Below are positions 1 through 64,000 of a stretch of 64,000 nucleotides of DNA, piece by piece. The notes beneath the pieces are model-generated. The model was not told the DNA's origin, did not search any database, and saw only the letters and a program-made list of their open reading frames with translations. This stretch comes from a virus, in the IMG/VR virus record IMGVR_UViG_3300042453_002790, positions 1 to 64,000 of that record. One strand, written 5' to 3'. A program made the position numbers and the translations under genes. The first letter of the stretch is position 1; every line of letters starts with the position of its first letter.

Positions 1-700
1 TACGCATTAGTTTGTCAATAGAATCATAAGAAGTATCGTCTAATTTCTTTAATCTACTTTCAAGTTCTTCAACGGCATCTTCATTGATTGGTTGAGTGAA
101 ACTTTTGAACTTATAATCACTACCTTTGATAATATCATCTACTTGTGCAAAAACATTACCATCTGCATCAAGAATTTCTACAGATTCTTTTCTGGTTTTT
201 CTTTTCTTTTGTTCTCTTTCTAATTTTCTTAGTTTAGCTGCTTGTAATGATGTTAACTTTTCTTTTTTTTCTTCTTTTGGTTCTAATTTTGGTTTTACTG
301 ATGTATCTTTGATAGGATCTTTTTTTGGACGATATACTGCATTCTTTGGCATCATCATTGGTGCAGTAGTGATTTTCTTTTCTTTTTTTAATTTTTCACT
401 ACTTCTTTTTGTAGCCTCTTCGTGAGGAGACAAAGATTCCTCCACTCTTTTAGTTTCATCTTCACCATGAGAAAGATGATCAGCTACTGTATCAAGATAC
501 TCTGCAGCCTTTGTAATTTTTGATTGAACCCAGGCTTCAAGATTTCCCTCACCATTGAGTTTGGTCATTAATCTTTTAATTGCTGCTTGAGCAGTTTTGA
601 GTTCTCCACGAGCCATTGAAAACTCTTCATCTTCGGTAAGATCTGAAATTCTTTCTAGGTCTGCAAGAATAGACCACTCCTTAAAGGTGAGTTTATCCAT
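1..700 (-). CDS. Charged hypothetical protein, 3' end cut by window edge
   Basis: An open frame starts at ATG 700 and runs off the left edge without a stop (about 233 codons visible). Visible protein: an N-terminal helical segment (about residues 1-75) with AWVQSKITKAAEYLDTVADH, a sequence style I associate with small cyanophage virion or packaging proteins. It is followed by a very Lys/Glu-rich, low-complexity stretch (about residues 95-175) and a further charged segment. It lies 23 bp after gp16, where T4 order would place gp17 (large terminase). The visible part shows no Walker motif and does not look like a terminase. Function unknown. Coding status is well supported by frame length and position; identity is not. 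Confidence 0.8.
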   Translation of the reverse strand, partial: MDKLTFKEWSILADLERISDLTEDEEFSMARGELKTAQAAIKRLMTKLNGEGNLEAWVQSKITKAAEYLDTVADHLSHGEDETKRVEESLSPHEEATKRSSEKLKKEKKITTAPMMMPKNAVYRPKKDPIKDTSVKPKLEPKEEKKEKLTSLQAAKLRKLEREQKKRKTRKESVEILDADGNVFAQVDDIIKGSDYKFKSFTQPINEDAVEELESRLKKLDDTSYDSIDKLMR

Positions 701-723
701 TTATGTCTATAAGTTTCCTATTT

Positions 724-1152
724 TTATTTAGGATCTTGGTTCATAGAACTCTTCAGGAACTTTTGGAGTTCTGCGGTAGATCCCAAGAACACTGCATTAT
801 TTGTAACGTTTGTTGGTACGGATCCTTTCTGTTCTTGATTAATATCCTTCATTTTCTTTTGAAGATCTAGAAGTTTATCTGTAACATCTCCAACATTTTT
901 AATAAGTTGTCCAGCAACTTCATATGCTCTTGGTGAGTCAGATTCTTGTGCAAGTTCTAGAATACCATTAATAGCTTCTTGACCCTTTTCTATGATGGAA
1001 TAAAGTTGACCTCTAGAATACTCATAGTCCTTTTGAAGTTGATCGACAACATCTGAGGTTTTTTGTATCTCTGGTTTATCTACCTTGACTATTTCGGATT
1101 CTATTGGAGTAGTTTCAATATTTAAAGCTTTATCAATATCTTCAAAACTCAT
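724..1152 (-). CDS. gp16: Small terminase subunit gp16
   Basis: A 142-aa, strongly helical and acidic protein, close to the length of T4 gp16 (164 aa). In T4-like phages gp16 forms a ring that regulates gp17, the packaging ATPase/nuclease. The central region (about residues 35-110) is a predicted coiled coil with LQKDYEYSRGQLYSIIEKG and LLDLQKKMKDIN, as in the gp16 central domain. Its ATG overlaps the gp15 stop by 4 nt (ATGA), indicating translational coupling. Position directly after gp13-gp14-gp15 matches T4 late order. Assignment rests on sequence style plus synteny; no catalytic residues are expected. Confidence 0.85.
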   Translation of the reverse strand: MSFEDIDKALNIETTPIESEIVKVDKPEIQKTSDVVDQLQKDYEYSRGQLYSIIEKGQEAINGILELAQESDSPRAYEVAGQLIKNVGDVTDKLLDLQKKMKDINQEQKGSVPTNVTNNAVFLGSTAELQKFLKSSMNQDPK

Positions 1153-2201
1153 AGATCAATACCTTTTGTAGAACTATAAATCTTTCCATCTCCATCAAAA
1201 TTATAACGATACTCACTAAATCCAAAGTCATCATCCAAGTTAATTAGATCATCATCTGAAGAATTGATGACATTAACTGGATCTCCTTCAGAATGAGTTG
1301 CAATAGAAGTTCCATCCTGACCCCTATTTACTGATAGAGTATTTCCTGTAATTTTACTAATAAACATAGATTCTTCACCGATCATAATGTATGATTTTTC
1401 AATCAGTGAAGTTGCATCCGAAACATCAAATACAGTTACATCTGATGAAATATCTTCAGCAATAGTTGTAGTTGCATCATTATCGTAATCTTTAAGAGCC
1501 CTTGGTTCCGCAACGTATCTCAATTGTCTGGAAGCATTTACTCTATTTGTATCTGTATAATAATCGACCTGAACTTGTTTAATCAATGCCTCATTTGGTG
1601 TTCCTACTGGTCCGAATAGATAGGTTTTTGCAACAAAATCTAAAGTATAGATTAACACTCTTCTTGTAGTAAAATCTCCTTCATATTGATCATCCATTGA
1701 AATACTTTCCAGTACCATTGGAATGTCTTTCTTTTCCCCAATACTTGAAATAAGATCTACCGTTAAATTAAAATGTGGTTGGAAATATGGTAAAATTTGT
1801 TCTATAACTTGTAAGGCATCTTCATTCAATTTAGACATTATTGAAAGCCTAAAGTTAACATTATATGGTACAGGCATAAAAACTTTTGTTAGTTCATTAT
1901 TTGCCTGATCATATGATCTAAAAGTTTGCATAGTAGATGATTTTCTACTAGAATCATAAGAAATCCCTGTCATTTCAAATGACATTCTGGGAAGAGTTAT
2001 AGCTGCTCTTTTTTTAAGGTCTGGTACTTGTTCAATTCTTGCTAAAAACTTTTGAACGGGTCCATAAGCAATAGGAACTGTAATGATACTGAAATCATCC
2101 CCAGCATTATCTTTATGTTTAATTTGAATATTGTTAAAGAGTGTTCCGAAAGATACAATGGTCTTTCTCAATATTTCGTGGTAAAAATAATTAGAGATCA
2201 T
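1149..2201 (-). CDS. gp15: Tail completion / sheath stabiliser gp15
   Basis: A 350-aa protein with the N-terminus typical of gp15 (MISNYFYHEILRKTIVSFGT), followed by a region with RIEQVPDLKKRAAITLPRMS. In T4, gp15 (272 aa) caps the contracted sheath/tube and joins tail to neck. The protein is longer than T4 gp15. The extra length is explained by a C-terminal insertion (about residues 250-310) of a small beta domain with IMIGEESMFISKITGN, NRGQDGT and HSEGDPV, a pattern also seen in other virion proteins of this window. The gene sits 27 nt after gp14 and overlaps gp16 by 4 nt. Confidence 0.88.
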   Translation of the reverse strand: MISNYFYHEILRKTIVSFGTLFNNIQIKHKDNAGDDFSIITVPIAYGPVQKFLARIEQVPDLKKRAAITLPRMSFEMTGISYDSSRKSSTMQTFRSYDQANNELTKVFMPVPYNVNFRLSIMSKLNEDALQVIEQILPYFQPHFNLTVDLISSIGEKKDIPMVLESISMDDQYEGDFTTRRVLIYTLDFVAKTYLFGPVGTPNEALIKQVQVDYYTDTNRVNASRQLRYVAEPRALKDYDNDATTTIAEDISSDVTVFDVSDATSLIEKSYIMIGEESMFISKITGNTLSVNRGQDGTSIATHSEGDPVNVINSSDDDLINLDDDFGFSEYRYNFDGDGKIYSSTKGIDL

Positions 2202-2228
2202 TACAAGTTACCGTAGAGTATTAATTAT

Positions 2229-3659
2229 TTAGTATTCACCAAAAGGATTGCGTTGACTGAAATCAACTATAGAGTCGGCAGCTTCTTCTATCTCAATATT
2301 TGAAGCATATGCATCTAAGAACTCATTTGTTTTTACTGATGCAATTCTGTAACTTGCAGCTGCACCAACTATAGCTTCTCCAAGTGCAAAGTTTCCATCA
2401 ACAATTGCAACTTTAAGAATTCTATTAACGTAGTCCCAACTCTTAACATATGCAGTTGTTCCAGTTTTTGTACCAGTTACAACTTCATTATAATCATAAT
2501 CACCAAAGGTAATAGAAGTTGGATCTGTAAAGGTTACTGTTGGAGCAAATGTGTATCCAGCTCCAGCATTTGTGTATCTTACAGCAGCTACAACCCCATT
2601 TGTGTTCAATATTGCCTCTGCTTGTGCATTATTAATATTAGATGAAACTCCAGAACTTGTTGGTATGAAGATTCTATCTATTATTACTTGTGGAGTAGTT
2701 GAATATCCCACACCTCCAGATGTAATTCCAATCAATCCAAGAACACCAGTGTTTATAACTGCAGTTGCAATTCCTCCAGATCCACTACCACCAGAAATTG
2801 TGACGGTAGGAGGTTCAGTGTATCCAAATCCAGGATTGGTTACTAAGATTCTATCAATAGACAATCTCTGATTTGAGGATCTACTTGTCATAATTGCAAC
2901 AGCGGTTGCAGTCATACCACCTGTAGGAGGTTTGGATATTTTAACGGTTGGAGTTGAAATATATCCAAATCCGTCATTAAGTAAATCAATATATTGTACT
3001 GATTTGGATCCGGGAGTCGTTGTTGCAAATCCAACTACTGCTGTTGCAACAGTTGCAGCCGCACCAACCATTTGAATAGTATAAACGTTTCCAAGATCTT
3101 TGATTGATTCATTGACTTCAATTCCAGTTGGATCAACTTCTGGGACATCGATAATTTCATCTTCATATTCAAATCTTTCACATCTTAACTCATAGACATA
3201 TAGATTGTTGAGTTGATAGAATGGTTTTTTATGTTCTACATATTTAATTTCAAATAGAGATTCATCTAGAGGAAACCAAATCAAATCTCCTTCTTGGGGT
3301 CTAAATGCAAGTTTCCTTTCATTTTCCGGCCATAATTTGAGTAACGGAGAAATGAAATCATCATATCTTTCTTTTGAAATTACAAGATTTATTTCATCAT
3401 TGCTTCTTACGCCAAACTTTGAGAGTAAATCCCCATTTCCAGAAAAACCATCAAAATTCATTAGATAGGCTTCAATTCTATAACTATCATCAAATTTTGA
3501 AGCGACTATTTCTTTAATGACGGTATTTTCTCCGACAATTTTTCTAGGCATGTATAGAACATCTTGTCCATACATTTTCAGTTGTTCATTGACTAGATCT
3601 TGAATAAGTCGTTGCTCACTCGGAGATCCTTGTAAAAAATAAGAATTGAGTGGTGACAT
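2229..3659 (-). CDS. gp14: Neck protein gp14 with GxGY-repeat insertion
   Basis: A 476-aa protein, nearly twice T4 gp14 (256 aa). The N-terminal part (about residues 1-170) carries the neck-protein signature, including LYMPRKIVGENTVIKEIVAS and WPENERKLAFRPQEGDLIWF. In T4, gp14 with gp13 completes the head-tail connector. About residues 225-385 are an insertion of Gly/Tyr/Pro repeats: GFGYISTPTVKI, GFGYTEPPTVTI, GVGYSTTPQVII and GAGYTFAPTVTF, interleaved with Ala/Val/Thr strands. The family core resumes at the C-terminus with ASNIEIEEAADSIVDF. The gene follows gp13 with 1 nt between the stop and the ATG. The insertion is probably a surface decoration. Confidence 0.9.
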   Translation of the reverse strand: MSPLNSYFLQGSPSEQRLIQDLVNEQLKMYGQDVLYMPRKIVGENTVIKEIVASKFDDSYRIEAYLMNFDGFSGNGDLLSKFGVRSNDEINLVISKERYDDFISPLLKLWPENERKLAFRPQEGDLIWFPLDESLFEIKYVEHKKPFYQLNNLYVYELRCERFEYEDEIIDVPEVDPTGIEVNESIKDLGNVYTIQMVGAAATVATAVVGFATTTPGSKSVQYIDLLNDGFGYISTPTVKISKPPTGGMTATAVAIMTSRSSNQRLSIDRILVTNPGFGYTEPPTVTISGGSGSGGIATAVINTGVLGLIGITSGGVGYSTTPQVIIDRIFIPTSSGVSSNINNAQAEAILNTNGVVAAVRYTNAGAGYTFAPTVTFTDPTSITFGDYDYNEVVTGTKTGTTAYVKSWDYVNRILKVAIVDGNFALGEAIVGAAASYRIASVKTNEFLDAYASNIEIEEAADSIVDFSQRNPFGEY

Positions 3660-3660
3660 A

Positions 3661-4494
3661 TTAACCTATGAGATCCAGTGGTGGTAATTCGTATTCATCC
3701 TTGAGTTGTTGCTCAAGTTTTTCAATCTCTGCAACTCCATCATCATAAATTTGTCTACCATTAAGAACAATTCCTCCTGGAAGTTGAACTCCCTGGAACT
3801 TACTCATATTTTGACCCCATTGTTTCTTAATGAGAGCAGTAAGATATTTCTTTAGCCACCAATCGTTATAAAGTTTTGGAGCATCATTTGGATCCAAAAT
3901 TCTATAACAATCAATAATTACATATTCATTTTCTCCAACTTGAGACCAATCTATATCAAGATATAACTTATGATTTTTTTTATTGAATCTAATCTGTGCA
4001 TGAGGGTTCAAAAGAAAATCTAAATCCTCTAGATATCTTTTAACCATCGCATAGTTCAGAAGATCTAATGCACCATAATAGTAAACATCATTTAAGAATA
4101 ACTGGTATTTGATATTAAATAGACCATCCGAAACGGTACTGGAATTAATTTTGAGAATATTATTTACACCAATAATACTATCTGGAAGGGGTAGATAATT
4201 TACTCCCTCAACATAAGTAAGTGAAGTCAAACCTGCACCCACAACATCGGTTGCAGATGTTGTAGCTGATCCTACAGGTCCTGGTTGAGCTAAGGTTGTT
4301 TTAGTTGCTGGGGTAAGTTTATGCTTTAGAAAAACACGATCAATACCATCATAATGACGTTCATGATAATATTGAATCGCATCATCAATTAGGTTATCAA
4401 TTTGATCGTCGTCTACGTTTATTTCTAAAACTGGCTTCCCTAGTTGTTTGAGGCAGTATTCTTTCAACTCTGCTCTACTAGATGGCTGTGCCAT
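3661..4494 (-). CDS. gp13: Neck protein gp13
   Basis: A 277-aa protein (T4 gp13 is 309 aa). Recognised by the N-terminal ELKEYCLKQLGKPVLEINVD and the conserved LIDDAIQYYHERHYDG segment, then an aromatic-rich portal-adaptor fold with LYLDIDWSQVGENEYVIIDC. gp13 joins the portal to gp14 and the tail. A Thr/Ala/Gly loop (about residues 66-92) interrupts the N-terminal half. The ATG follows directly on a U-run of a terminator-like hairpin. The only good Shine-Dalgarno (AGGGG, 9 nt upstream) is in the 3' arm of that hairpin, which overlaps a TATAAATA late promoter. Confidence 0.92.
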   Translation of the reverse strand: MAQPSSRAELKEYCLKQLGKPVLEINVDDDQIDNLIDDAIQYYHERHYDGIDRVFLKHKLTPATKTTLAQPGPVGSATTSATDVVGAGLTSLTYVEGVNYLPLPDSIIGVNNILKINSSTVSDGLFNIKYQLFLNDVYYYGALDLLNYAMVKRYLEDLDFLLNPHAQIRFNKKNHKLYLDIDWSQVGENEYVIIDCYRILDPNDAPKLYNDWWLKKYLTALIKKQWGQNMSKFQGVQLPGGIVLNGRQIYDDGVAEIEKLEQQLKDEYELPPLDLIG

Positions 4495-4524
4495 AAAAAA
4501 ATACCCCTAGTTTCCTAGAGGTAT
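4495..4524 (-). terminator. Intrinsic terminator that also carries the gp13 ribosome site
   Basis: On the minus strand a 10-bp stem (AUACCUCUAG / CUAGGGGUAU, one G-U pair) closes a GAAA tetraloop and is followed by a U-run directly before the gp13 AUG. This has the form of a rho-independent terminator for the oxygenase gene ending at 4532. The 3' arm contains AGGGG at correct spacing for the gp13 start. Confidence 0.8.
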
Positions 4525-4529
4525 TTATA
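4522..4529 (-). promoter_or_regulatory. T4-type late promoter TATAAATA before gp13
   Basis: A perfect T4 late consensus octamer TATAAATA on the minus strand. With T4 late spacing, transcription would start near 4516, inside the 5' arm of the hairpin. Confidence 0.75.
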
Positions 4530-4531
4530 AT

Positions 4532-5221
4532 TTAGATGTCTGCGTATCTTCTTATTAATCTATGGAATATGTCATTAACTTTGAATCCAGCTTGACTGAT
4601 TACTTTTTGGAACTCTTCGTAACTTTTTACATTATTGGAAGTTTCTTCATCCAAATTTAATTCATTTAATTCATAACATATTTCTCTTATAAATGGGTCT
4701 TTAATAAAAGATTTTACCCAAAATACGCAAACGTCCCTATGACCTTTGGTTACTTTATTGACTCTATGTGGTACACCTGTTGGATAAACAATTCCAAATC
4801 CTGGATCTAATTTTATTTTAGTTTCTTCATCATTCATAAAGAAACAAAGTTCCCCACCTTCGTATGTAGAAGGATCTGAAAGAAATATAGTGACACTGTA
4901 GTGGCCATTGAATCCAATATCCACATGAGTATTGTAATATCCCCCTTCTTCAGTTCTAGTAACTAAAACATCTTCTATTTTTTTGGGAAAACAGAAATGT
5001 GAAAATTTTTTATTAGTGTCAATTGAGTTATAAACATTTTTTGAAATCTTTTCCTTTATGAAAGGATTCACAAGTTCTTTGTTATTTTTTGTTTGTGGGT
5101 CTCCATAATAAGTTTTTAAACCAGTTTCCCAATCACCATCTACCGAAAGATCTAAAAATTTTTTAGTTTCTTTGAGTTGTTCTGTATCTAAAAAATTTAT
5201 GATTACATAGTCATTTTTCAT
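4532..5221 (-). CDS. 2OG-Fe(II) oxygenase, PKHD-type (HxD)
   Basis: A 229-aa protein from ATG 5221; an in-frame TTG two codons upstream is a less likely start. It has the double-stranded beta-helix of 2-oxoglutarate/Fe(II) dioxygenases: HVD (H99, D101) in YYNTHVDIGFNGHYSVTIFL, the third iron ligand H152 in GVPHRVNKV, and R162 in GHRDVCVFW as likely 2OG anchor. The pattern resembles PiuC/PKHD-type hydroxylases. It would use O2 and 2OG to hydroxylate a substrate not deducible from sequence. It lies 2 nt after the halogenase-family gene, suggesting co-expression. All metal ligands are present, so it is probably active. Confidence 0.88.
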   Translation of the reverse strand: MKNDYVIINFLDTEQLKETKKFLDLSVDGDWETGLKTYYGDPQTKNNKELVNPFIKEKISKNVYNSIDTNKKFSHFCFPKKIEDVLVTRTEEGGYYNTHVDIGFNGHYSVTIFLSDPSTYEGGELCFFMNDEETKIKLDPGFGIVYPTGVPHRVNKVTKGHRDVCVFWVKSFIKDPFIREICYELNELNLDEETSNNVKSYEEFQKVISQAGFKVNDIFHRLIRRYADI

Positions 5222-5223
5222 AA

Positions 5224-6777
5224 TCAATCTTGATAGATAGTTTCTTTCAAAAATTCATAATGAGTAGGTAATCCATCGACGTATGATGAAAGAGTATCAT
5301 GGAACATTTTAAATTCTCTATTGATATTTTTAAACTGTTCAATTTCTTCATAAGGAAGTTCACCTGATCCCGGTAAACCTCTACCCACTTTATATGTCGG
5401 CAAATATCCCATGCCGGCAGCAATATAAGGTACGCCTCCATACAAACCATTAAAATTAGATTGTCTAAAGACATTAACTTCAAGTTGTTGAACATCATAA
5501 TCATTGTGATATTCAATAGAAGTTACGTGTTTCCAATAATCAGTGTCTTGTCTCATTGACAATCCATAATGAATTTCAATAAATGATCTGACTCCATCCA
5601 TTGTATAATTCAAGTAAGTATTAAACATAGATTTATCAATACCGGAGACAAATCTATCTCTCCTAATTAAAGTTTTAACTAATCTGAAAATATTATCGTG
5701 TGTAGTCAATAACCCAGTGGACTCTAAAGGTTCAATAAAACCATAAGAAAGTCCTATACCCAATACATTTTTTACCCAGGCTTTTTCCCTTTTGCCATGA
5801 CGAATCGAAATTTCTTTCATCTCCAAATCGTCAGGAACATTCTTTTTGGTCTTTTTCAAATGATTGCGAAACTCAATTTCTGCTTGATCTCTGGACACAA
5901 ATTTACTTGAATAAACATATCCAGAACCAATTCTACTCCACAATGGAATATTCCATACCCACCCATTTTCAATTGCAGTGCAATTAGTAGTATTCTCCAT
6001 TTCTTCATTTGGATTAGAATATGGAATTTTGGTAGCAAGAGCCCTATCATTCATCAAAGTATCTCCAAAAGAGATGAACTTTGAACCCATTTTTTCTTCT
6101 AACAATAAGGATTTGAATCCCGTACAATCAATAAAAAGATCTGCGGTTAATTTTTGACCAGATTCCGTTAAAATATATTCAATTTCCCCATCTTCTTTTT
6201 GAGAAATATCAACAACATCTTCCAAAATATGAGTCATTCCGGAAGGCAAACAAATATTATTTTTAAGATAAATTCCAAATTTTGTCGCATCTAAATGATA
6301 TGCAGTATCTTTTTCAAAAAAGAAATTTGGAATACTATTGTCTTCATTTTTTGTTAATTTATTTTTTTCGGATAGATAAGAAATTGGATTATAAAATTTG
6401 GCAAATTTATCAAAGGTGTGATATTCCGGATCTAGTTGTCGCAGAATTGGCCAACCATCCAATCCCCTTTGCATACGTTCTGCGGAATGATGCCCAAATG
6501 GATATTGAAATACGGTATTTAGCTCTCTAAAATCAGTAAATTTGATAGAAACCTTATAAGTTGCATCACACTCTTTCATCCACTGATCATCACTTAATCC
6601 AATAAGATGTAAGTAACTGTTAAATTGACCTAAAGTGGATTCCCCCACTCCCATTGTTTTTATATCTTTAGATTCAATAAGAGTTACATCCATATCTGGA
6701 AAATTCTTACATAAAGCAGCAGCTGTCATCCATCCAGAACTACCACCACCCACAATAACAATTTTGTTGATTCTCAT
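5224..6777 (-). CDS. Flavin-dependent tryptophan-halogenase-family protein
   Basis: A 517-aa protein, the usual length for the PrnA/RebH family. The ATG at 6777 has a GGAG ribosome site; an upstream in-frame TTG (6789) is rejected. Visible features: N-terminal FAD-binding IVIVGGGSSGWMTAAAL; a Lys in DATYKVSIKF at the place of the catalytic lysine (K79 in PrnA); LFIDCTGFKSLL; the family motif GWVWNIPLWSR; and SYGFIEPLESTG. Family enzymes use FADH2, O2 and halide to make a hypohalous acid/chloramine that halogenates tryptophan or other aromatics; some phage members may do other flavin chemistry. No flavin reductase is seen in the window. It is followed 2 nt later by an oxygenase gene and preceded by a DUF6065-like gene. 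Confidence 0.9.
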   Translation of the reverse strand: MRINKIVIVGGGSSGWMTAAALCKNFPDMDVTLIESKDIKTMGVGESTLGQFNSYLHLIGLSDDQWMKECDATYKVSIKFTDFRELNTVFQYPFGHHSAERMQRGLDGWPILRQLDPEYHTFDKFAKFYNPISYLSEKNKLTKNEDNSIPNFFFEKDTAYHLDATKFGIYLKNNICLPSGMTHILEDVVDISQKEDGEIEYILTESGQKLTADLFIDCTGFKSLLLEEKMGSKFISFGDTLMNDRALATKIPYSNPNEEMENTTNCTAIENGWVWNIPLWSRIGSGYVYSSKFVSRDQAEIEFRNHLKKTKKNVPDDLEMKEISIRHGKREKAWVKNVLGIGLSYGFIEPLESTGLLTTHDNIFRLVKTLIRRDRFVSGIDKSMFNTYLNYTMDGVRSFIEIHYGLSMRQDTDYWKHVTSIEYHNDYDVQQLEVNVFRQSNFNGLYGGVPYIAAGMGYLPTYKVGRGLPGSGELPYEEIEQFKNINREFKMFHDTLSSYVDGLPTHYEFLKETIYQD

Positions 6778-6789
6778 GATAATCTCCAA

Positions 6790-7617
6790 TTACTTATAAA
6801 AATTGTTTAAACGTTTTCTGAACTTATTATAAATGGTGTCAGTAAACCAAGAAATTGAACCATAATAATTATCTCTATGTATCTCAGATAATTTTTCCTT
6901 AGATAAAAAGTTAATTTCGTGATTAAAGGATGTTCTCTTGAAGGGTATTATCAATGCAAGAGGTGTGTCTTTTAATATTACTTGTTTTTTCTGGTCATAA
7001 ATTTCTGGAGATTCTTGAATTGCATAATTGAATTCAAAAAACCATTTTAAATGAATTGGAGTAATGTCTGGATGAACAACTGCAGATACAGAAGTAAAAT
7101 TTTTGTTCCTATTCCAATATGGATCTGTGATTAAAACAGAAACACCAGGACTTGTTTTAATCCACCATGGACTTGATACTTTATGGAACATTCCCATTTT
7201 GGGTTTTTGTTCATAAGACATTCCTTGGAATTGATTAAATCTATGAACACTATAATTTATTTCGGGAGTTTCTAAAGCGGACTCAAACCTCATTTCACCA
7301 TTAATCATCCGAAAACACATGTCAGTCCAGGCTGGTAATATGTAACCAGTTTTTAAATAATCAACAATTCCTGGACAATGATGTACTGTACTATCTTTAA
7401 TTAAGCTATATGGATTTTCTCCAGCAGCTAATGAACTTCTATTTCCAAGAGGATTCAGATTCATTATTGGAGCAAAAGGACATTTTGATTTTCCAGAAGA
7501 GGGTTTTTTACTTTTTAAAAACCACTCTGGAAATTGTTTATATGCTGGATATACTTCGGGTATTCCTTTTGCTTGATCCGAAGCACAAAATTGAATAATA
7601 TTTTTCTTTTTGAACAT
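6790..7617 (-). CDS. DUF6065-like protein, copy A
   Basis: A 275-aa protein from ATG 7617, preceded by GGTGA; the frame extends to a GTG at 7650. I do not know a function. The sequence pattern (HCPG near residue 115, a long YILPAWTD stretch, SSPWWIKTSPGVSVLITDP, then VILKDTPLALIIPFKR) resembles the uncharacterised DUF6065-type family. It shares this layout with the gene at 10517-11302, so the two are divergent paralogs. It is 12 nt upstream of the halogenase-family gene in the same direction, so a joint pathway is plausible. The divergent spacer to the next gene is AT-rich. Confidence 0.7.
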   Translation of the reverse strand: MFKKKNIIQFCASDQAKGIPEVYPAYKQFPEWFLKSKKPSSGKSKCPFAPIMNLNPLGNRSSLAAGENPYSLIKDSTVHHCPGIVDYLKTGYILPAWTDMCFRMINGEMRFESALETPEINYSVHRFNQFQGMSYEQKPKMGMFHKVSSPWWIKTSPGVSVLITDPYWNRNKNFTSVSAVVHPDITPIHLKWFFEFNYAIQESPEIYDQKKQVILKDTPLALIIPFKRTSFNHEINFLSKEKLSEIHRDNYYGSISWFTDTIYNKFRKRLNNFYK

Positions 7618-7669
7618 AAATTCACCAAAATGATAATTTGAAATTGTCACTATATAATTTAACTGTTAA

Positions 7670-7675
7670 TATAAT
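7670..7675 (+). promoter_or_regulatory. Possible -10 box for the reversed oxygenase gene
   Basis: TATAAT lies 13 nt upstream of the plus-strand ATG at 7689, in a 71-bp AT-rich spacer between divergent genes. No clear -35 is seen, so this is tentative. No late octamer is present for this gene. Confidence 0.35.
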
Positions 7676-7688
7676 ACCTTATTAATTT

Positions 7689-8291
7689 ATGTTAGTAACT
7701 TGGCCTTCCCCTTTTATTTTTTGGACTGAGGTAGAAAACCATCAAGAAATAAAAAAAGAATTGAAAGATAAAATTTTAGAAGAAAGTAAAGATTTTAAGT
7801 ATTATAACTCTCCATTAAAGGATAGAAAAATAACGGAAAATAAATGGTATTGTGAAGTTATTACTAGTTATTTTCACAGAAAAGAAATAGAAAAATTTTT
7901 TACTGAAAAAATAATTACATCTATTGTAGAAAATCCGTTAGAAGAATTATTTAAGAATAAAAGTTTATTTCCTAATAAACCTAAAGATATAATTATACCC
8001 GAAATTTGGTTTAATGTATATAAACCTGGATATTCTCAAGAACTACATGCTCATGGTGGAGCTGTTTTATCGGGAATTTATTTACTGGAACTAAATGAAC
8101 CAAATACTACAATGTTTTTTAACAACAACTCAAGATATGAATATATGAAAAGTGATGTTGGAAGTGTTTTCCCAACATCACACATTGAAGAGGGTAATGT
8201 AATATTTTTCCCTTCAGAAGTACCTCATTCTGTTAATAAATGCACTAGAGATAGAATAACTATATCTTTTAACTTACTATTAGATTATTAA
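7689..8291 (+). CDS. 2OG-Fe(II) oxygenase, HxH type, reversed orientation
   Basis: A 200-aa protein on the strand opposite to nearly all other genes. The C-terminal half has the TIGR02466-like pattern: WFNVYKPGYSQELHAHGG with H120 and H122, then SGIYLLEL, H180 in FFPSEVPHSV, and basic R187/R189 before ITISFNLLL. This matches a dioxygenase jelly-roll with iron ligands and a 2OG-binding arginine; the substrate is unknown. The N-terminal 100 residues are Lys-rich and unassigned. Its stop overlaps the stop of the convergent downstream gene through a shared palindromic TTAA. It is low in GC, like its neighbours. Confidence 0.8.
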   Translation: MLVTWPSPFIFWTEVENHQEIKKELKDKILEESKDFKYYNSPLKDRKITENKWYCEVITSYFHRKEIEKFFTEKIITSIVENPLEELFKNKSLFPNKPKDIIIPEIWFNVYKPGYSQELHAHGGAVLSGIYLLELNEPNTTMFFNNNSRYEYMKSDVGSVFPTSHIEEGNVIFFPSEVPHSVNKCTRDRITISFNLLLDY

Positions 8292-8629
8292 ACAGGTTTT
8301 GTCCCATCTAGAGCGGGGGTCTCTGGAATTAAATCTTGAGCAGTGCTCACTAACATTTTAGTTCTTTCCAATTCTTCTTCCATCATTTGAGCAGCAGATT
8401 TAATACTTCCCTCATCTACTAAATTTTTGAAAATAACTTCTTTATCTGCAGGAATAGAGGTTACAGTTGGATCTGCAATCATCTCTTTAATTTTTAGATC
8501 GGCTACTTCGTGAATGGTATTTCTGCAGCGAAGTTTTACCATCTCTTGAAACCAGTCATCTGGGTCTACTGCAATATGAGCTAAAGCAGCATATTCCAAA
8601 TCAGTTAATTCTACACTTAGAGTTACCAT
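8288..8629 (-). CDS. Small conserved-type hypothetical protein (113 aa)
   Basis: An acidic, largely helical 113-aa protein. The N-terminal segment MVTLSVELTDLEYAALAHIA and the middle KLRCRNTIHEVADLKIKEMI are of a kind seen in small cyanophage genes near tail-fibre clusters. No enzymatic motif is seen. It has its own late-promoter octamer and sits between enzyme and adhesin genes. It might be a fibre chaperone or accessory; this is not shown by the sequence. Confidence 0.7.
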   Translation of the reverse strand: MVTLSVELTDLEYAALAHIAVDPDDWFQEMVKLRCRNTIHEVADLKIKEMIADPTVTSIPADKEVIFKNLVDEGSIKSAAQMMEEELERTKMLVSTAQDLIPETPALDGTKPV

Positions 8630-8654
8630 TGTTCTTAACTATGAATTTTAATAA

Positions 8655-8662
8655 TATTTATA
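8655..8662 (-). promoter_or_regulatory. Late promoter TATAAATA
   Basis: A perfect TATAAATA on the minus strand, 25 nt upstream of the ATG at 8629. Confidence 0.7.
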
Positions 8663-8672
8663 TGATTATTGG

Positions 8673-9260
8673 TTATGGACAAAGACGCCCATAAAAATTA
8701 AAATGTCCCATATAAACTCTCTGATTTCCGCAGTTAAAATATGGTTGAGGGGATACGTATTGTCCTTGTGATAAGGATATTAAATTTTCCATGTTTATTC
8801 CATGAGCATAACTTCCATGGGAAGGATGATTAAACATCGAATGTCCATGTCTACCGTTATTAAAATTTAATCCACCATTAACACCAAAATTTGCATGAGT
8901 ATAATGATATGTATTACCATCATCTAGATAATACATTGTCATTCCAAATTGATAATACCCTGTTACGGGAGCAAAATATCTACCATTAGTAGTATCAAAT
9001 CCAAAACTACCAGCACCTCTTTGGTTTACGGACCATCTACCACCGGTAGAAAATCCCCAGTTTCCCATTTCTCTCCACTGGTTACATCCAATTTGCCCAG
9101 CATATCTCCATTCGTCCAAATTGCAAGACGCGGAAAACATTGGATACTGGGTTCTTCTTCCAGTGGTTTGACTTACTTCTTGTACAAAATTATTATTTGA
9201 AAAAAATTCAATACTTGTTGTGTCTGAAGTTATATTATTGGAACCAATAATAATAGACAT
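8673..9260 (-). CDS. C1q-like adhesin-type protein, copy 1 of 3
   Basis: A 195-aa protein. Its C-terminal 130 residues show the C1q/TNF-like jelly-roll signature: GRYFAPVTGYYQFGMTMYYL, then YHYTHANFGVNG, a Gly/Asn/His-rich loop, and LSQGQYVSPQPYFNCGNQ. The N-terminus MSIIIGSNNITSDTT is a short beta segment shared with the two following paralogs. Such globular heads occur at tips of phage fibres and bind receptors, usually as trimers. No signal peptide, no enzymatic motif. A late octamer (285-292 within the 9200s) precedes it. Most likely a virion surface decoration or receptor-binding tip; direct evidence is lacking. Confidence 0.75.
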   Translation of the reverse strand: MSIIIGSNNITSDTTSIEFFSNNNFVQEVSQTTGRRTQYPMFSASCNLDEWRYAGQIGCNQWREMGNWGFSTGGRWSVNQRGAGSFGFDTTNGRYFAPVTGYYQFGMTMYYLDDGNTYHYTHANFGVNGGLNFNNGRHGHSMFNHPSHGSYAHGINMENLISLSQGQYVSPQPYFNCGNQRVYMGHFNFYGRLCP

Positions 9261-9284
9261 GGTATACTAAACTCCTATTATTGA

Positions 9285-9292
9285 TATTTATT
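9285..9292 (-). promoter_or_regulatory. Late promoter AATAAATA
   Basis: AATAAATA on the minus strand, 24 nt before the ATG at 9260. One mismatch to the T4 late consensus at the first position. It overlaps the end of the upstream paralog. Confidence 0.55.
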
Positions 9293-9863
9293 AACCCAAT
9301 AAAGCTCCAGCAAACATTGTATAAGAAGCCAATATTCTTGAACTATTAGCGTTCCAATATGGTCTAACAACACAATACTCACCTTGATTCAGTTGCATAG
9401 TACACGAAACTACAATACCATCTTCATGATTGTATGGAGTAGCGTGCATGTAGATATTGTGTGGTTGTCTTCCATTATTCCAACCATATCCAGAATTTTT
9501 AGTAAAATGTAAGTGCATATAACTGCTTGTGCTGTTATTATCATTATATGCATAAGCTGAAAAATAAAAATAGTATGTTCCTGTCACAGGAGCAAAATAT
9601 CTACCATTGGAATTCATTCCAAATGATCCCGCTCCCTGTTGATTCCAAGTCCAACCTACAGTTCCATTGATTTCTGGGTTAGCTCCCTGACCAAATTGAT
9701 CTCTATATCTCCAGTCACCAACAGTTCCACTTGCACAAAATGCAGGAGTTCTATCTGTAATTCTTTGACCTGTTGTAAAATAATACAAACTTCGGATATT
9801 GTTTGGTCTAATATCCAAATCCGTATTACTTACAATACTATTTGGTCCGATTGTAATAGGCAT
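9291..9863 (-). CDS. C1q-like adhesin-type protein, copy 2 of 3
   Basis: A 190-aa paralog of its two neighbours. It shows the same layout: MPITIGPNSIVSNTD at the N-terminus, GAGSFGMNSNGRYFAPVTGT, YYFYFSAYAYNDNN, NNGRQPHNIYMHATP, LNQGEYCVVRPYWNAN. The N-terminal MPITIGPNSI segment is also nearly identical to that of the Trp-rich gene at 14363-14920, suggesting a shared virion-docking tag on two adhesin families. It lies 4 nt after copy 3 (biologically upstream), so it is probably co-transcribed. Confidence 0.75.
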   Translation of the reverse strand: MPITIGPNSIVSNTDLDIRPNNIRSLYYFTTGQRITDRTPAFCASGTVGDWRYRDQFGQGANPEINGTVGWTWNQQGAGSFGMNSNGRYFAPVTGTYYFYFSAYAYNDNNSTSSYMHLHFTKNSGYGWNNGRQPHNIYMHATPYNHEDGIVVSCTMQLNQGEYCVVRPYWNANSSRILASYTMFAGALLG

Positions 9864-9867
9864 AGTT

Positions 9868-10467
9868 TTAACTAATTAGATGTCCGCAAAAGAAACTATG
9901 ATCTGTATAAATTCGGGTATTGCCGGAATTGCCCTTATACATATAAGGACTGCAATATTGACCTTCACTTAGATACATAATTGCAGAAATATTTGGCCCA
10001 TGAGCATATGCAGATCCAACTCCTTGAGAATTTCCATGACCATAGATTGTATATGGAACTCTCCCATTATTCCAACTCACATTACTATTAATTCCGAATA
10101 CTAAGTGAGTATAGTTTGCGGTATTGTTGGTATCTTGAAGTTGATAAAAATCACAATGGAAATAATAATATCCACTTTTGGGAGCAAAATATCTACCATT
10201 GGAGTTCATTCCACCACCGGAATTACCTCTTTGATACCAAGTCCAGTTAAAGGGAATTGTAACTCCAATTTCATTCCAAGCATTTGCAGCAAGATATCTC
10301 CAAGCACCACCAGTCCCATGAGCATTAAACCCAGGTTGATTTGGATTTCCACTAGCTAAATTATTTAAAAATGTTTCCACGTTGGTGCTAGTGGAAACAT
10401 TTATAGCCATGTTTCCATCACATCTTATTCTACTTTGGGTTGAACCTTCACCCAGTATAATAGCCAT
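9868..10467 (-). CDS. C1q-like adhesin-type protein, copy 3 of 3
   Basis: A 199-aa paralog, first of the tandem triplet in transcription order. It has the same conserved block SNGRYFAPKSGYYYFHCDFY, YTHLVFGINSNVSWNNGR, YLSEGQYCSPYMYKG and a Gly/Asn-rich loop region. The N-terminus (MAIILGEGSTQSRIRCDG) differs from the MxITIG style of other members. Sequence divergence among the three heads with retained framework suggests diversification of binding specificity. A late octamer and an 8-bp AT hairpin lie upstream. Confidence 0.75.
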   Translation of the reverse strand: MAIILGEGSTQSRIRCDGNMAINVSTSTNVETFLNNLASGNPNQPGFNAHGTGGAWRYLAANAWNEIGVTIPFNWTWYQRGNSGGGMNSNGRYFAPKSGYYYFHCDFYQLQDTNNTANYTHLVFGINSNVSWNNGRVPYTIYGHGNSQGVGSAYAHGPNISAIMYLSEGQYCSPYMYKGNSGNTRIYTDHSFFCGHLIS

Positions 10468-10491
10468 AAATTCGATCTATTATTGTAATAT

Positions 10492-10499
10492 TATTTATT
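10492..10499 (-). promoter_or_regulatory. Late promoter AATAAATA
   Basis: AATAAATA on the minus strand, 24 nt upstream of ATG 10467. It forms the loop side of a perfect 8-bp inverted repeat (TTGTAATA / TATTACAA, about 10483-10503). Confidence 0.55.
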
Positions 10500-10516
10500 A
10501 CAATTGATTGTGTAAT

Positions 10517-11302
10517 TTACCATAATCCAAGTTTACTAAATGGACACTTAGATTCTTTTGGTTCATCTTTAATAAAATCCCAAGATTTTTTAGGTAAAAA
10601 TTTCTTTAATATACTATGATTATATGCTTTTCTCATAACATTTTGCGGAATATCCTTTCTTTCTAATCTAAAATTCTCATCATATTTTCTAGAATTTCTA
10701 AATCTTAGGATACCAATTGGGTCTCCTCTTTTTATTATAGTTGGTTCATTAAACTTATAAGCACAAATCGTTGGCCGCATCCATCTACCAACTGGATATT
10801 CTGCACTAACTAATTCAGCTCCAGGAATAGGAATGGTTGTAGGTAGTATTTCAATCCATAAAGTTTTAACTTGTGGTTCTGTCCAGAAAAAATAATGTTG
10901 GTGGAGTTGTCCAATAATTAATCCGTGATATGGAGGTCTTAGTGGTTTGTGTATAACTCCCATAGTACTTGGGTCTTCACCCAACATACTCCTACCAAAT
11001 AAATTCATGTCATTTATAGCAAATCCTTCATCAATATTCATATGAACATAAGTTTCTGGATCTACAACTCCATCCTCTTTTGAGAACTTAACTTCAATAT
11101 TTGATTGAGAAAATATTACAAAAGAATTTTTATAATATTTTTTCCACGCAGGACATTCCCAATATACGTGTTTTTCGTGATGTTCTTTATAGTATGTAAG
11201 ATATGGTTTTATCGGAATAAAAATTTCATCTTCTAGGAGTGGGTGTTCAAACCCCTTTGGTCCCGAATTTTCAATTTTCGGAGCATAGTAAATGGTTCTC
11301 AT
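10517..11302 (-). CDS. DUF6065-like protein, copy B
   Basis: A 261-aa protein. Recognisable by parallel structure to copy A: VYWECPAWKKYYKNSFVIF near residue 47, HQHYFFWTEPQVKTLWIEIL, PVGRWMRPTICAYKF, and IIKRGDPIGILRFRN. It is compact, without membrane segments. A C-terminal CPFSKLGLW mirrors a CPFAP element in copy A. Function is unknown. Both copies lie beside iron oxygenase genes. A CATAAATA late octamer lies in the divergent spacer upstream. Confidence 0.7.
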   Translation of the reverse strand: MRTIYYAPKIENSGPKGFEHPLLEDEIFIPIKPYLTYYKEHHEKHVYWECPAWKKYYKNSFVIFSQSNIEVKFSKEDGVVDPETYVHMNIDEGFAINDMNLFGRSMLGEDPSTMGVIHKPLRPPYHGLIIGQLHQHYFFWTEPQVKTLWIEILPTTIPIPGAELVSAEYPVGRWMRPTICAYKFNEPTIIKRGDPIGILRFRNSRKYDENFRLERKDIPQNVMRKAYNHSILKKFLPKKSWDFIKDEPKESKCPFSKLGLW

Positions 11303-11342
11303 GATTCAAATTTAAAACTATATAATAAAGTGTAATTAAAAT

Positions 11343-11350
11343 TATTTATG
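11343..11350 (-). promoter_or_regulatory. Late promoter CATAAATA
   Basis: CATAAATA on the minus strand, 40 nt upstream of ATG 11302, in the 60-bp spacer to a divergent plus-strand gene. The long leader makes it less certain. Confidence 0.45.
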
Positions 11351-11362
11351 GAGTGAACTTCG

Positions 11363-12031
11363 ATGTATGGTTTGATTAATTTATTTCCTACTCCAATTTA
11401 TAAACAACCAGCGACAGTTAATAATTACGATACTATACAAATAGAAGTTCGTGATTGTTTGAATAAAATCTTAGAAGAAGATGATTTAGAATGTGTGTCG
11501 TATATCTATAAAGATGCTGGAGAAAGAAAAAGAAATAGACCGGAAAGTGGATATTTTGTTTCCGATCAATTAATAGAGAAGTATAATTTAAGAAACTTGG
11601 AAAAAAGAATATATGAAGCTGTAGATCATTATGTTAGACTTACTCAATGGTCAGCATTGAATTCTTCTCCCATATTAAACTCTATAGATAATGCAACTTT
11701 TGAAATAAAAAATTCATGGATCAATATTGCAGAAAAGGGAGTATTTCATGACTATCATGTACATCCACAGTATACAATATCCGGGGTTTACTATTTCAGA
11801 GTAAATGCGGATCAAGGTGGGATACAATTCAGAAACCCTAATATTATGTTGGAAAATTGTCATTTTCCGGAAGGCCCAAGAACCCCACAATCAATAGAAA
11901 TTATTCCTAGAGATGGAGATATAATACTATTTCCTGCTTGGTTAGCTCATAGTACAGTTAAAAATACTACTGATGAGGATAGAGTCAGTGTTGCTTTTAA
12001 TATCGATTTAGTGAACCAAAACCAAAAGTAA
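11363..12031 (+). CDS. 2OG-Fe(II) oxygenase, TIGR02466-like (HxH), reversed
   Basis: A 222-aa protein on the plus strand. It begins MYGLINLFPTPIYK, the typical start of TIGR02466-type proteins. Core: NSWINIAEKGVFHDYHVHPQ with H132 and H134, SGVYYFRVNADQGGIQFRNP, then LFPAWLAHSTVKN (H196) and R207 before VSVAFNIDL. These fit the iron and 2OG ligands of the fold. The last 35 bp overlap the 3' end of the convergent oxygenase gene at 11997-12695. The substrate is unknown. An SD-like GGAG precedes the ATG. Confidence 0.88.
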   Translation: MYGLINLFPTPIYKQPATVNNYDTIQIEVRDCLNKILEEDDLECVSYIYKDAGERKRNRPESGYFVSDQLIEKYNLRNLEKRIYEAVDHYVRLTQWSALNSSPILNSIDNATFEIKNSWINIAEKGVFHDYHVHPQYTISGVYYFRVNADQGGIQFRNPNIMLENCHFPEGPRTPQSIEIIPRDGDIILFPAWLAHSTVKNTTDEDRVSVAFNIDLVNQNQK

Positions 12032-12695
12032 TATTTTCAAATTTTCTAAGTTCTTCAGGAACATCTGGTAATTTATTATTCCTTTTAATTCCGCGTTCTT
12101 CTTGAATTTTTAAATTAATATCACAATCGTTTAGAATATAATTAATAGATAAACTAGTTCTGAGTCCCGTTGAAGGTAATTCTGCTCTGTGCCAAATACA
12201 TGATGGGAAAAATACAATTTTTCCTTGTTTAAAAGGTATTCTGTATTTTTCTACAAATTCTGTTTCTCCTTTGTTAATATCTGGTTCATCATAGAAAACA
12301 GTATCTCCATCATATCCACCAACATAATATATCATAGTCCAAATGTTAGGTACTTCCCAATCTTGATGAACCGATAAGAAAGAATCTGATGGAATAGTAC
12401 CATTTATATGAACTCGATGTACTTGTTCTATAACAGCATCTTTAATAATAGAATTTAATCCCTCTCTACGCCACATCTCATTAAATGTTCTACCAATATT
12501 TGCGATATCATTTATAAATGGTTTTTCTCCAGGTCTACTTATCCATATTGCGAAAAATTTTTCAATATCATTGGGGGAACCTCTTAATCCATATTTCCAC
12601 CTATCGGAATTTAAAATCATTTCATCCCAATATTCCTGCATCCATGTAGGGATAAGATTTTCTACTTCAAATATATAATCCTTATTAAATTTCAT
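11997..12695 (-). CDS. 2OG-Fe(II) oxygenase, HxD type
   Basis: A 232-aa protein. Motif set: H110 and D112 in FLSVHQDWEVPNIWTM, a YYVGGYDGDTVFYDEP strand pair, H169 in FFPSCIWHRAEL, R179 in GLRTSLSINYIL. This is a complete 2-His-1-carboxylate triad plus arginine. The class differs from the HxH enzymes around it. Its start overlaps the end of the upstream oxygenase gene by 11 nt, so the two are coupled. The 3' end runs antisense into the reversed oxygenase gene. Confidence 0.85.
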   Translation of the reverse strand: MKFNKDYIFEVENLIPTWMQEYWDEMILNSDRWKYGLRGSPNDIEKFFAIWISRPGEKPFINDIANIGRTFNEMWRREGLNSIIKDAVIEQVHRVHINGTIPSDSFLSVHQDWEVPNIWTMIYYVGGYDGDTVFYDEPDINKGETEFVEKYRIPFKQGKIVFFPSCIWHRAELPSTGLRTSLSINYILNDCDINLKIQEERGIKRNNKLPDVPEELRKFENITFGFGSLNRY

Positions 12696-13302
12696 CTTTA
12701 TCTACACCTATATTAAAAACCATAGTAATTCTTTCATCATTTATATCTATATTATTTTTTGGAACTCTATGAATAGCCCAAGAATCCCACATTAAAAACA
12801 TTCCTTCATGTGGATGTATTGTTACAGTTCCATCCTCTTCGTAATTAAAAATATTTTCTTCTTTTACCTTTTTCTCAAATACGGTATTAAAAATAGAATC
12901 TTTTGTTCCTTTAAATTGTATTGGTGAAGATCCTTTTGGTACTTGTAGATAAATTAATCCCGAATATATTGCACCAGGGTGAGAATGTGCATCGTGTTTG
13001 TCACCGAACTTCATGGAACTTGTAAAAATAGAAGTCCACAATTTATAGGAAGGTTTTAAATTATATCCCGAATTCTCGTATAAAATTTTACTCTTTTCTA
13101 AAAGAATATCAACAAAAAACTTTAATTCTGGTAGTTTCGATAGACCCTCATCTAAAGAATATGTATTTTTATATCCCCATTCATTAGTTAACAGAGAGTC
13201 ATCTTTTAATATTTTTTTTGAAATAGGTAAAAGTTTATCCGACAAACTTTTGTTATTTTCATAATAAAAAGATAACGAAAATAAATCAAAAAAATGATGC
13301 AT
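12685..13302 (-). CDS. 2OG-Fe(II) oxygenase, TIGR02466-like (HxH)
   Basis: A 205-aa protein. Core motifs: H106 and H108 in KHDAHSHPGAIYSGLIYLQV, H178 in MWDSWAIHRVPKN, R191 in DERITMVFNIG. The order matches the genes at 7689 and 11363, so the three are divergent family members. It starts 2 nt after the stop of the small gene at 13305 and is followed by another oxygenase in overlapping frame. The substrate is unknown. The N-terminal 85 residues are helical and variable, as in the family. Confidence 0.83.
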   Translation of the reverse strand: MHHFFDLFSLSFYYENNKSLSDKLLPISKKILKDDSLLTNEWGYKNTYSLDEGLSKLPELKFFVDILLEKSKILYENSGYNLKPSYKLWTSIFTSSMKFGDKHDAHSHPGAIYSGLIYLQVPKGSSPIQFKGTKDSIFNTVFEKKVKEENIFNYEEDGTVTIHPHEGMFLMWDSWAIHRVPKNNIDINDERITMVFNIGVDKDEI

Positions 13303-13304
13303 AG

Positions 13305-13754
13305 TTACTGATAAGTATCTTTAATTTCTTTTATAGTTGTATAGAAATTACTTTCCTTTGCTTGATCACCAAGTAATCCATTATCTATATCGTGATACAA
13401 CATATCAAGTTGTTCTTTTATTTCTGGATAATGTCTAACCCTTTCTCTCTTTCCTGCGGCTGCATTATATTCCTCCATGTACTCATCGTATTTTGCCTTT
13501 ACTTCTTCAAACGATGGAGCACCTGCTTCCTCAGCACTAACTATATTTAATGGTTCCCCAGTCCATTTATCAATTCCCATCCTTTCAGGTGGAGGATTTA
13601 TTATAGCCCACTTTAATTCTTTATATTCTTCTTCAGTTTCAAAAGTGGAACATCCGCTCCAATCATAACCAGAATCTTTAATCAATTCATTAAGAGCATG
13701 ACCCATTGCTGGAATTCTTAACGAATCAAACTTTAAAGCAGGATCCAATGCCAT
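13305..13754 (-). CDS. Tail-fibre-associated small protein with YPEIKEQLDMLYHD motif
   Basis: A 149-aa acidic protein. The C-terminal part has RVRHYPEIKEQLDMLYHDID followed by a short helix. This is the hallmark of small XkdW-like phage proteins commonly found next to tail fibres. The N-terminal 80 residues contain PPPERMGIDKWTGEPLN and no enzymatic motif. Possible role in fibre assembly; inferred from neighbours only. A GATAAATA octamer and a GGAG ribosome site precede the ATG. Confidence 0.75.
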   Translation of the reverse strand: MALDPALKFDSLRIPAMGHALNELIKDSGYDWSGCSTFETEEEYKELKWAIINPPPERMGIDKWTGEPLNIVSAEEAGAPSFEEVKAKYDEYMEEYNAAAGKRERVRHYPEIKEQLDMLYHDIDNGLLGDQAKESNFYTTIKEIKDTYQ

Positions 13755-13777
13755 CTTTACTTACTCCTATATTCTAG

Positions 13778-13785
13778 TATTTATC
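13778..13785 (-). promoter_or_regulatory. Late promoter GATAAATA
   Basis: GATAAATA on the minus strand, 23 nt before ATG 13754. First base differs from the T4 consensus. Confidence 0.55.
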
Positions 13786-13788
13786 TAT

Positions 13789-14352
13789 TTAATACCTAGT
13801 TAGATTATTTGGATTTATGGAAGCAGTATCCATTTCCCAAATTTCTAATTGATTATTATTCCAACCATTTCTTCTAAGATCAGTATCTATAGAACAATTA
13901 ATTCTTGTTGGTCCATTCCAATTTGCATGATAAATTCTGAAAGCATGTTGTTCAGTATTATTAATTGCTGGAGCCCAATAATGACAAATAACACCCCAAT
14001 ATAAATCTCCAACATCATTTTCTAGTGTTGCATGGTGTCCTTGATCGAGAATTCTATTCCAACCAGTAGATGGAGTCCAACGGTATAAAGCTGCTCCGGT
14101 TCCTTGAGCTCCACCGCCTTGATCATCTGCAATTGTCCACCAAGTAACTTTATACCAATTACTTGCTTTTTCTGGAACTCCCATATTAATTTCAAGGTTT
14201 GCGGGAAGTTGCCAACCAGCACCTAAACCAGTTCCACTATTATGATTTACTCCACTAGATGAAGTAAACGCTACTTTTACAATTCCTGGAATATAATTTT
14301 GTGAAGGTCCAGTTGGATATTGTATTCCGTTTCCTGTTATAGTTATTGCCAT
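13789..14352 (-). CDS. Trp-rich adhesin-like protein, copy 1 of 3
   Basis: A 187-aa protein with 11 Trp. The family is not one I can name. Conserved framework across the triplet: LEINMGVPEKASNWYKV, GTGAALYRWTPSTGWNRILD, a His-Ala block, TEQHAFRIYHANW, RINCSIDTDLRRNGWNNN, LEIWEMD, and a C-terminal LTRY. No signal peptide or membrane segment. The N-terminal MAITITGNGIQYPTG resembles the short tags of the other small adhesin genes. It lies 10 nt after copy 2. Probably a virion fibre-tip or decoration protein. Confidence 0.75.
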   Translation of the reverse strand: MAITITGNGIQYPTGPSQNYIPGIVKVAFTSSSGVNHNSGTGLGAGWQLPANLEINMGVPEKASNWYKVTWWTIADDQGGGAQGTGAALYRWTPSTGWNRILDQGHHATLENDVGDLYWGVICHYWAPAINNTEQHAFRIYHANWNGPTRINCSIDTDLRRNGWNNNQLEIWEMDTASINPNNLTRY

Positions 14353-14362
14353 AATTTTTTCC

Positions 14363-14920
14363 TCAAAATCTACTAAGGTTGCCTGTGTTAATTAAATCTC
14401 CATCTATTTCATAGATTTCAAACATATTATTGTTCCATCCATTTCTTCTGAGATCTGCACCGATAGAACAATTAATTCTCATAGCAACGTCTGGATGTCT
14501 TCTACAATACAATCTAAATGCATGTTGTTCTGTTGCATTTAATACTGGGACATACCATATTCCATGAGTACTAGTATAAAAATCTCCACAGTTATTATCA
14601 TAATGAGCGTGCCAACCTTGGTCAAGGATTCTGTTCCATCCAGTAGATGGTGTCCATCTCCATAAAGCCATACCAACACCACCATTTGCACCACCCCAAT
14701 CATCAGAACATGAGTAAAAAGAAACTCTATACCAATTATTTGATCGAGTTGGAACTCCCATATTCAGTTCAGTTCCATTAATAAAATCCCAGTTACCAGA
14801 TTGAATAGATTGATCTGTCGTTGTTGCAGAACAACTATTGTATTTAATAAATCCAGATGGAACCGATTGGACGGAACCATTATTAAATGTTATGCTATTT
14901 GGACCTATCGTTACTGGCAT
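14363..14920 (-). CDS. Trp-rich adhesin-like protein, copy 2 of 3
   Basis: A 185-aa paralog with 9 Trp. Framework: NGTELNMGVPTRSNNWYRVS, DDWGGANGGVGMALWRWTPS, TEQHAFRLYCRRHP, MRINCSIGADLRRNGWNNNM, FEIYEIDG, LSRF. The N-terminus MPVTIGPNSITFNNGS matches the C1q-like copy 2 tag (MPITIGPNSI). The gene starts 3 nt after the stop of copy 3. The most variable parts lie between the conserved blocks, as expected for receptor-binding loops. Confidence 0.75.
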   Translation of the reverse strand: MPVTIGPNSITFNNGSVQSVPSGFIKYNSCSATTTDQSIQSGNWDFINGTELNMGVPTRSNNWYRVSFYSCSDDWGGANGGVGMALWRWTPSTGWNRILDQGWHAHYDNNCGDFYTSTHGIWYVPVLNATEQHAFRLYCRRHPDVAMRINCSIGADLRRNGWNNNMFEIYEIDGDLINTGNLSRF

Positions 14921-14923
14921 GAA

Positions 14924-15523
14924 TTAATACCTCGACATTGTTCCGCTTGTATGTATACCATCACCATCTATTTCCCATACTTCAAAAATATTATTAATCC
15001 AACCATTTCTCAATAAATCATTACCAATACCACAATTAATTCTTACATTACTTGTTCCATAATAATTTGTAACATAAATTCTGAAATAGTGTTCTTGAGT
15101 TGGGAATGATTGGTGTACCGGCACATATCCAAAAATCATTGGGTTTCTATACCAATCAGCCATATTATTATCATAAGATGCATGTCTTCCCATATCCAAA
15201 ACTCTATTCCATCCACTACTTACAGTATATCTCCAAATAGAAAAACCAATTCCTCCATAGTTTCCATCCCAATCATCAACAATTGTTTGATAACAACATC
15301 TATACCAATTAGTTGATTTGGTTGGAACTCCCATATTAATTTCAGTTCCATTAACAAAAGTGTGGCTAGCACCACCAGTTGTTTGGTTGATGGTGCTAGC
15401 ACTAGTAGATCTTATTTTAATTACTGGACTACATCTTGTTTGGGTTGGATTGGACTCGGAACCATAAGGGTTATAAGCAATATTGGAATATTTTATTCCA
15501 GTCCCAGCAATTGATACTGGCAT
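14924..15523 (-). CDS. Trp-rich adhesin-like protein, copy 3 of 3
   Basis: A 199-aa paralog with 7 Trp. Framework: NGTEINMGVPTKSTNWYRCC, DDWDGNYGGIGFSIWRYTVS, GWNRVLDMGRHASYDNNMAD, HYFRIYVTNYYG, VRINCGIGNDLLRNGWINN, FEVWEIDGDG, MSRY. It is first of the triplet in transcription order and begins 4 nt after the end of the 2450-aa tail fibre, so it is part of the fibre operon. This supports a fibre-associated role. Confidence 0.75.
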   Translation of the reverse strand: MPVSIAGTGIKYSNIAYNPYGSESNPTQTRCSPVIKIRSTSASTINQTTGGASHTFVNGTEINMGVPTKSTNWYRCCYQTIVDDWDGNYGGIGFSIWRYTVSSGWNRVLDMGRHASYDNNMADWYRNPMIFGYVPVHQSFPTQEHYFRIYVTNYYGTSNVRINCGIGNDLLRNGWINNIFEVWEIDGDGIHTSGTMSRY

Positions 15524-15527
15524 TTAA

Positions 15528-18500
15528 TTAACCTCCTTTTTTCAAATTTTCTATCGCAGATTTCAATTCATCGATTTGTGTTTGTTGTTCTTTAATTGCC
15601 TCAACGAGAAGAGCGGTTAAATTTTGATATGCAACCGACTTCATAGATTCTTTACCTTCATCAATAGAACCTGGCGCAGGAGCATCTAGTTCATAAACAA
15701 GATCTGGAACTACTAATTCTACTTCTTGTGCAATAAATCCAAGTTGGTGGTCACCACTATCAATTCTGTCAAATTCAACACCACGTAGCTTGAGCGTCTT
15801 TTCAAGTGCATTTTCAATCGTGAAGATGTTTTTCTTAAGTCTAATATCAGAGTTAAATGTACCAGTTCCAGCAAAGGTTACATTACCACCAGAACTCATT
15901 GTCATTCTGTTGTTTCCAGCAGAATCTCTTACAATAAATTCATTACTGTATTGTAAGTATAGATTACTTGAGTGGAATTGAATCTTACCTGCCTTTTCAC
16001 CAGTCCAGCTTCCATAGTTTCCATTAATATCACCACCAGCACCAATATTAAGAGAGTTGGTTACGCCAGCAAATGTAACGGATCCAGTAAATGTTGGAGT
16101 TGTTGTAAGGTTGAATGCAGATCCATTACCAATCAGAATTGCACCATTTGCTGGTAGACCTGTTTGGCCAGTACCACCTCTAGCAATAGGAATTGTTCCA
16201 GTGTGGTTGGCAGAGTTTAGATAATATGCACCGTTTTGAGTACCTAGAGTTGAAGCATCAACGTCACCTGTATTGGAATTCTTAATGCTTACCGCACCAT
16301 CAGTGCCGATTTCGAATGTAGAAGTTTTAAACTTAGCAACACCAGTTGTGGAGAAAAGATCTAGTGTAGAAGCAACTCTATTGGCAGTAATTGTAACTGC
16401 TCCATAATGAGTTGCAAATCCAACACCAAAGTCAGAACTTGAAGCAGTAATGCCAAATGGAGTTGTAGATGCAATTCCAACACTTGTAACAACCTTTCTA
16501 TAAGATGAGTTACCACTTAGGAATGTATCCGAGTTTGCACTACCGGAACCGAGTCTGGAAGGAGAAACTGTACCACTAACAATGTTAGCAGCATCAATAT
16601 CCGCACTAGCAAGTAGTGACCAGTTATCTGGATCAACGGAAGAAGTATTAACTGTATTCTGATATCTTACATTCTGTTTGGTGAATGTAATGGTTCCAGA
16701 TCCTGTTTGTGCAATACCAACTGCGTTAAAAGTAACTCCACTAGCAGAAGAAGTTGCATCAGTTTGAGTTAAGTGTAACGTAAATCCATTCTGAACTACG
16801 GAACCAATATAATAGAAAGCACCAGTATCAACTCCAACTGGAGTATTTCCAGTAACTCGTACAGGATCACCAGTTGTAAATCCGTGATTTACAAAGTGAA
16901 TTGTATCTTTGGTAGTTGAAACACCACATCTTATGAGAGAATGAGTTCCAATTCCACTACCAGATAAATCCTGTCTAGAAACTAGTGAATATGTGGAGTG
17001 AAGTTCAACAGAAGAAAGACCAACTCTCTTAACATAATATGTTGTATTTTCAATTAGACCAGTGATGTTTGTTCCGCCATTTGTTGTATACTTAATGGCA
17101 TCTCCATCCTGGAATGTATGACCAATACCAACAACAATTCTATCATTCGGGAAGTCAACATCTCCACCAGTTTCAATTGTTGTTGGGTCAATATCATATG
17201 AAACATCGAGATTTAATGTTGTGGAAATTCCAACCGCGTTTCCATCTGCGATATAGTCGGCAAGAGCTACGCTACCAGCAAACTTCTGATTATTTGTGAG
17301 CCTGAGATAGAGTCGTGTTTCAACATTGTTGACCTGAACCGTAAAGGCACCTCCACCACTTCTACCTCCAAGATTTGCATCAAGAGCGGTGAGAACATCT
17401 CCACTTTGATAGTAACGACCACCAGTTTTGATATCAACGTTGGTAACGGTTCCAGACCCGCCTACAGTAACCTCAGCAAGCGCAGAAGTACCAATACCTG
17501 TAGAAGATTGTAAGAAACAAGTGTAAATTCCTGGTGTAGTGTAACCGGATCCACCATTTTGGATTGGTGCTCCTAGTAGAACACCCTTAACTAATCCACT
17601 ATTACCATACCCAACATAATTAAAGATTGTTGTTCCGATTCCAACTCCTGTAGGTGGTGCGGTGACAACACCAATTGCACTTGCAGCAAGAGCACTAATA
17701 ACGGAATCTCCATTATTGAATGCGTAATCTCTGGCGTCATCATCAAGAATTAGGTATTGACCTACAACATCTTGAATGAGAACGTATGAGAGTTCTGGTT
17801 CAACAATAGTGTCACCATTTCTAATATCAATTGCAGGGATTTCGTTTACAAGAACTGTTCTACCAGTAGAAACATTTGTTTTTGTATAGTTAACGACTTT
17901 TGGAGGAATTAGATCACCATTAATTTGTCCAGAAGAGTTCAACTGAACAACAGCGTTTGGAACTGCGTTTTGTGATACGGTTTTATCAATGAATGTTCCA
18001 AGTCGGTTAGACATGAAACTTCTAACAGCTAACTGAGTTGAAACTCTCTTATTGAGTGGTCCTCCTAGTTCACCCTCACCGAGGTTGGTATCAGTTGAGA
18101 ATTCCTCAACAGCAACACCACCAGATAGTGATAGACGAATGGAATCAAGTTCACCAATCGATACTTTATTGTTAAAGACGATGTTACCTGTTCTGTTGAA
18201 AGCAGTAATCTGAGAACCAATCTTAAAGTCACCCAGTTCGTTAGTACCAGAAGCATATACACGACCACCAAGTTCAGAAACCTGTTCAGATGATGGATCA
18301 CCTTTACCGCCATTTTGTGGTAGAGCATTATAATCTGTTCCAGAACCAGAGAATTCCCAAGTGTGTGAAGATGAGTTTACAATAGATGGTCTATGTAGAT
18401 TGCACTTATAAGCAACAGGAAGATTACCAATACCCTGAATGACGTTTCCAGTTGTTGTAGAATCAACCTTAAACTCAATTGTTCTGAAGGTAGTAATTCC

Positions 18501-21500
18501 AGCAACTTGTGTAACTCCAACTGCAATAGGTGATGGACCATGATCTACAATGTTACCACCAGTTGTTGAGAAGAAATATCTAGATCCACCGACTTCTTCA
18601 ACGGAAACAATCAGAGATCTTGAAGAACTGTGATAAGTAAGTGCAAATCCAGTAGCAGTTCCTCCACTTACGGACTGAGTAATCTCTTGACCAGAATTAA
18701 AGATTGCAGTAGATCCTACTCCAGCGAGAGTTAATCTCTGATATTGTGAGTGAGAATCAATGATTTCTTCAACAATAAACTCTTGATTATTCTTCTGGAA
18801 TGTGTTGATACCTACTGGTGCAGATCTTAGATCAGTAGGTCTTCTGAATGAATCATCTTCAAAGAGTTTGAATGTTGATGCGGAAATGTACTGAACATAA
18901 TAAGTATTACCATTTACCAAACCATTAATAACAATTGGTGGTTCTGATTGTTCATTTCCAATATAGACAATACTGTCTCCATCTACAAATGGGTGTCCAG
19001 CAATGGTTATGACATCGGTATTTGTATTGACTCCTACTGATGGGTTTACTGTTGCTTCTACAACGAGTGGTTTAAAGAGGCTAGTTCTATCAACATTATT
19101 ATTATCCAAGAATCTAAGAACGTATAGATCCTGTTCCGTTCTACCAACACCAATAACCTTAAGTGTCTGTAGACCACCGGAAGTACCAGTTGCAGCAACA
19201 CGTCCTCTATCAAAAGCGAATGCATTTGGTGAGAATCCAGTAGCTCTTAGAGCAACGGAACCGAAGTTAGTTGCGGAGTTGGTGATCGAGAGGTAACCAC
19301 CAGATTGTGAAAGTGATCCGTAACGGCAGAAGATCTGGAAGCAAGAAACAACCTGTGCGTAACCATCGTTAATCGTTCTCCAACCAATACCGTCAAAGGA
19401 GATCATGGTAAAGGTTGCAGCAACCATTGACTTACCAAACTCTGGGATATCTCCAACTGGAGGATTCTCAGCTAGAAGTTGTACTGCAGGAACGTTTGGA
19501 GAAATAACCTTATCACCATCAACAAGGATACCATTACCACCAAGGCTGGAAAGAATAGTACAGTTTTGGATGTATGGTGACTTAAAGATTTGTGGTTTAC
19601 TGAGAACTGCAGTTCCACCAACACCAGCAACGTAGTAATGTGGAATATCCGCTTTCTTTTCACCACGAATAGAGAATGTGGTTGTAGAAGCCGCAGAGAT
19701 AATACCGAAATCTCTTACACCACTTTGGTGTTGATCTGGATAGAACTGAATCTTCTGAATTGTTGGTACTTTTTCTACAACTGGAACTTTCTTAGCAGTA
19801 CCACCACTTACGTACAGATGTGCAATTGTAGAAACGCCAACATTAACCGTAAATGTGGTTGAGTTGTCTACACCAGAAACTCTAAATGTGTATCCGTAAG
19901 GACTTGTTCCATCTGGGAAGATAGTAGTAGTTACTCCAGCATGTTCTGAAGCACAAGTAAATGCAAGTCCAGTTAGAGTTACATAATCACCTGCAGTTAA
20001 TCCATGATTGGAAGCAACTACACAAGTAGCAACACCAGTTGATTCAGTGTAGATGAAAGTTGAAACTCCAACTTCCCCATAACCTTCATAAACATGAGGA
20101 ATTGTTGAAATACCAGCATTAAATGTGAAACTATTTGTTGTTACTCCAGTAACTGTAAATGTATATCCATCAACATTAAAGGAGTTGATAGTTCCATCTG
20201 GGAATAGTGTTGTGGTTACGCCAGTGTGTTCTACGGAACAAGAGAATGGAAGATCCCTTAGAGTAATCTTATCATTTACTTGGTATCCATGAGCTTCTCT
20301 TGTTGTTGCTGTGGAAACACCTGTAGTGTTTGTATATGTAAAGGTACTGATACCTAATTTTTGCCATCCAACATAAGTGTGAGGAATTGTACTAATTCCG
20401 CCTTGAATTGTAATGGTCTTAGCTGCAGTATTAACTCCAATAATTGGATAAATTGCACCATATCCCTGAGTATCTAATCCATCGTATGGGAAGATGGTTG
20501 TGGTCACTCCAGCATGTTCTGAAGTACATGCGAATGGGAAGTTATAGAGGAATAGTTTCTCGCCAATTACATAAGTTCCACCATTTTCATTTCTATTTGG
20601 TGCAGAACGAAGAGTAAGTGTAGAAACACCAACTACATTATTATATCTAATACTTGCGATACCAGTTTCATCATATCCACAAGTCCAACCAAGTCCAGTA
20701 AGCCTTACTGTATTTCCTGGATATAACTCATGTGGTTCTGCAGAAGTAATAGTTGTAACTCCTGTAGCACCATCATAAGTAGCGTTAATAATATTGATAG
20801 TATTAGTTGCTGCGTAGCCAGTTCTGTTTAACGAAGTATTGAATGGTTCGTCAAAAGAAATTGTATAGTTCCAAGTATGCTGTGGAATTTTTGTATTTGA
20901 ATCAATATAATCAGTAAATGTTAATCCAGTAATATAGTTACCGTTTCTTACTTTAAAGAAGTCAATACCTGCATTTAATGGTCTTACAACGACGTTTCTT
21001 AATGAATCTGCAATAATATTAACGTTATCATAGAGAATAATTGGGTTATCCTCAATATAATCTCCGGATTCTACAAGAATTGTTGCACCAGTATTGAAGA
21101 AATATCCTAGGAAAGATGCAATCTGAGCAGCCTTCTTAATTGTCTTTACTGGTTTTGTTCTTCCGTCGTTATCGTCGTCACCAGTAGCTTGAGATACTCT
21201 TACAAGTACTTGTGAACCTGATCCACCACCACCAGTGGCAAATCCAATGTTACCCTGACCATCAGTAATAAGAACTTGACCATCCAAACCATCTTGAGTT
21301 GGGAAGGTTAAACCATTAATTGTAGCAATACCTACTACTTCTAAGTTTTTAAATGAACCCTGTTCAATATTAATCTTACTACCATCATTTTGAATTCTCT
21401 GAATTGTTACTAATTCATTGAGTGGAATATCGTATTCACTTACTGAACTATATCCAACAGTAATTGCTGGAGAATTATTTGTAACGGTTGAAACTGCAAC

Positions 21501-22880
21501 ATTAGTTCCAGAAGAAAGTCCAACAGCAAAAGTATTTCCTACACCAATTAAGAAAGCCGGAGTTACGGGGAAAGTTGGATTACTGAATAAAACTTGTCGT
21601 CCAATTGTTAATCCTATACCAATTGGTGATTCAAGAACAACAGCGGCCGAATCTGTTCTAATTGTACTAATGGAAACACTAGCTCCCAAAGTAATATTAG
21701 CTGTACTTGCAGATCCAACTGGAATTAATACTGAGTTTGAATTTACACCAACAATAGGAGCATTATTAATGTATAATCCACCAAAATCACTAACACTAAT
21801 TGAATTTCCTATAGAAACTCCTGTAGTTGATGTTATTGGAATGATTGTTACACCGATTCCAACTCCGGATGCTAAAGTAGTATCAATAAATGTAGAATTA
21901 TAAGCAGGTCTTGTTGCGGTTGTTAATCCTACAATTCTTGCATTTACAATACCACCATCTCTTGCTCCATCTAAAATAGTACTTAATGAACTTCCAATAG
22001 AAACGCTACCAGTATCTCCAATAGCTACAATAGTAGCTCCAATACTTGCAATTGCAGTTACCGAAGTAAATGTAAGATCCACATCAACTATTGGTAAAGC
22101 TACTGTAGTAAATCCGATAATTGGAATATTTGTTCCAACTCCAGAAATACTTAATGAATTACCAATAGAAACTCCGGCAGTACTTGCAACCGAAATAATA
22201 GTAGATCCAATACTTACAGATGTAGAAATGGTTGTATGTAAGAAATCGGAATTAAATGATATCGCTACAGAACTTTGACCAAATCCTGTAATTACTACAT
22301 TACTAAAATATGTACCAATACTTACGAAATCGCCAACATTAACACCTTCAGTTGAAGCTACAGCTACAATAGTATTACCGATTCCGGAAGGTTCTGTTAC
22401 ATAAGTATCTAAAGTAAATGTAGTGGTTCCATATCCAGTTACATTTAAATTATTAAATGTAGCTGTAGTGCCTCTAGTAGTTACTAAAGTAGAAATTCCA
22501 GTTATTAATTGATTGCCATTAACGATAAATGCTGTATTTCCATATCCAATTCTAACATCCCAGGAAGACATACTGGAAGTGGAACTCATTCCACTTGTTA
22601 CAATTCCAGCAAATGTTGCAATACCTGCAACATTTAAATTACCTGTAAGTCCAGTTTGATATTCTGGATCCGTATTAAATCCAACTTGAAGTGTCTCAGG
22701 AAACTCAGCTTTTCTAATATTCGCAAAATCTTTTCTAGCTAATTCAATACCACCAACAGTACTTCCATCATGAGCTATTAATGTCTTTTTGTCGGTGTCA
22801 TAAGTAACTTCTGCAAGTGCTCCAGTAAAAACTGCGTGTTGAGCTGTAGTACCTCTTCTTATCTGTACCTGTTTAGTCAT
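15528..22880 (-). CDS. Giant tail fibre with C-terminal S74 chaperone
   Basis: A 2450-aa protein. Residues 1-50 resemble an Mtd_N-type attachment domain (QIRRGTTAQHAVFTGALAEV, then LIAHDGSTVGG). About 60-520 are Ile/Gly/Ser/Thr beta repeats of the type GVSIGNSLSISG. About 560-700 look like a pectate-lyase-like beta-helix (TGDDDNDGRTKPVKTIKKAA; ILVESGDYIEDNP). About 775-1030 hold three tandem EHxGVTTTxFP repeats. Near 1870 is a GGSGYTTPG unit. The C-terminus (about 2344-2450) is a peptidase-S74 intramolecular chaperone beginning SDIRLKKNI with a terminal coiled coil. S74 domains trimerise fibres and then cut themselves off at the serine. It is very likely a receptor-contacting fibre. Confidence 0.9.
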   Translation of the reverse strand: MTKQVQIRRGTTAQHAVFTGALAEVTYDTDKKTLIAHDGSTVGGIELARKDFANIRKAEFPETLQVGFNTDPEYQTGLTGNLNVAGIATFAGIVTSGMSSTSSMSSWDVRIGYGNTAFIVNGNQLITGISTLVTTRGTTATFNNLNVTGYGTTTFTLDTYVTEPSGIGNTIVAVASTEGVNVGDFVSIGTYFSNVVITGFGQSSVAISFNSDFLHTTISTSVSIGSTIISVASTAGVSIGNSLSISGVGTNIPIIGFTTVALPIVDVDLTFTSVTAIASIGATIVAIGDTGSVSIGSSLSTILDGARDGGIVNARIVGLTTATRPAYNSTFIDTTLASGVGIGVTIIPITSTTGVSIGNSISVSDFGGLYINNAPIVGVNSNSVLIPVGSASTANITLGASVSISTIRTDSAAVVLESPIGIGLTIGRQVLFSNPTFPVTPAFLIGVGNTFAVGLSSGTNVAVSTVTNNSPAITVGYSSVSEYDIPLNELVTIQRIQNDGSKINIEQGSFKNLEVVGIATINGLTFPTQDGLDGQVLITDGQGNIGFATGGGGSGSQVLVRVSQATGDDDNDGRTKPVKTIKKAAQIASFLGYFFNTGATILVESGDYIEDNPIILYDNVNIIADSLRNVVVRPLNAGIDFFKVRNGNYITGLTFTDYIDSNTKIPQHTWNYTISFDEPFNTSLNRTGYAATNTINIINATYDGATGVTTITSAEPHELYPGNTVRLTGLGWTCGYDETGIASIRYNNVVGVSTLTLRSAPNRNENGGTYVIGEKLFLYNFPFACTSEHAGVTTTIFPYDGLDTQGYGAIYPIIGVNTAAKTITIQGGISTIPHTYVGWQKLGISTFTYTNTTGVSTATTREAHGYQVNDKITLRDLPFSCSVEHTGVTTTLFPDGTINSFNVDGYTFTVTGVTTNSFTFNAGISTIPHVYEGYGEVGVSTFIYTESTGVATCVVASNHGLTAGDYVTLTGLAFTCASEHAGVTTTIFPDGTSPYGYTFRVSGVDNSTTFTVNVGVSTIAHLYVSGGTAKKVPVVEKVPTIQKIQFYPDQHQSGVRDFGIISAASTTTFSIRGEKKADIPHYYVAGVGGTAVLSKPQIFKSPYIQNCTILSSLGGNGILVDGDKVISPNVPAVQLLAENPPVGDIPEFGKSMVAATFTMISFDGIGWRTINDGYAQVVSCFQIFCRYGSLSQSGGYLSITNSATNFGSVALRATGFSPNAFAFDRGRVAATGTSGGLQTLKVIGVGRTEQDLYVLRFLDNNNVDRTSLFKPLVVEATVNPSVGVNTNTDVITIAGHPFVDGDSIVYIGNEQSEPPIVINGLVNGNTYYVQYISASTFKLFEDDSFRRPTDLRSAPVGINTFQKNNQEFIVEEIIDSHSQYQRLTLAGVGSTAIFNSGQEITQSVSGGTATGFALTYHSSSRSLIVSVEEVGGSRYFFSTTGGNIVDHGPSPIAVGVTQVAGITTFRTIEFKVDSTTTGNVIQGIGNLPVAYKCNLHRPSIVNSSSHTWEFSGSGTDYNALPQNGGKGDPSSEQVSELGGRVYASGTNELGDFKIGSQITAFNRTGNIVFNNKVSIGELDSIRLSLSGGVAVEEFSTDTNLGEGELGGPLNKRVSTQLAVRSFMSNRLGTFIDKTVSQNAVPNAVVQLNSSGQINGDLIPPKVVNYTKTNVSTGRTVLVNEIPAIDIRNGDTIVEPELSYVLIQDVVGQYLILDDDARDYAFNNGDSVISALAASAIGVVTAPPTGVGIGTTIFNYVGYGNSGLVKGVLLGAPIQNGGSGYTTPGIYTCFLQSSTGIGTSALAEVTVGGSGTVTNVDIKTGGRYYQSGDVLTALDANLGGRSGGGAFTVQVNNVETRLYLRLTNNQKFAGSVALADYIADGNAVGISTTLNLDVSYDIDPTTIETGGDVDFPNDRIVVGIGHTFQDGDAIKYTTNGGTNITGLIENTTYYVKRVGLSSVELHSTYSLVSRQDLSGSGIGTHSLIRCGVSTTKDTIHFVNHGFTTGDPVRVTGNTPVGVDTGAFYYIGSVVQNGFTLHLTQTDATSSASGVTFNAVGIAQTGSGTITFTKQNVRYQNTVNTSSVDPDNWSLLASADIDAANIVSGTVSPSRLGSGSANSDTFLSGNSSYRKVVTSVGIASTTPFGITASSSDFGVGFATHYGAVTITANRVASTLDLFSTTGVAKFKTSTFEIGTDGAVSIKNSNTGDVDASTLGTQNGAYYLNSANHTGTIPIARGGTGQTGLPANGAILIGNGSAFNLTTTPTFTGSVTFAGVTNSLNIGAGGDINGNYGSWTGEKAGKIQFHSSNLYLQYSNEFIVRDSAGNNRMTMSSGGNVTFAGTGTFNSDIRLKKNIFTIENALEKTLKLRGVEFDRIDSGDHQLGFIAQEVELVVPDLVYELDAPAPGSIDEGKESMKSVAYQNLTALLVEAIKEQQTQIDELKSAIENLKKGG

Positions 22881-22913
22881 GGAAATACTTAATGACGGTT
22901 TATCTTCTTCATT

Positions 22914-22921
22914 TATTTATA
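22914..22921 (-). promoter_or_regulatory. Late promoter TATAAATA for the tail fibre
   Basis: A perfect TATAAATA on the minus strand, 33 nt upstream of ATG 22880; no strong ribosome site is visible in the leader. It overlaps the end of the 1705-aa gene. Confidence 0.72.
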
Positions 22922-22923
22922 CT

Positions 22924-25900
22924 TTAAATGATAGTAACATAAGTTCTTGGTATCTGGAATGGATTATTAATAGTTGTAGAAGAAATTTCTTGAATATAAA
23001 CTGTTCCAATTCCAATGTAAGTTGATTTAGTTGTAGATTCAAATCCACTGGATAGTGCAAATAGTGTGCCTGTAGATTGAGTTATAATTGCAATACTTTC
23101 ACTACCGATACCAGAAAGATTAAAGGTTCCACCGCCAATCTTAGATGGTATAAAGATAATATTTGGATATAGAAGTTCACCGGAAAGTGTAATAAGTCCA
23201 CTTCCAACATTAGTATATGTCTTAAATATTGCAGTTTCTGCAGAACCAGTAAAGGTTGCAAGATTTATACCAACGTAAGTGTATTCTTGTTCTAGTTTTG
23301 TGGAAGAAGATCCACTGATATTAATTAGAACTACGTTTTCTGGAGTTTTACTGGCTAACGCATTCTGAGAGGAAGAACCTACAAATATAGTTCCAATTCC
23401 AACAGAAACTTTGGATACTGATGTATTGGAAATTGCAGAAATTGTAAACAGTTGTGTATTTGTATAATTTGCAGAGAATGCAACTATTGATTCAGATGCG
23501 GCAAATGATATAGTTCCGAAACTAAAGTATGTTTCAAGAGCAGTTTCTCTTGTGTCTGCATTTCCATTGATATTAAATAGAACTACATCTTCTGGTGGAT
23601 TTGCAACGAAACTTACCTTGGCGGAATCTAGGTAATCCGATGTAACATCAACCGAATCACAAGTATCATAAATTTCGTCAGAAGTATACTTGACAAATCT
23701 GAATGTTCCTCTTGATGGATATTGTGGTGAGAATCTTACACCTACTGAACCGTTAATATTAATTGATCCAGAACCATCATAATCCTTAACAAGTTTCTCA
23801 TCAGTTGCAGCACCAGAAAACTCATATAGAACAGTTTGTTCTGGAGTTTGTGCAATGAATGATTCTTGAGCGGTTCCAGAAACGATTATGTTGGCTGTTT
23901 GTTCTGGAGTTTGTGCAGAATATGCTTCTGAAGCTCCAGATAAAGTAAATAATGTTCCAGATCCAGAATAAGATTCTACTTCACGTTCTATGAGCGACTC
24001 AGAAACAAATATCGTTCCAGTACCAAAGTAAGATTCAGTATTTTTCTCAATAATAGGAGCGGTTTGTTGAGAAATGGTAATTAAACCACCAGTAACATAA
24101 CCTTGATATACTGCAATTTCTCTATTGGAAGAAATTCCGGAGAATGTTAGAGTTCCAGTTCCAATATAAGTTGTTTCAGCAAAGCTCTCTGCACCAATTC
24201 CACTAATGAATATTGTGCCTCTAGCATTATATGGAAGTGTGGCTCTGTATAATGTTAATCCTCTATCATCATTGATTCGGATAGTTCCAATACCAGAACT
24301 TGGGTCTGTAATGAGCGCATTTCTTGGATATATTGGAGAATAATAATTTGTTAGAGCAACTCCAGTAGATATATTAATCGATACTGGTTCAGTAATATAA
24401 GTTGTTCTCGTATAACTCCAAGATCTACCAACAGATGGACCTCCAGGATAAGCTTCTGTATCTTGTGGACTGAATCCATTAACAATAAAGATCGATCCAA
24501 CTCCTCTGGAAGTTCTCTGAGCGGAATCATCAACAACGCCAGAAATCTGAATTCCTGTTGTACCAATACCAATATTCTTCTCAATACCATAATGTGGAGT
24601 ATAATCAATTTGAGGATGAACGAGTTCTCCCGAGAAGGTGAATAGATAATTATCTTCTGGTGGGTTTGCACCAAAGGATTCTATAGCATTACCAAGAATA
24701 TTAATTGTTCCACCAATAAACCCAGTTCCAATTCCAGAGGTTGGAATGAAGACCGTTCTAGATTCGAGACCGCTATCGGAAAGAATAATGGTCTCAATAC
24801 CGACATAAGACCTTGTTCTAGCAAGTACAGCTGCAACTGTCTCTGCTTGTTGATCTAGGAATATTGTTCCAAAACCAACATATACATCAGTTTCGGAATA
24901 TAATGCATCTCCACAGAGATTAATAGTTCCACCGCGTCTGCGATCAACACCAAACGCATCAGTTTCACTGTAAGTTGCAGATCCTGTTATATTGATTATT
25001 CCAGAACCATCTGGTGATGGAGTATAATCAACTTCTGGATATACTAATGTAGTTCCAGATATCGTTAATGTTCCAAATGGATTGATAATATCTGCACTAG
25101 AAGTTACTGATCCATAATCATCAGATTCTCCAGTTTGATTTACAAATCCAAAATCATCAGCGGATTCTGTTGGATCAGTAGTTATTAAACCATAATCTGG
25201 TGTGACATTTGATAATGTAGAACTTTCATTATATGAGTACGTTCTCGACTTCAATCCAATTTCAGAAATAGTGATATCATCTATTCCTTCAGTTAAATTA
25301 GATAATACAAATGCATTATCTGCAGAACCATTGATTTGAATATTTCCAGAACCTCTTATGGCTGGAGTGTAATCAATGTTTGGTGGATTTAACTCGCCGG
25401 AAATTGTGAATAGTGCCGTATTCTCTTGACCATATCCAATAATAATATTTCCAGAAGTTCCGGATAATTGTAACGATCCAAACGGAATTAAACTTTCTGA
25501 TGCACCAAAACCAACAATGATGCCATCATCATCACCATAATCTACTACTTGTCCATAAATTTCAGATATAGATCCGTAATCATCATTTTCTGTAGCAACA
25601 ACAGAAATAGATCCAGAATCTTCATTGACAAATACTACAATAGAATCTTCATTATAATCATAAGCAACGGATTCTATCTTTTCACCAAATGTTAATAATG
25701 ATCCGCCAATATCATCCGGACTATAGGTTAACTTAACTACCGCTTCCCCATATATGTTGTAATTTTCAAAAATTACAGAAGCAGAACCAGATAAAGTAAG
25801 TTTTCCAAATGGTATTAGAGTATCAGCTTGATCTATTTCGCCATAAGATTCTTGTTCATCTAATAGATTGATAATTAATCCATAGTCATCAATTTCACTA

Positions 25901-28041
25901 ACAGGTGCAGAAATTAATCCATAATTTTCAGGAATCAATTCATTTATAGAATTTTCATTGTAATCATAAGTAATAGATTCTTGTTTTTCACCAAAGCTGA
26001 ATAGTGAACCATTTCCTACTTCAGAATAGACAACTGGTTCTATTCCAGAGGTTCCAGATATTACAAATAGTGTCGTTGATTCTGGATATTGAGTTACAAA
26101 CTTAAGGTCACTGGATGATCCAGAAATTGTTATGATCTGAGGGGAAGCTACATAAGATTCCGTATTCTTCTCTATAGATTCTCCAGATATGGAGAATTGT
26201 CCATATGGATATACATCTTCTGTAATATTTGGATCAATTAATGTTCCATAATTATCCGACTGCGAAGCTATTTCGGAGATTAAACCATAAGAATCTTCAC
26301 TGGTGTAAACACCGTTTACTTGACCATAATCAGTATCAGAAACAAATAATATTGAATCTATGTTATAATCATAGACAACGTATTCTATTCTTTCGCCAAA
26401 ACTAAATAGAGTTCCTTCTGTATTGTCTGGGCTATAGACAACACTATAATCTCCATGTGCAGAGAAGTTCTTATTAATCCATTCTGTATTTGCAGATCCA
26501 TTTAAATTGAAGGATCCAAATGGAATAGCATCGGAAATAATATCCAGATTTCCATATTCCTCTATTCCTGTTACAAAATCAGTAATTAATCCAAGATCTT
26601 CAATTTCTGTTACTGATGATGTTATTGAACCGGAATCTTCTATTATGAATGATACTATAGAATTTTCATTATAAACATAACTAAAGGATTCTAACTTCTC
26701 ACTAAAGCTAAACAGAGTTCCCTCTGTATTGTCTGGGCTATAAACAACTCTATACTGACCCTCAGATGAGAAGTTCTTGTTAATCCATTCTGTATTTGCA
26801 GAACCATTTAAATTGAATGATCCAAATGGATTATTATTTCCTGTGATATCAATTTCCTCATAATCAATAAATTCGGTTATTACTTCATCAAGTAAACCAC
26901 TATCTTCTATTGATCCAACTGCGTCAAGGATTGATCCACTATCTTCGGATACGAAAATATTAGATGAATCAATATTATAACTGTAAATAACTCTTTCAGA
27001 TTTTTCTCCAAAATTAAGTAGAGAAACTACGTTTTCTGGAGGATTGTATGTTACTCTATACTCACCACTTGCATTGTAGGTTCTTATATCTGGCGGTTGA
27101 ACTACAAATGCAGATCCATTAAGATTTAGAGACCCAAAAGGAGTATTAGTAGAATTAGATATAATTAAATCATAATCTTCATTACCTTGCGAAACCTCAG
27201 CAGAAATATCTCCATAATTTTCTGATTGAGTTGGAATACTCGATATGGATTCATAGTCATCGGATTGTATAGTTACAATAGCACTATCATTGTAATCATA
27301 TGAAACCCTTTCTATTGATGTAATAGAAGTTATTATATTAACTGCATCTTCTGGAGTATTTGATATAAAGTATTCAACTGCAGTTCCCGAGAATACAATA
27401 TTGGGTTTTGGTTCCTCCGAATCGAAAGTTAAATTGTCGTTATCAAAAGTAGATTGTGTAGAGTTAAAATTGGATTCAAAGATTCTTGGATTTATTGGCG
27501 GTATGTATGATGCAGATTCTTTAGAATTTTCAAATAAAGTTATTAGTGTTGTTAATTTTGGTGCAGAACTTATAAACTTAAAGGATGCAAGTCCACCAAT
27601 TAAAAATGTTTCTATTGAATCCGAATTATAATCGTATGATACCTTCTCTACTAATGATCCGTTTGTTTGTATATTAGAAACTTCTGAAATTTGTTTTGAA
27701 ATTAGATATTCAGATGCACTTCCAGTTAACTGAATATCTAATTTGGTTCTAGGAGCGTAGTATAAAATACTGTCTAATGTAGTTCCAAATAAATTTAAAG
27801 TTAGTGAACTACTAACATAACTTTTTATATTATATTCTGAACTCAGACCAGATGAAAAGTTAAGTTCTCCTACTAAAGAAAATCCAGGAGAAGATGTTAA
27901 ACTATATCTGTATGATTTTTTTTCTGCGTATTCTAATCCAGATACTATTGCGAGTGGGCCTCCGACAACACCACCACCCCAAATTTCTGGATCGGGTTGT
28001 TTGCAATCAGCGTTATATGAAAAAATATTATTGGAGCTCAT
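22924..28041 (-). CDS. 1705-aa repeat-built virion protein
   Basis: Not a named family. The N-terminal half (about residues 100-1010) is built from units of about 75-100 aa: an aromatic YxYNxxSI strand, an acidic EDxGxI/DDYGxI ladder, then an IPFGSLxLxGSA block; I count about eight YxYN motifs. The C-terminal half (about 1010-1690) changes to short strands of the form GxGTIFVSG with ESYSGSGTLFTLSG and TPEQTANIIVSGTA. No Cys-rich or catalytic motif. Such beta-repeat proteins fit long fibres or decorations. Its ATG overlaps the stop of the 123-aa gene by 4 nt. Confidence 0.82.
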   Translation of the reverse strand: MSSNNIFSYNADCKQPDPEIWGGGVVGGPLAIVSGLEYAEKKSYRYSLTSSPGFSLVGELNFSSGLSSEYNIKSYVSSSLTLNLFGTTLDSILYYAPRTKLDIQLTGSASEYLISKQISEVSNIQTNGSLVEKVSYDYNSDSIETFLIGGLASFKFISSAPKLTTLITLFENSKESASYIPPINPRIFESNFNSTQSTFDNDNLTFDSEEPKPNIVFSGTAVEYFISNTPEDAVNIITSITSIERVSYDYNDSAIVTIQSDDYESISSIPTQSENYGDISAEVSQGNEDYDLIISNSTNTPFGSLNLNGSAFVVQPPDIRTYNASGEYRVTYNPPENVVSLLNFGEKSERVIYSYNIDSSNIFVSEDSGSILDAVGSIEDSGLLDEVITEFIDYEEIDITGNNNPFGSFNLNGSANTEWINKNFSSEGQYRVVYSPDNTEGTLFSFSEKLESFSYVYNENSIVSFIIEDSGSITSSVTEIEDLGLITDFVTGIEEYGNLDIISDAIPFGSFNLNGSANTEWINKNFSAHGDYSVVYSPDNTEGTLFSFGERIEYVVYDYNIDSILFVSDTDYGQVNGVYTSEDSYGLISEIASQSDNYGTLIDPNITEDVYPYGQFSISGESIEKNTESYVASPQIITISGSSSDLKFVTQYPESTTLFVISGTSGIEPVVYSEVGNGSLFSFGEKQESITYDYNENSINELIPENYGLISAPVSEIDDYGLIINLLDEQESYGEIDQADTLIPFGKLTLSGSASVIFENYNIYGEAVVKLTYSPDDIGGSLLTFGEKIESVAYDYNEDSIVVFVNEDSGSISVVATENDDYGSISEIYGQVVDYGDDDGIIVGFGASESLIPFGSLQLSGTSGNIIIGYGQENTALFTISGELNPPNIDYTPAIRGSGNIQINGSADNAFVLSNLTEGIDDITISEIGLKSRTYSYNESSTLSNVTPDYGLITTDPTESADDFGFVNQTGESDDYGSVTSSADIINPFGTLTISGTTLVYPEVDYTPSPDGSGIINITGSATYSETDAFGVDRRRGGTINLCGDALYSETDVYVGFGTIFLDQQAETVAAVLARTRSYVGIETIILSDSGLESRTVFIPTSGIGTGFIGGTINILGNAIESFGANPPEDNYLFTFSGELVHPQIDYTPHYGIEKNIGIGTTGIQISGVVDDSAQRTSRGVGSIFIVNGFSPQDTEAYPGGPSVGRSWSYTRTTYITEPVSINISTGVALTNYYSPIYPRNALITDPSSGIGTIRINDDRGLTLYRATLPYNARGTIFISGIGAESFAETTYIGTGTLTFSGISSNREIAVYQGYVTGGLITISQQTAPIIEKNTESYFGTGTIFVSESLIEREVESYSGSGTLFTLSGASEAYSAQTPEQTANIIVSGTAQESFIAQTPEQTVLYEFSGAATDEKLVKDYDGSGSININGSVGVRFSPQYPSRGTFRFVKYTSDEIYDTCDSVDVTSDYLDSAKVSFVANPPEDVVLFNINGNADTRETALETYFSFGTISFAASESIVAFSANYTNTQLFTISAISNTSVSKVSVGIGTIFVGSSSQNALASKTPENVVLINISGSSSTKLEQEYTYVGINLATFTGSAETAIFKTYTNVGSGLITLSGELLYPNIIFIPSKIGGGTFNLSGIGSESIAIITQSTGTLFALSSGFESTTKSTYIGIGTVYIQEISSTTINNPFQIPRTYVTII

Positions 28042-28409
28042 AACTGACCTCCACCGGAAACATCGGGTATTACTTTTCTTTCTAGATCACTACAAACCTG
28101 GAAAATAATACTAAACCCAACCCAACGAAGTATAATTCCGTGAAGAACGATTGATCTATTATTAAGATCAATATATCTTTCAAAGAGGGATACTTTCTTA
28201 ACGTATTTTGTCTTGTTACTACTTACTTTTATACGTCCAAAAGGAACAAGAGTTTCTTTACAATCGACAAGATAAAAATCTTCAGAGTGATTTATTTCCT
28301 CAGGCAAATCGCCAAAATCTTCCACAACCCAAGAAGAACTGGATAAGATTCCAAAATCTTCTTGGGTATACTCATTAATAGTAGATGAATTATACTCGTA
28401 AATATTCAT
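28038..28409 (-). CDS. 123-aa protein: one detached repeat unit of its neighbour
   Basis: The N-terminal 65 residues read like one unit of the adjacent 1705-aa protein: YEYNSSTINEY, EDFGILSSS, VEDFGDL, then ETLVPFGRIKVSS. The C-terminal 55 residues (RYIDLNNRSIVLHGIILRWV and after) match no unit and are more hydrophobic. It ends in ATGA overlap with the long gene, so it is translated in tandem with it. Possibly an adaptor or remnant of a longer repeat gene. A strong terminator lies just upstream, which is unusual. Confidence 0.72.
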   Translation of the reverse strand: MNIYEYNSSTINEYTQEDFGILSSSSWVVEDFGDLPEEINHSEDFYLVDCKETLVPFGRIKVSSNKTKYVKKVSLFERYIDLNNRSIVLHGIILRWVGFSIIFQVCSDLERKVIPDVSGGGQL

Positions 28410-28438
28410 CCTATCACGACAATGAAAGACCTTCTAAC

Positions 28439-28469
28439 AAAAAAGGGGATTGCATTTACCACAATCCCC
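28439..28469 (-). terminator. Strong intrinsic terminator
   Basis: Minus strand: GGGGATTG, 9-nt loop, CAATCCCC, followed by TTTTTTG. A perfect 8-bp GC-containing stem with U-run. It ends transcription of the structural gene stopping at 28499. Confidence 0.9.
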
Positions 28470-28488
28470 AAAAGTTCAATAATATATT

Positions 28489-28496
28489 TATTTATG
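28489..28496 (-). promoter_or_regulatory. Late-promoter-like CATAAATA upstream of a terminator
   Basis: CATAAATA (28489-28496) with an overlapping AATAAATA (28485-28492), minus strand. Any transcript started here would still contain the complete hairpin at 28445-28469, so its value for the downstream gene is doubtful. Confidence 0.35.
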
Positions 28497-28498
28497 TA

Positions 28499-29506
28499 TC
28501 AGTCAAGAGCTACGTTAAGAGTAATCTTGATTTGGTCTCCGTTGTTCTGAATGCTGTAAGGACCATTTGTGAATCTTTCAGCATACATAATTGAACTATA
28601 AAGAGTCGCGGTATTAAGTCCAACAGTTGCATTCATTGTTGGAGAAAGAGCAGGAGTTGTATAGAACTCATTTGCATTAGGAACGCTAAAGACAGTATAT
28701 GTTCCAGATGCAGTGGTAGTATTTCCTGTTCCAGCAGCGATGTAAAGAACATCTCCAGCTACTAGTTGGTGTCCTGTTGCACTGATCTTACCGAAACTAA
28801 AGGTAACACTTGGGTCTGTAGCAACCTGAATGTTATCGATAAGAGCTTTATCAAGATATACAACTTTTAGAGCTCTATCAATACCAATAACTTGAGTTCC
28901 TGTTTGAATTCCAGCATTACCACCAACAATCATTCCTAGAGTCAAATCATCAACGCTTTGATCTGGGTCAATTGTAATGTATTGGTTTCCAACAACACCA
29001 ATCACTGGATCAGTGTTATCTCCTTTGGATACTGTAGTTCCGACGCCTACAGAAGCAAAGTGTTGAACACCTTGAACTGAAACTGGCATATTATTTGCAC
29101 GGGTTACATAGTAACCATAAACATCACCAGCGTCTCCAGTAAATGTAAATGTTTGTTCTGGATAAGTAGCAGTGGTTCCAGAACCTACATTATTGATTCT
29201 CCAACGAGATCCATTGAGGAGAATACCTGTTTGTGATGTGTAACTCTGATCTGTTCTATTATTTACGCAATATGGATAACCGGTTGATGGTGCATATCCA
29301 TAAGCGTTAGTATTACCAACTCCATATGGTTCAAAATAAGCGGTAGGGGAAGGAACATCCGATTCCGCTGGAGTCGTGTTACTAGTGAAGAGTTTGAGAA
29401 CTAGGTTTCTTGGAGATTGATCAGCTAAAGATGCAGTATGATTATTCTGAGCAATCAAATACCTTAGTGACTCAATTTCTCCAATATTAGGGACTAACAG
29501 TGCCAT
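28499..29506 (-). CDS. Virion structural protein, 335 aa
   Basis: A 335-aa protein rich in Gly, Thr, Asn and Val. N-terminus MALLVPNIGEIESLRYLIAQ, then KLFTSNTTPAESDVPS and a Tyr/Gly segment GYAPSTGYPYCVNN. This is a type recurrent in cyanophage structural gene sets. The rest is beta-rich with HQLVAGDVLYIAAGTG. No enzyme motif. Own late promoter upstream, strong terminator downstream: a monocistronic late gene. Exact virion position is unknown. Confidence 0.75.
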   Translation of the reverse strand: MALLVPNIGEIESLRYLIAQNNHTASLADQSPRNLVLKLFTSNTTPAESDVPSPTAYFEPYGVGNTNAYGYAPSTGYPYCVNNRTDQSYTSQTGILLNGSRWRINNVGSGTTATYPEQTFTFTGDAGDVYGYYVTRANNMPVSVQGVQHFASVGVGTTVSKGDNTDPVIGVVGNQYITIDPDQSVDDLTLGMIVGGNAGIQTGTQVIGIDRALKVVYLDKALIDNIQVATDPSVTFSFGKISATGHQLVAGDVLYIAAGTGNTTTASGTYTVFSVPNANEFYTTPALSPTMNATVGLNTATLYSSIMYAERFTNGPYSIQNNGDQIKITLNVALD

Positions 29507-29550
29507 TTAAACAACTCCGTACTACTTGGTGACGTTTTGATAACTATCTT

Positions 29551-29558
29551 TATTTATA
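29551..29558 (-). promoter_or_regulatory. Late promoter TATAAATA
   Basis: A perfect TATAAATA on the minus strand, 44 nt upstream of ATG 29506. It overlaps the stop of the preceding gene. Confidence 0.7.
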
Positions 29559-30231
29559 ATTTTAATTTTAAAGAGATTAAAAATCGATTTATGTTATTGA
29601 CTGCAATAACATCAAAAGTCAAGATATCACCAGCAACAATAGAAGTATCCCAATTATTTAGGTTATCATCTCTAATTTTTCTAGAGTTTGTCATTTGGGG
29701 ATATACTCCACCAACAATAGAAGTAAATGTAGGAAAATCCGAATAATTGGATTTTTTAATATCCAAAGTCAAATCTCCTTGTTGATCAGAAAGAATTGTT
29801 AAAGATTCTATAATTCCACTTACATCCAAGGTAACTGATCCTTTATTTCCAGAAAGCATTGCAATAGATCCACTATCAATTACATAATTAATAGTTCTAG
29901 TTAAATCTGCAGTTGTCGCAAGAGCTATGATGAAAACATCATCACCGGGATTTGGAGGAACCGTAAAAATTATATTATCAGTAGAAGTAGTGTAATCTTC
30001 TACTGGCTCTAAAACAAGATTATTTTTAACAACTATAAGTTGTTGGTCATTAATAGGGACATATGCATTTCCCCCTGTTGATAATCCAAAAGTTTGTGCA
30101 ATTCCAGTGAATTGTGAATTTATATTATCAAGAATAATATTTCCATATTGAATGGATTTAGTGGGAATTTCATAATCTACCCCAATCCTATACGGACCAG
30201 GTTCATTTAACGTTACTATGTAATCTGACAT
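29554..30231 (-). CDS. Fibre/adhesin-type structural protein, 225 aa
   Basis: Two parts. Residues about 40-110 (VPINDQQLIVVKNNLVLEPV, YTTSTDNIIFTVPPNPGDDV) resemble the short beta-sandwich found in fibre adaptor proteins. Residues about 145-225 follow a phage fibre C-terminal domain pattern: SDQQGDLTLDIKKSNYSDFP, then GGVYPQMTNSRKIRDDNLNN, then TSIVAGDILTFDVIAV. That domain ends many tail-fibre proteins. Its start overlaps the stop of the preceding gene by one base. Likely a receptor-binding or decoration component. Confidence 0.75.
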   Translation of the reverse strand: MSDYIVTLNEPGPYRIGVDYEIPTKSIQYGNIILDNINSQFTGIAQTFGLSTGGNAYVPINDQQLIVVKNNLVLEPVEDYTTSTDNIIFTVPPNPGDDVFIIALATTADLTRTINYVIDSGSIAMLSGNKGSVTLDVSGIIESLTILSDQQGDLTLDIKKSNYSDFPTFTSIVGGVYPQMTNSRKIRDDNLNNWDTSIVAGDILTFDVIAVNNINRFLISLKLKL

Positions 30232-30563
30232 TATGATACCCCCGGAGTTACCAGAACATTTCCTTGAACAGCTCTGGTTCTGTAAGAATTAGGAGAAATA
30301 AGAATAACATCATAAACATAACGACCACCTTCAATTGCATCTGTTGCAGTGTATCCCATAGAAACCGCAATTTTTCCATTCAATCTATCTACAAAAGTGA
30401 GAGTTAATGGATATGCAGTAGAAGATGATGGATGTTTTCTAATTGAAGAAATTCCAGTATATCCTGTCAAATTTAATGGTGCATTATTAGTATTCCTAAT
30501 TGTAAAGGTGGCTTGAAAGTCAACCCCTTGTTCAAGAACTAAGTTTACATTCCTTGCCGCCAT
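30231..30563 (-). CDS. Ig-like structural protein, 110 aa
   Basis: A compact beta protein: VNLVLEQGVDFQATFTIRNT, PLNLTGYTGISSIRK, GGRYVYDVILISP, AVQGNVLVTPGVS. This is the pattern of small BppU/Ig-like virion proteins that sit at the baseplate or at fibre bases. Single base overlap with the following gene implies coupling. A CATAAATA late octamer precedes it. Confidence 0.75.
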   Translation of the reverse strand: MAARNVNLVLEQGVDFQATFTIRNTNNAPLNLTGYTGISSIRKHPSSSTAYPLTLTFVDRLNGKIAVSMGYTATDAIEGGRYVYDVILISPNSYRTRAVQGNVLVTPGVS

Positions 30564-30583
30564 TATTAGAATCCGCTTTTAAG

Positions 30584-30591
30584 TATTTATG
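30584..30591 (-). promoter_or_regulatory. Late promoter CATAAATA
   Basis: CATAAATA on the minus strand, 20 nt before ATG 30563; it overlaps the 3' end of the 80-aa gene. Confidence 0.55.
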
Positions 30592-30829
30592 AATTGGAGT
30601 CCATTTTTTTAAGAAGCAATTTCATCATCTCTTTCATTTCATTCACATCAGATTTTAATTGTTCAATTTCATTAACTTTTTCATTCATTTCAGTTAATTT
30701 ATTTACTTCATTCATTTTTATAGATTTCACCTCCAAGTATTTTTGATAGTCGGAATCAGAACAATTTAAAATAGCACTAGTTTTTTTATCTCGATATAAT
30801 CCTTTGTTACCTTCTACTGGTATTAACAT
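30587..30829 (-). CDS. Small coiled-coil protein, 80 aa
   Basis: N-terminal 35 residues (MLIPVEGNKGLYRDKKTSAI and on) form a short polar domain; residues about 35-78 are a heptad-like coiled coil with NEVNKLTEMNEKVNEIEQL and MMKLLLKKMDSN. It lies 5 nt after the DUF4815-type gene. Probably oligomeric and virion-associated or an assembly factor. Function unknown. Confidence 0.68.
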   Translation of the reverse strand: MLIPVEGNKGLYRDKKTSAILNCSDSDYQKYLEVKSIKMNEVNKLTEMNEKVNEIEQLKSDVNEMKEMMKLLLKKMDSNS

Positions 30830-30834
30830 AATTT

Positions 30835-33800
30835 TTAAATAGTTGCAATAACTCTAAAATCTCTAATTTTTGGAACAAAAGCTGAATTAGTACCAGACAT
30901 TAAGATCTTTATTTGGAATCCATTAAATTGTGGTAAATTTGATGCAGTAAATTCATATGACTTGTAATCAGTTTCTGATGTAGAATCACTTACTCTTCTA
31001 TCTGGTCTTCCATTATTATTTGCTGGATCTATAATCTGTGCATTTGAATCCAAATTATCATATCCAGGGAATAATTGCCAAAGTTGAGTTGCTACAGGTG
31101 AATCTGGTCTAAAAATTCTATAACATACTCTAATGTCATTTGTTGAATGCTTAAAGGCATCAAAGAATACTTTCAAGTTATCCGCTGCTTTATCTAAAGT
31201 AACAATATTACTCAAATAAGTTGCCGCGGTTGGATCATCTATTAAAGAATTAACTCTTGGATCAGTTGCATAATTTTCTATTTTCGAATTAATTCGATTA
31301 GCCGTGGTAATTACATTAACTCTATCCAAATCAATCATCGGAGAAACTTTTTCATCTTCGGTACTCAATGTCAATTCCATTGTAAATGATTTTTTACCTG
31401 GGAAGTTGGATAAGTATGCATCTTCATTAATTTGAGAACAAATAATTCTTGGTGAATCAAATTCATTATTTGAATTTAAAGATACATCTACAAATCCTTG
31501 ATCCAAGAATGATGTGAGATCACTATCTGGGGAAGATCCACTGAAAGTTCTTGCCTTTGCCGATATTGAAGTTTTTTGTGGTAGTAGTGTTTGGAAATTA
31601 GGTCTAATAGAAGTAAATGGTATATTTTGAGTTGCTTTTGGACCTTTTGGTGATCCCATTAATGGAACCGTATCATAAGATCCACAAGATTTATCTGCAT
31701 TAAAATAGAGAGCAGGATATCCGAGACCATTTCCTGGAGTTCTATCAATACCTCTACTACTCATTCCAACTTTAATATAATAATGGTCTAGATCTGTTGG
31801 ATAAGTTACTAAGTTTGTATCTGATATATTATGAGTTTTGTTTATTCTTCTTAAAGATACTCCATTTAATTCATATTTAAATACTGGGAATTCTAGATCA
31901 TAAGCTCCAGAAATAGTATTGTCAATATTTCTAGTTATTCCAGTCAAACTATTAGTAGCAGTAACAACTCCTGTATATGAAATAACTTCACTATCAATTA
32001 AAATATATCCAGGATTCACTGAAGAAACAGGAACATTTTCAAAACTAGTAAATATTCCGACAGAACTTACCGCAATGTTACTTGTAGAAGTTGAACTGTA
32101 TGTATTTTTTAATGTTTCTGGTCTTTGATCTGGTTCTATACCCGTAAGTGTTACCTTATCAACCAAGGAATACATTCCATGATTATTGTGACTGACTTTG
32201 AAGTGTAGTCCATCAGTAAGGTCATTAATAGTGGTTACAGATGCGCCAGAGAGAAGTGATGTTCCACTAGTTCCGACGTAATACAAACTATCAACCGAGT
32301 TTTGATTAAGGGTTCCCTGTACTCTATCTACTAATAAAGAATTAAAGGAAGAAATTACCCCCACAGTATTTGGAATAGTAAGAATTAAATTAGTTCCAAG
32401 TCCATCTGTTTGTGAATAATTAACTTCCAATGAATCACCATAAGCATATCCTGTTCCACCGATGGAAACTGTAGCCGCAATAGCAACTCCGTTTTCAACA
32501 CTCAAATTAACCTTTGCTCCAAATCCAGAACCAGTTATAGAAACAATATCTACATTGGAATAAGTTTTGAAAGTTGTTGTAAATGCAATTCCTGGTGAAG
32601 TTACTAGTAGAGAATTTCCAATTCCTATAGATCCAACTATACTCTTTAGATTAGATCTAAAGGTTGGATTATTACTCTGCAATATTGGACTTCCAGGAGT
32701 TAATCCAGTAACTTCAGAAGAAGTTAAACTCTTACCTAAACCAATTAGGGTTGATTTGGAAATACAATCTAATGGATTTGGTCTTAACGTAACAATTTGA
32801 TTATTACCAACATCCAATTTAGGATTATAGAATCTAACTGTAGAAGATCCGGTAACAAATTTTGCTCTGTAGAGAGTTAGTTTTAAATCTTCTAACTGAC
32901 TTGGATCCCATGTTGCACCATTCTGAGATTTAAAGAGTGAACCCAATAGAGGTTGTTGAGCCACAACTATCTTTTGAGATTCTGGTAAATTTAATGTAGT
33001 CACATCCTCTTCGCCCATTCTGGAAATCCATACTGTATATTCATTAGAAGCAGAAAGTAATACAATAGCGTAAGAATTTCCACTTTCAAGATAAACTGGA
33101 GATGGGAAAGTAAATGTTGTTGGAGTTTTTCCATCAAGAGAAACATTTACATTTTCTGGATCTAAAACTACTTCTCCAAAAGGAATAATAGTTGTTGTAG
33201 GCAAACCAGTTTGCATGGTTCTGATTTGCATTGTAACTGGCAAATTATTGGTATCTTTTGTTCTAAAGAAAACATCACATTTTGTAATAAATACTCCATT
33301 TTCATCAGGAACTTCAAAAGATTGTGCAAGAGGATCAACCCATCTACTTTGAACAACCGATCTATTAATAAAAGAAGTTCCTGCTTGTAGTGTAGTTTGT
33401 TGACTACTTAATGTTCTTTCCTCAGTTCTGTTAATTCTCTCTACATTTGCATTTCTAGTTCGTAGAGTAACTTCTTCGGTATTATTTAAAGTTCCAGAAG
33501 AACTAAACTTAGCGTCAGCAGTACTATCTGTTGAACCAACAATAGTGGTATTAGATGAACTAGTTGTTAGAACAAAAGTTTTTGTTCCAGTTTCAAAAGA
33601 TGGAGTAGATGGTAATCTAGAATTTGGAATGAATAGAGATCCGATTAAAGTACCTGCAGTATCAGTAACTAATCTTACATCAGTTACTGTAGCAATTGCT
33701 TTGGTAGTTTCACCTTTCAATTGCATACTCTTAATGATATGCCCATAAAATCCAGAAGCAGATTGTAGTTCTAAGGAAGCAGTATCAACGTTTAATATAG

Positions 33801-36800
33801 TAGAAGTTGTTGAATATGATGAAGGTATTATTTGAGATGGTACATAAGGATTATCGGTAAAAACTTGATTTGGATTATTATACGGACCATACTTATGATT
33901 TGGAGTAGCTAATCTAAATCTAATTGAAGTCGTTCCAAAAGTACCAACAACTGTTTCCCCAGTAGCAAAAGTACCACTTTGCATTTGGACTTCGATAAGT
34001 TTTGGAAGAACGTACTTGTTCATATCAACATTATCAAAGAATGCATACATTCTTGTTTTTGGTTTTAATCTTCTAGCTATAAATTCAACATTTCTAGATC
34101 TCATCACATGGATAACTTCTGTTGATACAACAAAAGTACCAAGGCTAACAGAATCAAATCTTTCAGATACTTTATATTGGATACCTTGTCTAGCTTGTTT
34201 TGTAGTAGTTAATGTAGTTACATTTGTAAAATTAGTATATTGATCCCGATAATTTACGGTTGTTGTTTCCCAAATAGCTCTTCCTTTTCCTCTACTTCTA
34301 CTTTCTCTACTGACACTTCTAGAAGTTTCTTTTGTACCAATATAGATACTACCCATGTTTTGTCTGGCAATTTCTTGTGTACCAGTCCAAGTAGTTTCCC
34401 ATGCACCCCAGTCAATTGGAGATAATCCAGTATTAGTATCAACACCAAGTTGTTGTATTGTGCTTGTATAGTTTCCTTCTTGGTCTACAGTTCTCTTTGT
34501 ACCTCTAGTTTCAATCCAAGTATCAGTTGCAGGATTTAATTCAATCGCACCAATCCAATTAACAACGTGGAATGGATTGACATTTTCAGCTCTAGTTGCA
34601 AAAGTATTTTTAAGAAACTCTACATCCGTATACTTTAGACAAACAATATCACCAACTTTAACTGTATTTGGATTTCCAAGATCTTTGACAAATCTTAAAT
34701 CTGCATCCGGATTTGAAGTATTTGATGCTCCAATTACTGCTTCTGACCCCAGAAGAAGATCCAGTGAAGTAGTATAATGTTGAGGTCTCAACAATCCTTC
34801 TTTTGTATCAATACTACATTTATGTTGTGGATCTCCTAAAGATCCCGTTTGCACTGACTTAAAGTTATCAACAAGGAAACCACACTTAAATCTATCTAGT
34901 TGTGTGGAAGAATCTCTCAAAGTTAGATTCTTAGTATCAGTTTCTAGAAGAGATAGTGAAGTATAGTATTCAATATTTCTTATTCTATCTTCAAGTCTAG
35001 CTATATCTTGCATTCTATAACGTTTATGTGAGGAGAGTTGTACGGTTACATCTCCAATGTCATAAACATATGGATTCATAGTAATAGTAGCTACTTCTAG
35101 AGCATTTTCAATAGTGCTTGGAGAAATTGGAGTTAATGATGGTACTCCTTTCGAAACGAAAAATTCTCCATACCTATTGAGATATAACTTGTCAATTCTA
35201 CCAAGATAATATGAATAAGATAAAAATAGATTTTTGTCCTTGGCAAAATTATACGGTGTAGAATTTGTCGCAGGTAAAAACTTCCTTGATTGAAATTCGA
35301 ATGGAGAATATGGAGTTATTGAACTATTATATGGACTAACTCTTGGTCTAAGATCAATGATATCACTTGCTCTGTAGAAAGAAACAAAGGGTAATTCTGA
35401 AGCATATCTTTCACGATCATACGAATCAACTGTTACAAAATCTCCATCATCATTTGGATCTATGTAATAATAATTATATACTATTTTCAATCTTTTTGTT
35501 GGTGGAGTTACTCCTGAATTTCTTCGTATTGATGAATAATCAACTATTTCTGGAGTTTGTCCACTTTCAAATTTAAAATCGTTTACAATATTTCTATCAC
35601 CCTCTATTAGTAAACTTACTTCTGCTGTAACATTTGATTCAGCAAAAAGAATTTTTTCGCCTTTACTAAAAGTATTTTCATTAATATATACAAATTCTAC
35701 TTGATTTGTTCCATTAGTTGAAACAAATAATGCCATCGTATTACTTGTTTCTCCATAGATTATTTCGCCCTTAATAGTATTTAAAATATTTGCATTTAAA
35801 TTAGTAAGTTCTAATTTTGGTAAATCAGCATCATTTTCATCAGAAGATTCAAAAATTCCAGTAACAAAAATTACATCTGGAACATTCAGGGATATTCTAT
35901 CATCTTGTACTCTCGTTCCATAATAAGGACTATAAGTTAGTCCATCATTAAGAGTTGTACTGCCTATTCCGGATGAAGTATTGCTGGAATTTCTTATATC
36001 CAAAACTGCACATCTATTATAGATCTTCTTTCTGGCTTTTAATTGTCTTTTTCTTAAAGTGACAGTTAGTGTTGCTGGACCATTTTGGCTCAAATTTACT
36101 AGTGTTAAAGTTCTACCAGAAGTAATTGTAAATTGACTAGAAGTTAAACTTTCAATAGTTCCGTCATCAAATACTAAGGAATAATCTTCTTCGTCAAATG
36201 GCTCCAAAGTAATACTAGTATTGCTTTCTAAAGTTGCTGTTAATCCATTAGAAGAAATAACTACTGAATATGATTTTCTATAAACTATTTCGCCTTCAGA
36301 AACATCTACGTTAGCGATATTTGTATTTTCTAGTTCTGTAAATAAGAATGATTCTCTATTGTTTATTAGTACAGAAACTCCCTTAAATAAATCGGTTACA
36401 GAAGTCGAACTTGTAGGTAATCCTCCACTATTAACTCCAACAACATTTGGAGTTGCTTGAACAGTTATACTTTTACCAGAAGCATTTATGGAAGTTACTC
36501 TATTATAAGTTGGTAATGTTTGACCGGGTTTTGTATAAACAAAAATGTCACCAGTATTGATTCCTACTCCAAAAGTTGAAGCGGATGTTGTTACTGTACT
36601 TATTCCACCGGAACCGGCAGAAATAGTAAATCCTGTGCCTTGTGGAGCAAGAGGAATACCTCCAGATATTACGGTATCTGCAGTAAAAGATGTAGTGGTT
36701 CCTACAAATCCAACAACTTGTCTGACATCTCCTAGATTATAATCTCGAACAGCAGTTATTGTTCTGGAAACATCTTGACCATCAATTTTTAATTGTTCTC

Positions 36801-38355
36801 CAACAGTAAATGCGCCAACAACTTGATATAATACTAATTGATTAGTATTTACAGCATCTAAAGCCAAATAAGCAGATGCTGAGCTATTTTTACCTTCAAT
36901 AAATGCTGGTTTAGATAAAGTTATAGTAGTATTTAATTGTAAATACGTATAAGTTTGTAAGTCAAAAACGGATCCTTCAAAAACAGTAGAAACGTCTTCA
37001 TATGCAGCGTCTCTTAGTTTTAAATCATAAACTCTACCAACTCCGATAGGAATTCCAGATGGAAGACCCTGCGTTACTGTTCTCTGAGAATATAGTGTTA
37101 CTTGACTAGTTGTACCAAATCCAACAGGAATAGTTCCATAAACATTATTAATTTGTACCTGATTACCTAAACTAAAAGGAACAGTTGTATTTGAAACTCT
37201 TTCGGAAGTTCTTGGTTTTTCTAAATCTGCGTTTACTGTTACTAGAGTTTCTACCTCATACCCCTTAACATAAGCTTTACCTGGGGAAATTTGCAATGTT
37301 AAGAGATCATTTGAAGGTGTATTTCCTTGTTTTGTCAATTGTCCAGGATTATAAACCCCATCATTACCGATTTTGTTGTTTAATGATTCTTTAGCAATAA
37401 CACTGAAGGGTTTTACATAATAATCTCCCGATTCATCACTGGTTCTTCGTGCTAGTTCGTCAGATATTAATTTTGGAGTATCTTCTTTTTTGGAAACTTT
37501 TTTAATGATTCCATTTTCAATTCTTAATAACTCTACAAAATTTTCATCGTTGAAATCATCTATAGATTTTTTGATTAGAGTTGCTACAATTCTTAATCTG
37601 TCAGCTCCTGGAGCAGCAAAATTGGAAAATCCCCTTGCATTGTCAAATAAATCTGCATTTTGTTGAGATGGTACAGCAATATCTTCAAAAATGGATAGAC
37701 CAACTCTATATGAAGGTAAATTGCTGTATTGATCTAATATTACAGTTTGTGGGAAAACATCTACAAAGAATCCTCTTATAAAGTATACACCCTCTTCTAT
37801 TTTTATAGCAGATCCAGTAGCTGTGGAGTTTGATATGGTAGTAGTCGCAAATGAAGATTCTAATCTAATAACACCTAAACCGTAGTCAATATTCTCCAAT
37901 ACAATAAGGTTTTCCCCATCAACAAATTTACTATTAGTAAAATCAGTTTCACTGGAACTTTGATATTTTATGTATAGGGTATAATTATCATTTTCGGATT
38001 CTTCACTAGTAATATATCGTTCGATTTTAGCAAATACACCACTAGTTTCGCCTTTTATTTTTTTATCTATCAAATAATCTAGGTAAACTGATACTGGAAT
38101 GCCAAGGTGAGTCGGATCAATTTGTACACAAGTATACTCCGAATCATAGGCAATATTTCCAGGAATTACAACAGCTCCTTCTTTGAAGAAATGCTTACCA
38201 AATTTTTCAACTTGATTTTGTAAGATTGATTGGAGAGTTGTTAATTCTCTTGCTTGAATTGGAGTTCCTGGCTTAAATAAAACTCTTTGATAATTTTTCT
38301 TTGGATCAAAATCATCAAAGTATGGAGATGTGTTTAAGTTGGTATTTTGTGCCAT
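30835..38355 (-). CDS. 2506-aa DUF4815-type baseplate/virion protein
   Basis: The N-terminal 100 residues carry the cyanophage DUF4815-type signature: MAQNTNLNTSPYFDDFDPKK, FKPGTPIQARELTTLQSILQ, KHFFKEGAVVIPG. The long middle is beta-rich with many Ser/Thr/Val strands. About 1670-1860 look like a jelly-roll (WVDPLAQSFEVPDENGVFIT, TFTFPSPVYLESGNSYAIVL). Near 1960 is a GGTGYAYGD unit; near 2105 a VNPGYILIDSEVISYTG unit. The gene sits 5 nt after gp8, in the T4 gp9/gp10 position, so it is probably a baseplate peripheral or fibre-anchoring protein. The T4 equivalent is uncertain. Confidence 0.82.
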   Translation of the reverse strand: MAQNTNLNTSPYFDDFDPKKNYQRVLFKPGTPIQARELTTLQSILQNQVEKFGKHFFKEGAVVIPGNIAYDSEYTCVQIDPTHLGIPVSVYLDYLIDKKIKGETSGVFAKIERYITSEESENDNYTLYIKYQSSSETDFTNSKFVDGENLIVLENIDYGLGVIRLESSFATTTISNSTATGSAIKIEEGVYFIRGFFVDVFPQTVILDQYSNLPSYRVGLSIFEDIAVPSQQNADLFDNARGFSNFAAPGADRLRIVATLIKKSIDDFNDENFVELLRIENGIIKKVSKKEDTPKLISDELARRTSDESGDYYVKPFSVIAKESLNNKIGNDGVYNPGQLTKQGNTPSNDLLTLQISPGKAYVKGYEVETLVTVNADLEKPRTSERVSNTTVPFSLGNQVQINNVYGTIPVGFGTTSQVTLYSQRTVTQGLPSGIPIGVGRVYDLKLRDAAYEDVSTVFEGSVFDLQTYTYLQLNTTITLSKPAFIEGKNSSASAYLALDAVNTNQLVLYQVVGAFTVGEQLKIDGQDVSRTITAVRDYNLGDVRQVVGFVGTTTSFTADTVISGGIPLAPQGTGFTISAGSGGISTVTTSASTFGVGINTGDIFVYTKPGQTLPTYNRVTSINASGKSITVQATPNVVGVNSGGLPTSSTSVTDLFKGVSVLINNRESFLFTELENTNIANVDVSEGEIVYRKSYSVVISSNGLTATLESNTSITLEPFDEEDYSLVFDDGTIESLTSSQFTITSGRTLTLVNLSQNGPATLTVTLRKRQLKARKKIYNRCAVLDIRNSSNTSSGIGSTTLNDGLTYSPYYGTRVQDDRISLNVPDVIFVTGIFESSDENDADLPKLELTNLNANILNTIKGEIIYGETSNTMALFVSTNGTNQVEFVYINENTFSKGEKILFAESNVTAEVSLLIEGDRNIVNDFKFESGQTPEIVDYSSIRRNSGVTPPTKRLKIVYNYYYIDPNDDGDFVTVDSYDRERYASELPFVSFYRASDIIDLRPRVSPYNSSITPYSPFEFQSRKFLPATNSTPYNFAKDKNLFLSYSYYLGRIDKLYLNRYGEFFVSKGVPSLTPISPSTIENALEVATITMNPYVYDIGDVTVQLSSHKRYRMQDIARLEDRIRNIEYYTSLSLLETDTKNLTLRDSSTQLDRFKCGFLVDNFKSVQTGSLGDPQHKCSIDTKEGLLRPQHYTTSLDLLLGSEAVIGASNTSNPDADLRFVKDLGNPNTVKVGDIVCLKYTDVEFLKNTFATRAENVNPFHVVNWIGAIELNPATDTWIETRGTKRTVDQEGNYTSTIQQLGVDTNTGLSPIDWGAWETTWTGTQEIARQNMGSIYIGTKETSRSVSRESRSRGKGRAIWETTTVNYRDQYTNFTNVTTLTTTKQARQGIQYKVSERFDSVSLGTFVVSTEVIHVMRSRNVEFIARRLKPKTRMYAFFDNVDMNKYVLPKLIEVQMQSGTFATGETVVGTFGTTSIRFRLATPNHKYGPYNNPNQVFTDNPYVPSQIIPSSYSTTSTILNVDTASLELQSASGFYGHIIKSMQLKGETTKAIATVTDVRLVTDTAGTLIGSLFIPNSRLPSTPSFETGTKTFVLTTSSSNTTIVGSTDSTADAKFSSSGTLNNTEEVTLRTRNANVERINRTEERTLSSQQTTLQAGTSFINRSVVQSRWVDPLAQSFEVPDENGVFITKCDVFFRTKDTNNLPVTMQIRTMQTGLPTTTIIPFGEVVLDPENVNVSLDGKTPTTFTFPSPVYLESGNSYAIVLLSASNEYTVWISRMGEEDVTTLNLPESQKIVVAQQPLLGSLFKSQNGATWDPSQLEDLKLTLYRAKFVTGSSTVRFYNPKLDVGNNQIVTLRPNPLDCISKSTLIGLGKSLTSSEVTGLTPGSPILQSNNPTFRSNLKSIVGSIGIGNSLLVTSPGIAFTTTFKTYSNVDIVSITGSGFGAKVNLSVENGVAIAATVSIGGTGYAYGDSLEVNYSQTDGLGTNLILTIPNTVGVISSFNSLLVDRVQGTLNQNSVDSLYYVGTSGTSLLSGASVTTINDLTDGLHFKVSHNNHGMYSLVDKVTLTGIEPDQRPETLKNTYSSTSTSNIAVSSVGIFTSFENVPVSSVNPGYILIDSEVISYTGVVTATNSLTGITRNIDNTISGAYDLEFPVFKYELNGVSLRRINKTHNISDTNLVTYPTDLDHYYIKVGMSSRGIDRTPGNGLGYPALYFNADKSCGSYDTVPLMGSPKGPKATQNIPFTSIRPNFQTLLPQKTSISAKARTFSGSSPDSDLTSFLDQGFVDVSLNSNNEFDSPRIICSQINEDAYLSNFPGKKSFTMELTLSTEDEKVSPMIDLDRVNVITTANRINSKIENYATDPRVNSLIDDPTAATYLSNIVTLDKAADNLKVFFDAFKHSTNDIRVCYRIFRPDSPVATQLWQLFPGYDNLDSNAQIIDPANNNGRPDRRVSDSTSETDYKSYEFTASNLPQFNGFQIKILMSGTNSAFVPKIRDFRVIATI

Positions 38356-38360
38356 TTTTA

Positions 38361-39956
38361 TTAGAACTCCAGTACAATTTTAATGTCTTCTTTTTGATTA
38401 GCTGATCTAGGAATAGGTTGCCTGTTATCCAAGTAAATAATATCTCCAGATTTTTTATTATATTCAGCAGAGGAAATTCCCGCTACAAATTCTTGACCTA
38501 ACTGATATATTCTATTATTTATTGTGGTAGTTACACCACTAAAGTTTGGATTAATTGATAGTGTCGGTCCAACAATTGAAGAACAAGTAATTGTTAATCC
38601 ATATCCAACATCTGGATTAGAAGTAAATGGAATAATCTTAAATCCGGTTTCACTTGAAGCTAATCCTGTTGGTTGATAATACTTTAATACTCCAGTTATT
38701 GAATCCCAAGAAGCTACAAATCCAATTGCAGTTGATCCCAAACCTACAGTTTGTTTTATTACAGAATCTACTGCATATGTTGTATTAGTAGTTACTCCAG
38801 CTAACTTTAAAGCATTTAATCCACTAGCTAATGATAGATCCAAAAGTTCAACATCACTTCCAACTATTGTTGGATTTTTTAGTATTCCCACCCTAGCAAA
38901 ATCATTTCCTAAAATGATATCAGGATTACTTTCTAAAGTTTCATATCTAGAGTATAATAGTACTCTATATGCACCCAATTCCCTATAGATATCATATCCA
39001 TGGCCACCTTTTGGAGGAATAATAACATTGAAAGATGCTATGGATGTTGTTCCAATTCCAGTATTACTCAATTGACGCAAAGGACCAGTTATCTCAGATC
39101 CAGGAGCCCCTGGATAAAATTCTATAGTACCATAAGTATATCCTTTTCCACCATCAGTTACGAATATTTCAGATATTTTACCAAAAGAATCAATTGTTAT
39201 TGTTGCTTTGCCACCAGTACCATCACCCAATATAGGAACATTTGAAAAAGAAGTTGAAATTGGTTGATAGTTGGAACCTCTATTATTAATAATAATAACT
39301 TCAATTTTTCCATCAACTGCATTATTTTTTGTAGAAATTGATTCTCCAGTATTTCCCCAATCTTCGGGTACGGGAATGAATTCAATGGAGTCGAATTTTA
39401 CAATTTCAGAAGGTTTAATAGTATACAAATATTTCCAAATATAACCATCACCACTAGATCCTGCTGCTCGTGGTTCTAAGTCAATAAATGTTGGTTGATC
39501 AAAAGATGGTCTTCCTTTTGGATTCTCTGGATCTGTTCCATTTTGTAAACATATATAAACTCTCAAATCTTCATTAATTACATAATAATTTGCTTCATAT
39601 AACCCAGTTTGAGATGTGACTGGAGTTACATTGAATACATTATAATCATGTCTATACATTTCATAAGTATTTCCAGCAACCCAATTTACCTTTCTTATAA
39701 GCCTTCTTACATCTTGTCCCGTAATTTGTTTTAAAGATATAATACTCTCTTTAACTTGATACTCTTCTTTGAATCCATCCAATGGAGATGGAGTATTTGT
39801 AATCCAAGTTGAAGAACCACCTGCAGCAGGATTAGTGCTGTTCGGTAGTCCAATAAAAGTATAATACTTATTTGACGTGTCACCCACCCCAGAGACACTT
39901 TTTACAAAGTTTTCTGCATTTATGATTCTAAATTGGTCTGATATGATGGCTGGCAT
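38361..39956 (-). CDS. gp8: Baseplate wedge gp8
   Basis: A 531-aa protein (T4 gp8 is 334 aa). The N-terminal half carries gp8 features: FRIINAENFVKSVSG, YTFIGLPNSTNP, DGFKEEYQVKESIISLKQIT, DVRRLIRKVNWVAGNTYEMY, and YVINEDLRVYICLQNG. The middle includes a GSNYQPISTSFS / GGKGYTYGTIEFYPG insertion of the GxGY class (about 230-290), explaining the extra length. gp8 is part of the baseplate wedge with gp6 and gp7. Order between the gp7-position giant and the DUF4815-type gene supports this. Confidence 0.88.
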   Translation of the reverse strand: MPAIISDQFRIINAENFVKSVSGVGDTSNKYYTFIGLPNSTNPAAGGSSTWITNTPSPLDGFKEEYQVKESIISLKQITGQDVRRLIRKVNWVAGNTYEMYRHDYNVFNVTPVTSQTGLYEANYYVINEDLRVYICLQNGTDPENPKGRPSFDQPTFIDLEPRAAGSSGDGYIWKYLYTIKPSEIVKFDSIEFIPVPEDWGNTGESISTKNNAVDGKIEVIIINNRGSNYQPISTSFSNVPILGDGTGGKATITIDSFGKISEIFVTDGGKGYTYGTIEFYPGAPGSEITGPLRQLSNTGIGTTSIASFNVIIPPKGGHGYDIYRELGAYRVLLYSRYETLESNPDIILGNDFARVGILKNPTIVGSDVELLDLSLASGLNALKLAGVTTNTTYAVDSVIKQTVGLGSTAIGFVASWDSITGVLKYYQPTGLASSETGFKIIPFTSNPDVGYGLTITCSSIVGPTLSINPNFSGVTTTINNRIYQLGQEFVAGISSAEYNKKSGDIIYLDNRQPIPRSANQKEDIKIVLEF

Positions 39957-39989
39957 TTTGGAACATACTTTTTTTTATTTAGTTACTTT

Positions 39990-42900
39990 TTATTGACTTA
40001 CCACACTTCTAGTCCTTAGAACTTTTGGAGAAGAAGACATTCCGGTAATTCCGTTATCAACAAAGACATCAAAAGATTGTGGATTATCCAGAACTCTATT
40101 CTGGTAGTCATATATTTTAGCCCAACTATATCTTCCATAATAACCATTCGTATTAATTCCAGTATCATTTTCTCCTCTAGGGAAAACTTGTACATAATTT
40201 TCTGTCGGTGACTTTGGCGCAACATTACATGTTACTGTTACTATACCTAAAGAAGGTGATGTGACATCTTCGACCAAATAAACACCGTCTAAGAACTGAG
40301 TAGCTACTCCAACGATAGAATTTGGATAATTAGACATTCCTCCTAGTGCGGTAGATATTCCAACCAAATTATGTAATGTTTCAACATTGCTATCAGTAAT
40401 AACAAAATAATCTCCTTTAGAAAGTTGACTATAAGTAATACCATATGCATTTAATGCGGAATAACCTACCCCCAAGGTGCTATTATCATACTGTTCAGAT
40501 TTTAGGACAAAAGAAATTTTTGGAGATGTTGTTCCAATACCAGGAGTTCCTGTAATATATGTTTGAACACCAACGAGTATTCCATGATCACCTAAAACCT
40601 TAAACGATCTAATTAATTCGGTTTTATAAGTATCGAATTCGACAATAACCGGAGGAGGATTATTGATATCATATCCAAATCCAGGATTGTCAACTTGTAT
40701 GGAAGTAACAATACCACCAGTTACACTAGAAACCGCCGTAGCTCTATTAAATATAGGTTCTGCATGTATTGCAGTACCACCAGAACCTACGGCAATGTAT
40801 CTACCATCCGTTCCAACACTATCTACAAATATGACATCATTAATAAATTTAGATTGCAATGTGCTTCTATAAATCCAATTACTTAAATCGAAGGAATAGT
40901 ATATTTCCCCAGTTGATGTTGTAATTACATAGAAACCATAATTATAATATATGTTTTCTATATTTTGAGAACCAAGATTATTTGAAACAATTGTATATAA
41001 ATTTCTGTTAATAGATTGTAAAACTACTCCGGAATCACCAACTGCAACAAATTTTCCATCGGCATAAATTACCTTATTTAAATTACTGGATACTGGGGAC
41101 GTAACAAATTCCCAAATAGTTCCATTATTTGATGTTCTAATAACTCCATCATTACCAACGGCAACAAAATATTCAGCTCCAAACGAAACACTATTTAAAT
41201 CGGATAAAGTTTCAGAGTATCTATTGACAAATGAATCAGTAACTATACCAGCTCCAACAAATATTGATCCACCAGCGCCAACTGCAACCCAAGAATCTAC
41301 AACGCTAGAATACGCAATTTGATTAAATGTTCCAGTATAACTACTTCCTACTCTATTAACTACTCCAAAACCAGGAACTGTGATGTCCTCTAATAGTGGA
41401 ATTTCCACCCAACTGGAAATAGTTGTTCCAAAATCTGTAGCTTTTATAATCTTACCTAGAGTACCTACAGAAACTAATAAGTTACTTGTACCTATACCAA
41501 CTACTTCAATTGAGTTAAAATCGGAAGATTGACCAAAACCAACTGTACCTACTTCCCAATTTATTCCATCAAAACTTGTAACATAAACAGAACTACTTCC
41601 TACTGAAACAAATTTATCCTTATATTTGATTGATTTCAAATCATAAGTAGTAGTTAATCCAACTCCGCCAGTCCAATTAAAAATAGGATCCTTTTTACTA
41701 ATGAAAGTTTCCGAAATAATAACTTTTGGAGATTGAGTATTTGCATATCCTATACCACCATCAATTATATTAATTGATGAAATAGTTGATGAAGTTGAAA
41801 CTACTGATTCAACTAAACATGGTTCAATAGTTTTATTTTCTAATATTACTAAATCTCTTATGTCTTCAGAAAGTGAATCTACGTCGTTGAATAATGGATA
41901 TGCATTATCAACATATATTGATGCGTCATCTGGTTGAATTTTTTTAATAACAGTTGCAAAAGGTCTAATATTACTCTTTAAACTTGGTCTAGCCTTTGAA
42001 TAAAGTGAACCACTAATAACGGTATCAGAAAGTTGTTTCTCCCAAGTAAGAGGTCTAACTCGTGTTGAATCTGTTATAATTCCGACAGAATAATAATTAA
42101 ATGTTTCTAGTTGATCAGAAGAAGTAATTTTCTTAACAACTCTATCAAATTGAGAAATATCAAAAAGATCTCTGGGATTTTCCTGAATTGTTATTTTATC
42201 TCCAGGTTTAATTGTTTTTGGAGGATCAATTAACTCAACATCTACTGAAGATCCCCTATAATAAAGAATATCACATTTTGATCCACTCTTAGGTGGTTCT
42301 GTAAATGTTACTCTAGTTCCCGAGAAAGTATAAGATACATTAGGAACTTGAAGTACATCATTCAAGTATATAAAGATATTATTGGTTAAATCTAAATCAG
42401 TTCCATCAGGAACTTTTAGACCTACAATCTGCCTTACTCCATTTAAGGTAGTAGAAAGAGTGAACTTTCTTCTAAATCCATTAAAGAATTGCGAAATATC
42501 ATCAAATTGTATGAATTGACCTGGGTAAAAACCAGAAAAACTATCTGTCTCTATTTCTTCAACTGTTATGACAAATGGTTCAAATATTACACCAGTGTTA
42601 GTTGGAATTCCAATTGGGGATAGTTTATCGCCAACTTTATATCCAACTCCAGGTTGATCAAACTTATATGAAATAATACTAGATCCCATACCAACTTCAA
42701 CTGTAAGTTTAGCATTTTGACCTACGCCAGAAGTTCCTCCGGTATAACCCAAACTTAAATTACTGTAACCTGTTGGTATTCCAATTCTTACCTCTGGCAA
42801 TGATGTCGATGTATATCCAGATCCTGCATTTACAATAGTAAATCCAGAAATTGTTCCGGCTGCACTTACTGTTGCAGTAATACTTGCACCAGTTCCGATA

Positions 42901-45900
42901 GTAGATGCAATACTAATAACTGGAGCATTTCTATATCCAGATCCACCACCTGTTACAATTATATTACTAATGGTTCCAGCAGCAGAAACAACCACAGTAA
43001 CAGCTGCACCAATTCTTGGACTGTATCCAAAACTGCTTGATACGCCAACTTTTGATATTTTTCCAGAATTTGGAGTACCAGATAAAAATCTAAGAACATT
43101 TACTCCACTACCATCAACAGTATAATCTGAAGTTGGACTTTGGAAAACATTGTTGATTAATACTATAGGATTATTATTAATCTCAGTAATACTGTTTACA
43201 TCATTAAAGAGTACATTTGTAGTTTGTCCTTGAGATTTTGCAGTAAATTCTGTTGCTGCAATACCAGTGAAAGATAGTGATATGTCATCTAATAGTATAT
43301 TTTTATCAATAGTAACACTTGGATCGAATTTTCTACTAAAAGCTCTAGCGCTAAATATCGATCCAGTTTCCAATCCTACTGGTCCTATTTTGCCATATGG
43401 AGCAGTGTCAAAATATATTACATCTCCAACAACATTAAAATCACCATTTAAAACTGTTGCGGCTGCTCCTATAGTATGTGAACTTGCCACTGATCCAAAA
43501 TAACCCCTAATAACTTCTATTTGATTCGATGATGTTATTCCAATATTTCTAATTGAAACAAGTTCATCATCAATATTAATAATATCATTAATACTTAATG
43601 AAGAAATTCCAGAAGAAATATCTAATATTGTAGTTGAAGCTGTAGAAACGCTGGAAGCAAAAGAAACACTCAATGATTTTCTACTTAAAGCTTTTTGTAT
43701 GATTCCATCAACAGTAACAATTATGCTGGCATTTGGATCTTTATATTCAAGATAATGGGTTGCAGTTCCAATATCAGTCAAATTAAAGAATACACTAGTC
43801 GAAAATCCAGAAAGTTTAAATTGGTTATCATTTAACTTAAATACAAACACCGAACGTGGTAAATTTTTAGTTCCAAGTTCCAACGGTTTAAAGGATAAAT
43901 CGTCAATCGAAGATGATCCCCCAATATAAGTACCAGCAATTGAAATTACTGAATTGGAATCGTATCCAGATCCACCATTCAAAACTTTAACATATTCAAT
44001 TTCGCCATCATTATTTCTAGAAATATCAAAAGTAGCTCCACTCAAATCAGAAGAAGGTACTGATAGATAACTTTGATTTGCTTCTGATTGTATTACAGTA
44101 GGGCCAGTTTTAGAAACTATGAAGCTGAGATCATTTGTTGGACTTGTTCCACCAAAATATGTTCCAGATATAGAAACTTGTTCTCCAATATTATATCCTT
44201 TACCACCTTTTCTTAAAACCAAGGTAGAATCTAAGTAAACTCCAAGTGAATCATATGAAATTGTTGCATCAAATTCTGCATCAGTTCCAAAACCAGTTGT
44301 GTTTACTCCAATTACTTGAGAATATACGACAATATCAAAAGGAATACCATTAGGAACTGTTCCAGAAATACTGGTAGTTATAGCAACATTATATCCATTT
44401 TCAAATATTGCAGTTCCATCAAATTCATTAACCTGAATCAATGTATCAAGTTCACCACTGGCATATGATGTAGATCCAATTCCAATTGGAGTTCCTCCAC
44501 CATATGTGTAAATTAACTCTTGTCCAGATTGGAAATTATGATTTTGAATTGTAATTGTATCATTAATAATATTAACACTATTTCCATTAAACTGGTGTTT
44601 AAATAAAGAAGTTCCTTTATTTTTTAGTTTGAACGTAGTTAATCCAACTACAGATCCACCTCTAGTTAATGACGGATATGTTATTATTGGTGCAAAATCC
44701 GTTCCCAATCCAATAATTGTAGTGATTATTCCAACATAATTACCTATTGCGGATCTGACATCTGAACAATCAGTCGTTCCATAATTTTCTGTTGGTATAC
44801 CCGACAAACTACTCGATCCTATTGCAACAGTTAAAATACCAACCAAAGTATCTACATTTGATTGAACATCTGCACAAGATAATGGATCCGTGTTAAATCC
44901 TGTTAAAGGATCTGCGGTTATTGTAAGATCCTTGACATTTAATTGATTTGTTATCGCTTTTTTAATGTAATTTTTTGCACTTTCAAAAGCGTAAATTGAT
45001 TCAGATTCTTCACCTAATAATCCAGTAGTTAATGCTGCACCTGCACCAGTGAAATACTTTTTGGTTGAATATATTATGTGTTGATTTGTTCCATAAGCTA
45101 AATCCTGAGCAACCGAATCGACAATATATCCCAAATCACGATAACACTTATTTCCACCAGTAGTATAACTACCAACATTAACTACAGGTAAAAGAGTTGT
45201 TGTTCCGAGGGAGATAACTGATGTGATAATTCCAACCAAGTTCACAATATTGAGTTGAACATCAGTACAAGCAGCAACAGAAGTTATTCCAACGGTCGTA
45301 CCTATACCATAAGTTGGTTGCCCAGCGGTAATTGTTAGATCCTTTATTGTAAGTCCATTTCTGACTGCAGATCGCATCAAATCTCTAGCTTGACAGAAAG
45401 CAAATATTGACTCAGCTTCTTCTCCGACTAATCCATTTGAAATTGGACTTCCATTATTAAAATATTGAAGAGTAAATTCTCTAGAATACTTATTTCCACC
45501 AGTAAATATGTCGGTAGAGACAGCATCTACAAAATATCCCAAATCCCTCTTACATTTTGAAATGGTAGTAGAAATTCCGGGGTATACTGAAAGAGTGTTT
45601 GCCCAAGCAGTATCAACAATTTCCTGTCTGTTTTGTTGTATCAATCTATATCCATCATAATACCTAGATCTGGAATTAGTTTGAGTATCTCCAGGGAAAT
45701 AGAAATCGGAAAATCCAATAGCAACGGAAGCTAAAGATTTATCCAGTATCTCTTTTTTATTTGCAAGAATTAGATTTCTAGAATCTTTATATCTATTACT
45801 ATTTGGATTGGTTGGATCTGGTATTAAATTAAAATTGAATTCTTGATCAACGGATGATTGATATAAAGTTGGGGGACTTTGATTGTTTATAATGTATTGA

Positions 45901-48900
45901 CTTAAGAATTTGACATAATTATATGCAAATAAAGTTTCCTCAGTTTCATTAGTTACGTATGAAACTCCTGCATCCCAATAGTATACACCGGATTCAACTG
46001 ATTTATTATTTGAATTATATTTAATATCATGAGATATAGCATCAACAATAAAACCAACATCTCTCTTACATTTATCTCTATTGTAAGTCGTACTTAATCC
46101 TATATTCGGGTAATTGAATTCAACAAAAGAGACAACTTCTTCTTGAATAAATTCTCTATTTAAATCCAATAAATCCGAAGCATCTGCAAATCTACCTCTC
46201 AGTTCTTGTTCTGAAGTTCCATTAAACTGATCACTTATATCGTCAACGGAAATAACTTTATTTGTTTTATTGAGAATATAAGAACTTAAATCAATTCCTT
46301 CTTCAAAAAATACATCTTGTATTGATCCATCTTCTAATAAATCTTCTTCATAAACTCTAGCAAAATTTTTCTTAGTATTTAATGATATTACTTCATCAAC
46401 GTTAATAAACGTAAAAGAATCAGATGTAGATAATCTAGGTTTCATGTCAGATGACTTGGCAATTCCCAAATTAACTTCATTTAATGTTGGTTTTGTTAAA
46501 ATTTCCAAATCAGAAAATTCTTTGAATCCAGATGGATGGAGAATGGATCTTACTGATTCTCTCCAAACATTGTATGGAATATTACCCTTGATAGAGTAAG
46601 AGAATTTCTGGTAATAGAAATTATCTGAAATTCTTTGTGAATAATCATTTAAAATTCCAGAAGAAAAATCTATAGAAGATGTTTTATCTCTAGAAACACC
46701 CAAAGTTGCAGGTAAGTTGAATACATCAAAATACTCAATAGTACCACTAATTTTAGATGTTTCTCCAAAGATTTTAGCTCCTACAGTGACTTCACCACTA
46801 ACATTTTTCAATCTCATTTGGTTAAGATCATTATCCCAACCATTTTCCATTACTACACCAGAAAATCTTGGTGAAGAAACCCTTTCATTTGATTTATAAC
46901 TAACATCATCTTTCAATATCATTTCAAAAACAGGCATATCATTTTTATTAATGACTACGCCCAGATTAAATTCATCATTATATGTACCAAAAGATCCTGT
47001 AGAAATACCGGACATATCATAAGTCACTGTATTGTTGACAGTGTTTACCCCAACAACATCGAAGAAAGTGTAATTATATGAAGATGAATTAAAATTAGCT
47101 TGGTCAGATGTTGCATCAGTTAATCTGCAATTTTCAATAAAAATTTTATCTCCAATCTTGAAAGGATATATGTATTCAGTTTTTCCATATCCAATAGGTA
47201 AAAATGGATTAAGACCTGCGATATTTGATAATTCTAAAGTTACTAAATCTCCAACAAAAGAAATTGTATCAATTTCATATCCATTCGAATTATATATTGG
47301 AATAATTTCAAAAGGACTAGATATGGAAGTAGAATTTGTAATAATATCTACAGAAGTTATGGAACCTCCAGATATATTAGCACTGAGTTCTATTCCATTA
47401 GTATCATCTTTTACTACCAATTTTGGTGGACTATTATATCTTCTACCTCCAGTAACTATTCCAACATAATCTATTGTTCTTATATTTTTTACTCCAATAA
47501 TAGTAGGAACACTCAAAGATGGAGAAAGAGTAGGATCTGTAGGATAATCAAATCCATCTTTAACTCTATCAAAAGATTCAACTCTTCCTATAGTAGGTGA
47601 TGTTAGTTTAACTACTGCATTTGTACCAGAAACACTTCGAACTTCTCTAACATTAGGTAATTTTTTATATCCTCTGCCTGGGAAGTTAATTTTTAATTTA
47701 GATATTGGTCCTAAAGCACTAGTAGATGTAGTTTTATAAGAAAAATTCGTTAGGCTTTGAACAAGAATTTGTCTCTCAATAGAAGTTAATTTTTTATCAT
47801 TATAGAAAGTAAATGTTCTATCATCTGGAACTGTATTTACTACAAAAGTAGTATTTAATTGATGATTTATAATAGAGATCTTATTATTTGATATTACGTC
47901 AAAATCTGTAGATATTTGGTTCTTACTTTCGTCGGATGATCCTTTAGTAAATAAATTATAATAAATTGGGAAAAATTGAGAAGAAAGATCCAAAATAACT
48001 TTGGCATCAGGACTACCAGCAATTCCTTCCCTTGTTACAAAGAAACCAGTTCTTTCATTTATTCTTTCAACAAAATTTACATCATAATAAAATTGCAAAT
48101 CTAGATTAGATAAACTAGGATCAGATAAATCGAATTCTATTTTTGTTGTTCTTATGCAACTAATTTGTGGATTAACAAAATATAATTTATGAGTACTTCC
48201 TCCAATAGAAGAAAAAGTAATAAAATTAGATTCTTCTATATCACTTCTATATTTACACAACTGTATAGAATTTAAATCAGTTTTTGAAACATAATAAACT
48301 CCATAATTGGTCAAACCATTTATAGGAAACTGAGAGACATATACAACTTTGTCACCCGTTTCAATATTACCAGTATATGAAGAAATATCTATAGAACTCT
48401 TGGATAAAATAACATCAGTATCAGAGAATTCAACTTCTCTCATCAAAACTTTTCTATTTACTGGATCAAAAATAACTTTTACAACTTCATTATAATCAGT
48501 ACTTACATTGAATTTTATGATATCACCGACATTCAAATTATGATTTGATGTAGTAGTAACTATTCCAAGTATTTTTTGTACATTTCCAGTAATTTTTTGA
48601 TTCAATGTAGTTAAAGAATGAGCAGCTCCGATCACTCCATAAGATTTAGTTTGATCCCAAAATTCTACAGAGTTTAAATTTGTACCTATTCCAGTCGAAC
48701 TTGTAAATCCAATTGTTGATAATCCAATGTAATCCTTACCAAGATTGACAGCATAAACTACCTGATTGTCATGTAGTTTAATAGAAACTGCAGAACCAAC
48801 ATTATTTACATATAAAGATGTTCCACCAACTCCAGAAGATCCAGAATTATACAGTAATGGTTGACCAGTGAAGAACTTATGTCCAGGTAAGTATATACTT

Positions 48901-51900
48901 CTAGTTGGAATAAATTGGTTTACCGACGTAGTGGTTCCAAGCCCTACTGTAGTAATAACTGAACCCGTACTACCAATTCCTATAGAAATCTTTGGATCGA
49001 AGAATGTAGTATAATTTTCTAATGTTATGTCCTTTACTTCTCCTGTAGGAATCTTAAATTCCCTCGGTAGTAAAACTGCGTTATCTACTCCAACTGTATG
49101 AATTCCAGTATTTTGAAGTCGATTTACATAAAAACCAGATCTTCTTGGATCAATACCAGTAATTAATAGGACTTCCGATCCTATGCCTACAAAATCATTA
49201 ACTTTAAATCCACTGATATCTTTTAACATTATGAACGTAGATACACCAGTTACACCTACGCTGTCAATATCCGCCATTAATTCGGATTCTTTTTCTGCAA
49301 CTTTGACAAATTTAATACCTTCAAATTTTGATGAAGTAATTGTGGATATTCCACTAATCAAAACTGGTTGATCATTTTTAATTCCGTGTGGGGCAGTTGC
49401 TGTTATTACAGTATCAGGTACTTTTACAAATAATTCTACATTTTCTATTAAATCTTCAGATAAAGTAAAGGATTCAATTTCTCTACCCTCTAATTCACTT
49501 ACAACAATATTTGATTGTATGCCATCAGTATTTGATATGTCTACGTCTACTGGATCATTTATTTTATAATTATCTCCAGCAGAAAATATAGATACGTCTT
49601 CTATTTTACCAGAATTTATTGAGGTTACTGAGAATTCTTGTTTATATTCATCTAATACGGTATCAATTAAATCATATGAGGAATTAGCTCTGTTTAGATA
49701 ATATGGCCCAACATTTCTACTTAAATTTGTAGTAAAAACATTAGAATTTTGATTATATGAAGGTAAGAAATTTTCGGATATTGGATTGTTATAGAAATAA
49801 GGTCCAATTAGATATGGGTATCTTGGAACGGACTGGTTTGATGCACTAACTTCTATTGTAGAGAAATATGCATAAACACCATTAGGATATTCTGGAGTTA
49901 TTGCAAATCTTCCATTATGTTGATCCAAATCACCAGATCCATCATATACATAGTCATTAATAAAAAATCCAGCCTCAAATAAAGGTGGTCTCTTTCCACT
50001 AGTCAAATCAATATCCAAAACATAACCAGGATTCATTCTTCTTATAAAACCACCAGTAGTAGTGTCATATGCATAAGGACCATAAATTGGGTTTCCATCA
50101 TATGCATATCCCAAAATTGGGGAATGATTTAATATTCCAGTATTTTCTTTGTTATCTTCAGTAAAGTTATCGGATAGTTGATATCTTAATTTTTTGGGTA
50201 CATAGAAAGTAATGAATTGAAGTTCGAGTTCTGGATTCTTACTTGCATGAAGTATACCATCATCATCAGGAGAAATAATATTTTTACTCTTTACAACCTG
50301 ATTTATTTTCCATTCAGTTACATTTGTAAGGAACTTAGCATTTCTTCCTCTATTTTTTAATGTTAAAATTGTATTTGCAGTTTCATATCCAACCCCACCA
50401 AAAACAATATTAACAGCAGCTAATCTACCATCCTCAACAATTGGTTCTAGTTGTGCGTATTTACCTTCACCAGAAACTACTATTTCCGAATTTTTTCTAA
50501 ATCCTCTACCCCTGTTTATGATTTGTACATCAACTATTGATCCATCAATAATAATTGGTTTTAAAATAGCTTCAGAAGTTATACTTGAAATACCAACATC
50601 AGGTCTTCTATGATAATTAACAATATTAGTACAACCATACCCTATACCACCATCTTCAAGATAAACATCTTCAATTGACCCCAATACAATAGGGTTTAAC
50701 TCAGGTGTTATTATTGTAGTGGATCCTACAGCAGATTTTGATTCTATTTTTATTTCAATCGGAGGATATGAAATAGTATGAGTTCCAATTCCTAGTGAAT
50801 TTAATTTAACAAATTTATTTTTAATATAGTTTTCATCATTTAAACTAGTACTAAATCCAGCATCATAGAGCCTAAATTTGTTAACATCAATTATTCCAAC
50901 TTTATAATATACTGAAGATGTAAGTCCACTTATTGGAGTGTTGGAGTAATTATATGTGACATATTCTCCATCAGAGAATCCATGATTTTTTGCAAAAATG
51001 TATGAATCGAATGTATTAATACCAGAAGTTCTATTATCTCCAGAAAGTATAGAAGGAACTTTTACTCTTCTATTTGAATACCCTTCTCCTGGATTTTTAA
51101 CATAAATTTTGGTAAAAGTATTTTTATTCTTTAAAGTTGTTATAAAGTGAAATCCAGAAGAAACTCCAACTATATCAATTTCATTTATTTTTTGAAGGGC
51201 ATCAGTTTTATTATTGAATAATTTAATTTTGTTATCTGTTAAAATACCAACAAAATATATTGAATTGTCTACAATACCTGGAATATTGTTATTTTTATTC
51301 GAGTCATATACAATCTCCTCTCCATCTTCAAATGGAATAGAGTTCAAAAACTGTATAGTATTGTCTGCTGTAGATACATTTAGGTCCGCTTTAAATCCTG
51401 CAGAAACTCTAGTAGTTACGAAATTAGATTCCAATATACATCCTTTACCATTACCACCAACAATGGTAATTTTTGGTTTTTCTTGATATCCATAACCAGC
51501 ATTTAATATTTTAACTTCTCTAATACTACCAGAAATATTTAAGTGCGCCTTAACTCCAGATCCACTTACATCTTTTACATCCAAAGAAGGTACATCAATT
51601 ACATCATAATCTTCTCCAGAATTGGTGACATCGATAGAAGATATGGATCCATAGTAAATATTTTCATCAAATAATGTTGGAGATAGTATCTCAACCCCAT
51701 TTATCAACATACCAAGTTCTCTATTGAACGTGGTTCTTTTATTTAAGTCATCAAATAATACCTTTGTTTTATTAAAAGGGAATTTCTTTAGTAATTTTTG
51801 GTGAGTTAAAGTTTTATTCTCATATCCCGATTTAAATATAACATCATTAGTTACTGGGGAACTAACTTGAATATATTTTTTTGAGAAAATATCAGATTTA

Positions 51901-53795
51901 CTATATGATAATTTTAATTTAGTACTATCTATCCTAGTAATGTAGTAAAGTCCAGTTGTTACTCCTGAAGATGCTTCTGGTTGATAATAAATTAATTCTC
52001 CACTTAAGAAATTATGGTTCTGGACATTAAACGTATCTGTTACAGCTACTCCTACGTCTGTTGATACAGTTATTTTATTATCTGTTGAGAATATAGTATA
52101 GTTAGGTAATCCCGATGAAGTTACATAGAAATACTCTTCCGATGTATCAATATACGTATTTTGAACTCCAGAAGGTATAGAATCAAGATTATCAAAATAA
52201 TTATTATAATGATTGGATTTATAAATCTTTTTCTTTATTGATGTAGATCCAAGAACATTAAAAGATCCTGGATTAATTATTTGGACTAAAACTGTTGAAC
52301 TATACTTTTTGATTACATCTGAAACGGAATATTCAATAGAAACAATATTAGCTTCTACAGTTTCCCCAAGAGAATTCTGCAATAAAATTACTTCACCAGT
52401 GTAAAAATAAATTTTATCAAATAAGTTAATTCTATACTTAGTAGAATTAACTTGAGATATTGTCCTAATGTTATGATTGGTTGGTAGATTATAAATCCAA
52501 CTATTAAATTCATACCTATCAAATAGATCCTTACCAAAACCGGATAGGGAAATGGTATCTCCGACTCTTAAGTTTGATGTTTTGGAAAAATCAATGTTAT
52601 CAATAACATTAACAACTCTAAATTCTACTTTGGAAGTATTACCTACTCCAATATAACTAAAAGCAAATTTTTCTTCAATTAGGTCTAAACCAAAATCCAG
52701 AGGTTTAGTTACATTCGTAACTCCGGTAAATTGGTTAATAGTTTTTCCATTATAATTAATTGTTATAAAGTCAGAATTTTGCGGTTTTACTAAGATTGAT
52801 CCAGAATTAGCAAATCCCACCGTAGAATCTACAAGGATAGTATCACTATTTGGATTTACACTTTCCAATATTCTAGTTTTACCCGACGCTTGAAAACTTC
52901 CACTAAATGAAGTACTGTCCAAAGAAATTTCATAGAAATCTTTGTCAGCTACTGGTCTATATTCAACGTTAAAAATAGAAGCACTTACTGTTCCAATTCC
53001 CGGTATATCCTGGAATAAGAAATTACCTTTGATATCTATAGGATTTCCACCAGAAATTTTTTCTACAAGAATATTTTTGGTTATGAAATAAGAATTTGAT
53101 GATGGAGATAATGTAAAATCTTGGGGTTTTATAATTTCAATATCAGATCCATACAAGATCTTAAATAAAAGTTTGTATGATTGATCAGTTCCTTTAGAAG
53201 AATATAGATCTTTAATTTTATATGATATATTTTCTATAGATATATTTTCAGAAAAGTTTCTTGACTCAAATCCTGGCAAAAACTCATATTTAAATCTTTC
53301 GAAAAACTTATTTAAAAATAAATTACTTAAATTATGAACTACATCTCCACTAGAATGTTCCGAAGCTTGAGTAGAGGAAAATACTACAAATTCTGGGTTA
53401 TCTAATGATTCTAAATTTTCAATTCCACTGAATCCTCTGATACAATTTTCAAACGAAGTATCAGTTTTTGAAAGATATGTGATAATCTCATCATTTATTT
53501 TTAATAATCCGTAAGAATCCGGCCAACCTTTGGTGGAGGTTACAGTTATTGTCTGATCAAAACTTAAAAGGTCAGAAGTTAAAGTAGTTTCTGCAATTAA
53601 ATCAATATTATTAAATTTTTTAGAATTTTTGTATTGACTTATATTGGATATGATGTCAATAGAACCAGATTGATGTTCCAGTGATTTATAATATTGATCG
53701 AGAAACTCCACAAGAAGAGGTGACTCTACTGTTAAAAATTCTGGAATTTGGGATTCTATGATAGAACCAATTTTTACTCTTTTAATTTCTGACAT
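39990..53795 (-). CDS. 4601-aa giant protein in the gp7 baseplate position
   Basis: The N-terminus (MSEIKRVKIGSIIESQIPEF, QYYKSLEHQSGSIDIISNIS, TDQSYKLLFKILYGSDIEII) matches cyanophage baseplate-wedge proteins; T4 gp7 has only 1032 aa. Position between gp6 and gp8 supports a gp7 role. Added modules: an RG-type beta domain (about 70-120), GxGY units (for example about 840, 3630, 4360), a YHYH-like domain (about 1215-1315: GYAYDGNPIYGPYAYD, then GVYAYFSTIE), three CxRDxGYxVD repeats (about 2573, 2748, 2882), and a probable beta-propeller (about 4030-4280, repeated VAVGxxGxI). Most of the length is probably exposed decoration. A single uninterrupted frame of 13.8 kb. Confidence 0.85.
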   Translation of the reverse strand: MSEIKRVKIGSIIESQIPEFLTVESPLLVEFLDQYYKSLEHQSGSIDIISNISQYKNSKKFNNIDLIAETTLTSDLLSFDQTITVTSTKGWPDSYGLLKINDEIITYLSKTDTSFENCIRGFSGIENLESLDNPEFVVFSSTQASEHSSGDVVHNLSNLFLNKFFERFKYEFLPGFESRNFSENISIENISYKIKDLYSSKGTDQSYKLLFKILYGSDIEIIKPQDFTLSPSSNSYFITKNILVEKISGGNPIDIKGNFLFQDIPGIGTVSASIFNVEYRPVADKDFYEISLDSTSFSGSFQASGKTRILESVNPNSDTILVDSTVGFANSGSILVKPQNSDFITINYNGKTINQFTGVTNVTKPLDFGLDLIEEKFAFSYIGVGNTSKVEFRVVNVIDNIDFSKTSNLRVGDTISLSGFGKDLFDRYEFNSWIYNLPTNHNIRTISQVNSTKYRINLFDKIYFYTGEVILLQNSLGETVEANIVSIEYSVSDVIKKYSSTVLVQIINPGSFNVLGSTSIKKKIYKSNHYNNYFDNLDSIPSGVQNTYIDTSEEYFYVTSSGLPNYTIFSTDNKITVSTDVGVAVTDTFNVQNHNFLSGELIYYQPEASSGVTTGLYYITRIDSTKLKLSYSKSDIFSKKYIQVSSPVTNDVIFKSGYENKTLTHQKLLKKFPFNKTKVLFDDLNKRTTFNRELGMLINGVEILSPTLFDENIYYGSISSIDVTNSGEDYDVIDVPSLDVKDVSGSGVKAHLNISGSIREVKILNAGYGYQEKPKITIVGGNGKGCILESNFVTTRVSAGFKADLNVSTADNTIQFLNSIPFEDGEEIVYDSNKNNNIPGIVDNSIYFVGILTDNKIKLFNNKTDALQKINEIDIVGVSSGFHFITTLKNKNTFTKIYVKNPGEGYSNRRVKVPSILSGDNRTSGINTFDSYIFAKNHGFSDGEYVTYNYSNTPISGLTSSVYYKVGIIDVNKFRLYDAGFSTSLNDENYIKNKFVKLNSLGIGTHTISYPPIEIKIESKSAVGSTTIITPELNPIVLGSIEDVYLEDGGIGYGCTNIVNYHRRPDVGISSITSEAILKPIIIDGSIVDVQIINRGRGFRKNSEIVVSGEGKYAQLEPIVEDGRLAAVNIVFGGVGYETANTILTLKNRGRNAKFLTNVTEWKINQVVKSKNIISPDDDGILHASKNPELELQFITFYVPKKLRYQLSDNFTEDNKENTGILNHSPILGYAYDGNPIYGPYAYDTTTGGFIRRMNPGYVLDIDLTSGKRPPLFEAGFFINDYVYDGSGDLDQHNGRFAITPEYPNGVYAYFSTIEVSASNQSVPRYPYLIGPYFYNNPISENFLPSYNQNSNVFTTNLSRNVGPYYLNRANSSYDLIDTVLDEYKQEFSVTSINSGKIEDVSIFSAGDNYKINDPVDVDISNTDGIQSNIVVSELEGREIESFTLSEDLIENVELFVKVPDTVITATAPHGIKNDQPVLISGISTITSSKFEGIKFVKVAEKESELMADIDSVGVTGVSTFIMLKDISGFKVNDFVGIGSEVLLITGIDPRRSGFYVNRLQNTGIHTVGVDNAVLLPREFKIPTGEVKDITLENYTTFFDPKISIGIGSTGSVITTVGLGTTTSVNQFIPTRSIYLPGHKFFTGQPLLYNSGSSGVGGTSLYVNNVGSAVSIKLHDNQVVYAVNLGKDYIGLSTIGFTSSTGIGTNLNSVEFWDQTKSYGVIGAAHSLTTLNQKITGNVQKILGIVTTTSNHNLNVGDIIKFNVSTDYNEVVKVIFDPVNRKVLMREVEFSDTDVILSKSSIDISSYTGNIETGDKVVYVSQFPINGLTNYGVYYVSKTDLNSIQLCKYRSDIEESNFITFSSIGGSTHKLYFVNPQISCIRTTKIEFDLSDPSLSNLDLQFYYDVNFVERINERTGFFVTREGIAGSPDAKVILDLSSQFFPIYYNLFTKGSSDESKNQISTDFDVISNNKISIINHQLNTTFVVNTVPDDRTFTFYNDKKLTSIERQILVQSLTNFSYKTTSTSALGPISKLKINFPGRGYKKLPNVREVRSVSGTNAVVKLTSPTIGRVESFDRVKDGFDYPTDPTLSPSLSVPTIIGVKNIRTIDYVGIVTGGRRYNSPPKLVVKDDTNGIELSANISGGSITSVDIITNSTSISSPFEIIPIYNSNGYEIDTISFVGDLVTLELSNIAGLNPFLPIGYGKTEYIYPFKIGDKIFIENCRLTDATSDQANFNSSSYNYTFFDVVGVNTVNNTVTYDMSGISTGSFGTYNDEFNLGVVINKNDMPVFEMILKDDVSYKSNERVSSPRFSGVVMENGWDNDLNQMRLKNVSGEVTVGAKIFGETSKISGTIEYFDVFNLPATLGVSRDKTSSIDFSSGILNDYSQRISDNFYYQKFSYSIKGNIPYNVWRESVRSILHPSGFKEFSDLEILTKPTLNEVNLGIAKSSDMKPRLSTSDSFTFINVDEVISLNTKKNFARVYEEDLLEDGSIQDVFFEEGIDLSSYILNKTNKVISVDDISDQFNGTSEQELRGRFADASDLLDLNREFIQEEVVSFVEFNYPNIGLSTTYNRDKCKRDVGFIVDAISHDIKYNSNNKSVESGVYYWDAGVSYVTNETEETLFAYNYVKFLSQYIINNQSPPTLYQSSVDQEFNFNLIPDPTNPNSNRYKDSRNLILANKKEILDKSLASVAIGFSDFYFPGDTQTNSRSRYYDGYRLIQQNRQEIVDTAWANTLSVYPGISTTISKCKRDLGYFVDAVSTDIFTGGNKYSREFTLQYFNNGSPISNGLVGEEAESIFAFCQARDLMRSAVRNGLTIKDLTITAGQPTYGIGTTVGITSVAACTDVQLNIVNLVGIITSVISLGTTTLLPVVNVGSYTTGGNKCYRDLGYIVDSVAQDLAYGTNQHIIYSTKKYFTGAGAALTTGLLGEESESIYAFESAKNYIKKAITNQLNVKDLTITADPLTGFNTDPLSCADVQSNVDTLVGILTVAIGSSSLSGIPTENYGTTDCSDVRSAIGNYVGIITTIIGLGTDFAPIITYPSLTRGGSVVGLTTFKLKNKGTSLFKHQFNGNSVNIINDTITIQNHNFQSGQELIYTYGGGTPIGIGSTSYASGELDTLIQVNEFDGTAIFENGYNVAITTSISGTVPNGIPFDIVVYSQVIGVNTTGFGTDAEFDATISYDSLGVYLDSTLVLRKGGKGYNIGEQVSISGTYFGGTSPTNDLSFIVSKTGPTVIQSEANQSYLSVPSSDLSGATFDISRNNDGEIEYVKVLNGGSGYDSNSVISIAGTYIGGSSSIDDLSFKPLELGTKNLPRSVFVFKLNDNQFKLSGFSTSVFFNLTDIGTATHYLEYKDPNASIIVTVDGIIQKALSRKSLSVSFASSVSTASTTILDISSGISSLSINDIINIDDELVSIRNIGITSSNQIEVIRGYFGSVASSHTIGAAATVLNGDFNVVGDVIYFDTAPYGKIGPVGLETGSIFSARAFSRKFDPSVTIDKNILLDDISLSFTGIAATEFTAKSQGQTTNVLFNDVNSITEINNNPIVLINNVFQSPTSDYTVDGSGVNVLRFLSGTPNSGKISKVGVSSSFGYSPRIGAAVTVVVSAAGTISNIIVTGGGSGYRNAPVISIASTIGTGASITATVSAAGTISGFTIVNAGSGYTSTSLPEVRIGIPTGYSNLSLGYTGGTSGVGQNAKLTVEVGMGSSIISYKFDQPGVGYKVGDKLSPIGIPTNTGVIFEPFVITVEEIETDSFSGFYPGQFIQFDDISQFFNGFRRKFTLSTTLNGVRQIVGLKVPDGTDLDLTNNIFIYLNDVLQVPNVSYTFSGTRVTFTEPPKSGSKCDILYYRGSSVDVELIDPPKTIKPGDKITIQENPRDLFDISQFDRVVKKITSSDQLETFNYYSVGIITDSTRVRPLTWEKQLSDTVISGSLYSKARPSLKSNIRPFATVIKKIQPDDASIYVDNAYPLFNDVDSLSEDIRDLVILENKTIEPCLVESVVSTSSTISSINIIDGGIGYANTQSPKVIISETFISKKDPIFNWTGGVGLTTTYDLKSIKYKDKFVSVGSSSVYVTSFDGINWEVGTVGFGQSSDFNSIEVVGIGTSNLLVSVGTLGKIIKATDFGTTISSWVEIPLLEDITVPGFGVVNRVGSSYTGTFNQIAYSSVVDSWVAVGAGGSIFVGAGIVTDSFVNRYSETLSDLNSVSFGAEYFVAVGNDGVIRTSNNGTIWEFVTSPVSSNLNKVIYADGKFVAVGDSGVVLQSINRNLYTIVSNNLGSQNIENIYYNYGFYVITTSTGEIYYSFDLSNWIYRSTLQSKFINDVIFVDSVGTDGRYIAVGSGGTAIHAEPIFNRATAVSSVTGGIVTSIQVDNPGFGYDINNPPPVIVEFDTYKTELIRSFKVLGDHGILVGVQTYITGTPGIGTTSPKISFVLKSEQYDNSTLGVGYSALNAYGITYSQLSKGDYFVITDSNVETLHNLVGISTALGGMSNYPNSIVGVATQFLDGVYLVEDVTSPSLGIVTVTCNVAPKSPTENYVQVFPRGENDTGINTNGYYGRYSWAKIYDYQNRVLDNPQSFDVFVDNGITGMSSSPKVLRTRSVVSQ

Positions 53796-53796
53796 T

Positions 53797-55671
53797 TTAT
53801 CTTGTATACTTTCCGTTTAGATAACTAGATGTAGTGACATATTGTGTTGCAGAAGAATTTTCACCAGAGCTTACAACATCTTCTACAATATTTACCACAG
53901 AATTTTTAACGTCTAATTGCAAGTATAGATCTTGAAGACCTATAATATCATTGGAATCTGGAATTGCTTGAACTTCGATAAATCCATTATTTAAAACAGA
54001 ACCAGTTATATTGACAACATCTAATCTAATTTCACCTCTAATATAATCAACAGTTCCAGCATTATTTTTAATAATAACAGGTAAATTATTTTCCAATTTA
54101 AAGAAAAATATAATTCCTGTGTTTTTATTTGATGAAGTTGGAGAATCCGACATATAAAGAACATCAGTTATTCCATTGATAAAGAATCCTGTAGATTTTA
54201 TGGAATACCCACCATCTCTAGTATGTATTCGATTTCCAAAACAAAGTTCATAAGTTGCAAAAGTGTTTATTTCGGGATTTAAGTCCCTTCTCATTTTAAC
54301 TTTTGTTATATTAGAAGTAACTGATTTATCGCAATCGTCAATTAATCCAACTACTTTACTGTATTTAAATCTACCACCAAAGCTGTTTACATCCTTTGAG
54401 TTGGAATATTCAGTTAAAGTGTCAATTACTTTAGTTTTTACTATTTCTGGATTACTTAGTAAATTTGCATTATAGTAAACTGAGGTATCTAATTCAATAT
54501 AAAGATATGATAAATCTATAATTTCGGGTCTAATTCCGGCTATAGAATATTTTTTAATAGTATTTAAAATGGTCTGTTTTGTAATTTCAGACAAGAAAGT
54601 TCCGTTTCTAGGTTTTATGGAGATAAAAACTTTTCCATATTCTGGTGGTTCTAGTTCATCTCCACCATAAGCATTCACAGATTCTACGTTTGGATAGATA
54701 TATGGAACTAATGCCTTGTAATCATTTGAAGTTACAGCACGATACTGAGAGGCGTATACTTTTGGAGAGAAGTATTTAATGGAATCTATGGATTCAATTT
54801 CATCACCACTTTCAGATTTCGACTGAGTTATCAACAGAGAAATTCCAGATGTAACATCAAATAAATTATTATCTTTTAATCTACCAGAAAATGTAAAGTT
54901 TGAAGCTCCATTACCAGAAGAACCATTTGTAACAATATAACTGACTTCTATAGTGCTACCATTTTCTGGTTTTTTACCTATTATATTATCTCCAAATCTA
55001 ATTTCATATTTTGCATCATCTACTTCTTGAATCAAGAATATTCTTGAATCTTTACCAACATCCAATATACTATCATAAGCAGAATAAACTTCTGTTACCT
55101 GATTTGTAACTTTAACTCTAATAGAAGTTGTATCAATATTAATGTTAGGTAATATAAATCTTTGATTTGTTTGCGATTGATCTACTGTAAATGTACTTGT
55201 GAGAAATATTCCTTCATAGATGGGCAAATTATCAAAAATAGCTATGCCATCTGTGTTAACAGGTGTTGTGATATCTTCGGGAATTGAAAAAATATAATTA
55301 CCATTTGATACTGCACCAAGAGCAACTTGACCGGCCAGTAACTTTACAGTTCGAGCATCAGTTTGACTCATATCGACTGTAAAACTAACATTTGCTCTAG
55401 CAGATCTTTTTGATCTTGGCAAATAACCAATATTTCTAGCGAGTGATACTACATTTTCCCTGAGTGTTGCACTCTCCAAAAATATTTCATTAACTGCCAT
55501 ATTGGTATTATAGGCAGTTATGTAGCTATTGTAAGCTAATAAATCTATTAAAACTGAAAAATTAGACCCCTCAAAATCAAAATCTGTAAAATTTTGATTT
55601 GCACGCAAATAATCCTTGATCTGAGTCCTTAGATCACTGAAGTCTAAATTTGTAAATTGATTAAATGACAT
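53797..55671 (-). CDS. gp6: Baseplate wedge gp6
   Basis: A 624-aa protein, near T4 gp6 (660 aa). The N-terminal signature is clear: NFTDFDFEGSNFSVLIDLLA, YNTNMAVNEIFLESATLREN, VVSLARNIGYLPRSKRSARA. The middle carries the dimerisation/beta region with IRFGDNIIGKKPENGS and TSNDYKALVPYIYPNVESVN. gp6 forms the inner ring of the baseplate that triggers sheath contraction. It starts on the last base of the gp25 stop and ends one base before the giant gene: a tightly coupled wedge operon. Confidence 0.94.
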   Translation of the reverse strand: MSFNQFTNLDFSDLRTQIKDYLRANQNFTDFDFEGSNFSVLIDLLAYNSYITAYNTNMAVNEIFLESATLRENVVSLARNIGYLPRSKRSARANVSFTVDMSQTDARTVKLLAGQVALGAVSNGNYIFSIPEDITTPVNTDGIAIFDNLPIYEGIFLTSTFTVDQSQTNQRFILPNINIDTTSIRVKVTNQVTEVYSAYDSILDVGKDSRIFLIQEVDDAKYEIRFGDNIIGKKPENGSTIEVSYIVTNGSSGNGASNFTFSGRLKDNNLFDVTSGISLLITQSKSESGDEIESIDSIKYFSPKVYASQYRAVTSNDYKALVPYIYPNVESVNAYGGDELEPPEYGKVFISIKPRNGTFLSEITKQTILNTIKKYSIAGIRPEIIDLSYLYIELDTSVYYNANLLSNPEIVKTKVIDTLTEYSNSKDVNSFGGRFKYSKVVGLIDDCDKSVTSNITKVKMRRDLNPEINTFATYELCFGNRIHTRDGGYSIKSTGFFINGITDVLYMSDSPTSSNKNTGIIFFFKLENNLPVIIKNNAGTVDYIRGEIRLDVVNITGSVLNNGFIEVQAIPDSNDIIGLQDLYLQLDVKNSVVNIVEDVVSSGENSSATQYVTTSSYLNGKYTR

Positions 55672-56069
55672 TAGACTCTAGTAGGTTGTAGTATAAAATC
55701 TACCGTTTGAGGTGGAACAGGAAGTCCAATAACATTATATGCAATTCTTACATTGAGTTCATTAGAATCTTCTGGATATGTTACCAAAACTGAAGATAAA
55801 GAAATTCTCGGTTCAAAATTTTTCAAAAGAGTTCTAATATCCAACTCCAAAGAATAAGATATTTCCGGAGTTTGCAATTCAAACATAGAATCTTCAATTT
55901 TTGATCCTATTAATGAATTAAAAAATCTTTCTCCAATTCTAGTTCTAACTAGATTAACAATGGATTTCTTAATTGCATCAGAATCATTAATTGTAAGGAT
56001 ATCATTAGTTACAGGATTCCTCACAAAAGAGAGACTTATGTCTTTAAATTTGCGAGAAATCCTAGTCAT
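55671..56069 (-). CDS. gp25: Baseplate wedge gp25
   Basis: A 132-aa protein, the same length as T4 gp25. Family features: DISLSFVRNPVTNDIL, DADAIK-like NDSDAIKKSIVNLVRTRIGE, RFFNSLIGSKIEDSMFEL, and the EPRISLSSVLV segment that contains the conserved core strand. The T4 gp25-like (gpW/gp25) domain binds gp6 and gp53 and connects wedge to hub and sheath. An AATAAATA late octamer lies 15 nt before its ATG. First gene of the wedge operon in this window. Confidence 0.93.
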   Translation of the reverse strand: MTRISRKFKDISLSFVRNPVTNDILTINDSDAIKKSIVNLVRTRIGERFFNSLIGSKIEDSMFELQTPEISYSLELDIRTLLKNFEPRISLSSVLVTYPEDSNELNVRIAYNVIGLPVPPQTVDFILQPTRV

Positions 56070-56084
56070 TACTCAAACTAAGGG

Positions 56085-56092
56085 TATTTATT
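56085..56092 (-). promoter_or_regulatory. Late promoter AATAAATA for the wedge operon
   Basis: AATAAATA on the minus strand, 15 nt upstream of ATG 56069, the first of gp25-gp6-giant-gp8. First base differs from the T4 consensus. Confidence 0.6.
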
Positions 56093-56109
56093 ATATGTAT
56101 AAGACATTT

Positions 56110-56349
56110 TTACCACTTTTTTCCATAGGTTGGCTCTGTTCCATAATCCCAATCATCGTAATCTTCATCATTACGAATCTTCTCATGCAATTCAGTTTGT
56201 TTTTTTAGATCATGATGTGGTGCAAGATCGTGCATAACCTCTTGAATGACATGTTTTGATGGAGTGACTCCATAATCGGTGATCAAAGATGTGGTTCCCC
56301 ACATTCTTCTCATGTATTCAGCGTCTCTATCTACTGGTAGGTTTGACAT
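56110..56349 (-). CDS. Small acidic hypothetical protein, 79 aa
   Basis: Begins MSNLPVDRDAEYMRRMWGTT; contains VIQEVMHDLAPHHDLKKQTE and an acidic Asp/Tyr tail ending YGKKW. No known domain. An AGGAGC ribosome site sits 6 nt before the ATG. Between its neighbour and itself lie two hairpins (see the terminator entry). A late, baseplate-adjacent gene of unknown role. Confidence 0.72.
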   Translation of the reverse strand: MSNLPVDRDAEYMRRMWGTTSLITDYGVTPSKHVIQEVMHDLAPHHDLKKQTELHEKIRNDEDYDDWDYGTEPTYGKKW

Positions 56350-56361
56350 TTTTAGCTCCTG

Positions 56362-56406
56362 ATTAAAAAATCAGAACTTTTTACGGGGTTGCTATCCCGA
56401 AAAGTC
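56362..56406 (-). terminator. Hairpins between the 56-aa and 79-aa genes
   Basis: Minus strand: ACTTTTTCGGG ... CCCG(T)AAAAAGT, a stem of about 11 bp with one bulge, followed by a second 6-bp stem-loop CTGATT-TTTT-AATCAG. The first stem begins at the stop of the upstream gene. Resembles a terminator or RNA-processing site; the U-run is in the second loop, so the type is uncertain. Confidence 0.5.
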
Positions 56407-56575
56407 AACCTTCTTCCTTAAGTTTATTTGCGTAATCATCCATAGACATCTGTTTCAAATGAGGCATGTAATTTACTGCAATATTATACAATTCTTTTTC
56501 AACATCATAGAGGTATTTTTCAGAAACACCATCACTACCCTTTTTGTGAGTGTCTGGTTTATTGTTCAGATCCAT
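56405..56575 (-). CDS. Small hypothetical protein, 56 aa
   Basis: ATG at 56575, in-frame stop within the hairpin start (the 3' end may be off by one base in my count). The protein begins MDLNNKPDTHKKGSDGVSEK and ends DDYANKLKEEG; helical and charged. AGGAGGA ribosome site upstream; the start lies inside the 3' end of the 161-aa gene. No recognised domain. Confidence 0.6.
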   Translation of the reverse strand: MDLNNKPDTHKKGSDGVSEKYLYDVEKELYNIAVNYMPHLKQMSMDDYANKLKEEG

Positions 56576-57044
56576 TTTTATCCTCCTTAGTATTTTTTTC
56601 TATATATTCGTAATCATCACCTAAAATTTCTTTGAGATATTCGTCTGTCCAATAAGAATAATAGTCGCTTTCAATCAATTTTTTGCGAATTGCACTCAAT
56701 TTTTTCTTGGATTGACATAAAATTAAGTTAAATTTCTCGTTATTGGTCCTTACACCACCTATAAATGTGTCTCTAGTGGATAAATCTGAGAAAAATTTGT
56801 AATATGTAAACTTTTCATTATATACTTTTACCCATTTTTCGACCTGATCCGATCTCCAAAAGTCCTCAACAATAAAAATGATGACATCATACCCTGATTC
56901 GGGTACAATATCATCAATTGAAGTTTCTACAATTAAAGTTTTGGAGGTAGAAGCATATGGGCAAACTGCAAATCCACCCAATTCAGGTCTATTTTTGGAT
57001 ACTTCTTGTATCCACTTATGAATATATGCTTCTTTTTCTGTCAT
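56559..57044 (-). CDS. Hypothetical protein, 161 aa
   Basis: ATG 57044 (MTEKEAYIHKWIQEVSKNRP) is chosen because it lies one base after the stop of the preceding small gene; an upstream in-frame ATG at 57092 would run inside that gene. The sequence has GGFAVCPYASTSKTLIVETS, a strand-rich YDVIIFIVEDFWRSDQVEKW segment, and a charged C-terminus. The CPYA motif faintly recalls DUF1415-type proteins, but I would not assign it. Unknown function. Confidence 0.7.
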   Translation of the reverse strand: MTEKEAYIHKWIQEVSKNRPELGGFAVCPYASTSKTLIVETSIDDIVPESGYDVIIFIVEDFWRSDQVEKWVKVYNEKFTYYKFFSDLSTRDTFIGGVRTNNEKFNLILCQSKKKLSAIRKKLIESDYYSYWTDEYLKEILGDDYEYIEKNTKEDKNGSEQ

Positions 57045-57045
57045 A

Positions 57046-57201
57046 TCATCCTGCAGCGAGAGGTGAAGCGGGATTTGGTTTAGCTGGAGCAACAGTTTTT
57101 GCGTTAGCTGCTACATTATAGTCAAATACTTTTGCAGTTTCAATCGTTACCTCAGGAGCGTCTGCTGCAGTTGGTCCTACTTTTGGTGATGTTTCTGACA
57201 T
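57046..57201 (-). CDS. Small Ala/Pro-rich hypothetical protein, 51 aa
   Basis: ATG 57201 to TGA 57046. Begins MSETSPKVGPTAADAPEVTI and ends PAKPNPASPLAAG; Ala/Pro/Thr-rich and probably unstructured. The stop is one base from the next ATG, implying coupling. No function recognised. Confidence 0.6.
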   Translation of the reverse strand: MSETSPKVGPTAADAPEVTIETAKVFDYNVAANAKTVAPAKPNPASPLAAG

Positions 57202-57238
57202 TTTTATCTATGTAATGATTTAGAATTATTTAGATTTT

Positions 57239-57382
57239 TTATTTACCCTGACCACGGTACTTTTTCTTAGCAACATTACGACTAGTTGCAGCACATTTAG
57301 TATGTTTACCCATTCCCTGACGAGTTTTCTTAGGAGTGGATTCAATTACAACCTTACCACCAGATGATTTTTTTACTGCCAT
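57239..57382 (-). CDS. Small basic protein, 47 aa
   Basis: ATG 57382, GAGG ribosome site, TAA at 57239. Starts MAVKKSSGGKVVIESTPKKT and contains RQGMGKHTKCAATSRNVAKK. Strongly basic with one Cys, like small cyanophage proteins thought to bind nucleic acid or sit in the head. Function not known. The stop adjoins a short AT-rich spacer. Confidence 0.68.
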   Translation of the reverse strand: MAVKKSSGGKVVIESTPKKTRQGMGKHTKCAATSRNVAKKKYRGQGK

Positions 57383-57410
57383 TTCAATACCTCACAATTG
57401 GTTTTATTTT

Positions 57411-57441
57411 CGCGCCGAAATTTGTCTTTTAACGCGCCGAA
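57411..57441. repeat. CGCGCCGAA direct repeat
   Basis: Two perfect copies of CGCGCCGAA (57411-57419 and 57433-57441), 22 bp apart, in the leader of the 47-aa gene. GC-rich islands in an AT-rich spacer; possible protein-binding site. Confidence 0.45.
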
Positions 57442-57460
57442 CATAAGTTTCTAAAGGGGG

Positions 57461-57490
57461 GAAAACCCGTATCAGATAATACGAGTTTTC
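57461..57490 (-). terminator. Hairpin across the glycosyltransferase stop codon
   Basis: Minus strand: a 12-bp stem GAAAACUCGUAU / AUACGGGUUUUC (one G-U pair) with a 6-nt loop, ending in UUUUC. It starts within the last codons of the gene stopping at 57472. Likely an intrinsic terminator, overlapping the coding end. Confidence 0.7.
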
Positions 57491-58224
57491 TCATGCCCCA
57501 CACGGATCTTAGGATCACACCAGATCTCATAACCCGCTGCCTTTGCGTCAAGACAGAACGATACGTCTTCTCCACACATATCTTGAACTTCTCCAGAGTC
57601 AAATACCTGCATCTTAGGAGCGAACCAGGGGTACTCTAGGGACTCGAAGACACCGTTCTTGATCAGAACCCAACCAAACCCCGTATAGTCCACTGTAAAG
57701 GGTTTACGGCGCTTTGTCATGGTATCTCCCGTCTCATGATTCATAACACCGCCATTGTTCTTGAAGTCGTCTTCTTCAAGCCAATGAGCAACAGAAGTGG
57801 TATGACCATCTTCAGTCATGTACCATCCTGCAGCAATATCCTTATCCATTGCAACAAGACGATAGAACTGTTCAGTATTGAAAACGATATCATTATCAAT
57901 CCAAAGTTGGTAGTCATAATTCAGACGACCATCCCAGGGAATTTGTTTTGGGCCACGAAGAACGTTTGCACCAAGAACTTTGCATCGTGCAAAGTTAACC
58001 ATGGAAGAGTAGTCCTGTGAAATTTGAATGGCTGCACCATTCTGGACTAGATCAAAACAGAGTTGAACAAAGTTCTTGAGAAAGATGTAAGAACATCCGC
58101 GACCAGGAAGACAAAATACGATACTTTTGCCACGAATCATCTCCTTTGCGGCATTAAGATCAAAATCATCTTCACTCTTTTTAGGAGTTGGAGTTGTAGC
58201 TTTAATTGTAAATCCTTTTGACAT
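57472..58224 (-). CDS. GT-A-type glycosyltransferase
   Basis: A 250-aa protein. Features: SIVFCLPGRGCSYIFLKNFV, an NFARCKVLGANVLRG segment, the DxD-like WIDNDIVF (metal/nucleotide-sugar binding), DYTGFGWVLIKNGVFESLEY, and a late GEDVSFCLDAKAAGYEIWCD motif typical of GT-A enzymes. A cyanophage family common near structural genes. Donor and acceptor cannot be deduced; candidates are virion proteins, phage DNA or host LPS. It has slightly higher GC than its neighbours. A hairpin terminator overlaps its end. Confidence 0.8.
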   Translation of the reverse strand: MSKGFTIKATTPTPKKSEDDFDLNAAKEMIRGKSIVFCLPGRGCSYIFLKNFVQLCFDLVQNGAAIQISQDYSSMVNFARCKVLGANVLRGPKQIPWDGRLNYDYQLWIDNDIVFNTEQFYRLVAMDKDIAAGWYMTEDGHTTSVAHWLEEDDFKNNGGVMNHETGDTMTKRRKPFTVDYTGFGWVLIKNGVFESLEYPWFAPKMQVFDSGEVQDMCGEDVSFCLDAKAAGYEIWCDPKIRVGHEKTRII

Positions 58225-58305
58225 AAAATTAGAATAGCGACGTTATTATTCTACCACCACAAGTCAATTCATGCAATGGTTTCTGGTTTATTTAGAAGTA
58301 TTTTT

Positions 58306-58455
58306 TCAAACACATTCTTCTTCAATCTTGACCAATAAATCTTCAATTTCATTTTTGAGAGAGTCATTGATCACAAGAATTTTATCAGTATCTAACCGAT
58401 GTTGAATGCAATCAATTAATAGATCCTTTTCCTGATAATCCAACTTAAGTTCCAT
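58306..58455 (-). CDS. Small acidic hypothetical protein, 49 aa
   Basis: ATG 58455 (MELKLDYQEKDLLIDCIQHR) to TGA 58306. The frame extends upstream to a non-ATG codon. Helical, with CIQHRL in the middle and IEEECV at the end. No homology recognised. It lies between two glycosyltransferase-type genes. Confidence 0.55.
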   Translation of the reverse strand: MELKLDYQEKDLLIDCIQHRLDTDKILVINDSLKNEIEDLLVKIEEECV

Positions 58456-58498
58456 ATATTCATCTAGATTGATTTCAAAAATTATATATGATTTTTAA

Positions 58499-59614
58499 TT
58501 ATTCGAAAGATACATTAAAATGATTTAAAGCCTTTTTAATTTTTTCATGATTCATAATTCTTTGATAACTTCTATCAAAAATCATAGAATCCATCTTACT
58601 GCAATTTTTTTCGAATCTATCTCTGTTATCATACCATAATTCTCTGATATTTGTCGAACCATCTAACAGATGTTGATTTCTATCGATTGCAGCTTGAAGC
58701 CTTTCAAAATGATCTTCAATCTCATCATAACTATTATCAATTATATCATCAAATGTATCAATGCCAAACAGTTTTTTTATTTCTCTCACCATTCCGACTC
58801 CATTCAAATAAATCGGAAAATTCTTACCATAAACAGATTGAGTTTCTTTTTCACTTAATGATGGAGTTCTTTCAAAGAACATTGTTCCTGTTATGATTTC
58901 AACTCCAATATTCTCATACACTGGCATCAAGTTATTATTATAGTTGCTCGCTACTCGATCATCTTCTTTATCGAAGTTACGTATGTTCAATAAGTTAAAA
59001 TCTTTTTCTCTAAACTTTTTATAACCTTTAGAAAGATCTGATCGTAACTTATCAGATATCTTGGTTATATTTTTATACTTATCATACTTTACAAGAGTTG
59101 GAGCCTCCATATTAAAAGTAAAATCTCCATTGTCACAGTAATCCTTTGAAAGTAAGTAACATACAGTCATCACTCGATGTAACTTTGTATCCAAGTTCAA
59201 AGATAACCATCGATTTGATATCTCTTTCTTTTCACAATGCTTCAGATTTTCTGTAAGATTTGAACTCAGAATCGTATCCAGATATAAGTTAGGAACTTTT
59301 AATTGATTTCCAAGACCTAAGTGAAAATTGAATATGATGAAGTTATTCTCTGGATGATCTTCACAGAACTTCTTTAGTTCATCAATTGCAGTATTATCAT
59401 ATTCATCAATGATAAAATCTATGACATTCAGAATCACTGTTTGAGTTTTAAATTTTATCTTATACAAATCATCAAACGATGTCCATCTACCATAAGGGCA
59501 AAACAGTAACTGATAACACTCAATATCCTCTTTAACTTCATAAGTGTCAAAGAATGTCTCCAAGGTATCATTGAAGGGGACGCCTGGAAATGATGATAAG
59601 GTGGTTATTTTCAT
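58499..59614 (-). CDS. Probable glycosyltransferase-type protein, 371 aa
   Basis: Begins MKITTLSSFPGVPFN. The C-terminal third has FFERTPSLSEKETQSVYGKN, then FPIYLNGVGMVREIKKLFGI, then DTFDDIIDNSYDEIEDHFER. This matches the acceptor/donor-side motif of capsular and fucosyl-like transferases (SEKT...G.P....G.....L...G..TFDD..D.SYD). The N-terminal 200 residues are variable and unassigned. A CATAAATA late octamer lies 27 nt upstream, so it is expressed late. The sugar is unknown; a partner role with the next GT-A gene is plausible. Confidence 0.6.
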   Translation of the reverse strand: MKITTLSSFPGVPFNDTLETFFDTYEVKEDIECYQLLFCPYGRWTSFDDLYKIKFKTQTVILNVIDFIIDEYDNTAIDELKKFCEDHPENNFIIFNFHLGLGNQLKVPNLYLDTILSSNLTENLKHCEKKEISNRWLSLNLDTKLHRVMTVCYLLSKDYCDNGDFTFNMEAPTLVKYDKYKNITKISDKLRSDLSKGYKKFREKDFNLLNIRNFDKEDDRVASNYNNNLMPVYENIGVEIITGTMFFERTPSLSEKETQSVYGKNFPIYLNGVGMVREIKKLFGIDTFDDIIDNSYDEIEDHFERLQAAIDRNQHLLDGSTNIRELWYDNRDRFEKNCSKMDSMIFDRSYQRIMNHEKIKKALNHFNVSFE

Positions 59615-59641
59615 ATTATATTTCCGATGGACCTGTCGGAG

Positions 59642-59649
59642 TATTTATG
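59642..59649 (-). promoter_or_regulatory. Late promoter CATAAATA
   Basis: CATAAATA on the minus strand, 27 nt before ATG 59614. A small hairpin (TCCGA/TCGGA) lies in the leader. This is the rightmost late octamer that I see. Confidence 0.6.
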
Positions 59650-59888
59650 GCCACCAAAAAAATTTTTGAATCGAGGAAGGCTTTTAGAGCGCTTTTTGGG
59701 GTCGTTATAGATTAGGGTAGTTTAGCGATTTATAAACGGGGGCCACCGCGCCCCGCGCTAACACAAACCCCGCGCCACATAACTGCTCAAACTGCTCATA
59801 AGATCACGACAACCGCTGCTCGTGTACCCCGTATTCGTGTCCCCTCCAAGTGCTCATAAGCCTCAGAGGGGACATAAGCACTCAGAGA
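59650..59888. other. Intergenic boundary between late and early-like blocks
   Basis: About 240 bp without a credible ORF. It contains a GC-rich hairpin GGGGC/GCCCC near 59743-59758 without a U-run, a run of CTCATAAG/CTCAGAGG-type motifs near 59793-59885 shared with the candidate origin, and a marked rise in GC to the right. Confidence 0.6.
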
Positions 59889-60134
59889 TCAGCCACTGGT
59901 CTTGAAGTATGCCATCGCATTCCCTTCGATAACAGCGTTCTGTGCATGTGTCGCATGTCCGCTGTATGCCTGACCTCGGCGGTTAGTGTTAGTCCGAGGG
60001 CCATTCGTGCGGCTCATGATGAGTTCTGACTTACGAGCTTTGCGAGTGGGGAGCACAGTGTACTTCAGCTGCCCCAGGGTATCAGCAACCAGCAGATCCA
60101 GTTTGCTTGCCTTTGCGATGTCAATGGTGCTCAT
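59889..60134 (-). CDS. Hypothetical protein, 81 aa
   Basis: ATG 60134, TGA at 59889. Begins MSTIDIAKASKLDLLVADTL; then a basic, Ser/Thr/Asn-rich segment with ELIMSRTNGPRTNTNRRGQA. Basic and probably partly unstructured; possibly nucleic-acid binding. It follows a HicA-like gene but does not resemble a HicB antitoxin. Function not known. Confidence 0.6.
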   Translation of the reverse strand: MSTIDIAKASKLDLLVADTLGQLKYTVLPTRKARKSELIMSRTNGPRTNTNRRGQAYSGHATHAQNAVIEGNAMAYFKTSG

Positions 60135-60180
60135 GATGATAACGAAGGTGTGGTGTTAAGTGTAGACGAACTCGGAGAGC

Positions 60181-60366
60181 TTAAGTGTTAACGAAACGGC
60201 GAAGATCTCTCTTCACGTTGTTAATTGCATGAGGGCACGAAGGTGTAGACGAGGTGGAAAGCTTCTGCCCTTGACCATTACTCCAAACGAGGTGTTTGCC
60301 ATTCGATCGATGTAACTCAAACCCGTGAGATTTCATAAGCTTTTGCAGTGAAGTCCTGTAGGTCAT
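60181..60366 (-). CDS. HicA-like small protein
   Basis: A 61-aa protein from ATG 60366 (a GTG at 60375 is a possible alternative). The layout fits the HicA/YcfA double-stranded-RNA-binding-like fold: RTSLQKLMKSHGFELHRSNG, KHLVWSNGQGQKLSTSSTP with the conserved Gly-x-His, then NNVKRDLRRFV as the final helix. HicA toxins cut mRNA and are usually paired with a HicB antitoxin; no HicB-like gene is adjacent. It may be a domesticated host-takeover factor. Confidence is moderate because the family is short. Confidence 0.6.
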   Translation of the reverse strand: MTYRTSLQKLMKSHGFELHRSNGKHLVWSNGQGQKLSTSSTPSCPHAINNVKRDLRRFVNT

Positions 60367-60401
60367 TGTGATCACGAATGAAGAACAGAAAGAGTAAAGA
60401 A

Positions 60402-60662
60402 TTAGCCCTTAAGTTCTTGAATCATTTCATCCAGCTCAATGTGGTTCAGCTCAGGGTCATTCCAGAGCACACCATCGGGGGTGCAGCTCTTACCGAAATC
60501 ATCAATCATAAGCTCTTGGAACTCGGCATAATCATCACACTGCAGAGCAGTGCTGTAGAAACCATAATCATTGCCAATCCACAGAGCAGCATTCCAGGTC
60601 TCATAGTTGCTCCAGCCGTTGTAGGTCTCAGACTGAAGCTTGGGCTGGAAGGTGGTGGTCAT
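60402..60662 (-). CDS. NGWxNYETWxxALWI-type protein, 86 aa
   Basis: ATG 60662 with GAGAGGA ribosome site; an upstream in-frame ATG at 60680 lies inside the promoter element and is rejected. The protein has YNGWSNYETWNAALWIGND, a pattern of a small uncharacterised family (DUF7249-type) found in cyanobacteria, their plasmids and phages. The C-terminus is acidic (LNHIELDEMIQELKG). Function unknown. It is controlled by copy 1 of the 27-nt-spaced promoter-like element. Confidence 0.7.
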   Translation of the reverse strand: MTTTFQPKLQSETYNGWSNYETWNAALWIGNDYGFYSTALQCDDYAEFQELMIDDFGKSCTPDGVLWNDPELNHIELDEMIQELKG

Positions 60663-60684
60663 GTGTGTTCCTCTCAACATGGCT

Positions 60685-60726
60685 AAGATACCAGGCCTGG
60701 CTCCCTCTGGGCGACTCTGTGTGCAG
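60685..60726 (-). promoter_or_regulatory. Conserved promoter-like element, copy 1
   Basis: Minus strand: CTGCACACA, 27 nt, then TATCTTAGCCAT. A CGCC lies in the spacer. Two other genes on the same strand carry it with the same spacing. Confidence 0.6.
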
Positions 60727-60928
60727 GTAATTAAAGTGTCACAATACTCTCCCCAACCTCAGAGATTTATGGTAGGCTCATGGGTCTCTGTGGCTTGAGC
60801 TTTACATAAGCCGGCTCAGAAGGCTTAAGCACTCGAACACTTATGAACCTCCACAGAGTTATTATAAGCCATTCAGAGGGCTTATGTCAAGTTCACGAAT
60901 GTGTGGGGACTTAGAGTGCTCATAAGGC

Positions 60929-60970
60929 TGTGGAAAACTTATACACTTTTTCCACAAGTGCTGTGGAAAA
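60929..60970. repeat. DnaA-box-like cluster I (three 9-mers)
   Basis: TGTGGAAAA at 60929-60937, TTTTCCACA at 60948-60956, TGTGGAAAA at 60962-60970. The first two form an inverted pair with a 10-bp spacer. All are perfect copies. Confidence 0.7.
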
Positions 60971-61087
60971 CTTATAAGATCTCTGAGGACCTTATGTGTA
61001 GCAAACTGTGTGGGTTCTGAGATTTATGTCCGGGTCTGTTGCCATTTTAGCGGTCGTGTGATAGCCTGCCCGCTAAGATCACAAGGT

Positions 61088-61142
61088 CTCAGAGGGCTTT
61101 CAAACACCCATAATCACCAGGCTCAGAGGGCTTTCAAACACC
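61088..61142. repeat. 21-bp direct repeat, two copies
   Basis: CTCAGAGGGCTTTCAAACACC at 61088-61108 and 61122-61142 (period 34). The first 12 bases recur with one change at 60815-60826 and at 60872-60883. Iteron-like. Confidence 0.8.
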
Positions 61143-61214
61143 TTTTCAGACACAAGCTACTTAACCAAAGCTTTAACACAGCTATGTTTTTTTAGCCATT
61201 TATTTTAAGCTTAT

Positions 61215-61248
61215 TTTTCCACAGCTTTTTCCACAACGCTGTGGAAAA
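61215..61248. repeat. DnaA-box-like cluster II (three 9-mers)
   Basis: TTTTCCACA at 61215-61223 and 61227-61235, TGTGGAAAA at 61240-61248. The last two form a palindrome with a 4-bp centre. The AT-rich patch 61186-61218 adjoins. Confidence 0.7.
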
Positions 61249-61333
61249 GCTATCATAACTCATTGATAACAACTCTTTGAGGACTAGTAGTATGTAACTC
61301 CACTCCTCTCTAGGTGTTGTTTCCGTGGAGAGC

Positions 61334-61462
61334 TTATGGGTCATAACTCTCTAACTCTACACTCCCTTGAGCATAATCATCCCAGTCGATTGCATCATCA
61401 CTTTGAGCAGCGTACTGGTCCATGATTTCTTGCTCGAAGTCGAACACATAATCCTCGTTCAT
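61334..61462 (-). CDS. Small acidic hypothetical protein, 42 aa
   Basis: ATG 61462 with a strong AGGAGGA site and a 4-nt ATGA overlap with the preceding gene. Begins MNEDYVFDFEQEIMDQYAAQ; very acidic. The strong ribosome site and overlap support translation. Function unknown; acidic small early proteins of phages often bind host proteins. Confidence 0.65.
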   Translation of the reverse strand: MNEDYVFDFEQEIMDQYAAQSDDAIDWDDYAQGSVELESYDP

Positions 61463-61644
61463 TTGTTCCTCCTGGTGTTGTATTCTCCGAGGTTCTCTAC
61501 ATAAACCTCGTTGACACTTTCGTTACCTTTCAGTTCTAAAAGTTCACGCCAGTTCCATTCCTTTGGACTTACACAGTTTGATGTATCAACCGTAAAATCT
61601 AGCGTAACTCTGAAGCGCGTAACTTTGTCGTTGATTGTTTGCAT
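61459..61644 (-). CDS. Hypothetical protein, 61 aa
   Basis: ATG 61644 preceded by AAGGA. Begins MQTINDKVTRFRVTLDFTVD and has PKEWNWRELLELKGNESVNE. Alternating strand pattern then helix. Own sigma70-type promoter upstream (61683-61711). No domain recognised. Confidence 0.65.
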   Translation of the reverse strand: MQTINDKVTRFRVTLDFTVDTSNCVSPKEWNWRELLELKGNESVNEVYVENLGEYNTRRNK

Positions 61645-61682
61645 TGTGTTGGTGTCCTTGATGAGTAACAAACTACAAGAGT

Positions 61683-61711
61683 ATTTTATATGAGAAGAGA
61701 GTTTAAGTCAA
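61683..61711 (-). promoter_or_regulatory. Sigma70-type promoter TTGACT-17-TAAAAT
   Basis: Minus strand: TTGACT (61706-61711), spacer of exactly 17, TAAAAT (61683-61688). It overlaps the stop of the upstream gene and drives the gene at 61644. A host-polymerase early promoter. Confidence 0.75.
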
Positions 61712-61849
61712 GACATTTGTTTGGGGTTTGTGACATTGTTCGGCGAAGTATTCGGCATAACTTGGGTTGGCACAACTGTCACGAATGGTAGCAAATGTGA
61801 ATAGGATTGTGGGGACGATTGCAGCAGCGATGATGTAACGTTTTTTCAT
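61703..61849 (-). CDS. Small membrane or exported protein, 48 aa
   Basis: ATG 61849, TAA 61703. Begins MKKRYIIAAAIVPTILFTFA: a basic N-terminus and a hydrophobic stretch typical of a signal peptide or single membrane span. It continues with two Cys (DSC, QCH). The last codons include the -35 box of the next promoter. Function unknown; similar in design to the gene at 63389-63529. Confidence 0.6.
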   Translation of the reverse strand: MKKRYIIAAAIVPTILFTFATIRDSCANPSYAEYFAEQCHKPQTNVLT

Positions 61850-61914
61850 GTCGTAGATAATGACGAATTGAGTGCGATTTGGGGGTTTTAATCGTCACAA
61901 ATGAAGAACTGTTT

Positions 61915-62100
61915 TCATGCGTTGTTGATCAGATCTTGTTCAATCTGTTGGAGCATTGTTTCAGTCCAAGCCTTTGGATCTGCTACACCATTGTTTGCAT
62001 ACAGTTCGCTATACCTCAGACCATAAAGATCTGGATTCAGGTGCTGCAACTCTTCAAGAGTTTGAGCAATTTGAACCTGGAGAATGTAGTCGTCAATCAT
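61915..62100 (-). CDS. Hypothetical protein, 61 aa
   Basis: ATG 62100 overlaps the 3' end of the upstream gene by 8 nt. Begins MIDDYILQVQIAQTLEELQH; ends ETMLQQIEQDLINNA. Helical, acidic, no known domain. Part of a four-gene run with touching ends. Confidence 0.62.
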   Translation of the reverse strand: MIDDYILQVQIAQTLEELQHLNPDLYGLRYSELYANNGVADPKAWTETMLQQIEQDLINNA

Positions 62101-62263
62101 GATGCAAAATGTCGATCATTCGTTGGTGAAACTTATCAGCATCTGTCACACATTCATACGATAATTGTGGATCTTCGATGTCGTACTGCTTCATCTCCAG
62201 AGTGTGAATCACGTCGCCCATAAGTTCAGTCAATGCGAAAAGCTTTTCTGCGTCAGTCATCAT
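62093..62263 (-). CDS. Hypothetical protein, 56 aa
   Basis: Two adjacent ATGs (62263 and 62260); stop at 62093. Begins MMTDAEKLFALTELMGDVIH and ends QRMIDILHHD. Helical. It directly abuts the preceding stop and overlaps the next gene by 8 nt. Unknown function. Confidence 0.62.
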   Translation of the reverse strand: MMTDAEKLFALTELMGDVIHTLEMKQYDIEDPQLSYECVTDADKFHQRMIDILHHD

Positions 62264-62446
62264 TCAAGCCGCCAGAAGGGACTTCATCTCAACCTCACGA
62301 ACTTGAATCATAGCATAATCGAAACCCTCAACTTCCGTCAGGTGTTGATAGTATGCTTCAGCCGTAGAGTGACAATCAAACAGGCGCATGGAATCAAAGC
62401 TTTCGCCTTCATAATCCCAACCACCGATCACAGCATAAACTCGCAT
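62264..62446 (-). CDS. Hypothetical protein, 60 aa
   Basis: ATG 62446 (MRVYAVIGGWDYEGESFDSM), chosen because upstream in-frame ATGs at 62472 and 62545 lie at or above the promoter-like element; a CGGAG site precedes. A compact alpha/beta protein with FDCHSTAEAYYQHLTEVEGF. Family not recognised, though such VYAVIGGWDYEGE proteins look like stand-alone small domains. Unknown function. Confidence 0.65.
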   Translation of the reverse strand: MRVYAVIGGWDYEGESFDSMRLFDCHSTAEAYYQHLTEVEGFDYAMIQVREVEMKSLLAA

Positions 62447-62476
62447 CGCGTTTGCTCCGTTGTTTTCCATATGGCT

Positions 62477-62518
62477 AAGATACCAAAACTGGCTGGGTTC
62501 GGCGGATTGAGTGGACAG
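62477..62518 (-). promoter_or_regulatory. Conserved promoter-like element, copy 2
   Basis: Minus strand: CTGTCCACT, 27 nt, then TATCTTAGCCAT. It is preceded by CAGTTCACTGG, matching CAGTTCGCAGA of copy 3. Confidence 0.65.
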
Positions 62519-62543
62519 CCAGTGAACTGGGCCATTGTTGCTC

Positions 62544-62564
62544 AAAAGGGGGCGAAGTGCCCCC
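62544..62564 (-). terminator. Intrinsic terminator
   Basis: Minus strand: GGGGGC, 5-nt loop, GCCCCC, then TTTT. Lies 14 bp after the stop of the 55-aa gene and just upstream of promoter-like copy 2, insulating the two units. Confidence 0.85.
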
Positions 62565-62577
62565 TATTGTCTCACAT

Positions 62578-62745
62578 TCAGAACTCAATCGGCTCCAGAG
62601 TAGGCACACCCAGAACCTGCTCAATCATCGGAGATTCGGCATAAGTGAACCCAGCAACATCAGCCATCAGAGTGTCAAGAACCTGAAGCATTTGGTTGCC
62701 GTTTTGAGCAGCACGAAGCATACCTATTGCGGTTTCTTTAGTCAT
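62578..62745 (-). CDS. Hypothetical protein, 55 aa
   Basis: ATG 62745, TGA 62578. Begins MTKETAIGMLRAAQNGNQML and continues with LDTLMADVAGFTY. The N-terminus is similar in style to the next gene (MITTRKEFFIAVLDQFATNG...LQILDDI), so they may be paralogs. Helical. Followed by a strong terminator. Confidence 0.65.
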   Translation of the reverse strand: MTKETAIGMLRAAQNGNQMLQVLDTLMADVAGFTYAESPMIEQVLGVPTLEPIEF

Positions 62746-62796
62746 GATGAAAAAGGAAAAAAGTAAGGTGGAAAAGTGTAAAGAAAGAAAGGTTAA

Positions 62797-62922
62797 TCAG
62801 TCCTCAAGATAGCACTCAACTTCGCCAGATTCGATGTCATCCAGAATCTGCAGCAGTTCGTTACCATTGGTAGCAAACTGATCCAGAACTGCGATAAAGA
62901 ACTCTTTGCGGGTGGTGATCAT
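62797..62922 (-). CDS. Hypothetical protein, 41 aa
   Basis: ATG 62922, TGA 62797. Begins MITTRKEFFIAVLDQFATNG, continues NELLQILDDI and ends acidic. It shares the layout T-K/R-x5-A/L-N-G-N-x-L/M-L-Q-x-L-D with the preceding-coordinate gene. A purine-rich leader lies upstream. Unknown function. Confidence 0.6.
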   Translation of the reverse strand: MITTRKEFFIAVLDQFATNGNELLQILDDIESGEVECYLED

Positions 62923-62995
62923 TTTGAAAAGAAAAGTGTAGGACGTTTGAGTGTCTTTAGAGCGCATCTCATTCTCTATTTGCGAATAGCGAATG

Positions 62996-63214
62996 CTATG
63001 CGGTTTGTGTCACTTCCTCTACAAGCTCTTGCAGTTCATCGTCTTCATAATAGTGCGAGAGTTCTTCCATCAGTTCCGACTCATTGTAGTCCTCCATGTT
63101 ATCAACAATCGTGTCCATTGCAAAAGCACACAAATCGCGAATGTCCATGTTATCAACAACTCGCTCGGCATACATGAGAGTGAGCTTGCGAAGCTGGTCT
63201 TTGGAAAGTGTCAT
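62996..63214 (-). CDS. Conserved-type cyanophage hypothetical protein, 72 aa
   Basis: ATG 63214 (MTLSKDQLRKLTLMYAERVV). This N-terminus is familiar from small T4-like cyanophage proteins. The rest is acidic and helical (DNMDIRDLCAFAMDTIVDN; SHYYEDDELQELVEEV). Start chosen from the family-like sequence; the frame extends 12 codons further. It overlaps neither neighbour strongly. Function unknown. Confidence 0.72.
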   Translation of the reverse strand: MTLSKDQLRKLTLMYAERVVDNMDIRDLCAFAMDTIVDNMEDYNESELMEELSHYYEDDELQELVEEVTQTA

Positions 63215-63218
63215 GATT

Positions 63219-63389
63219 TCAGATAGTTGCAGGGGACAGGGAAACATCAACTCGCTTCAGATTCAATCCAGCAAGTTGCTCTAAAACGCGATCATGAATC
63301 TTAGTGCAAGCATTCTTTGCACGAGATTGCTCATACCAAATGGTACGGCAGCCGTCGTTGGTTTCTACTTGGATTCGGATGGTTTGCAT
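63219..63389 (-). CDS. Hypothetical protein, 56 aa
   Basis: ATG 63389 shares one base with the preceding stop (TGATG). Begins MQTIRIQVETNDGCRTIWYE; a strand pair, a helix (SRAKNACTKIHDRVLEQLAG) and a final strand: a possible small alpha/beta nucleic-acid-binding-like fold. No name can be given. Confidence 0.63.
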   Translation of the reverse strand: MQTIRIQVETNDGCRTIWYEQSRAKNACTKIHDRVLEQLAGLNLKRVDVSLSPATI

Positions 63390-63529
63390 CACTTTGCGTT
63401 GCAGTAGTTAGGATCAACTTGACAGAACTGATCAGCTCGGCGTTCTTGATACTCATTCACCGTTGCGATTGCTTGAGCACCAAAGGCAAATCCGAAGATC
63501 AGTGTAGCAAATACAAGTGCGATTCGCAT
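63389..63529 (-). CDS. Small membrane or exported protein, 46 aa
   Basis: ATG 63529 (MRIALVFATLIFGFAFGAQA): a hydrophobic leader with small residues at the end, like a signal peptide, then a polar tail with two Cys (FCQVDPNYC). Upstream in-frame ATG at 63676 is rejected because it lies inside another gene. Resembles the 48-aa gene at 61703 in design. Unknown function. Confidence 0.6.
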   Translation of the reverse strand: MRIALVFATLIFGFAFGAQAIATVNEYQERRADQFCQVDPNYCNAK

Positions 63530-63539
63530 GATAATTGTA

Positions 63540-63707
63540 TCAGTCGAGGTTGACAGGCTTGAAGTCATCAGAGTAGCGATTACCGAAAGCTGATGCGATG
63601 GTGACACAATCAAAGACACCAAGTTGCTCACCATTCTTGACAGCAACCCACATTTGTTTGCGGGTTTCAATGTCAAAACAGGGAAGGAAGTTCGTTGCGT
63701 TGGTCAT
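63540..63707 (-). CDS. Hypothetical protein, 55 aa
   Basis: ATG 63707 with GAGAGGA site, downstream of promoter-like copy 3; the ATG at 63725 lies within the promoter element. Begins MTNATNFLPCFDIETRKQMW, then VAVKNGEQLGVFDCVTIASA. A small beta-alpha protein with a possible YcgL/small-domain look; not assigned. Confidence 0.65.
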   Translation of the reverse strand: MTNATNFLPCFDIETRKQMWVAVKNGEQLGVFDCVTIASAFGNRYSDDFKPVNLD

Positions 63708-63729
63708 TGCGATTCCTCTCAACATGGCT

Positions 63730-63771
63730 AGAATACATCATCTGAGACCCCGTGGCGTGATCAGTGGACAG
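63730..63771 (-). promoter_or_regulatory. Conserved promoter-like element, copy 3
   Basis: Minus strand: CTGTCCACT, 27 nt, then TATTCTAGCCAT. The upstream part overlaps the end of the 54-aa gene and forms an inverted repeat GACAGT/ACTGTC. Confidence 0.65.
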
Positions 63772-63925
63772 TCTGCGAACTGTCACATTGCTGCTCGTCC
63801 AACCTTGCCGGAGAACCACAGGAACGGTAGAAAGCTACCATTCGTTCTGCTTCATCCAGAGTGCGAAAGCTTTGAGTCCTCCACTCACACTGATTGTAGG
63901 GAGTTTGATAGTGAACAGTGAACAT
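63761..63925 (-). CDS. Hypothetical protein, 54 aa
   Basis: ATG 63925, TGA 63761. Begins MFTVHYQTPYNQCEWRTQSF, then RTLDEAERMVAFYRSCGSPA. A strand-helix pattern resembling small domains with a DEAERMV helix. The stop lies within the upstream half of promoter-like copy 3. It follows a truncated gene by 4 nt. Confidence 0.6.
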   Translation of the reverse strand: MFTVHYQTPYNQCEWRTQSFRTLDEAERMVAFYRSCGSPARLDEQQCDSSQTVH

Positions 63926-63929
63926 AGCT

Positions 63930-64000
63930 TCAGTTAGCAATCAGGGAATCAAGATTCAGGTTGTTGACACACTGAACGCCACAGTAGTAAGCGTCAAGCC
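63930..64000 (-). CDS. Partial hypothetical protein, 5' end outside window
   Basis: The frame enters from the right edge and stops at TGA 63930. The visible 22 residues include YYCGVQCVNNLNLDSLIAN with two Cys. Too short to classify; spacing of 4 nt to the next ATG supports it. Confidence 0.5.
   Translation of the reverse strand, partial: LDAYYCGVQCVNNLNLDSLIAN

Follow-up and report, generated by a model that had tools for sequence, protein, structure and literature searches.

Introduction

In marine T4-like myophages, a hypervariable host recognition cluster of fibre and enzyme genes extends from the fibre block to the neck genes (PMC7029224). The accessible text of that study stresses glycosyltransferases and does not describe an adhesin-specific pairing with oxygenases or a halogenase. 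Enzymes of the latter kinds are known from other work. VirX1 of phage Syn10 was crystallized as an iodinase (PDB 6qgm), and has a large, open active site and a broad substrate range (reviewed in PMC8407142). The 2OG-Fe(II) oxygenases of cyanophages have expanded to 24 copies in S-SCSM1 and 10 copies in S-CREM1 (PMC9602691, PMC9964418); in the available parts of these two reports the enzymes are divergent members of PF13640 and PF13759, classed as auxiliary metabolic genes, and a link to adhesin families is absent. VirX1 currently has the same classification. Searches of the open-access literature found no assignment of a natural substrate for VirX1 or the cyanophage oxygenases, and no proposal that phage adhesins are oxidatively modified. 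The pairing of enzyme families with tip families described here is a new result of this work, and suggests that phages may use chemistry to adapt the proteins with which they recognize the host, or else the part of the host surface to which those proteins bind.

Organization of the island

The window analyzed here is a stretch of 64,000 nucleotides (positions 1–64,000 of IMG/VR record IMGVR_UViG_3300042453_002790) from a T4-like cyanophage, and the island was first reported at positions 4532–13302 (Table 1). The oxidative island is genuine: its enzymes are one halogenase of the VirX1 type and five oxygenases of the 2OG-Fe(II) superfamily. Two uncharacterized proteins (DUFa and DUFb) accompany them, and small TNF/C1q-like proteins are interspersed. 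The first-pass annotation had placed these genes between tail fibre and neck, and this is confirmed by the large fibre gene on one side and gp13/gp14 (2229–4494) on the other. The window thus has the arrangement of a host recognition cluster, a variable island with tail fibres beside neck genes. The further statement that the island lies inside the virion operon is only partly right, since OX2 and OX3 are on the plus strand and can therefore not be co-transcribed with it. All island genes tested are under purifying selection, with dN/dS values of 0.02–0.16 relative to one close relative.

Table 1. Features of the island and its flanks, with positions in the window.
Gene	Description	Position	Strand	Evidence or occurrence
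gp13	Neck protein, island boundary	3661..4494	−	PHROG 211 head-tail adaptor Ad2, 2e-48
OX1	HxD (H101/D103) oxygenase, PiuC/YbiX (PKHD-type hydroxylase)-like	4532..5227	−	PF13640, 2.1e-9
HAL	Flavin-dependent halogenase, VirX1 type	5224..6789	−	PF04820, E=2.5e-105
DUFa	Uncharacterized halogenase partner	6790..7650	−	PHROG 7084; in 57/97 halogenase loci
OX2	HxH oxygenase, PF13759 type	7689..8291	+	PF13759, 3.2e-12
sm113	Small protein co-travelling with AD	8288..8629	−	Locus co-occurrence
AD1	C1q-like small protein	8673..9260	−	Paralog of AD2/AD3; late promoter motif ATAAATA upstream
AD2	C1q-like small protein	9291..9863	−	Pfam C1q, E=0.012, below cut-off
AD3	C1q-like small protein	9868..10467	−	PHROG 15750, 7e-10; paralog of AD1/AD2; late promoter motif
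DUFb	Uncharacterized	10517..11302	−	PHROG 17480; in loci with three AE copies; late promoter motif upstream
OX3	HxH oxygenase, PF13759/TIGR02466 type	11363..12031	+	PF13759, 7.8e-22; TIGR02466 above cut-off
OX4	HxD (H110/D112) oxygenase	11997..12695	−	PF13640, 1.1e-4, below cut-off; PHROG 274, 8e-21
OX5	HxH oxygenase, PF13759 type	12685..13302	−	PF13759, 1.4e-17
sm149	Between tip adhesin genes and enzyme genes	13305..13754	−	Homologs in 60/97 halogenase loci
AE1	Trp-rich (11 W), TNF-like lectin fold, probable receptor-binding tip	13789..14352	−	Predicted
AE2	9 W, like AE1, modelled copy	14363..14920	−	AF2 pLDDT 79.5, pTM 0.74
AE3	7 W, like AE1	14924..15523	−	Sequence
Fibre	Large tail-fibre protein, upstream of tips	15528..22880	−	Mtd_N and Peptidase_S74 domains

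Tip proteins

The neighbours with 7–11 tryptophans mentioned in the first-pass annotation exist (AE1–3, 13789–15523), but they lie beyond the end of the island as reported; the small proteins inside it (AD1–3) have 4–5 tryptophans each. A Foldseek search with the AE2 model returned the BC2L-C lectin, Pgp3 and PLTL (probability 1.0, E ∼1e-4). On this model, AE has a TNF-like lectin fold of the TNF/C1q jelly-roll type, shared with the BC2L-C N-terminal domain (2wq4) and PLTL (9ib7) at a sequence identity of only ∼10%, and the AE proteins are probably receptor-binding tips. The AD proteins may have a C1q-like fold, to judge from the subthreshold Pfam match of AD2, and AD1 is probably a tip adhesin. 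A place of the tip proteins in the virion is suggested by their location behind the fibre gene and, in the case of AD1 and AD3, by late promoter motifs. A candidate role of AD as a widespread enzyme partner was dropped, as a direct scan gave four loci, three of which are near relatives. Homologs of sm149 (s149) usually directly precede the halogenase and directly follow AE in P-SSM3 and S-ShM2; sm149 is possibly an adhesin chaperone.

The halogenase and its cassette

The assignment of one halogenase-family flavoenzyme with intact motifs was borne out. The best PDB match of HAL is VirX1 (6qgm, 496 bits), the identity to the Syn10 protein is 47–48%, and all sequence motifs of the VirX1/tryptophan-halogenase-type family are present: GGGSSG at position 14, the catalytic K79 (invariant in the family alignment), W277-V-W-N-I-P (WxWxIP) and F351-I-E-P-L-E-S-T-G (FxxPxxSxG). 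Its dN/dS is 0.050 (relative to a close relative). In Syn10, VirX1 (locus L002, 12004–13596) is part of a cassette of the order Gly-rich tip, s149, HAL, HAL, DUFa and several 2OG oxygenases, and the order s149-HAL(-HAL)-DUFa-2OG recurs in dozens of contigs. The window has the same type of cassette but differs in that HAL sits with AD and AE tips and has DUFa upstream rather than downstream. Oxygenase genes are enriched within 8 kb of VirX1-type halogenases (31 observed versus 8.2 expected, eight genomes, P=5e-5); they are not in excess near other phage halogenases (7 versus 5.4 expected).

The halogenase and DUFa associate with Gly-rich tips rather than with AE. The Syn10 Gly-rich tip has matches in 12 isolate records, and all 12 carry a VirX1-type halogenase; strong matches to this tip were found only in genomes with such an enzyme. 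The pairing is not absolute, since HAL occurs without a Gly-rich tip in Sf-CH11 and in the present fragment. The cassette follows the fibre block and not the neck; a position between fibre and neck was abandoned as a defining feature because over 60 kb separate the cassette from gp13 in Syn10, S-CREM1, S-WAM1, P-RSM6 and P-TIM40.

The first-pass annotation had suggested a chemical diversification system for host recognition, with the Trp-rich neighbours or host surface groups as possible substrates. The general idea gains from the pairing of enzyme clades with adhesin families (see below); the specific one, with the Trp-rich proteins as targets of the halogenase, is not supported, because most AE genomes lack a VirX1-type halogenase. 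None was found in AE loci L101, L102 and L104, nor in 20 of the 23 contigs with OX3 (many of which are fragments); P-SSM3, an AE phage, has no halogenase and S-ShM2 only a distant, short one. Halogenation of tryptophans in AE was thus rejected as a general rule.

Membership of HAL in the tryptophan-halogenase family is in line with the synthesis of a small molecule, such as halotryptophan or a pyrrolnitrin-like antibiotic that is decorated by the oxygenases, and a PrnA-type role of this kind has been proposed for Syn9 and S-CREM1 (PMC9964418, PMC2984593). We regard this as very unlikely here: nothing among the remaining genes recognized in the island points to a natural-product pathway, the cassette accompanies tip adhesins in most contexts examined, and the wide site and substrate range of VirX1 also argue against it.

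The oxygenases and the pairing of OX3 with AE

The count of five oxygenases (HxD in OX1 and OX4, HxH in OX2, OX3 and OX5) was correct, with the His motifs present in all. They carry the residues of the superfamily (HxD/E...H, or HxH...H in PF13759, plus a distal Arg); HxH is the usual pattern of PF13759 and is found in the solved members 3bvc and 2rg4. OX1 scores 140 bits against NF003974 (cut-off 143), and OX4 is below the Pfam cut-off (23.5 versus 27 bits) but nonetheless keeps the triad. In 50 related ORFs, including the weakest calls, the first His, the distal His and the Arg are invariant or nearly so, and the majority have a hit either to one of the established 2OG families in Pfam or to DUF6445. 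Orthologs of OX1, which lies between the halogenase and gp13, occur only beside close relatives of the halogenase (loci L005–L008, L022 and L023), those of OX2 only where AD and sm113 are present as well (L005–L007 and L022), close orthologs of OX4 only in AE loci (L101, L102 and L104), and those of OX5 mainly in AE loci.

OX3 is paired with AE. The latter is present in 14 of 50,697 phage records, and a close OX3 ortholog is found in the same 14 (198–204 bits) and in no others (next best 96 bits); the genomic co-occurrence of enzymes with adhesin families that the first-pass annotation called for thus exists. In IMG/VR, orthologs of OX3 (defined by at least 48% identity, the remaining sequences being mostly at or below 31% over the full length) occur in 23 contigs. 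AE is present in all 18 informative ones, the other five ending short of the expected AE site; it was found in none of the 29 contigs that served as controls, whose oxygenases are less closely related. On a tree of the neck gene gp13, the combined AE and OX3 state requires at least four changes, jointly; a second tree was built without one partial gp13 row that formed a long branch in the first. The genes are unlinked in S-ShM2, S-RIM14 and S-SSM2; in S-ShM2 they are at 43 kb and 165 kb, with OX3 located between nrdAB and psbA. Outside the S-ShM2 lineage, physical linkage could account for the pairing.

These data bear on two other explanations. Hypervariability of the stretch from fibre to neck has been described before (PMC7029224), and cyanophages carry ∼7–20 oxygenase genes dispersed throughout the genome, as would fit a hot spot that gathers unrelated auxiliary genes with separate metabolic roles, the adhesins being associated by hitch-hiking. 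We consider this quite unlikely in view of the conserved gene order, the adjacency of DUFa and HAL in 52 of the 57 loci that have both (with DUFa on either side of HAL), and the persistence of the OX3-AE pair when unlinked and through the changes on the tree. 2-Oxoglutarate is the signal for NtcA. Tuning of 2-oxoglutarate or nitrogen signalling during infection, proposed for these enzymes by Sullivan et al. 2010 (PMC3037559), is consistent with that role, but predicts neither the limitation of one oxygenase clade to one adhesin family nor the clustering of many divergent copies behind the tips, and is highly improbable as an account of the island.

Proposed host-recognition modules

Gene content, an order that many phages share and the pairing of enzyme clades with adhesin families are directly established. 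From these we propose that the genes form exchangeable host-recognition modules, in which each tip family has oxidative enzymes of its own, with the tip protein as their probable target; we put the probability of this explanation at slightly below one half. A module would consist of a small tip-protein (adhesin) family, s149 and the oxidative enzymes for that family. The window would carry three such modules next to one another: module A would comprise AE1–3, sm149, OX5, OX4, OX3 and DUFb; module B, DUFa, the VirX1-type halogenase and OX1; and module C, AD1–3, sm113 and OX2. The oxygenases would hydroxylate and the halogenase would halogenate side chains of the tips during infection, which would tune how stable the tips are or which receptor they bind. 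AE would be the substrate of OX3 and, in most phages, Gly-rich tips that of the halogenase. More tentative is the full form of the proposal, an oxidative maturation of receptor-binding tips with the hydroxylase or halogenase inherited together with the adhesin.

Identical pairing of adhesins and enzymes is predicted if the enzymes modify not the tip but the host receptor bound by the paired adhesin (a glycan, lipid or surface protein), for instance in superinfection block or virion release. This is a strong rival, even if we judge it somewhat unlikely. OX3 is on the strand opposite to AE in most loci, and a late-promoter motif was found within 100 bp upstream of none of 27 OX3 orthologs, as compared with 82% of gp13 genes; together with the position of OX2 and OX3 outside the late operon, this fits an earlier, host-directed role. 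The nrd-psbA location of OX3 in S-ShM2 points the same way, as does a relative of DUFb in S-T4, which is surrounded by genes of a sugar/LPS-type cluster. For glycosyltransferases in the host-recognition clusters of pelagiphages, alteration of the host surface has been proposed (PMC7029224). Against this, glycan-modifying genes were not recognized in the island, and HAL, DUFa and most of the oxygenases share the strand of the fibre gene and lie between tip and neck genes. Moreover, the substrates of flavin halogenases are aromatic rings, and glycans seldom contain these.

Modification of the tips themselves would make host recognition dependent on a virion-protein chemistry (hydroxylated or halogenated residues) that is invisible in the sequence, so that sequence alone would not suffice to predict host range, and modified peptides would escape virion proteomics unless such mass shifts are searched. 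VirX1 would gain a natural substrate. The contexts and pairings yield testable hypotheses on enzymes and partners (AE for OX3 and Gly-rich tips for VirX1) in isolated phages, namely Syn9, Syn10, S-ShM2 and P-SSM3.

DUFa and DUFb

The description of DUFa and DUFb as two DUF6065-like paralogs was not upheld. A profile search with DUF6065 (PF19541) gave no match at E≤10 in the record of the window or in three cassette genomes, and only one of eight DUFa family members reached E=0.089. DUFa and DUFb have no BLAST similarity to each other, and they matched at only E=9e-4 when a small set of sequences was searched iteratively. The DUFa alignment was too diverse to serve for a scan of the collection. 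DUFa is also found away from fibres, and viruses of haloarchaea as well as metabolic gene regions harbour relatives, which weakens its candidacy as a dedicated halogenase partner. The best PDB matches of its AF2 model (pLDDT 72, pTM 0.70) in Foldseek were dUTPase/dCTP deaminase (E 4e-3, TM by query length ∼0.27, identity at most 17%), and the predicted fold may be dUTPase-like.

Enzyme island of the window

The IMG/VR virus record is 64,750 bp long, of which the window is most, and the T4-like marine phage genes gp6, gp8, gp13, gp14, gp15 and small terminase were recognized in it. The island lies between the tail-fibre gene and gp13 (see table). In the order of transcription from the fibre gene to gp13, the minus strand carries AE3, AE2 and AE1 (Trp-rich probable tip proteins), sm149 (a small conserved protein), OX5, OX4 (2OG-Fe(II) oxygenases, 2OGs), DUFb (uncharacterized), AD3, AD2, AD1 (small probable tip proteins), sm113 (small, accompanying AD), DUFa (uncharacterized), HAL and OX1; OX3 and OX2 are on the plus strand. 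The halogenase-family flavoenzyme of the first-pass annotation, HAL, is a VirX1-type flavin halogenase, and the five 2OGs were confirmed with the metal-binding motifs of all present; the DUF6065 label failed on testing. The AE proteins contain 7–11 Trp each and are predicted by modeling to adopt a TNF-like lectin fold; the AD proteins look C1q-like, with weak sequence support. All tested genes are under purifying selection (dN/dS 0.02–0.16 against one close relative).

Locations of features in the window and in compared genomes
Feature	Location	Strand	Remarks
Tail-fibre gene	15528-22880	-	2450 aa; Mtd_N and Peptidase_S74 domains
gp13	3661-4494	-	Island boundary opposite the fibre gene
gp14 (head closure)	2229-3659		476 aa; C-terminal extension beyond the first ~256 residues
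Window end	60000-64000		G+C climbs from ~0.33 to 0.45; no long ORFs
VirX1 of Syn10 (PDB 6qgm)	L002:12004-13596
Second Gly-rich tip gene of S-CREM1	OP535465.1 54494-55291		Five in-frame TAA codons

Pairing of enzymes with tip proteins

A search anchored on AE yielded loci with three AE genes, s149, several 2OGs and DUFb, and no halogenase. Close orthologs of OX3 and OX4 were found in AE loci only, and those of OX5 mostly there; OX2 orthologs occurred only alongside AD, and OX1 only alongside close halogenase relatives. The OX3-AE pairing was tested in both directions. AE is present in 14 of 50,697 phage records, and precisely those 14 also have a close OX3 ortholog (48–50% identity; ~200 bits, against 96 for the next best match). 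These represent two lineages of the ~50 genera in the family (Ahtivirus with near-identical relatives, and Ronodorvirus), and the chance of the exact coincidence is ~8e-4, uncorrected for phylogeny. In S-ShM2 (Ahtivirus) the AE and OX3 genes are unlinked (43 kb and 165 kb); OX3 has its place between nrdAB and psbA. OX3 orthologs were found on 23 IMG/VR contigs, 18 of which carry AE, while the remaining 5 end before AE could be reached; the 29 control contigs, whose 2OGs are more distant, all lack AE. Just 3 of the 23 OX3 contigs, each closely related to the window, have a VirX1-type halogenase. On the gp13 tree AE plus OX3 needs at least 4 changes and the halogenase at least 7, and thus neither is simply one lineage's genes. 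Overall, adhesin, s149 and particular enzymes form modules, and the pairing survives unlinking in one lineage.

The enzymes of a module are inferred to oxidize its tip proteins. A strong alternative is that they modify the receptor bound by the tip: OX3 is not part of the late operon, and the late-promoter motif accompanies 0 of 27 OX3 orthologs (background 1.8%; gp13 82%). The minus strand of the window has 14 copies of this motif, ATAAATA, and the plus strand a single one.

The enzymes and the hypervariable host-recognition region are already known (PMC8407142, PMC7029224, PMC3037559, PMC9602691 and PMC9964418). The open-access literature, to which the search was confined, yielded no description of the cassette as one unit and none of a pairing between oxygenases and adhesins, and priority is not certain.

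The VirX1-type halogenase cassette

A VirX1-type halogenase is preceded by Gly-rich tip proteins (Gly_rich_2, PF21722) and by s149. Several 2OGs come behind it, usually led by DUFa. This order was seen in Syn10, S-CREM1, S-RIM44, Sf-FP1, S-WAM1, P-RSM6, P-TIM40 and in dozens of contigs from IMG/VR. Of 97 halogenase loci, 57 have DUFa, and in 52 it directly adjoins the halogenase (on the downstream side in 48 and on the upstream side, as in the window, in 4); these halogenase-anchored counts show order and adjacency, not frequency across all phages. The first His, second His and Arg are kept even in the weakest 2OG calls. Since cyanophage genomes carry 2OGs throughout, random positions within each genome served as the control for clustering, with the 2OG positions merged by hand from two scans. 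VirX1-type halogenases had 31 2OGs within 8 kb versus 8.2 expected (P=5e-5, 8 genomes), and other phage halogenases 7 versus 5.4 (P=0.33, 5 genomes). In five isolates over 60 kb separate the cassette from gp13, and it therefore follows the fibre block.

The Syn10 tip query matched 12 isolate records, all 12 with a VirX1-type halogenase. A profile built from these tips gave strong matches in 7/7 genomes with the cassette and weaker ones in S-B64, whose halogenase is not linked to the tip, and in S-RIM4; Sf-CH11 and the window's record fragment gave no match. The Fisher value for halogenase versus Gly-rich tip was 1.2e-4, which is descriptive because the 19 genomes are a non-random sample. The second S-CREM1 tip gene is either a decayed copy or an error.

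Further observations

Islands with 3–4 halogenases, some with up to three DUFa copies, occur at four loci (L093, L097, L087, L095), and L093 and L097 additionally have three AD genes with sm113 on the opposite strand. VirX1-type halogenases also lie on contigs of 354 kb (L037) and 280 kb (L049), and hence in jumbo-size phage genomes too. DUF6445 (PF20043) matched 15 of 50 scanned cassette ORFs and is probably a 2OG family, as these ORFs retain the 2OG triad. PHROG 274, labeled 'DNA endonuclease V', includes 2OGs (OX4 and several cyanophage annotations), and the label is misleading.

The model of DUFa resembles, with modest confidence, dUTPase-type folds; the annotators of S-CREM1 named it triphosphate nucleotidohydrolase. 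Relatives with 22–27% identity are found in haloarchaeal tailed viruses (L112 and other records), in HRTV-5 near ribonucleotide reductase.

The gp14 extension resembles repeats found in baseplate and fibre proteins, among them a 4601-aa protein of the window itself. The window end, with cyanophage matches in short stretches only (best S-SCSM2R), is probably a region of small genes; it may instead be a join artefact.
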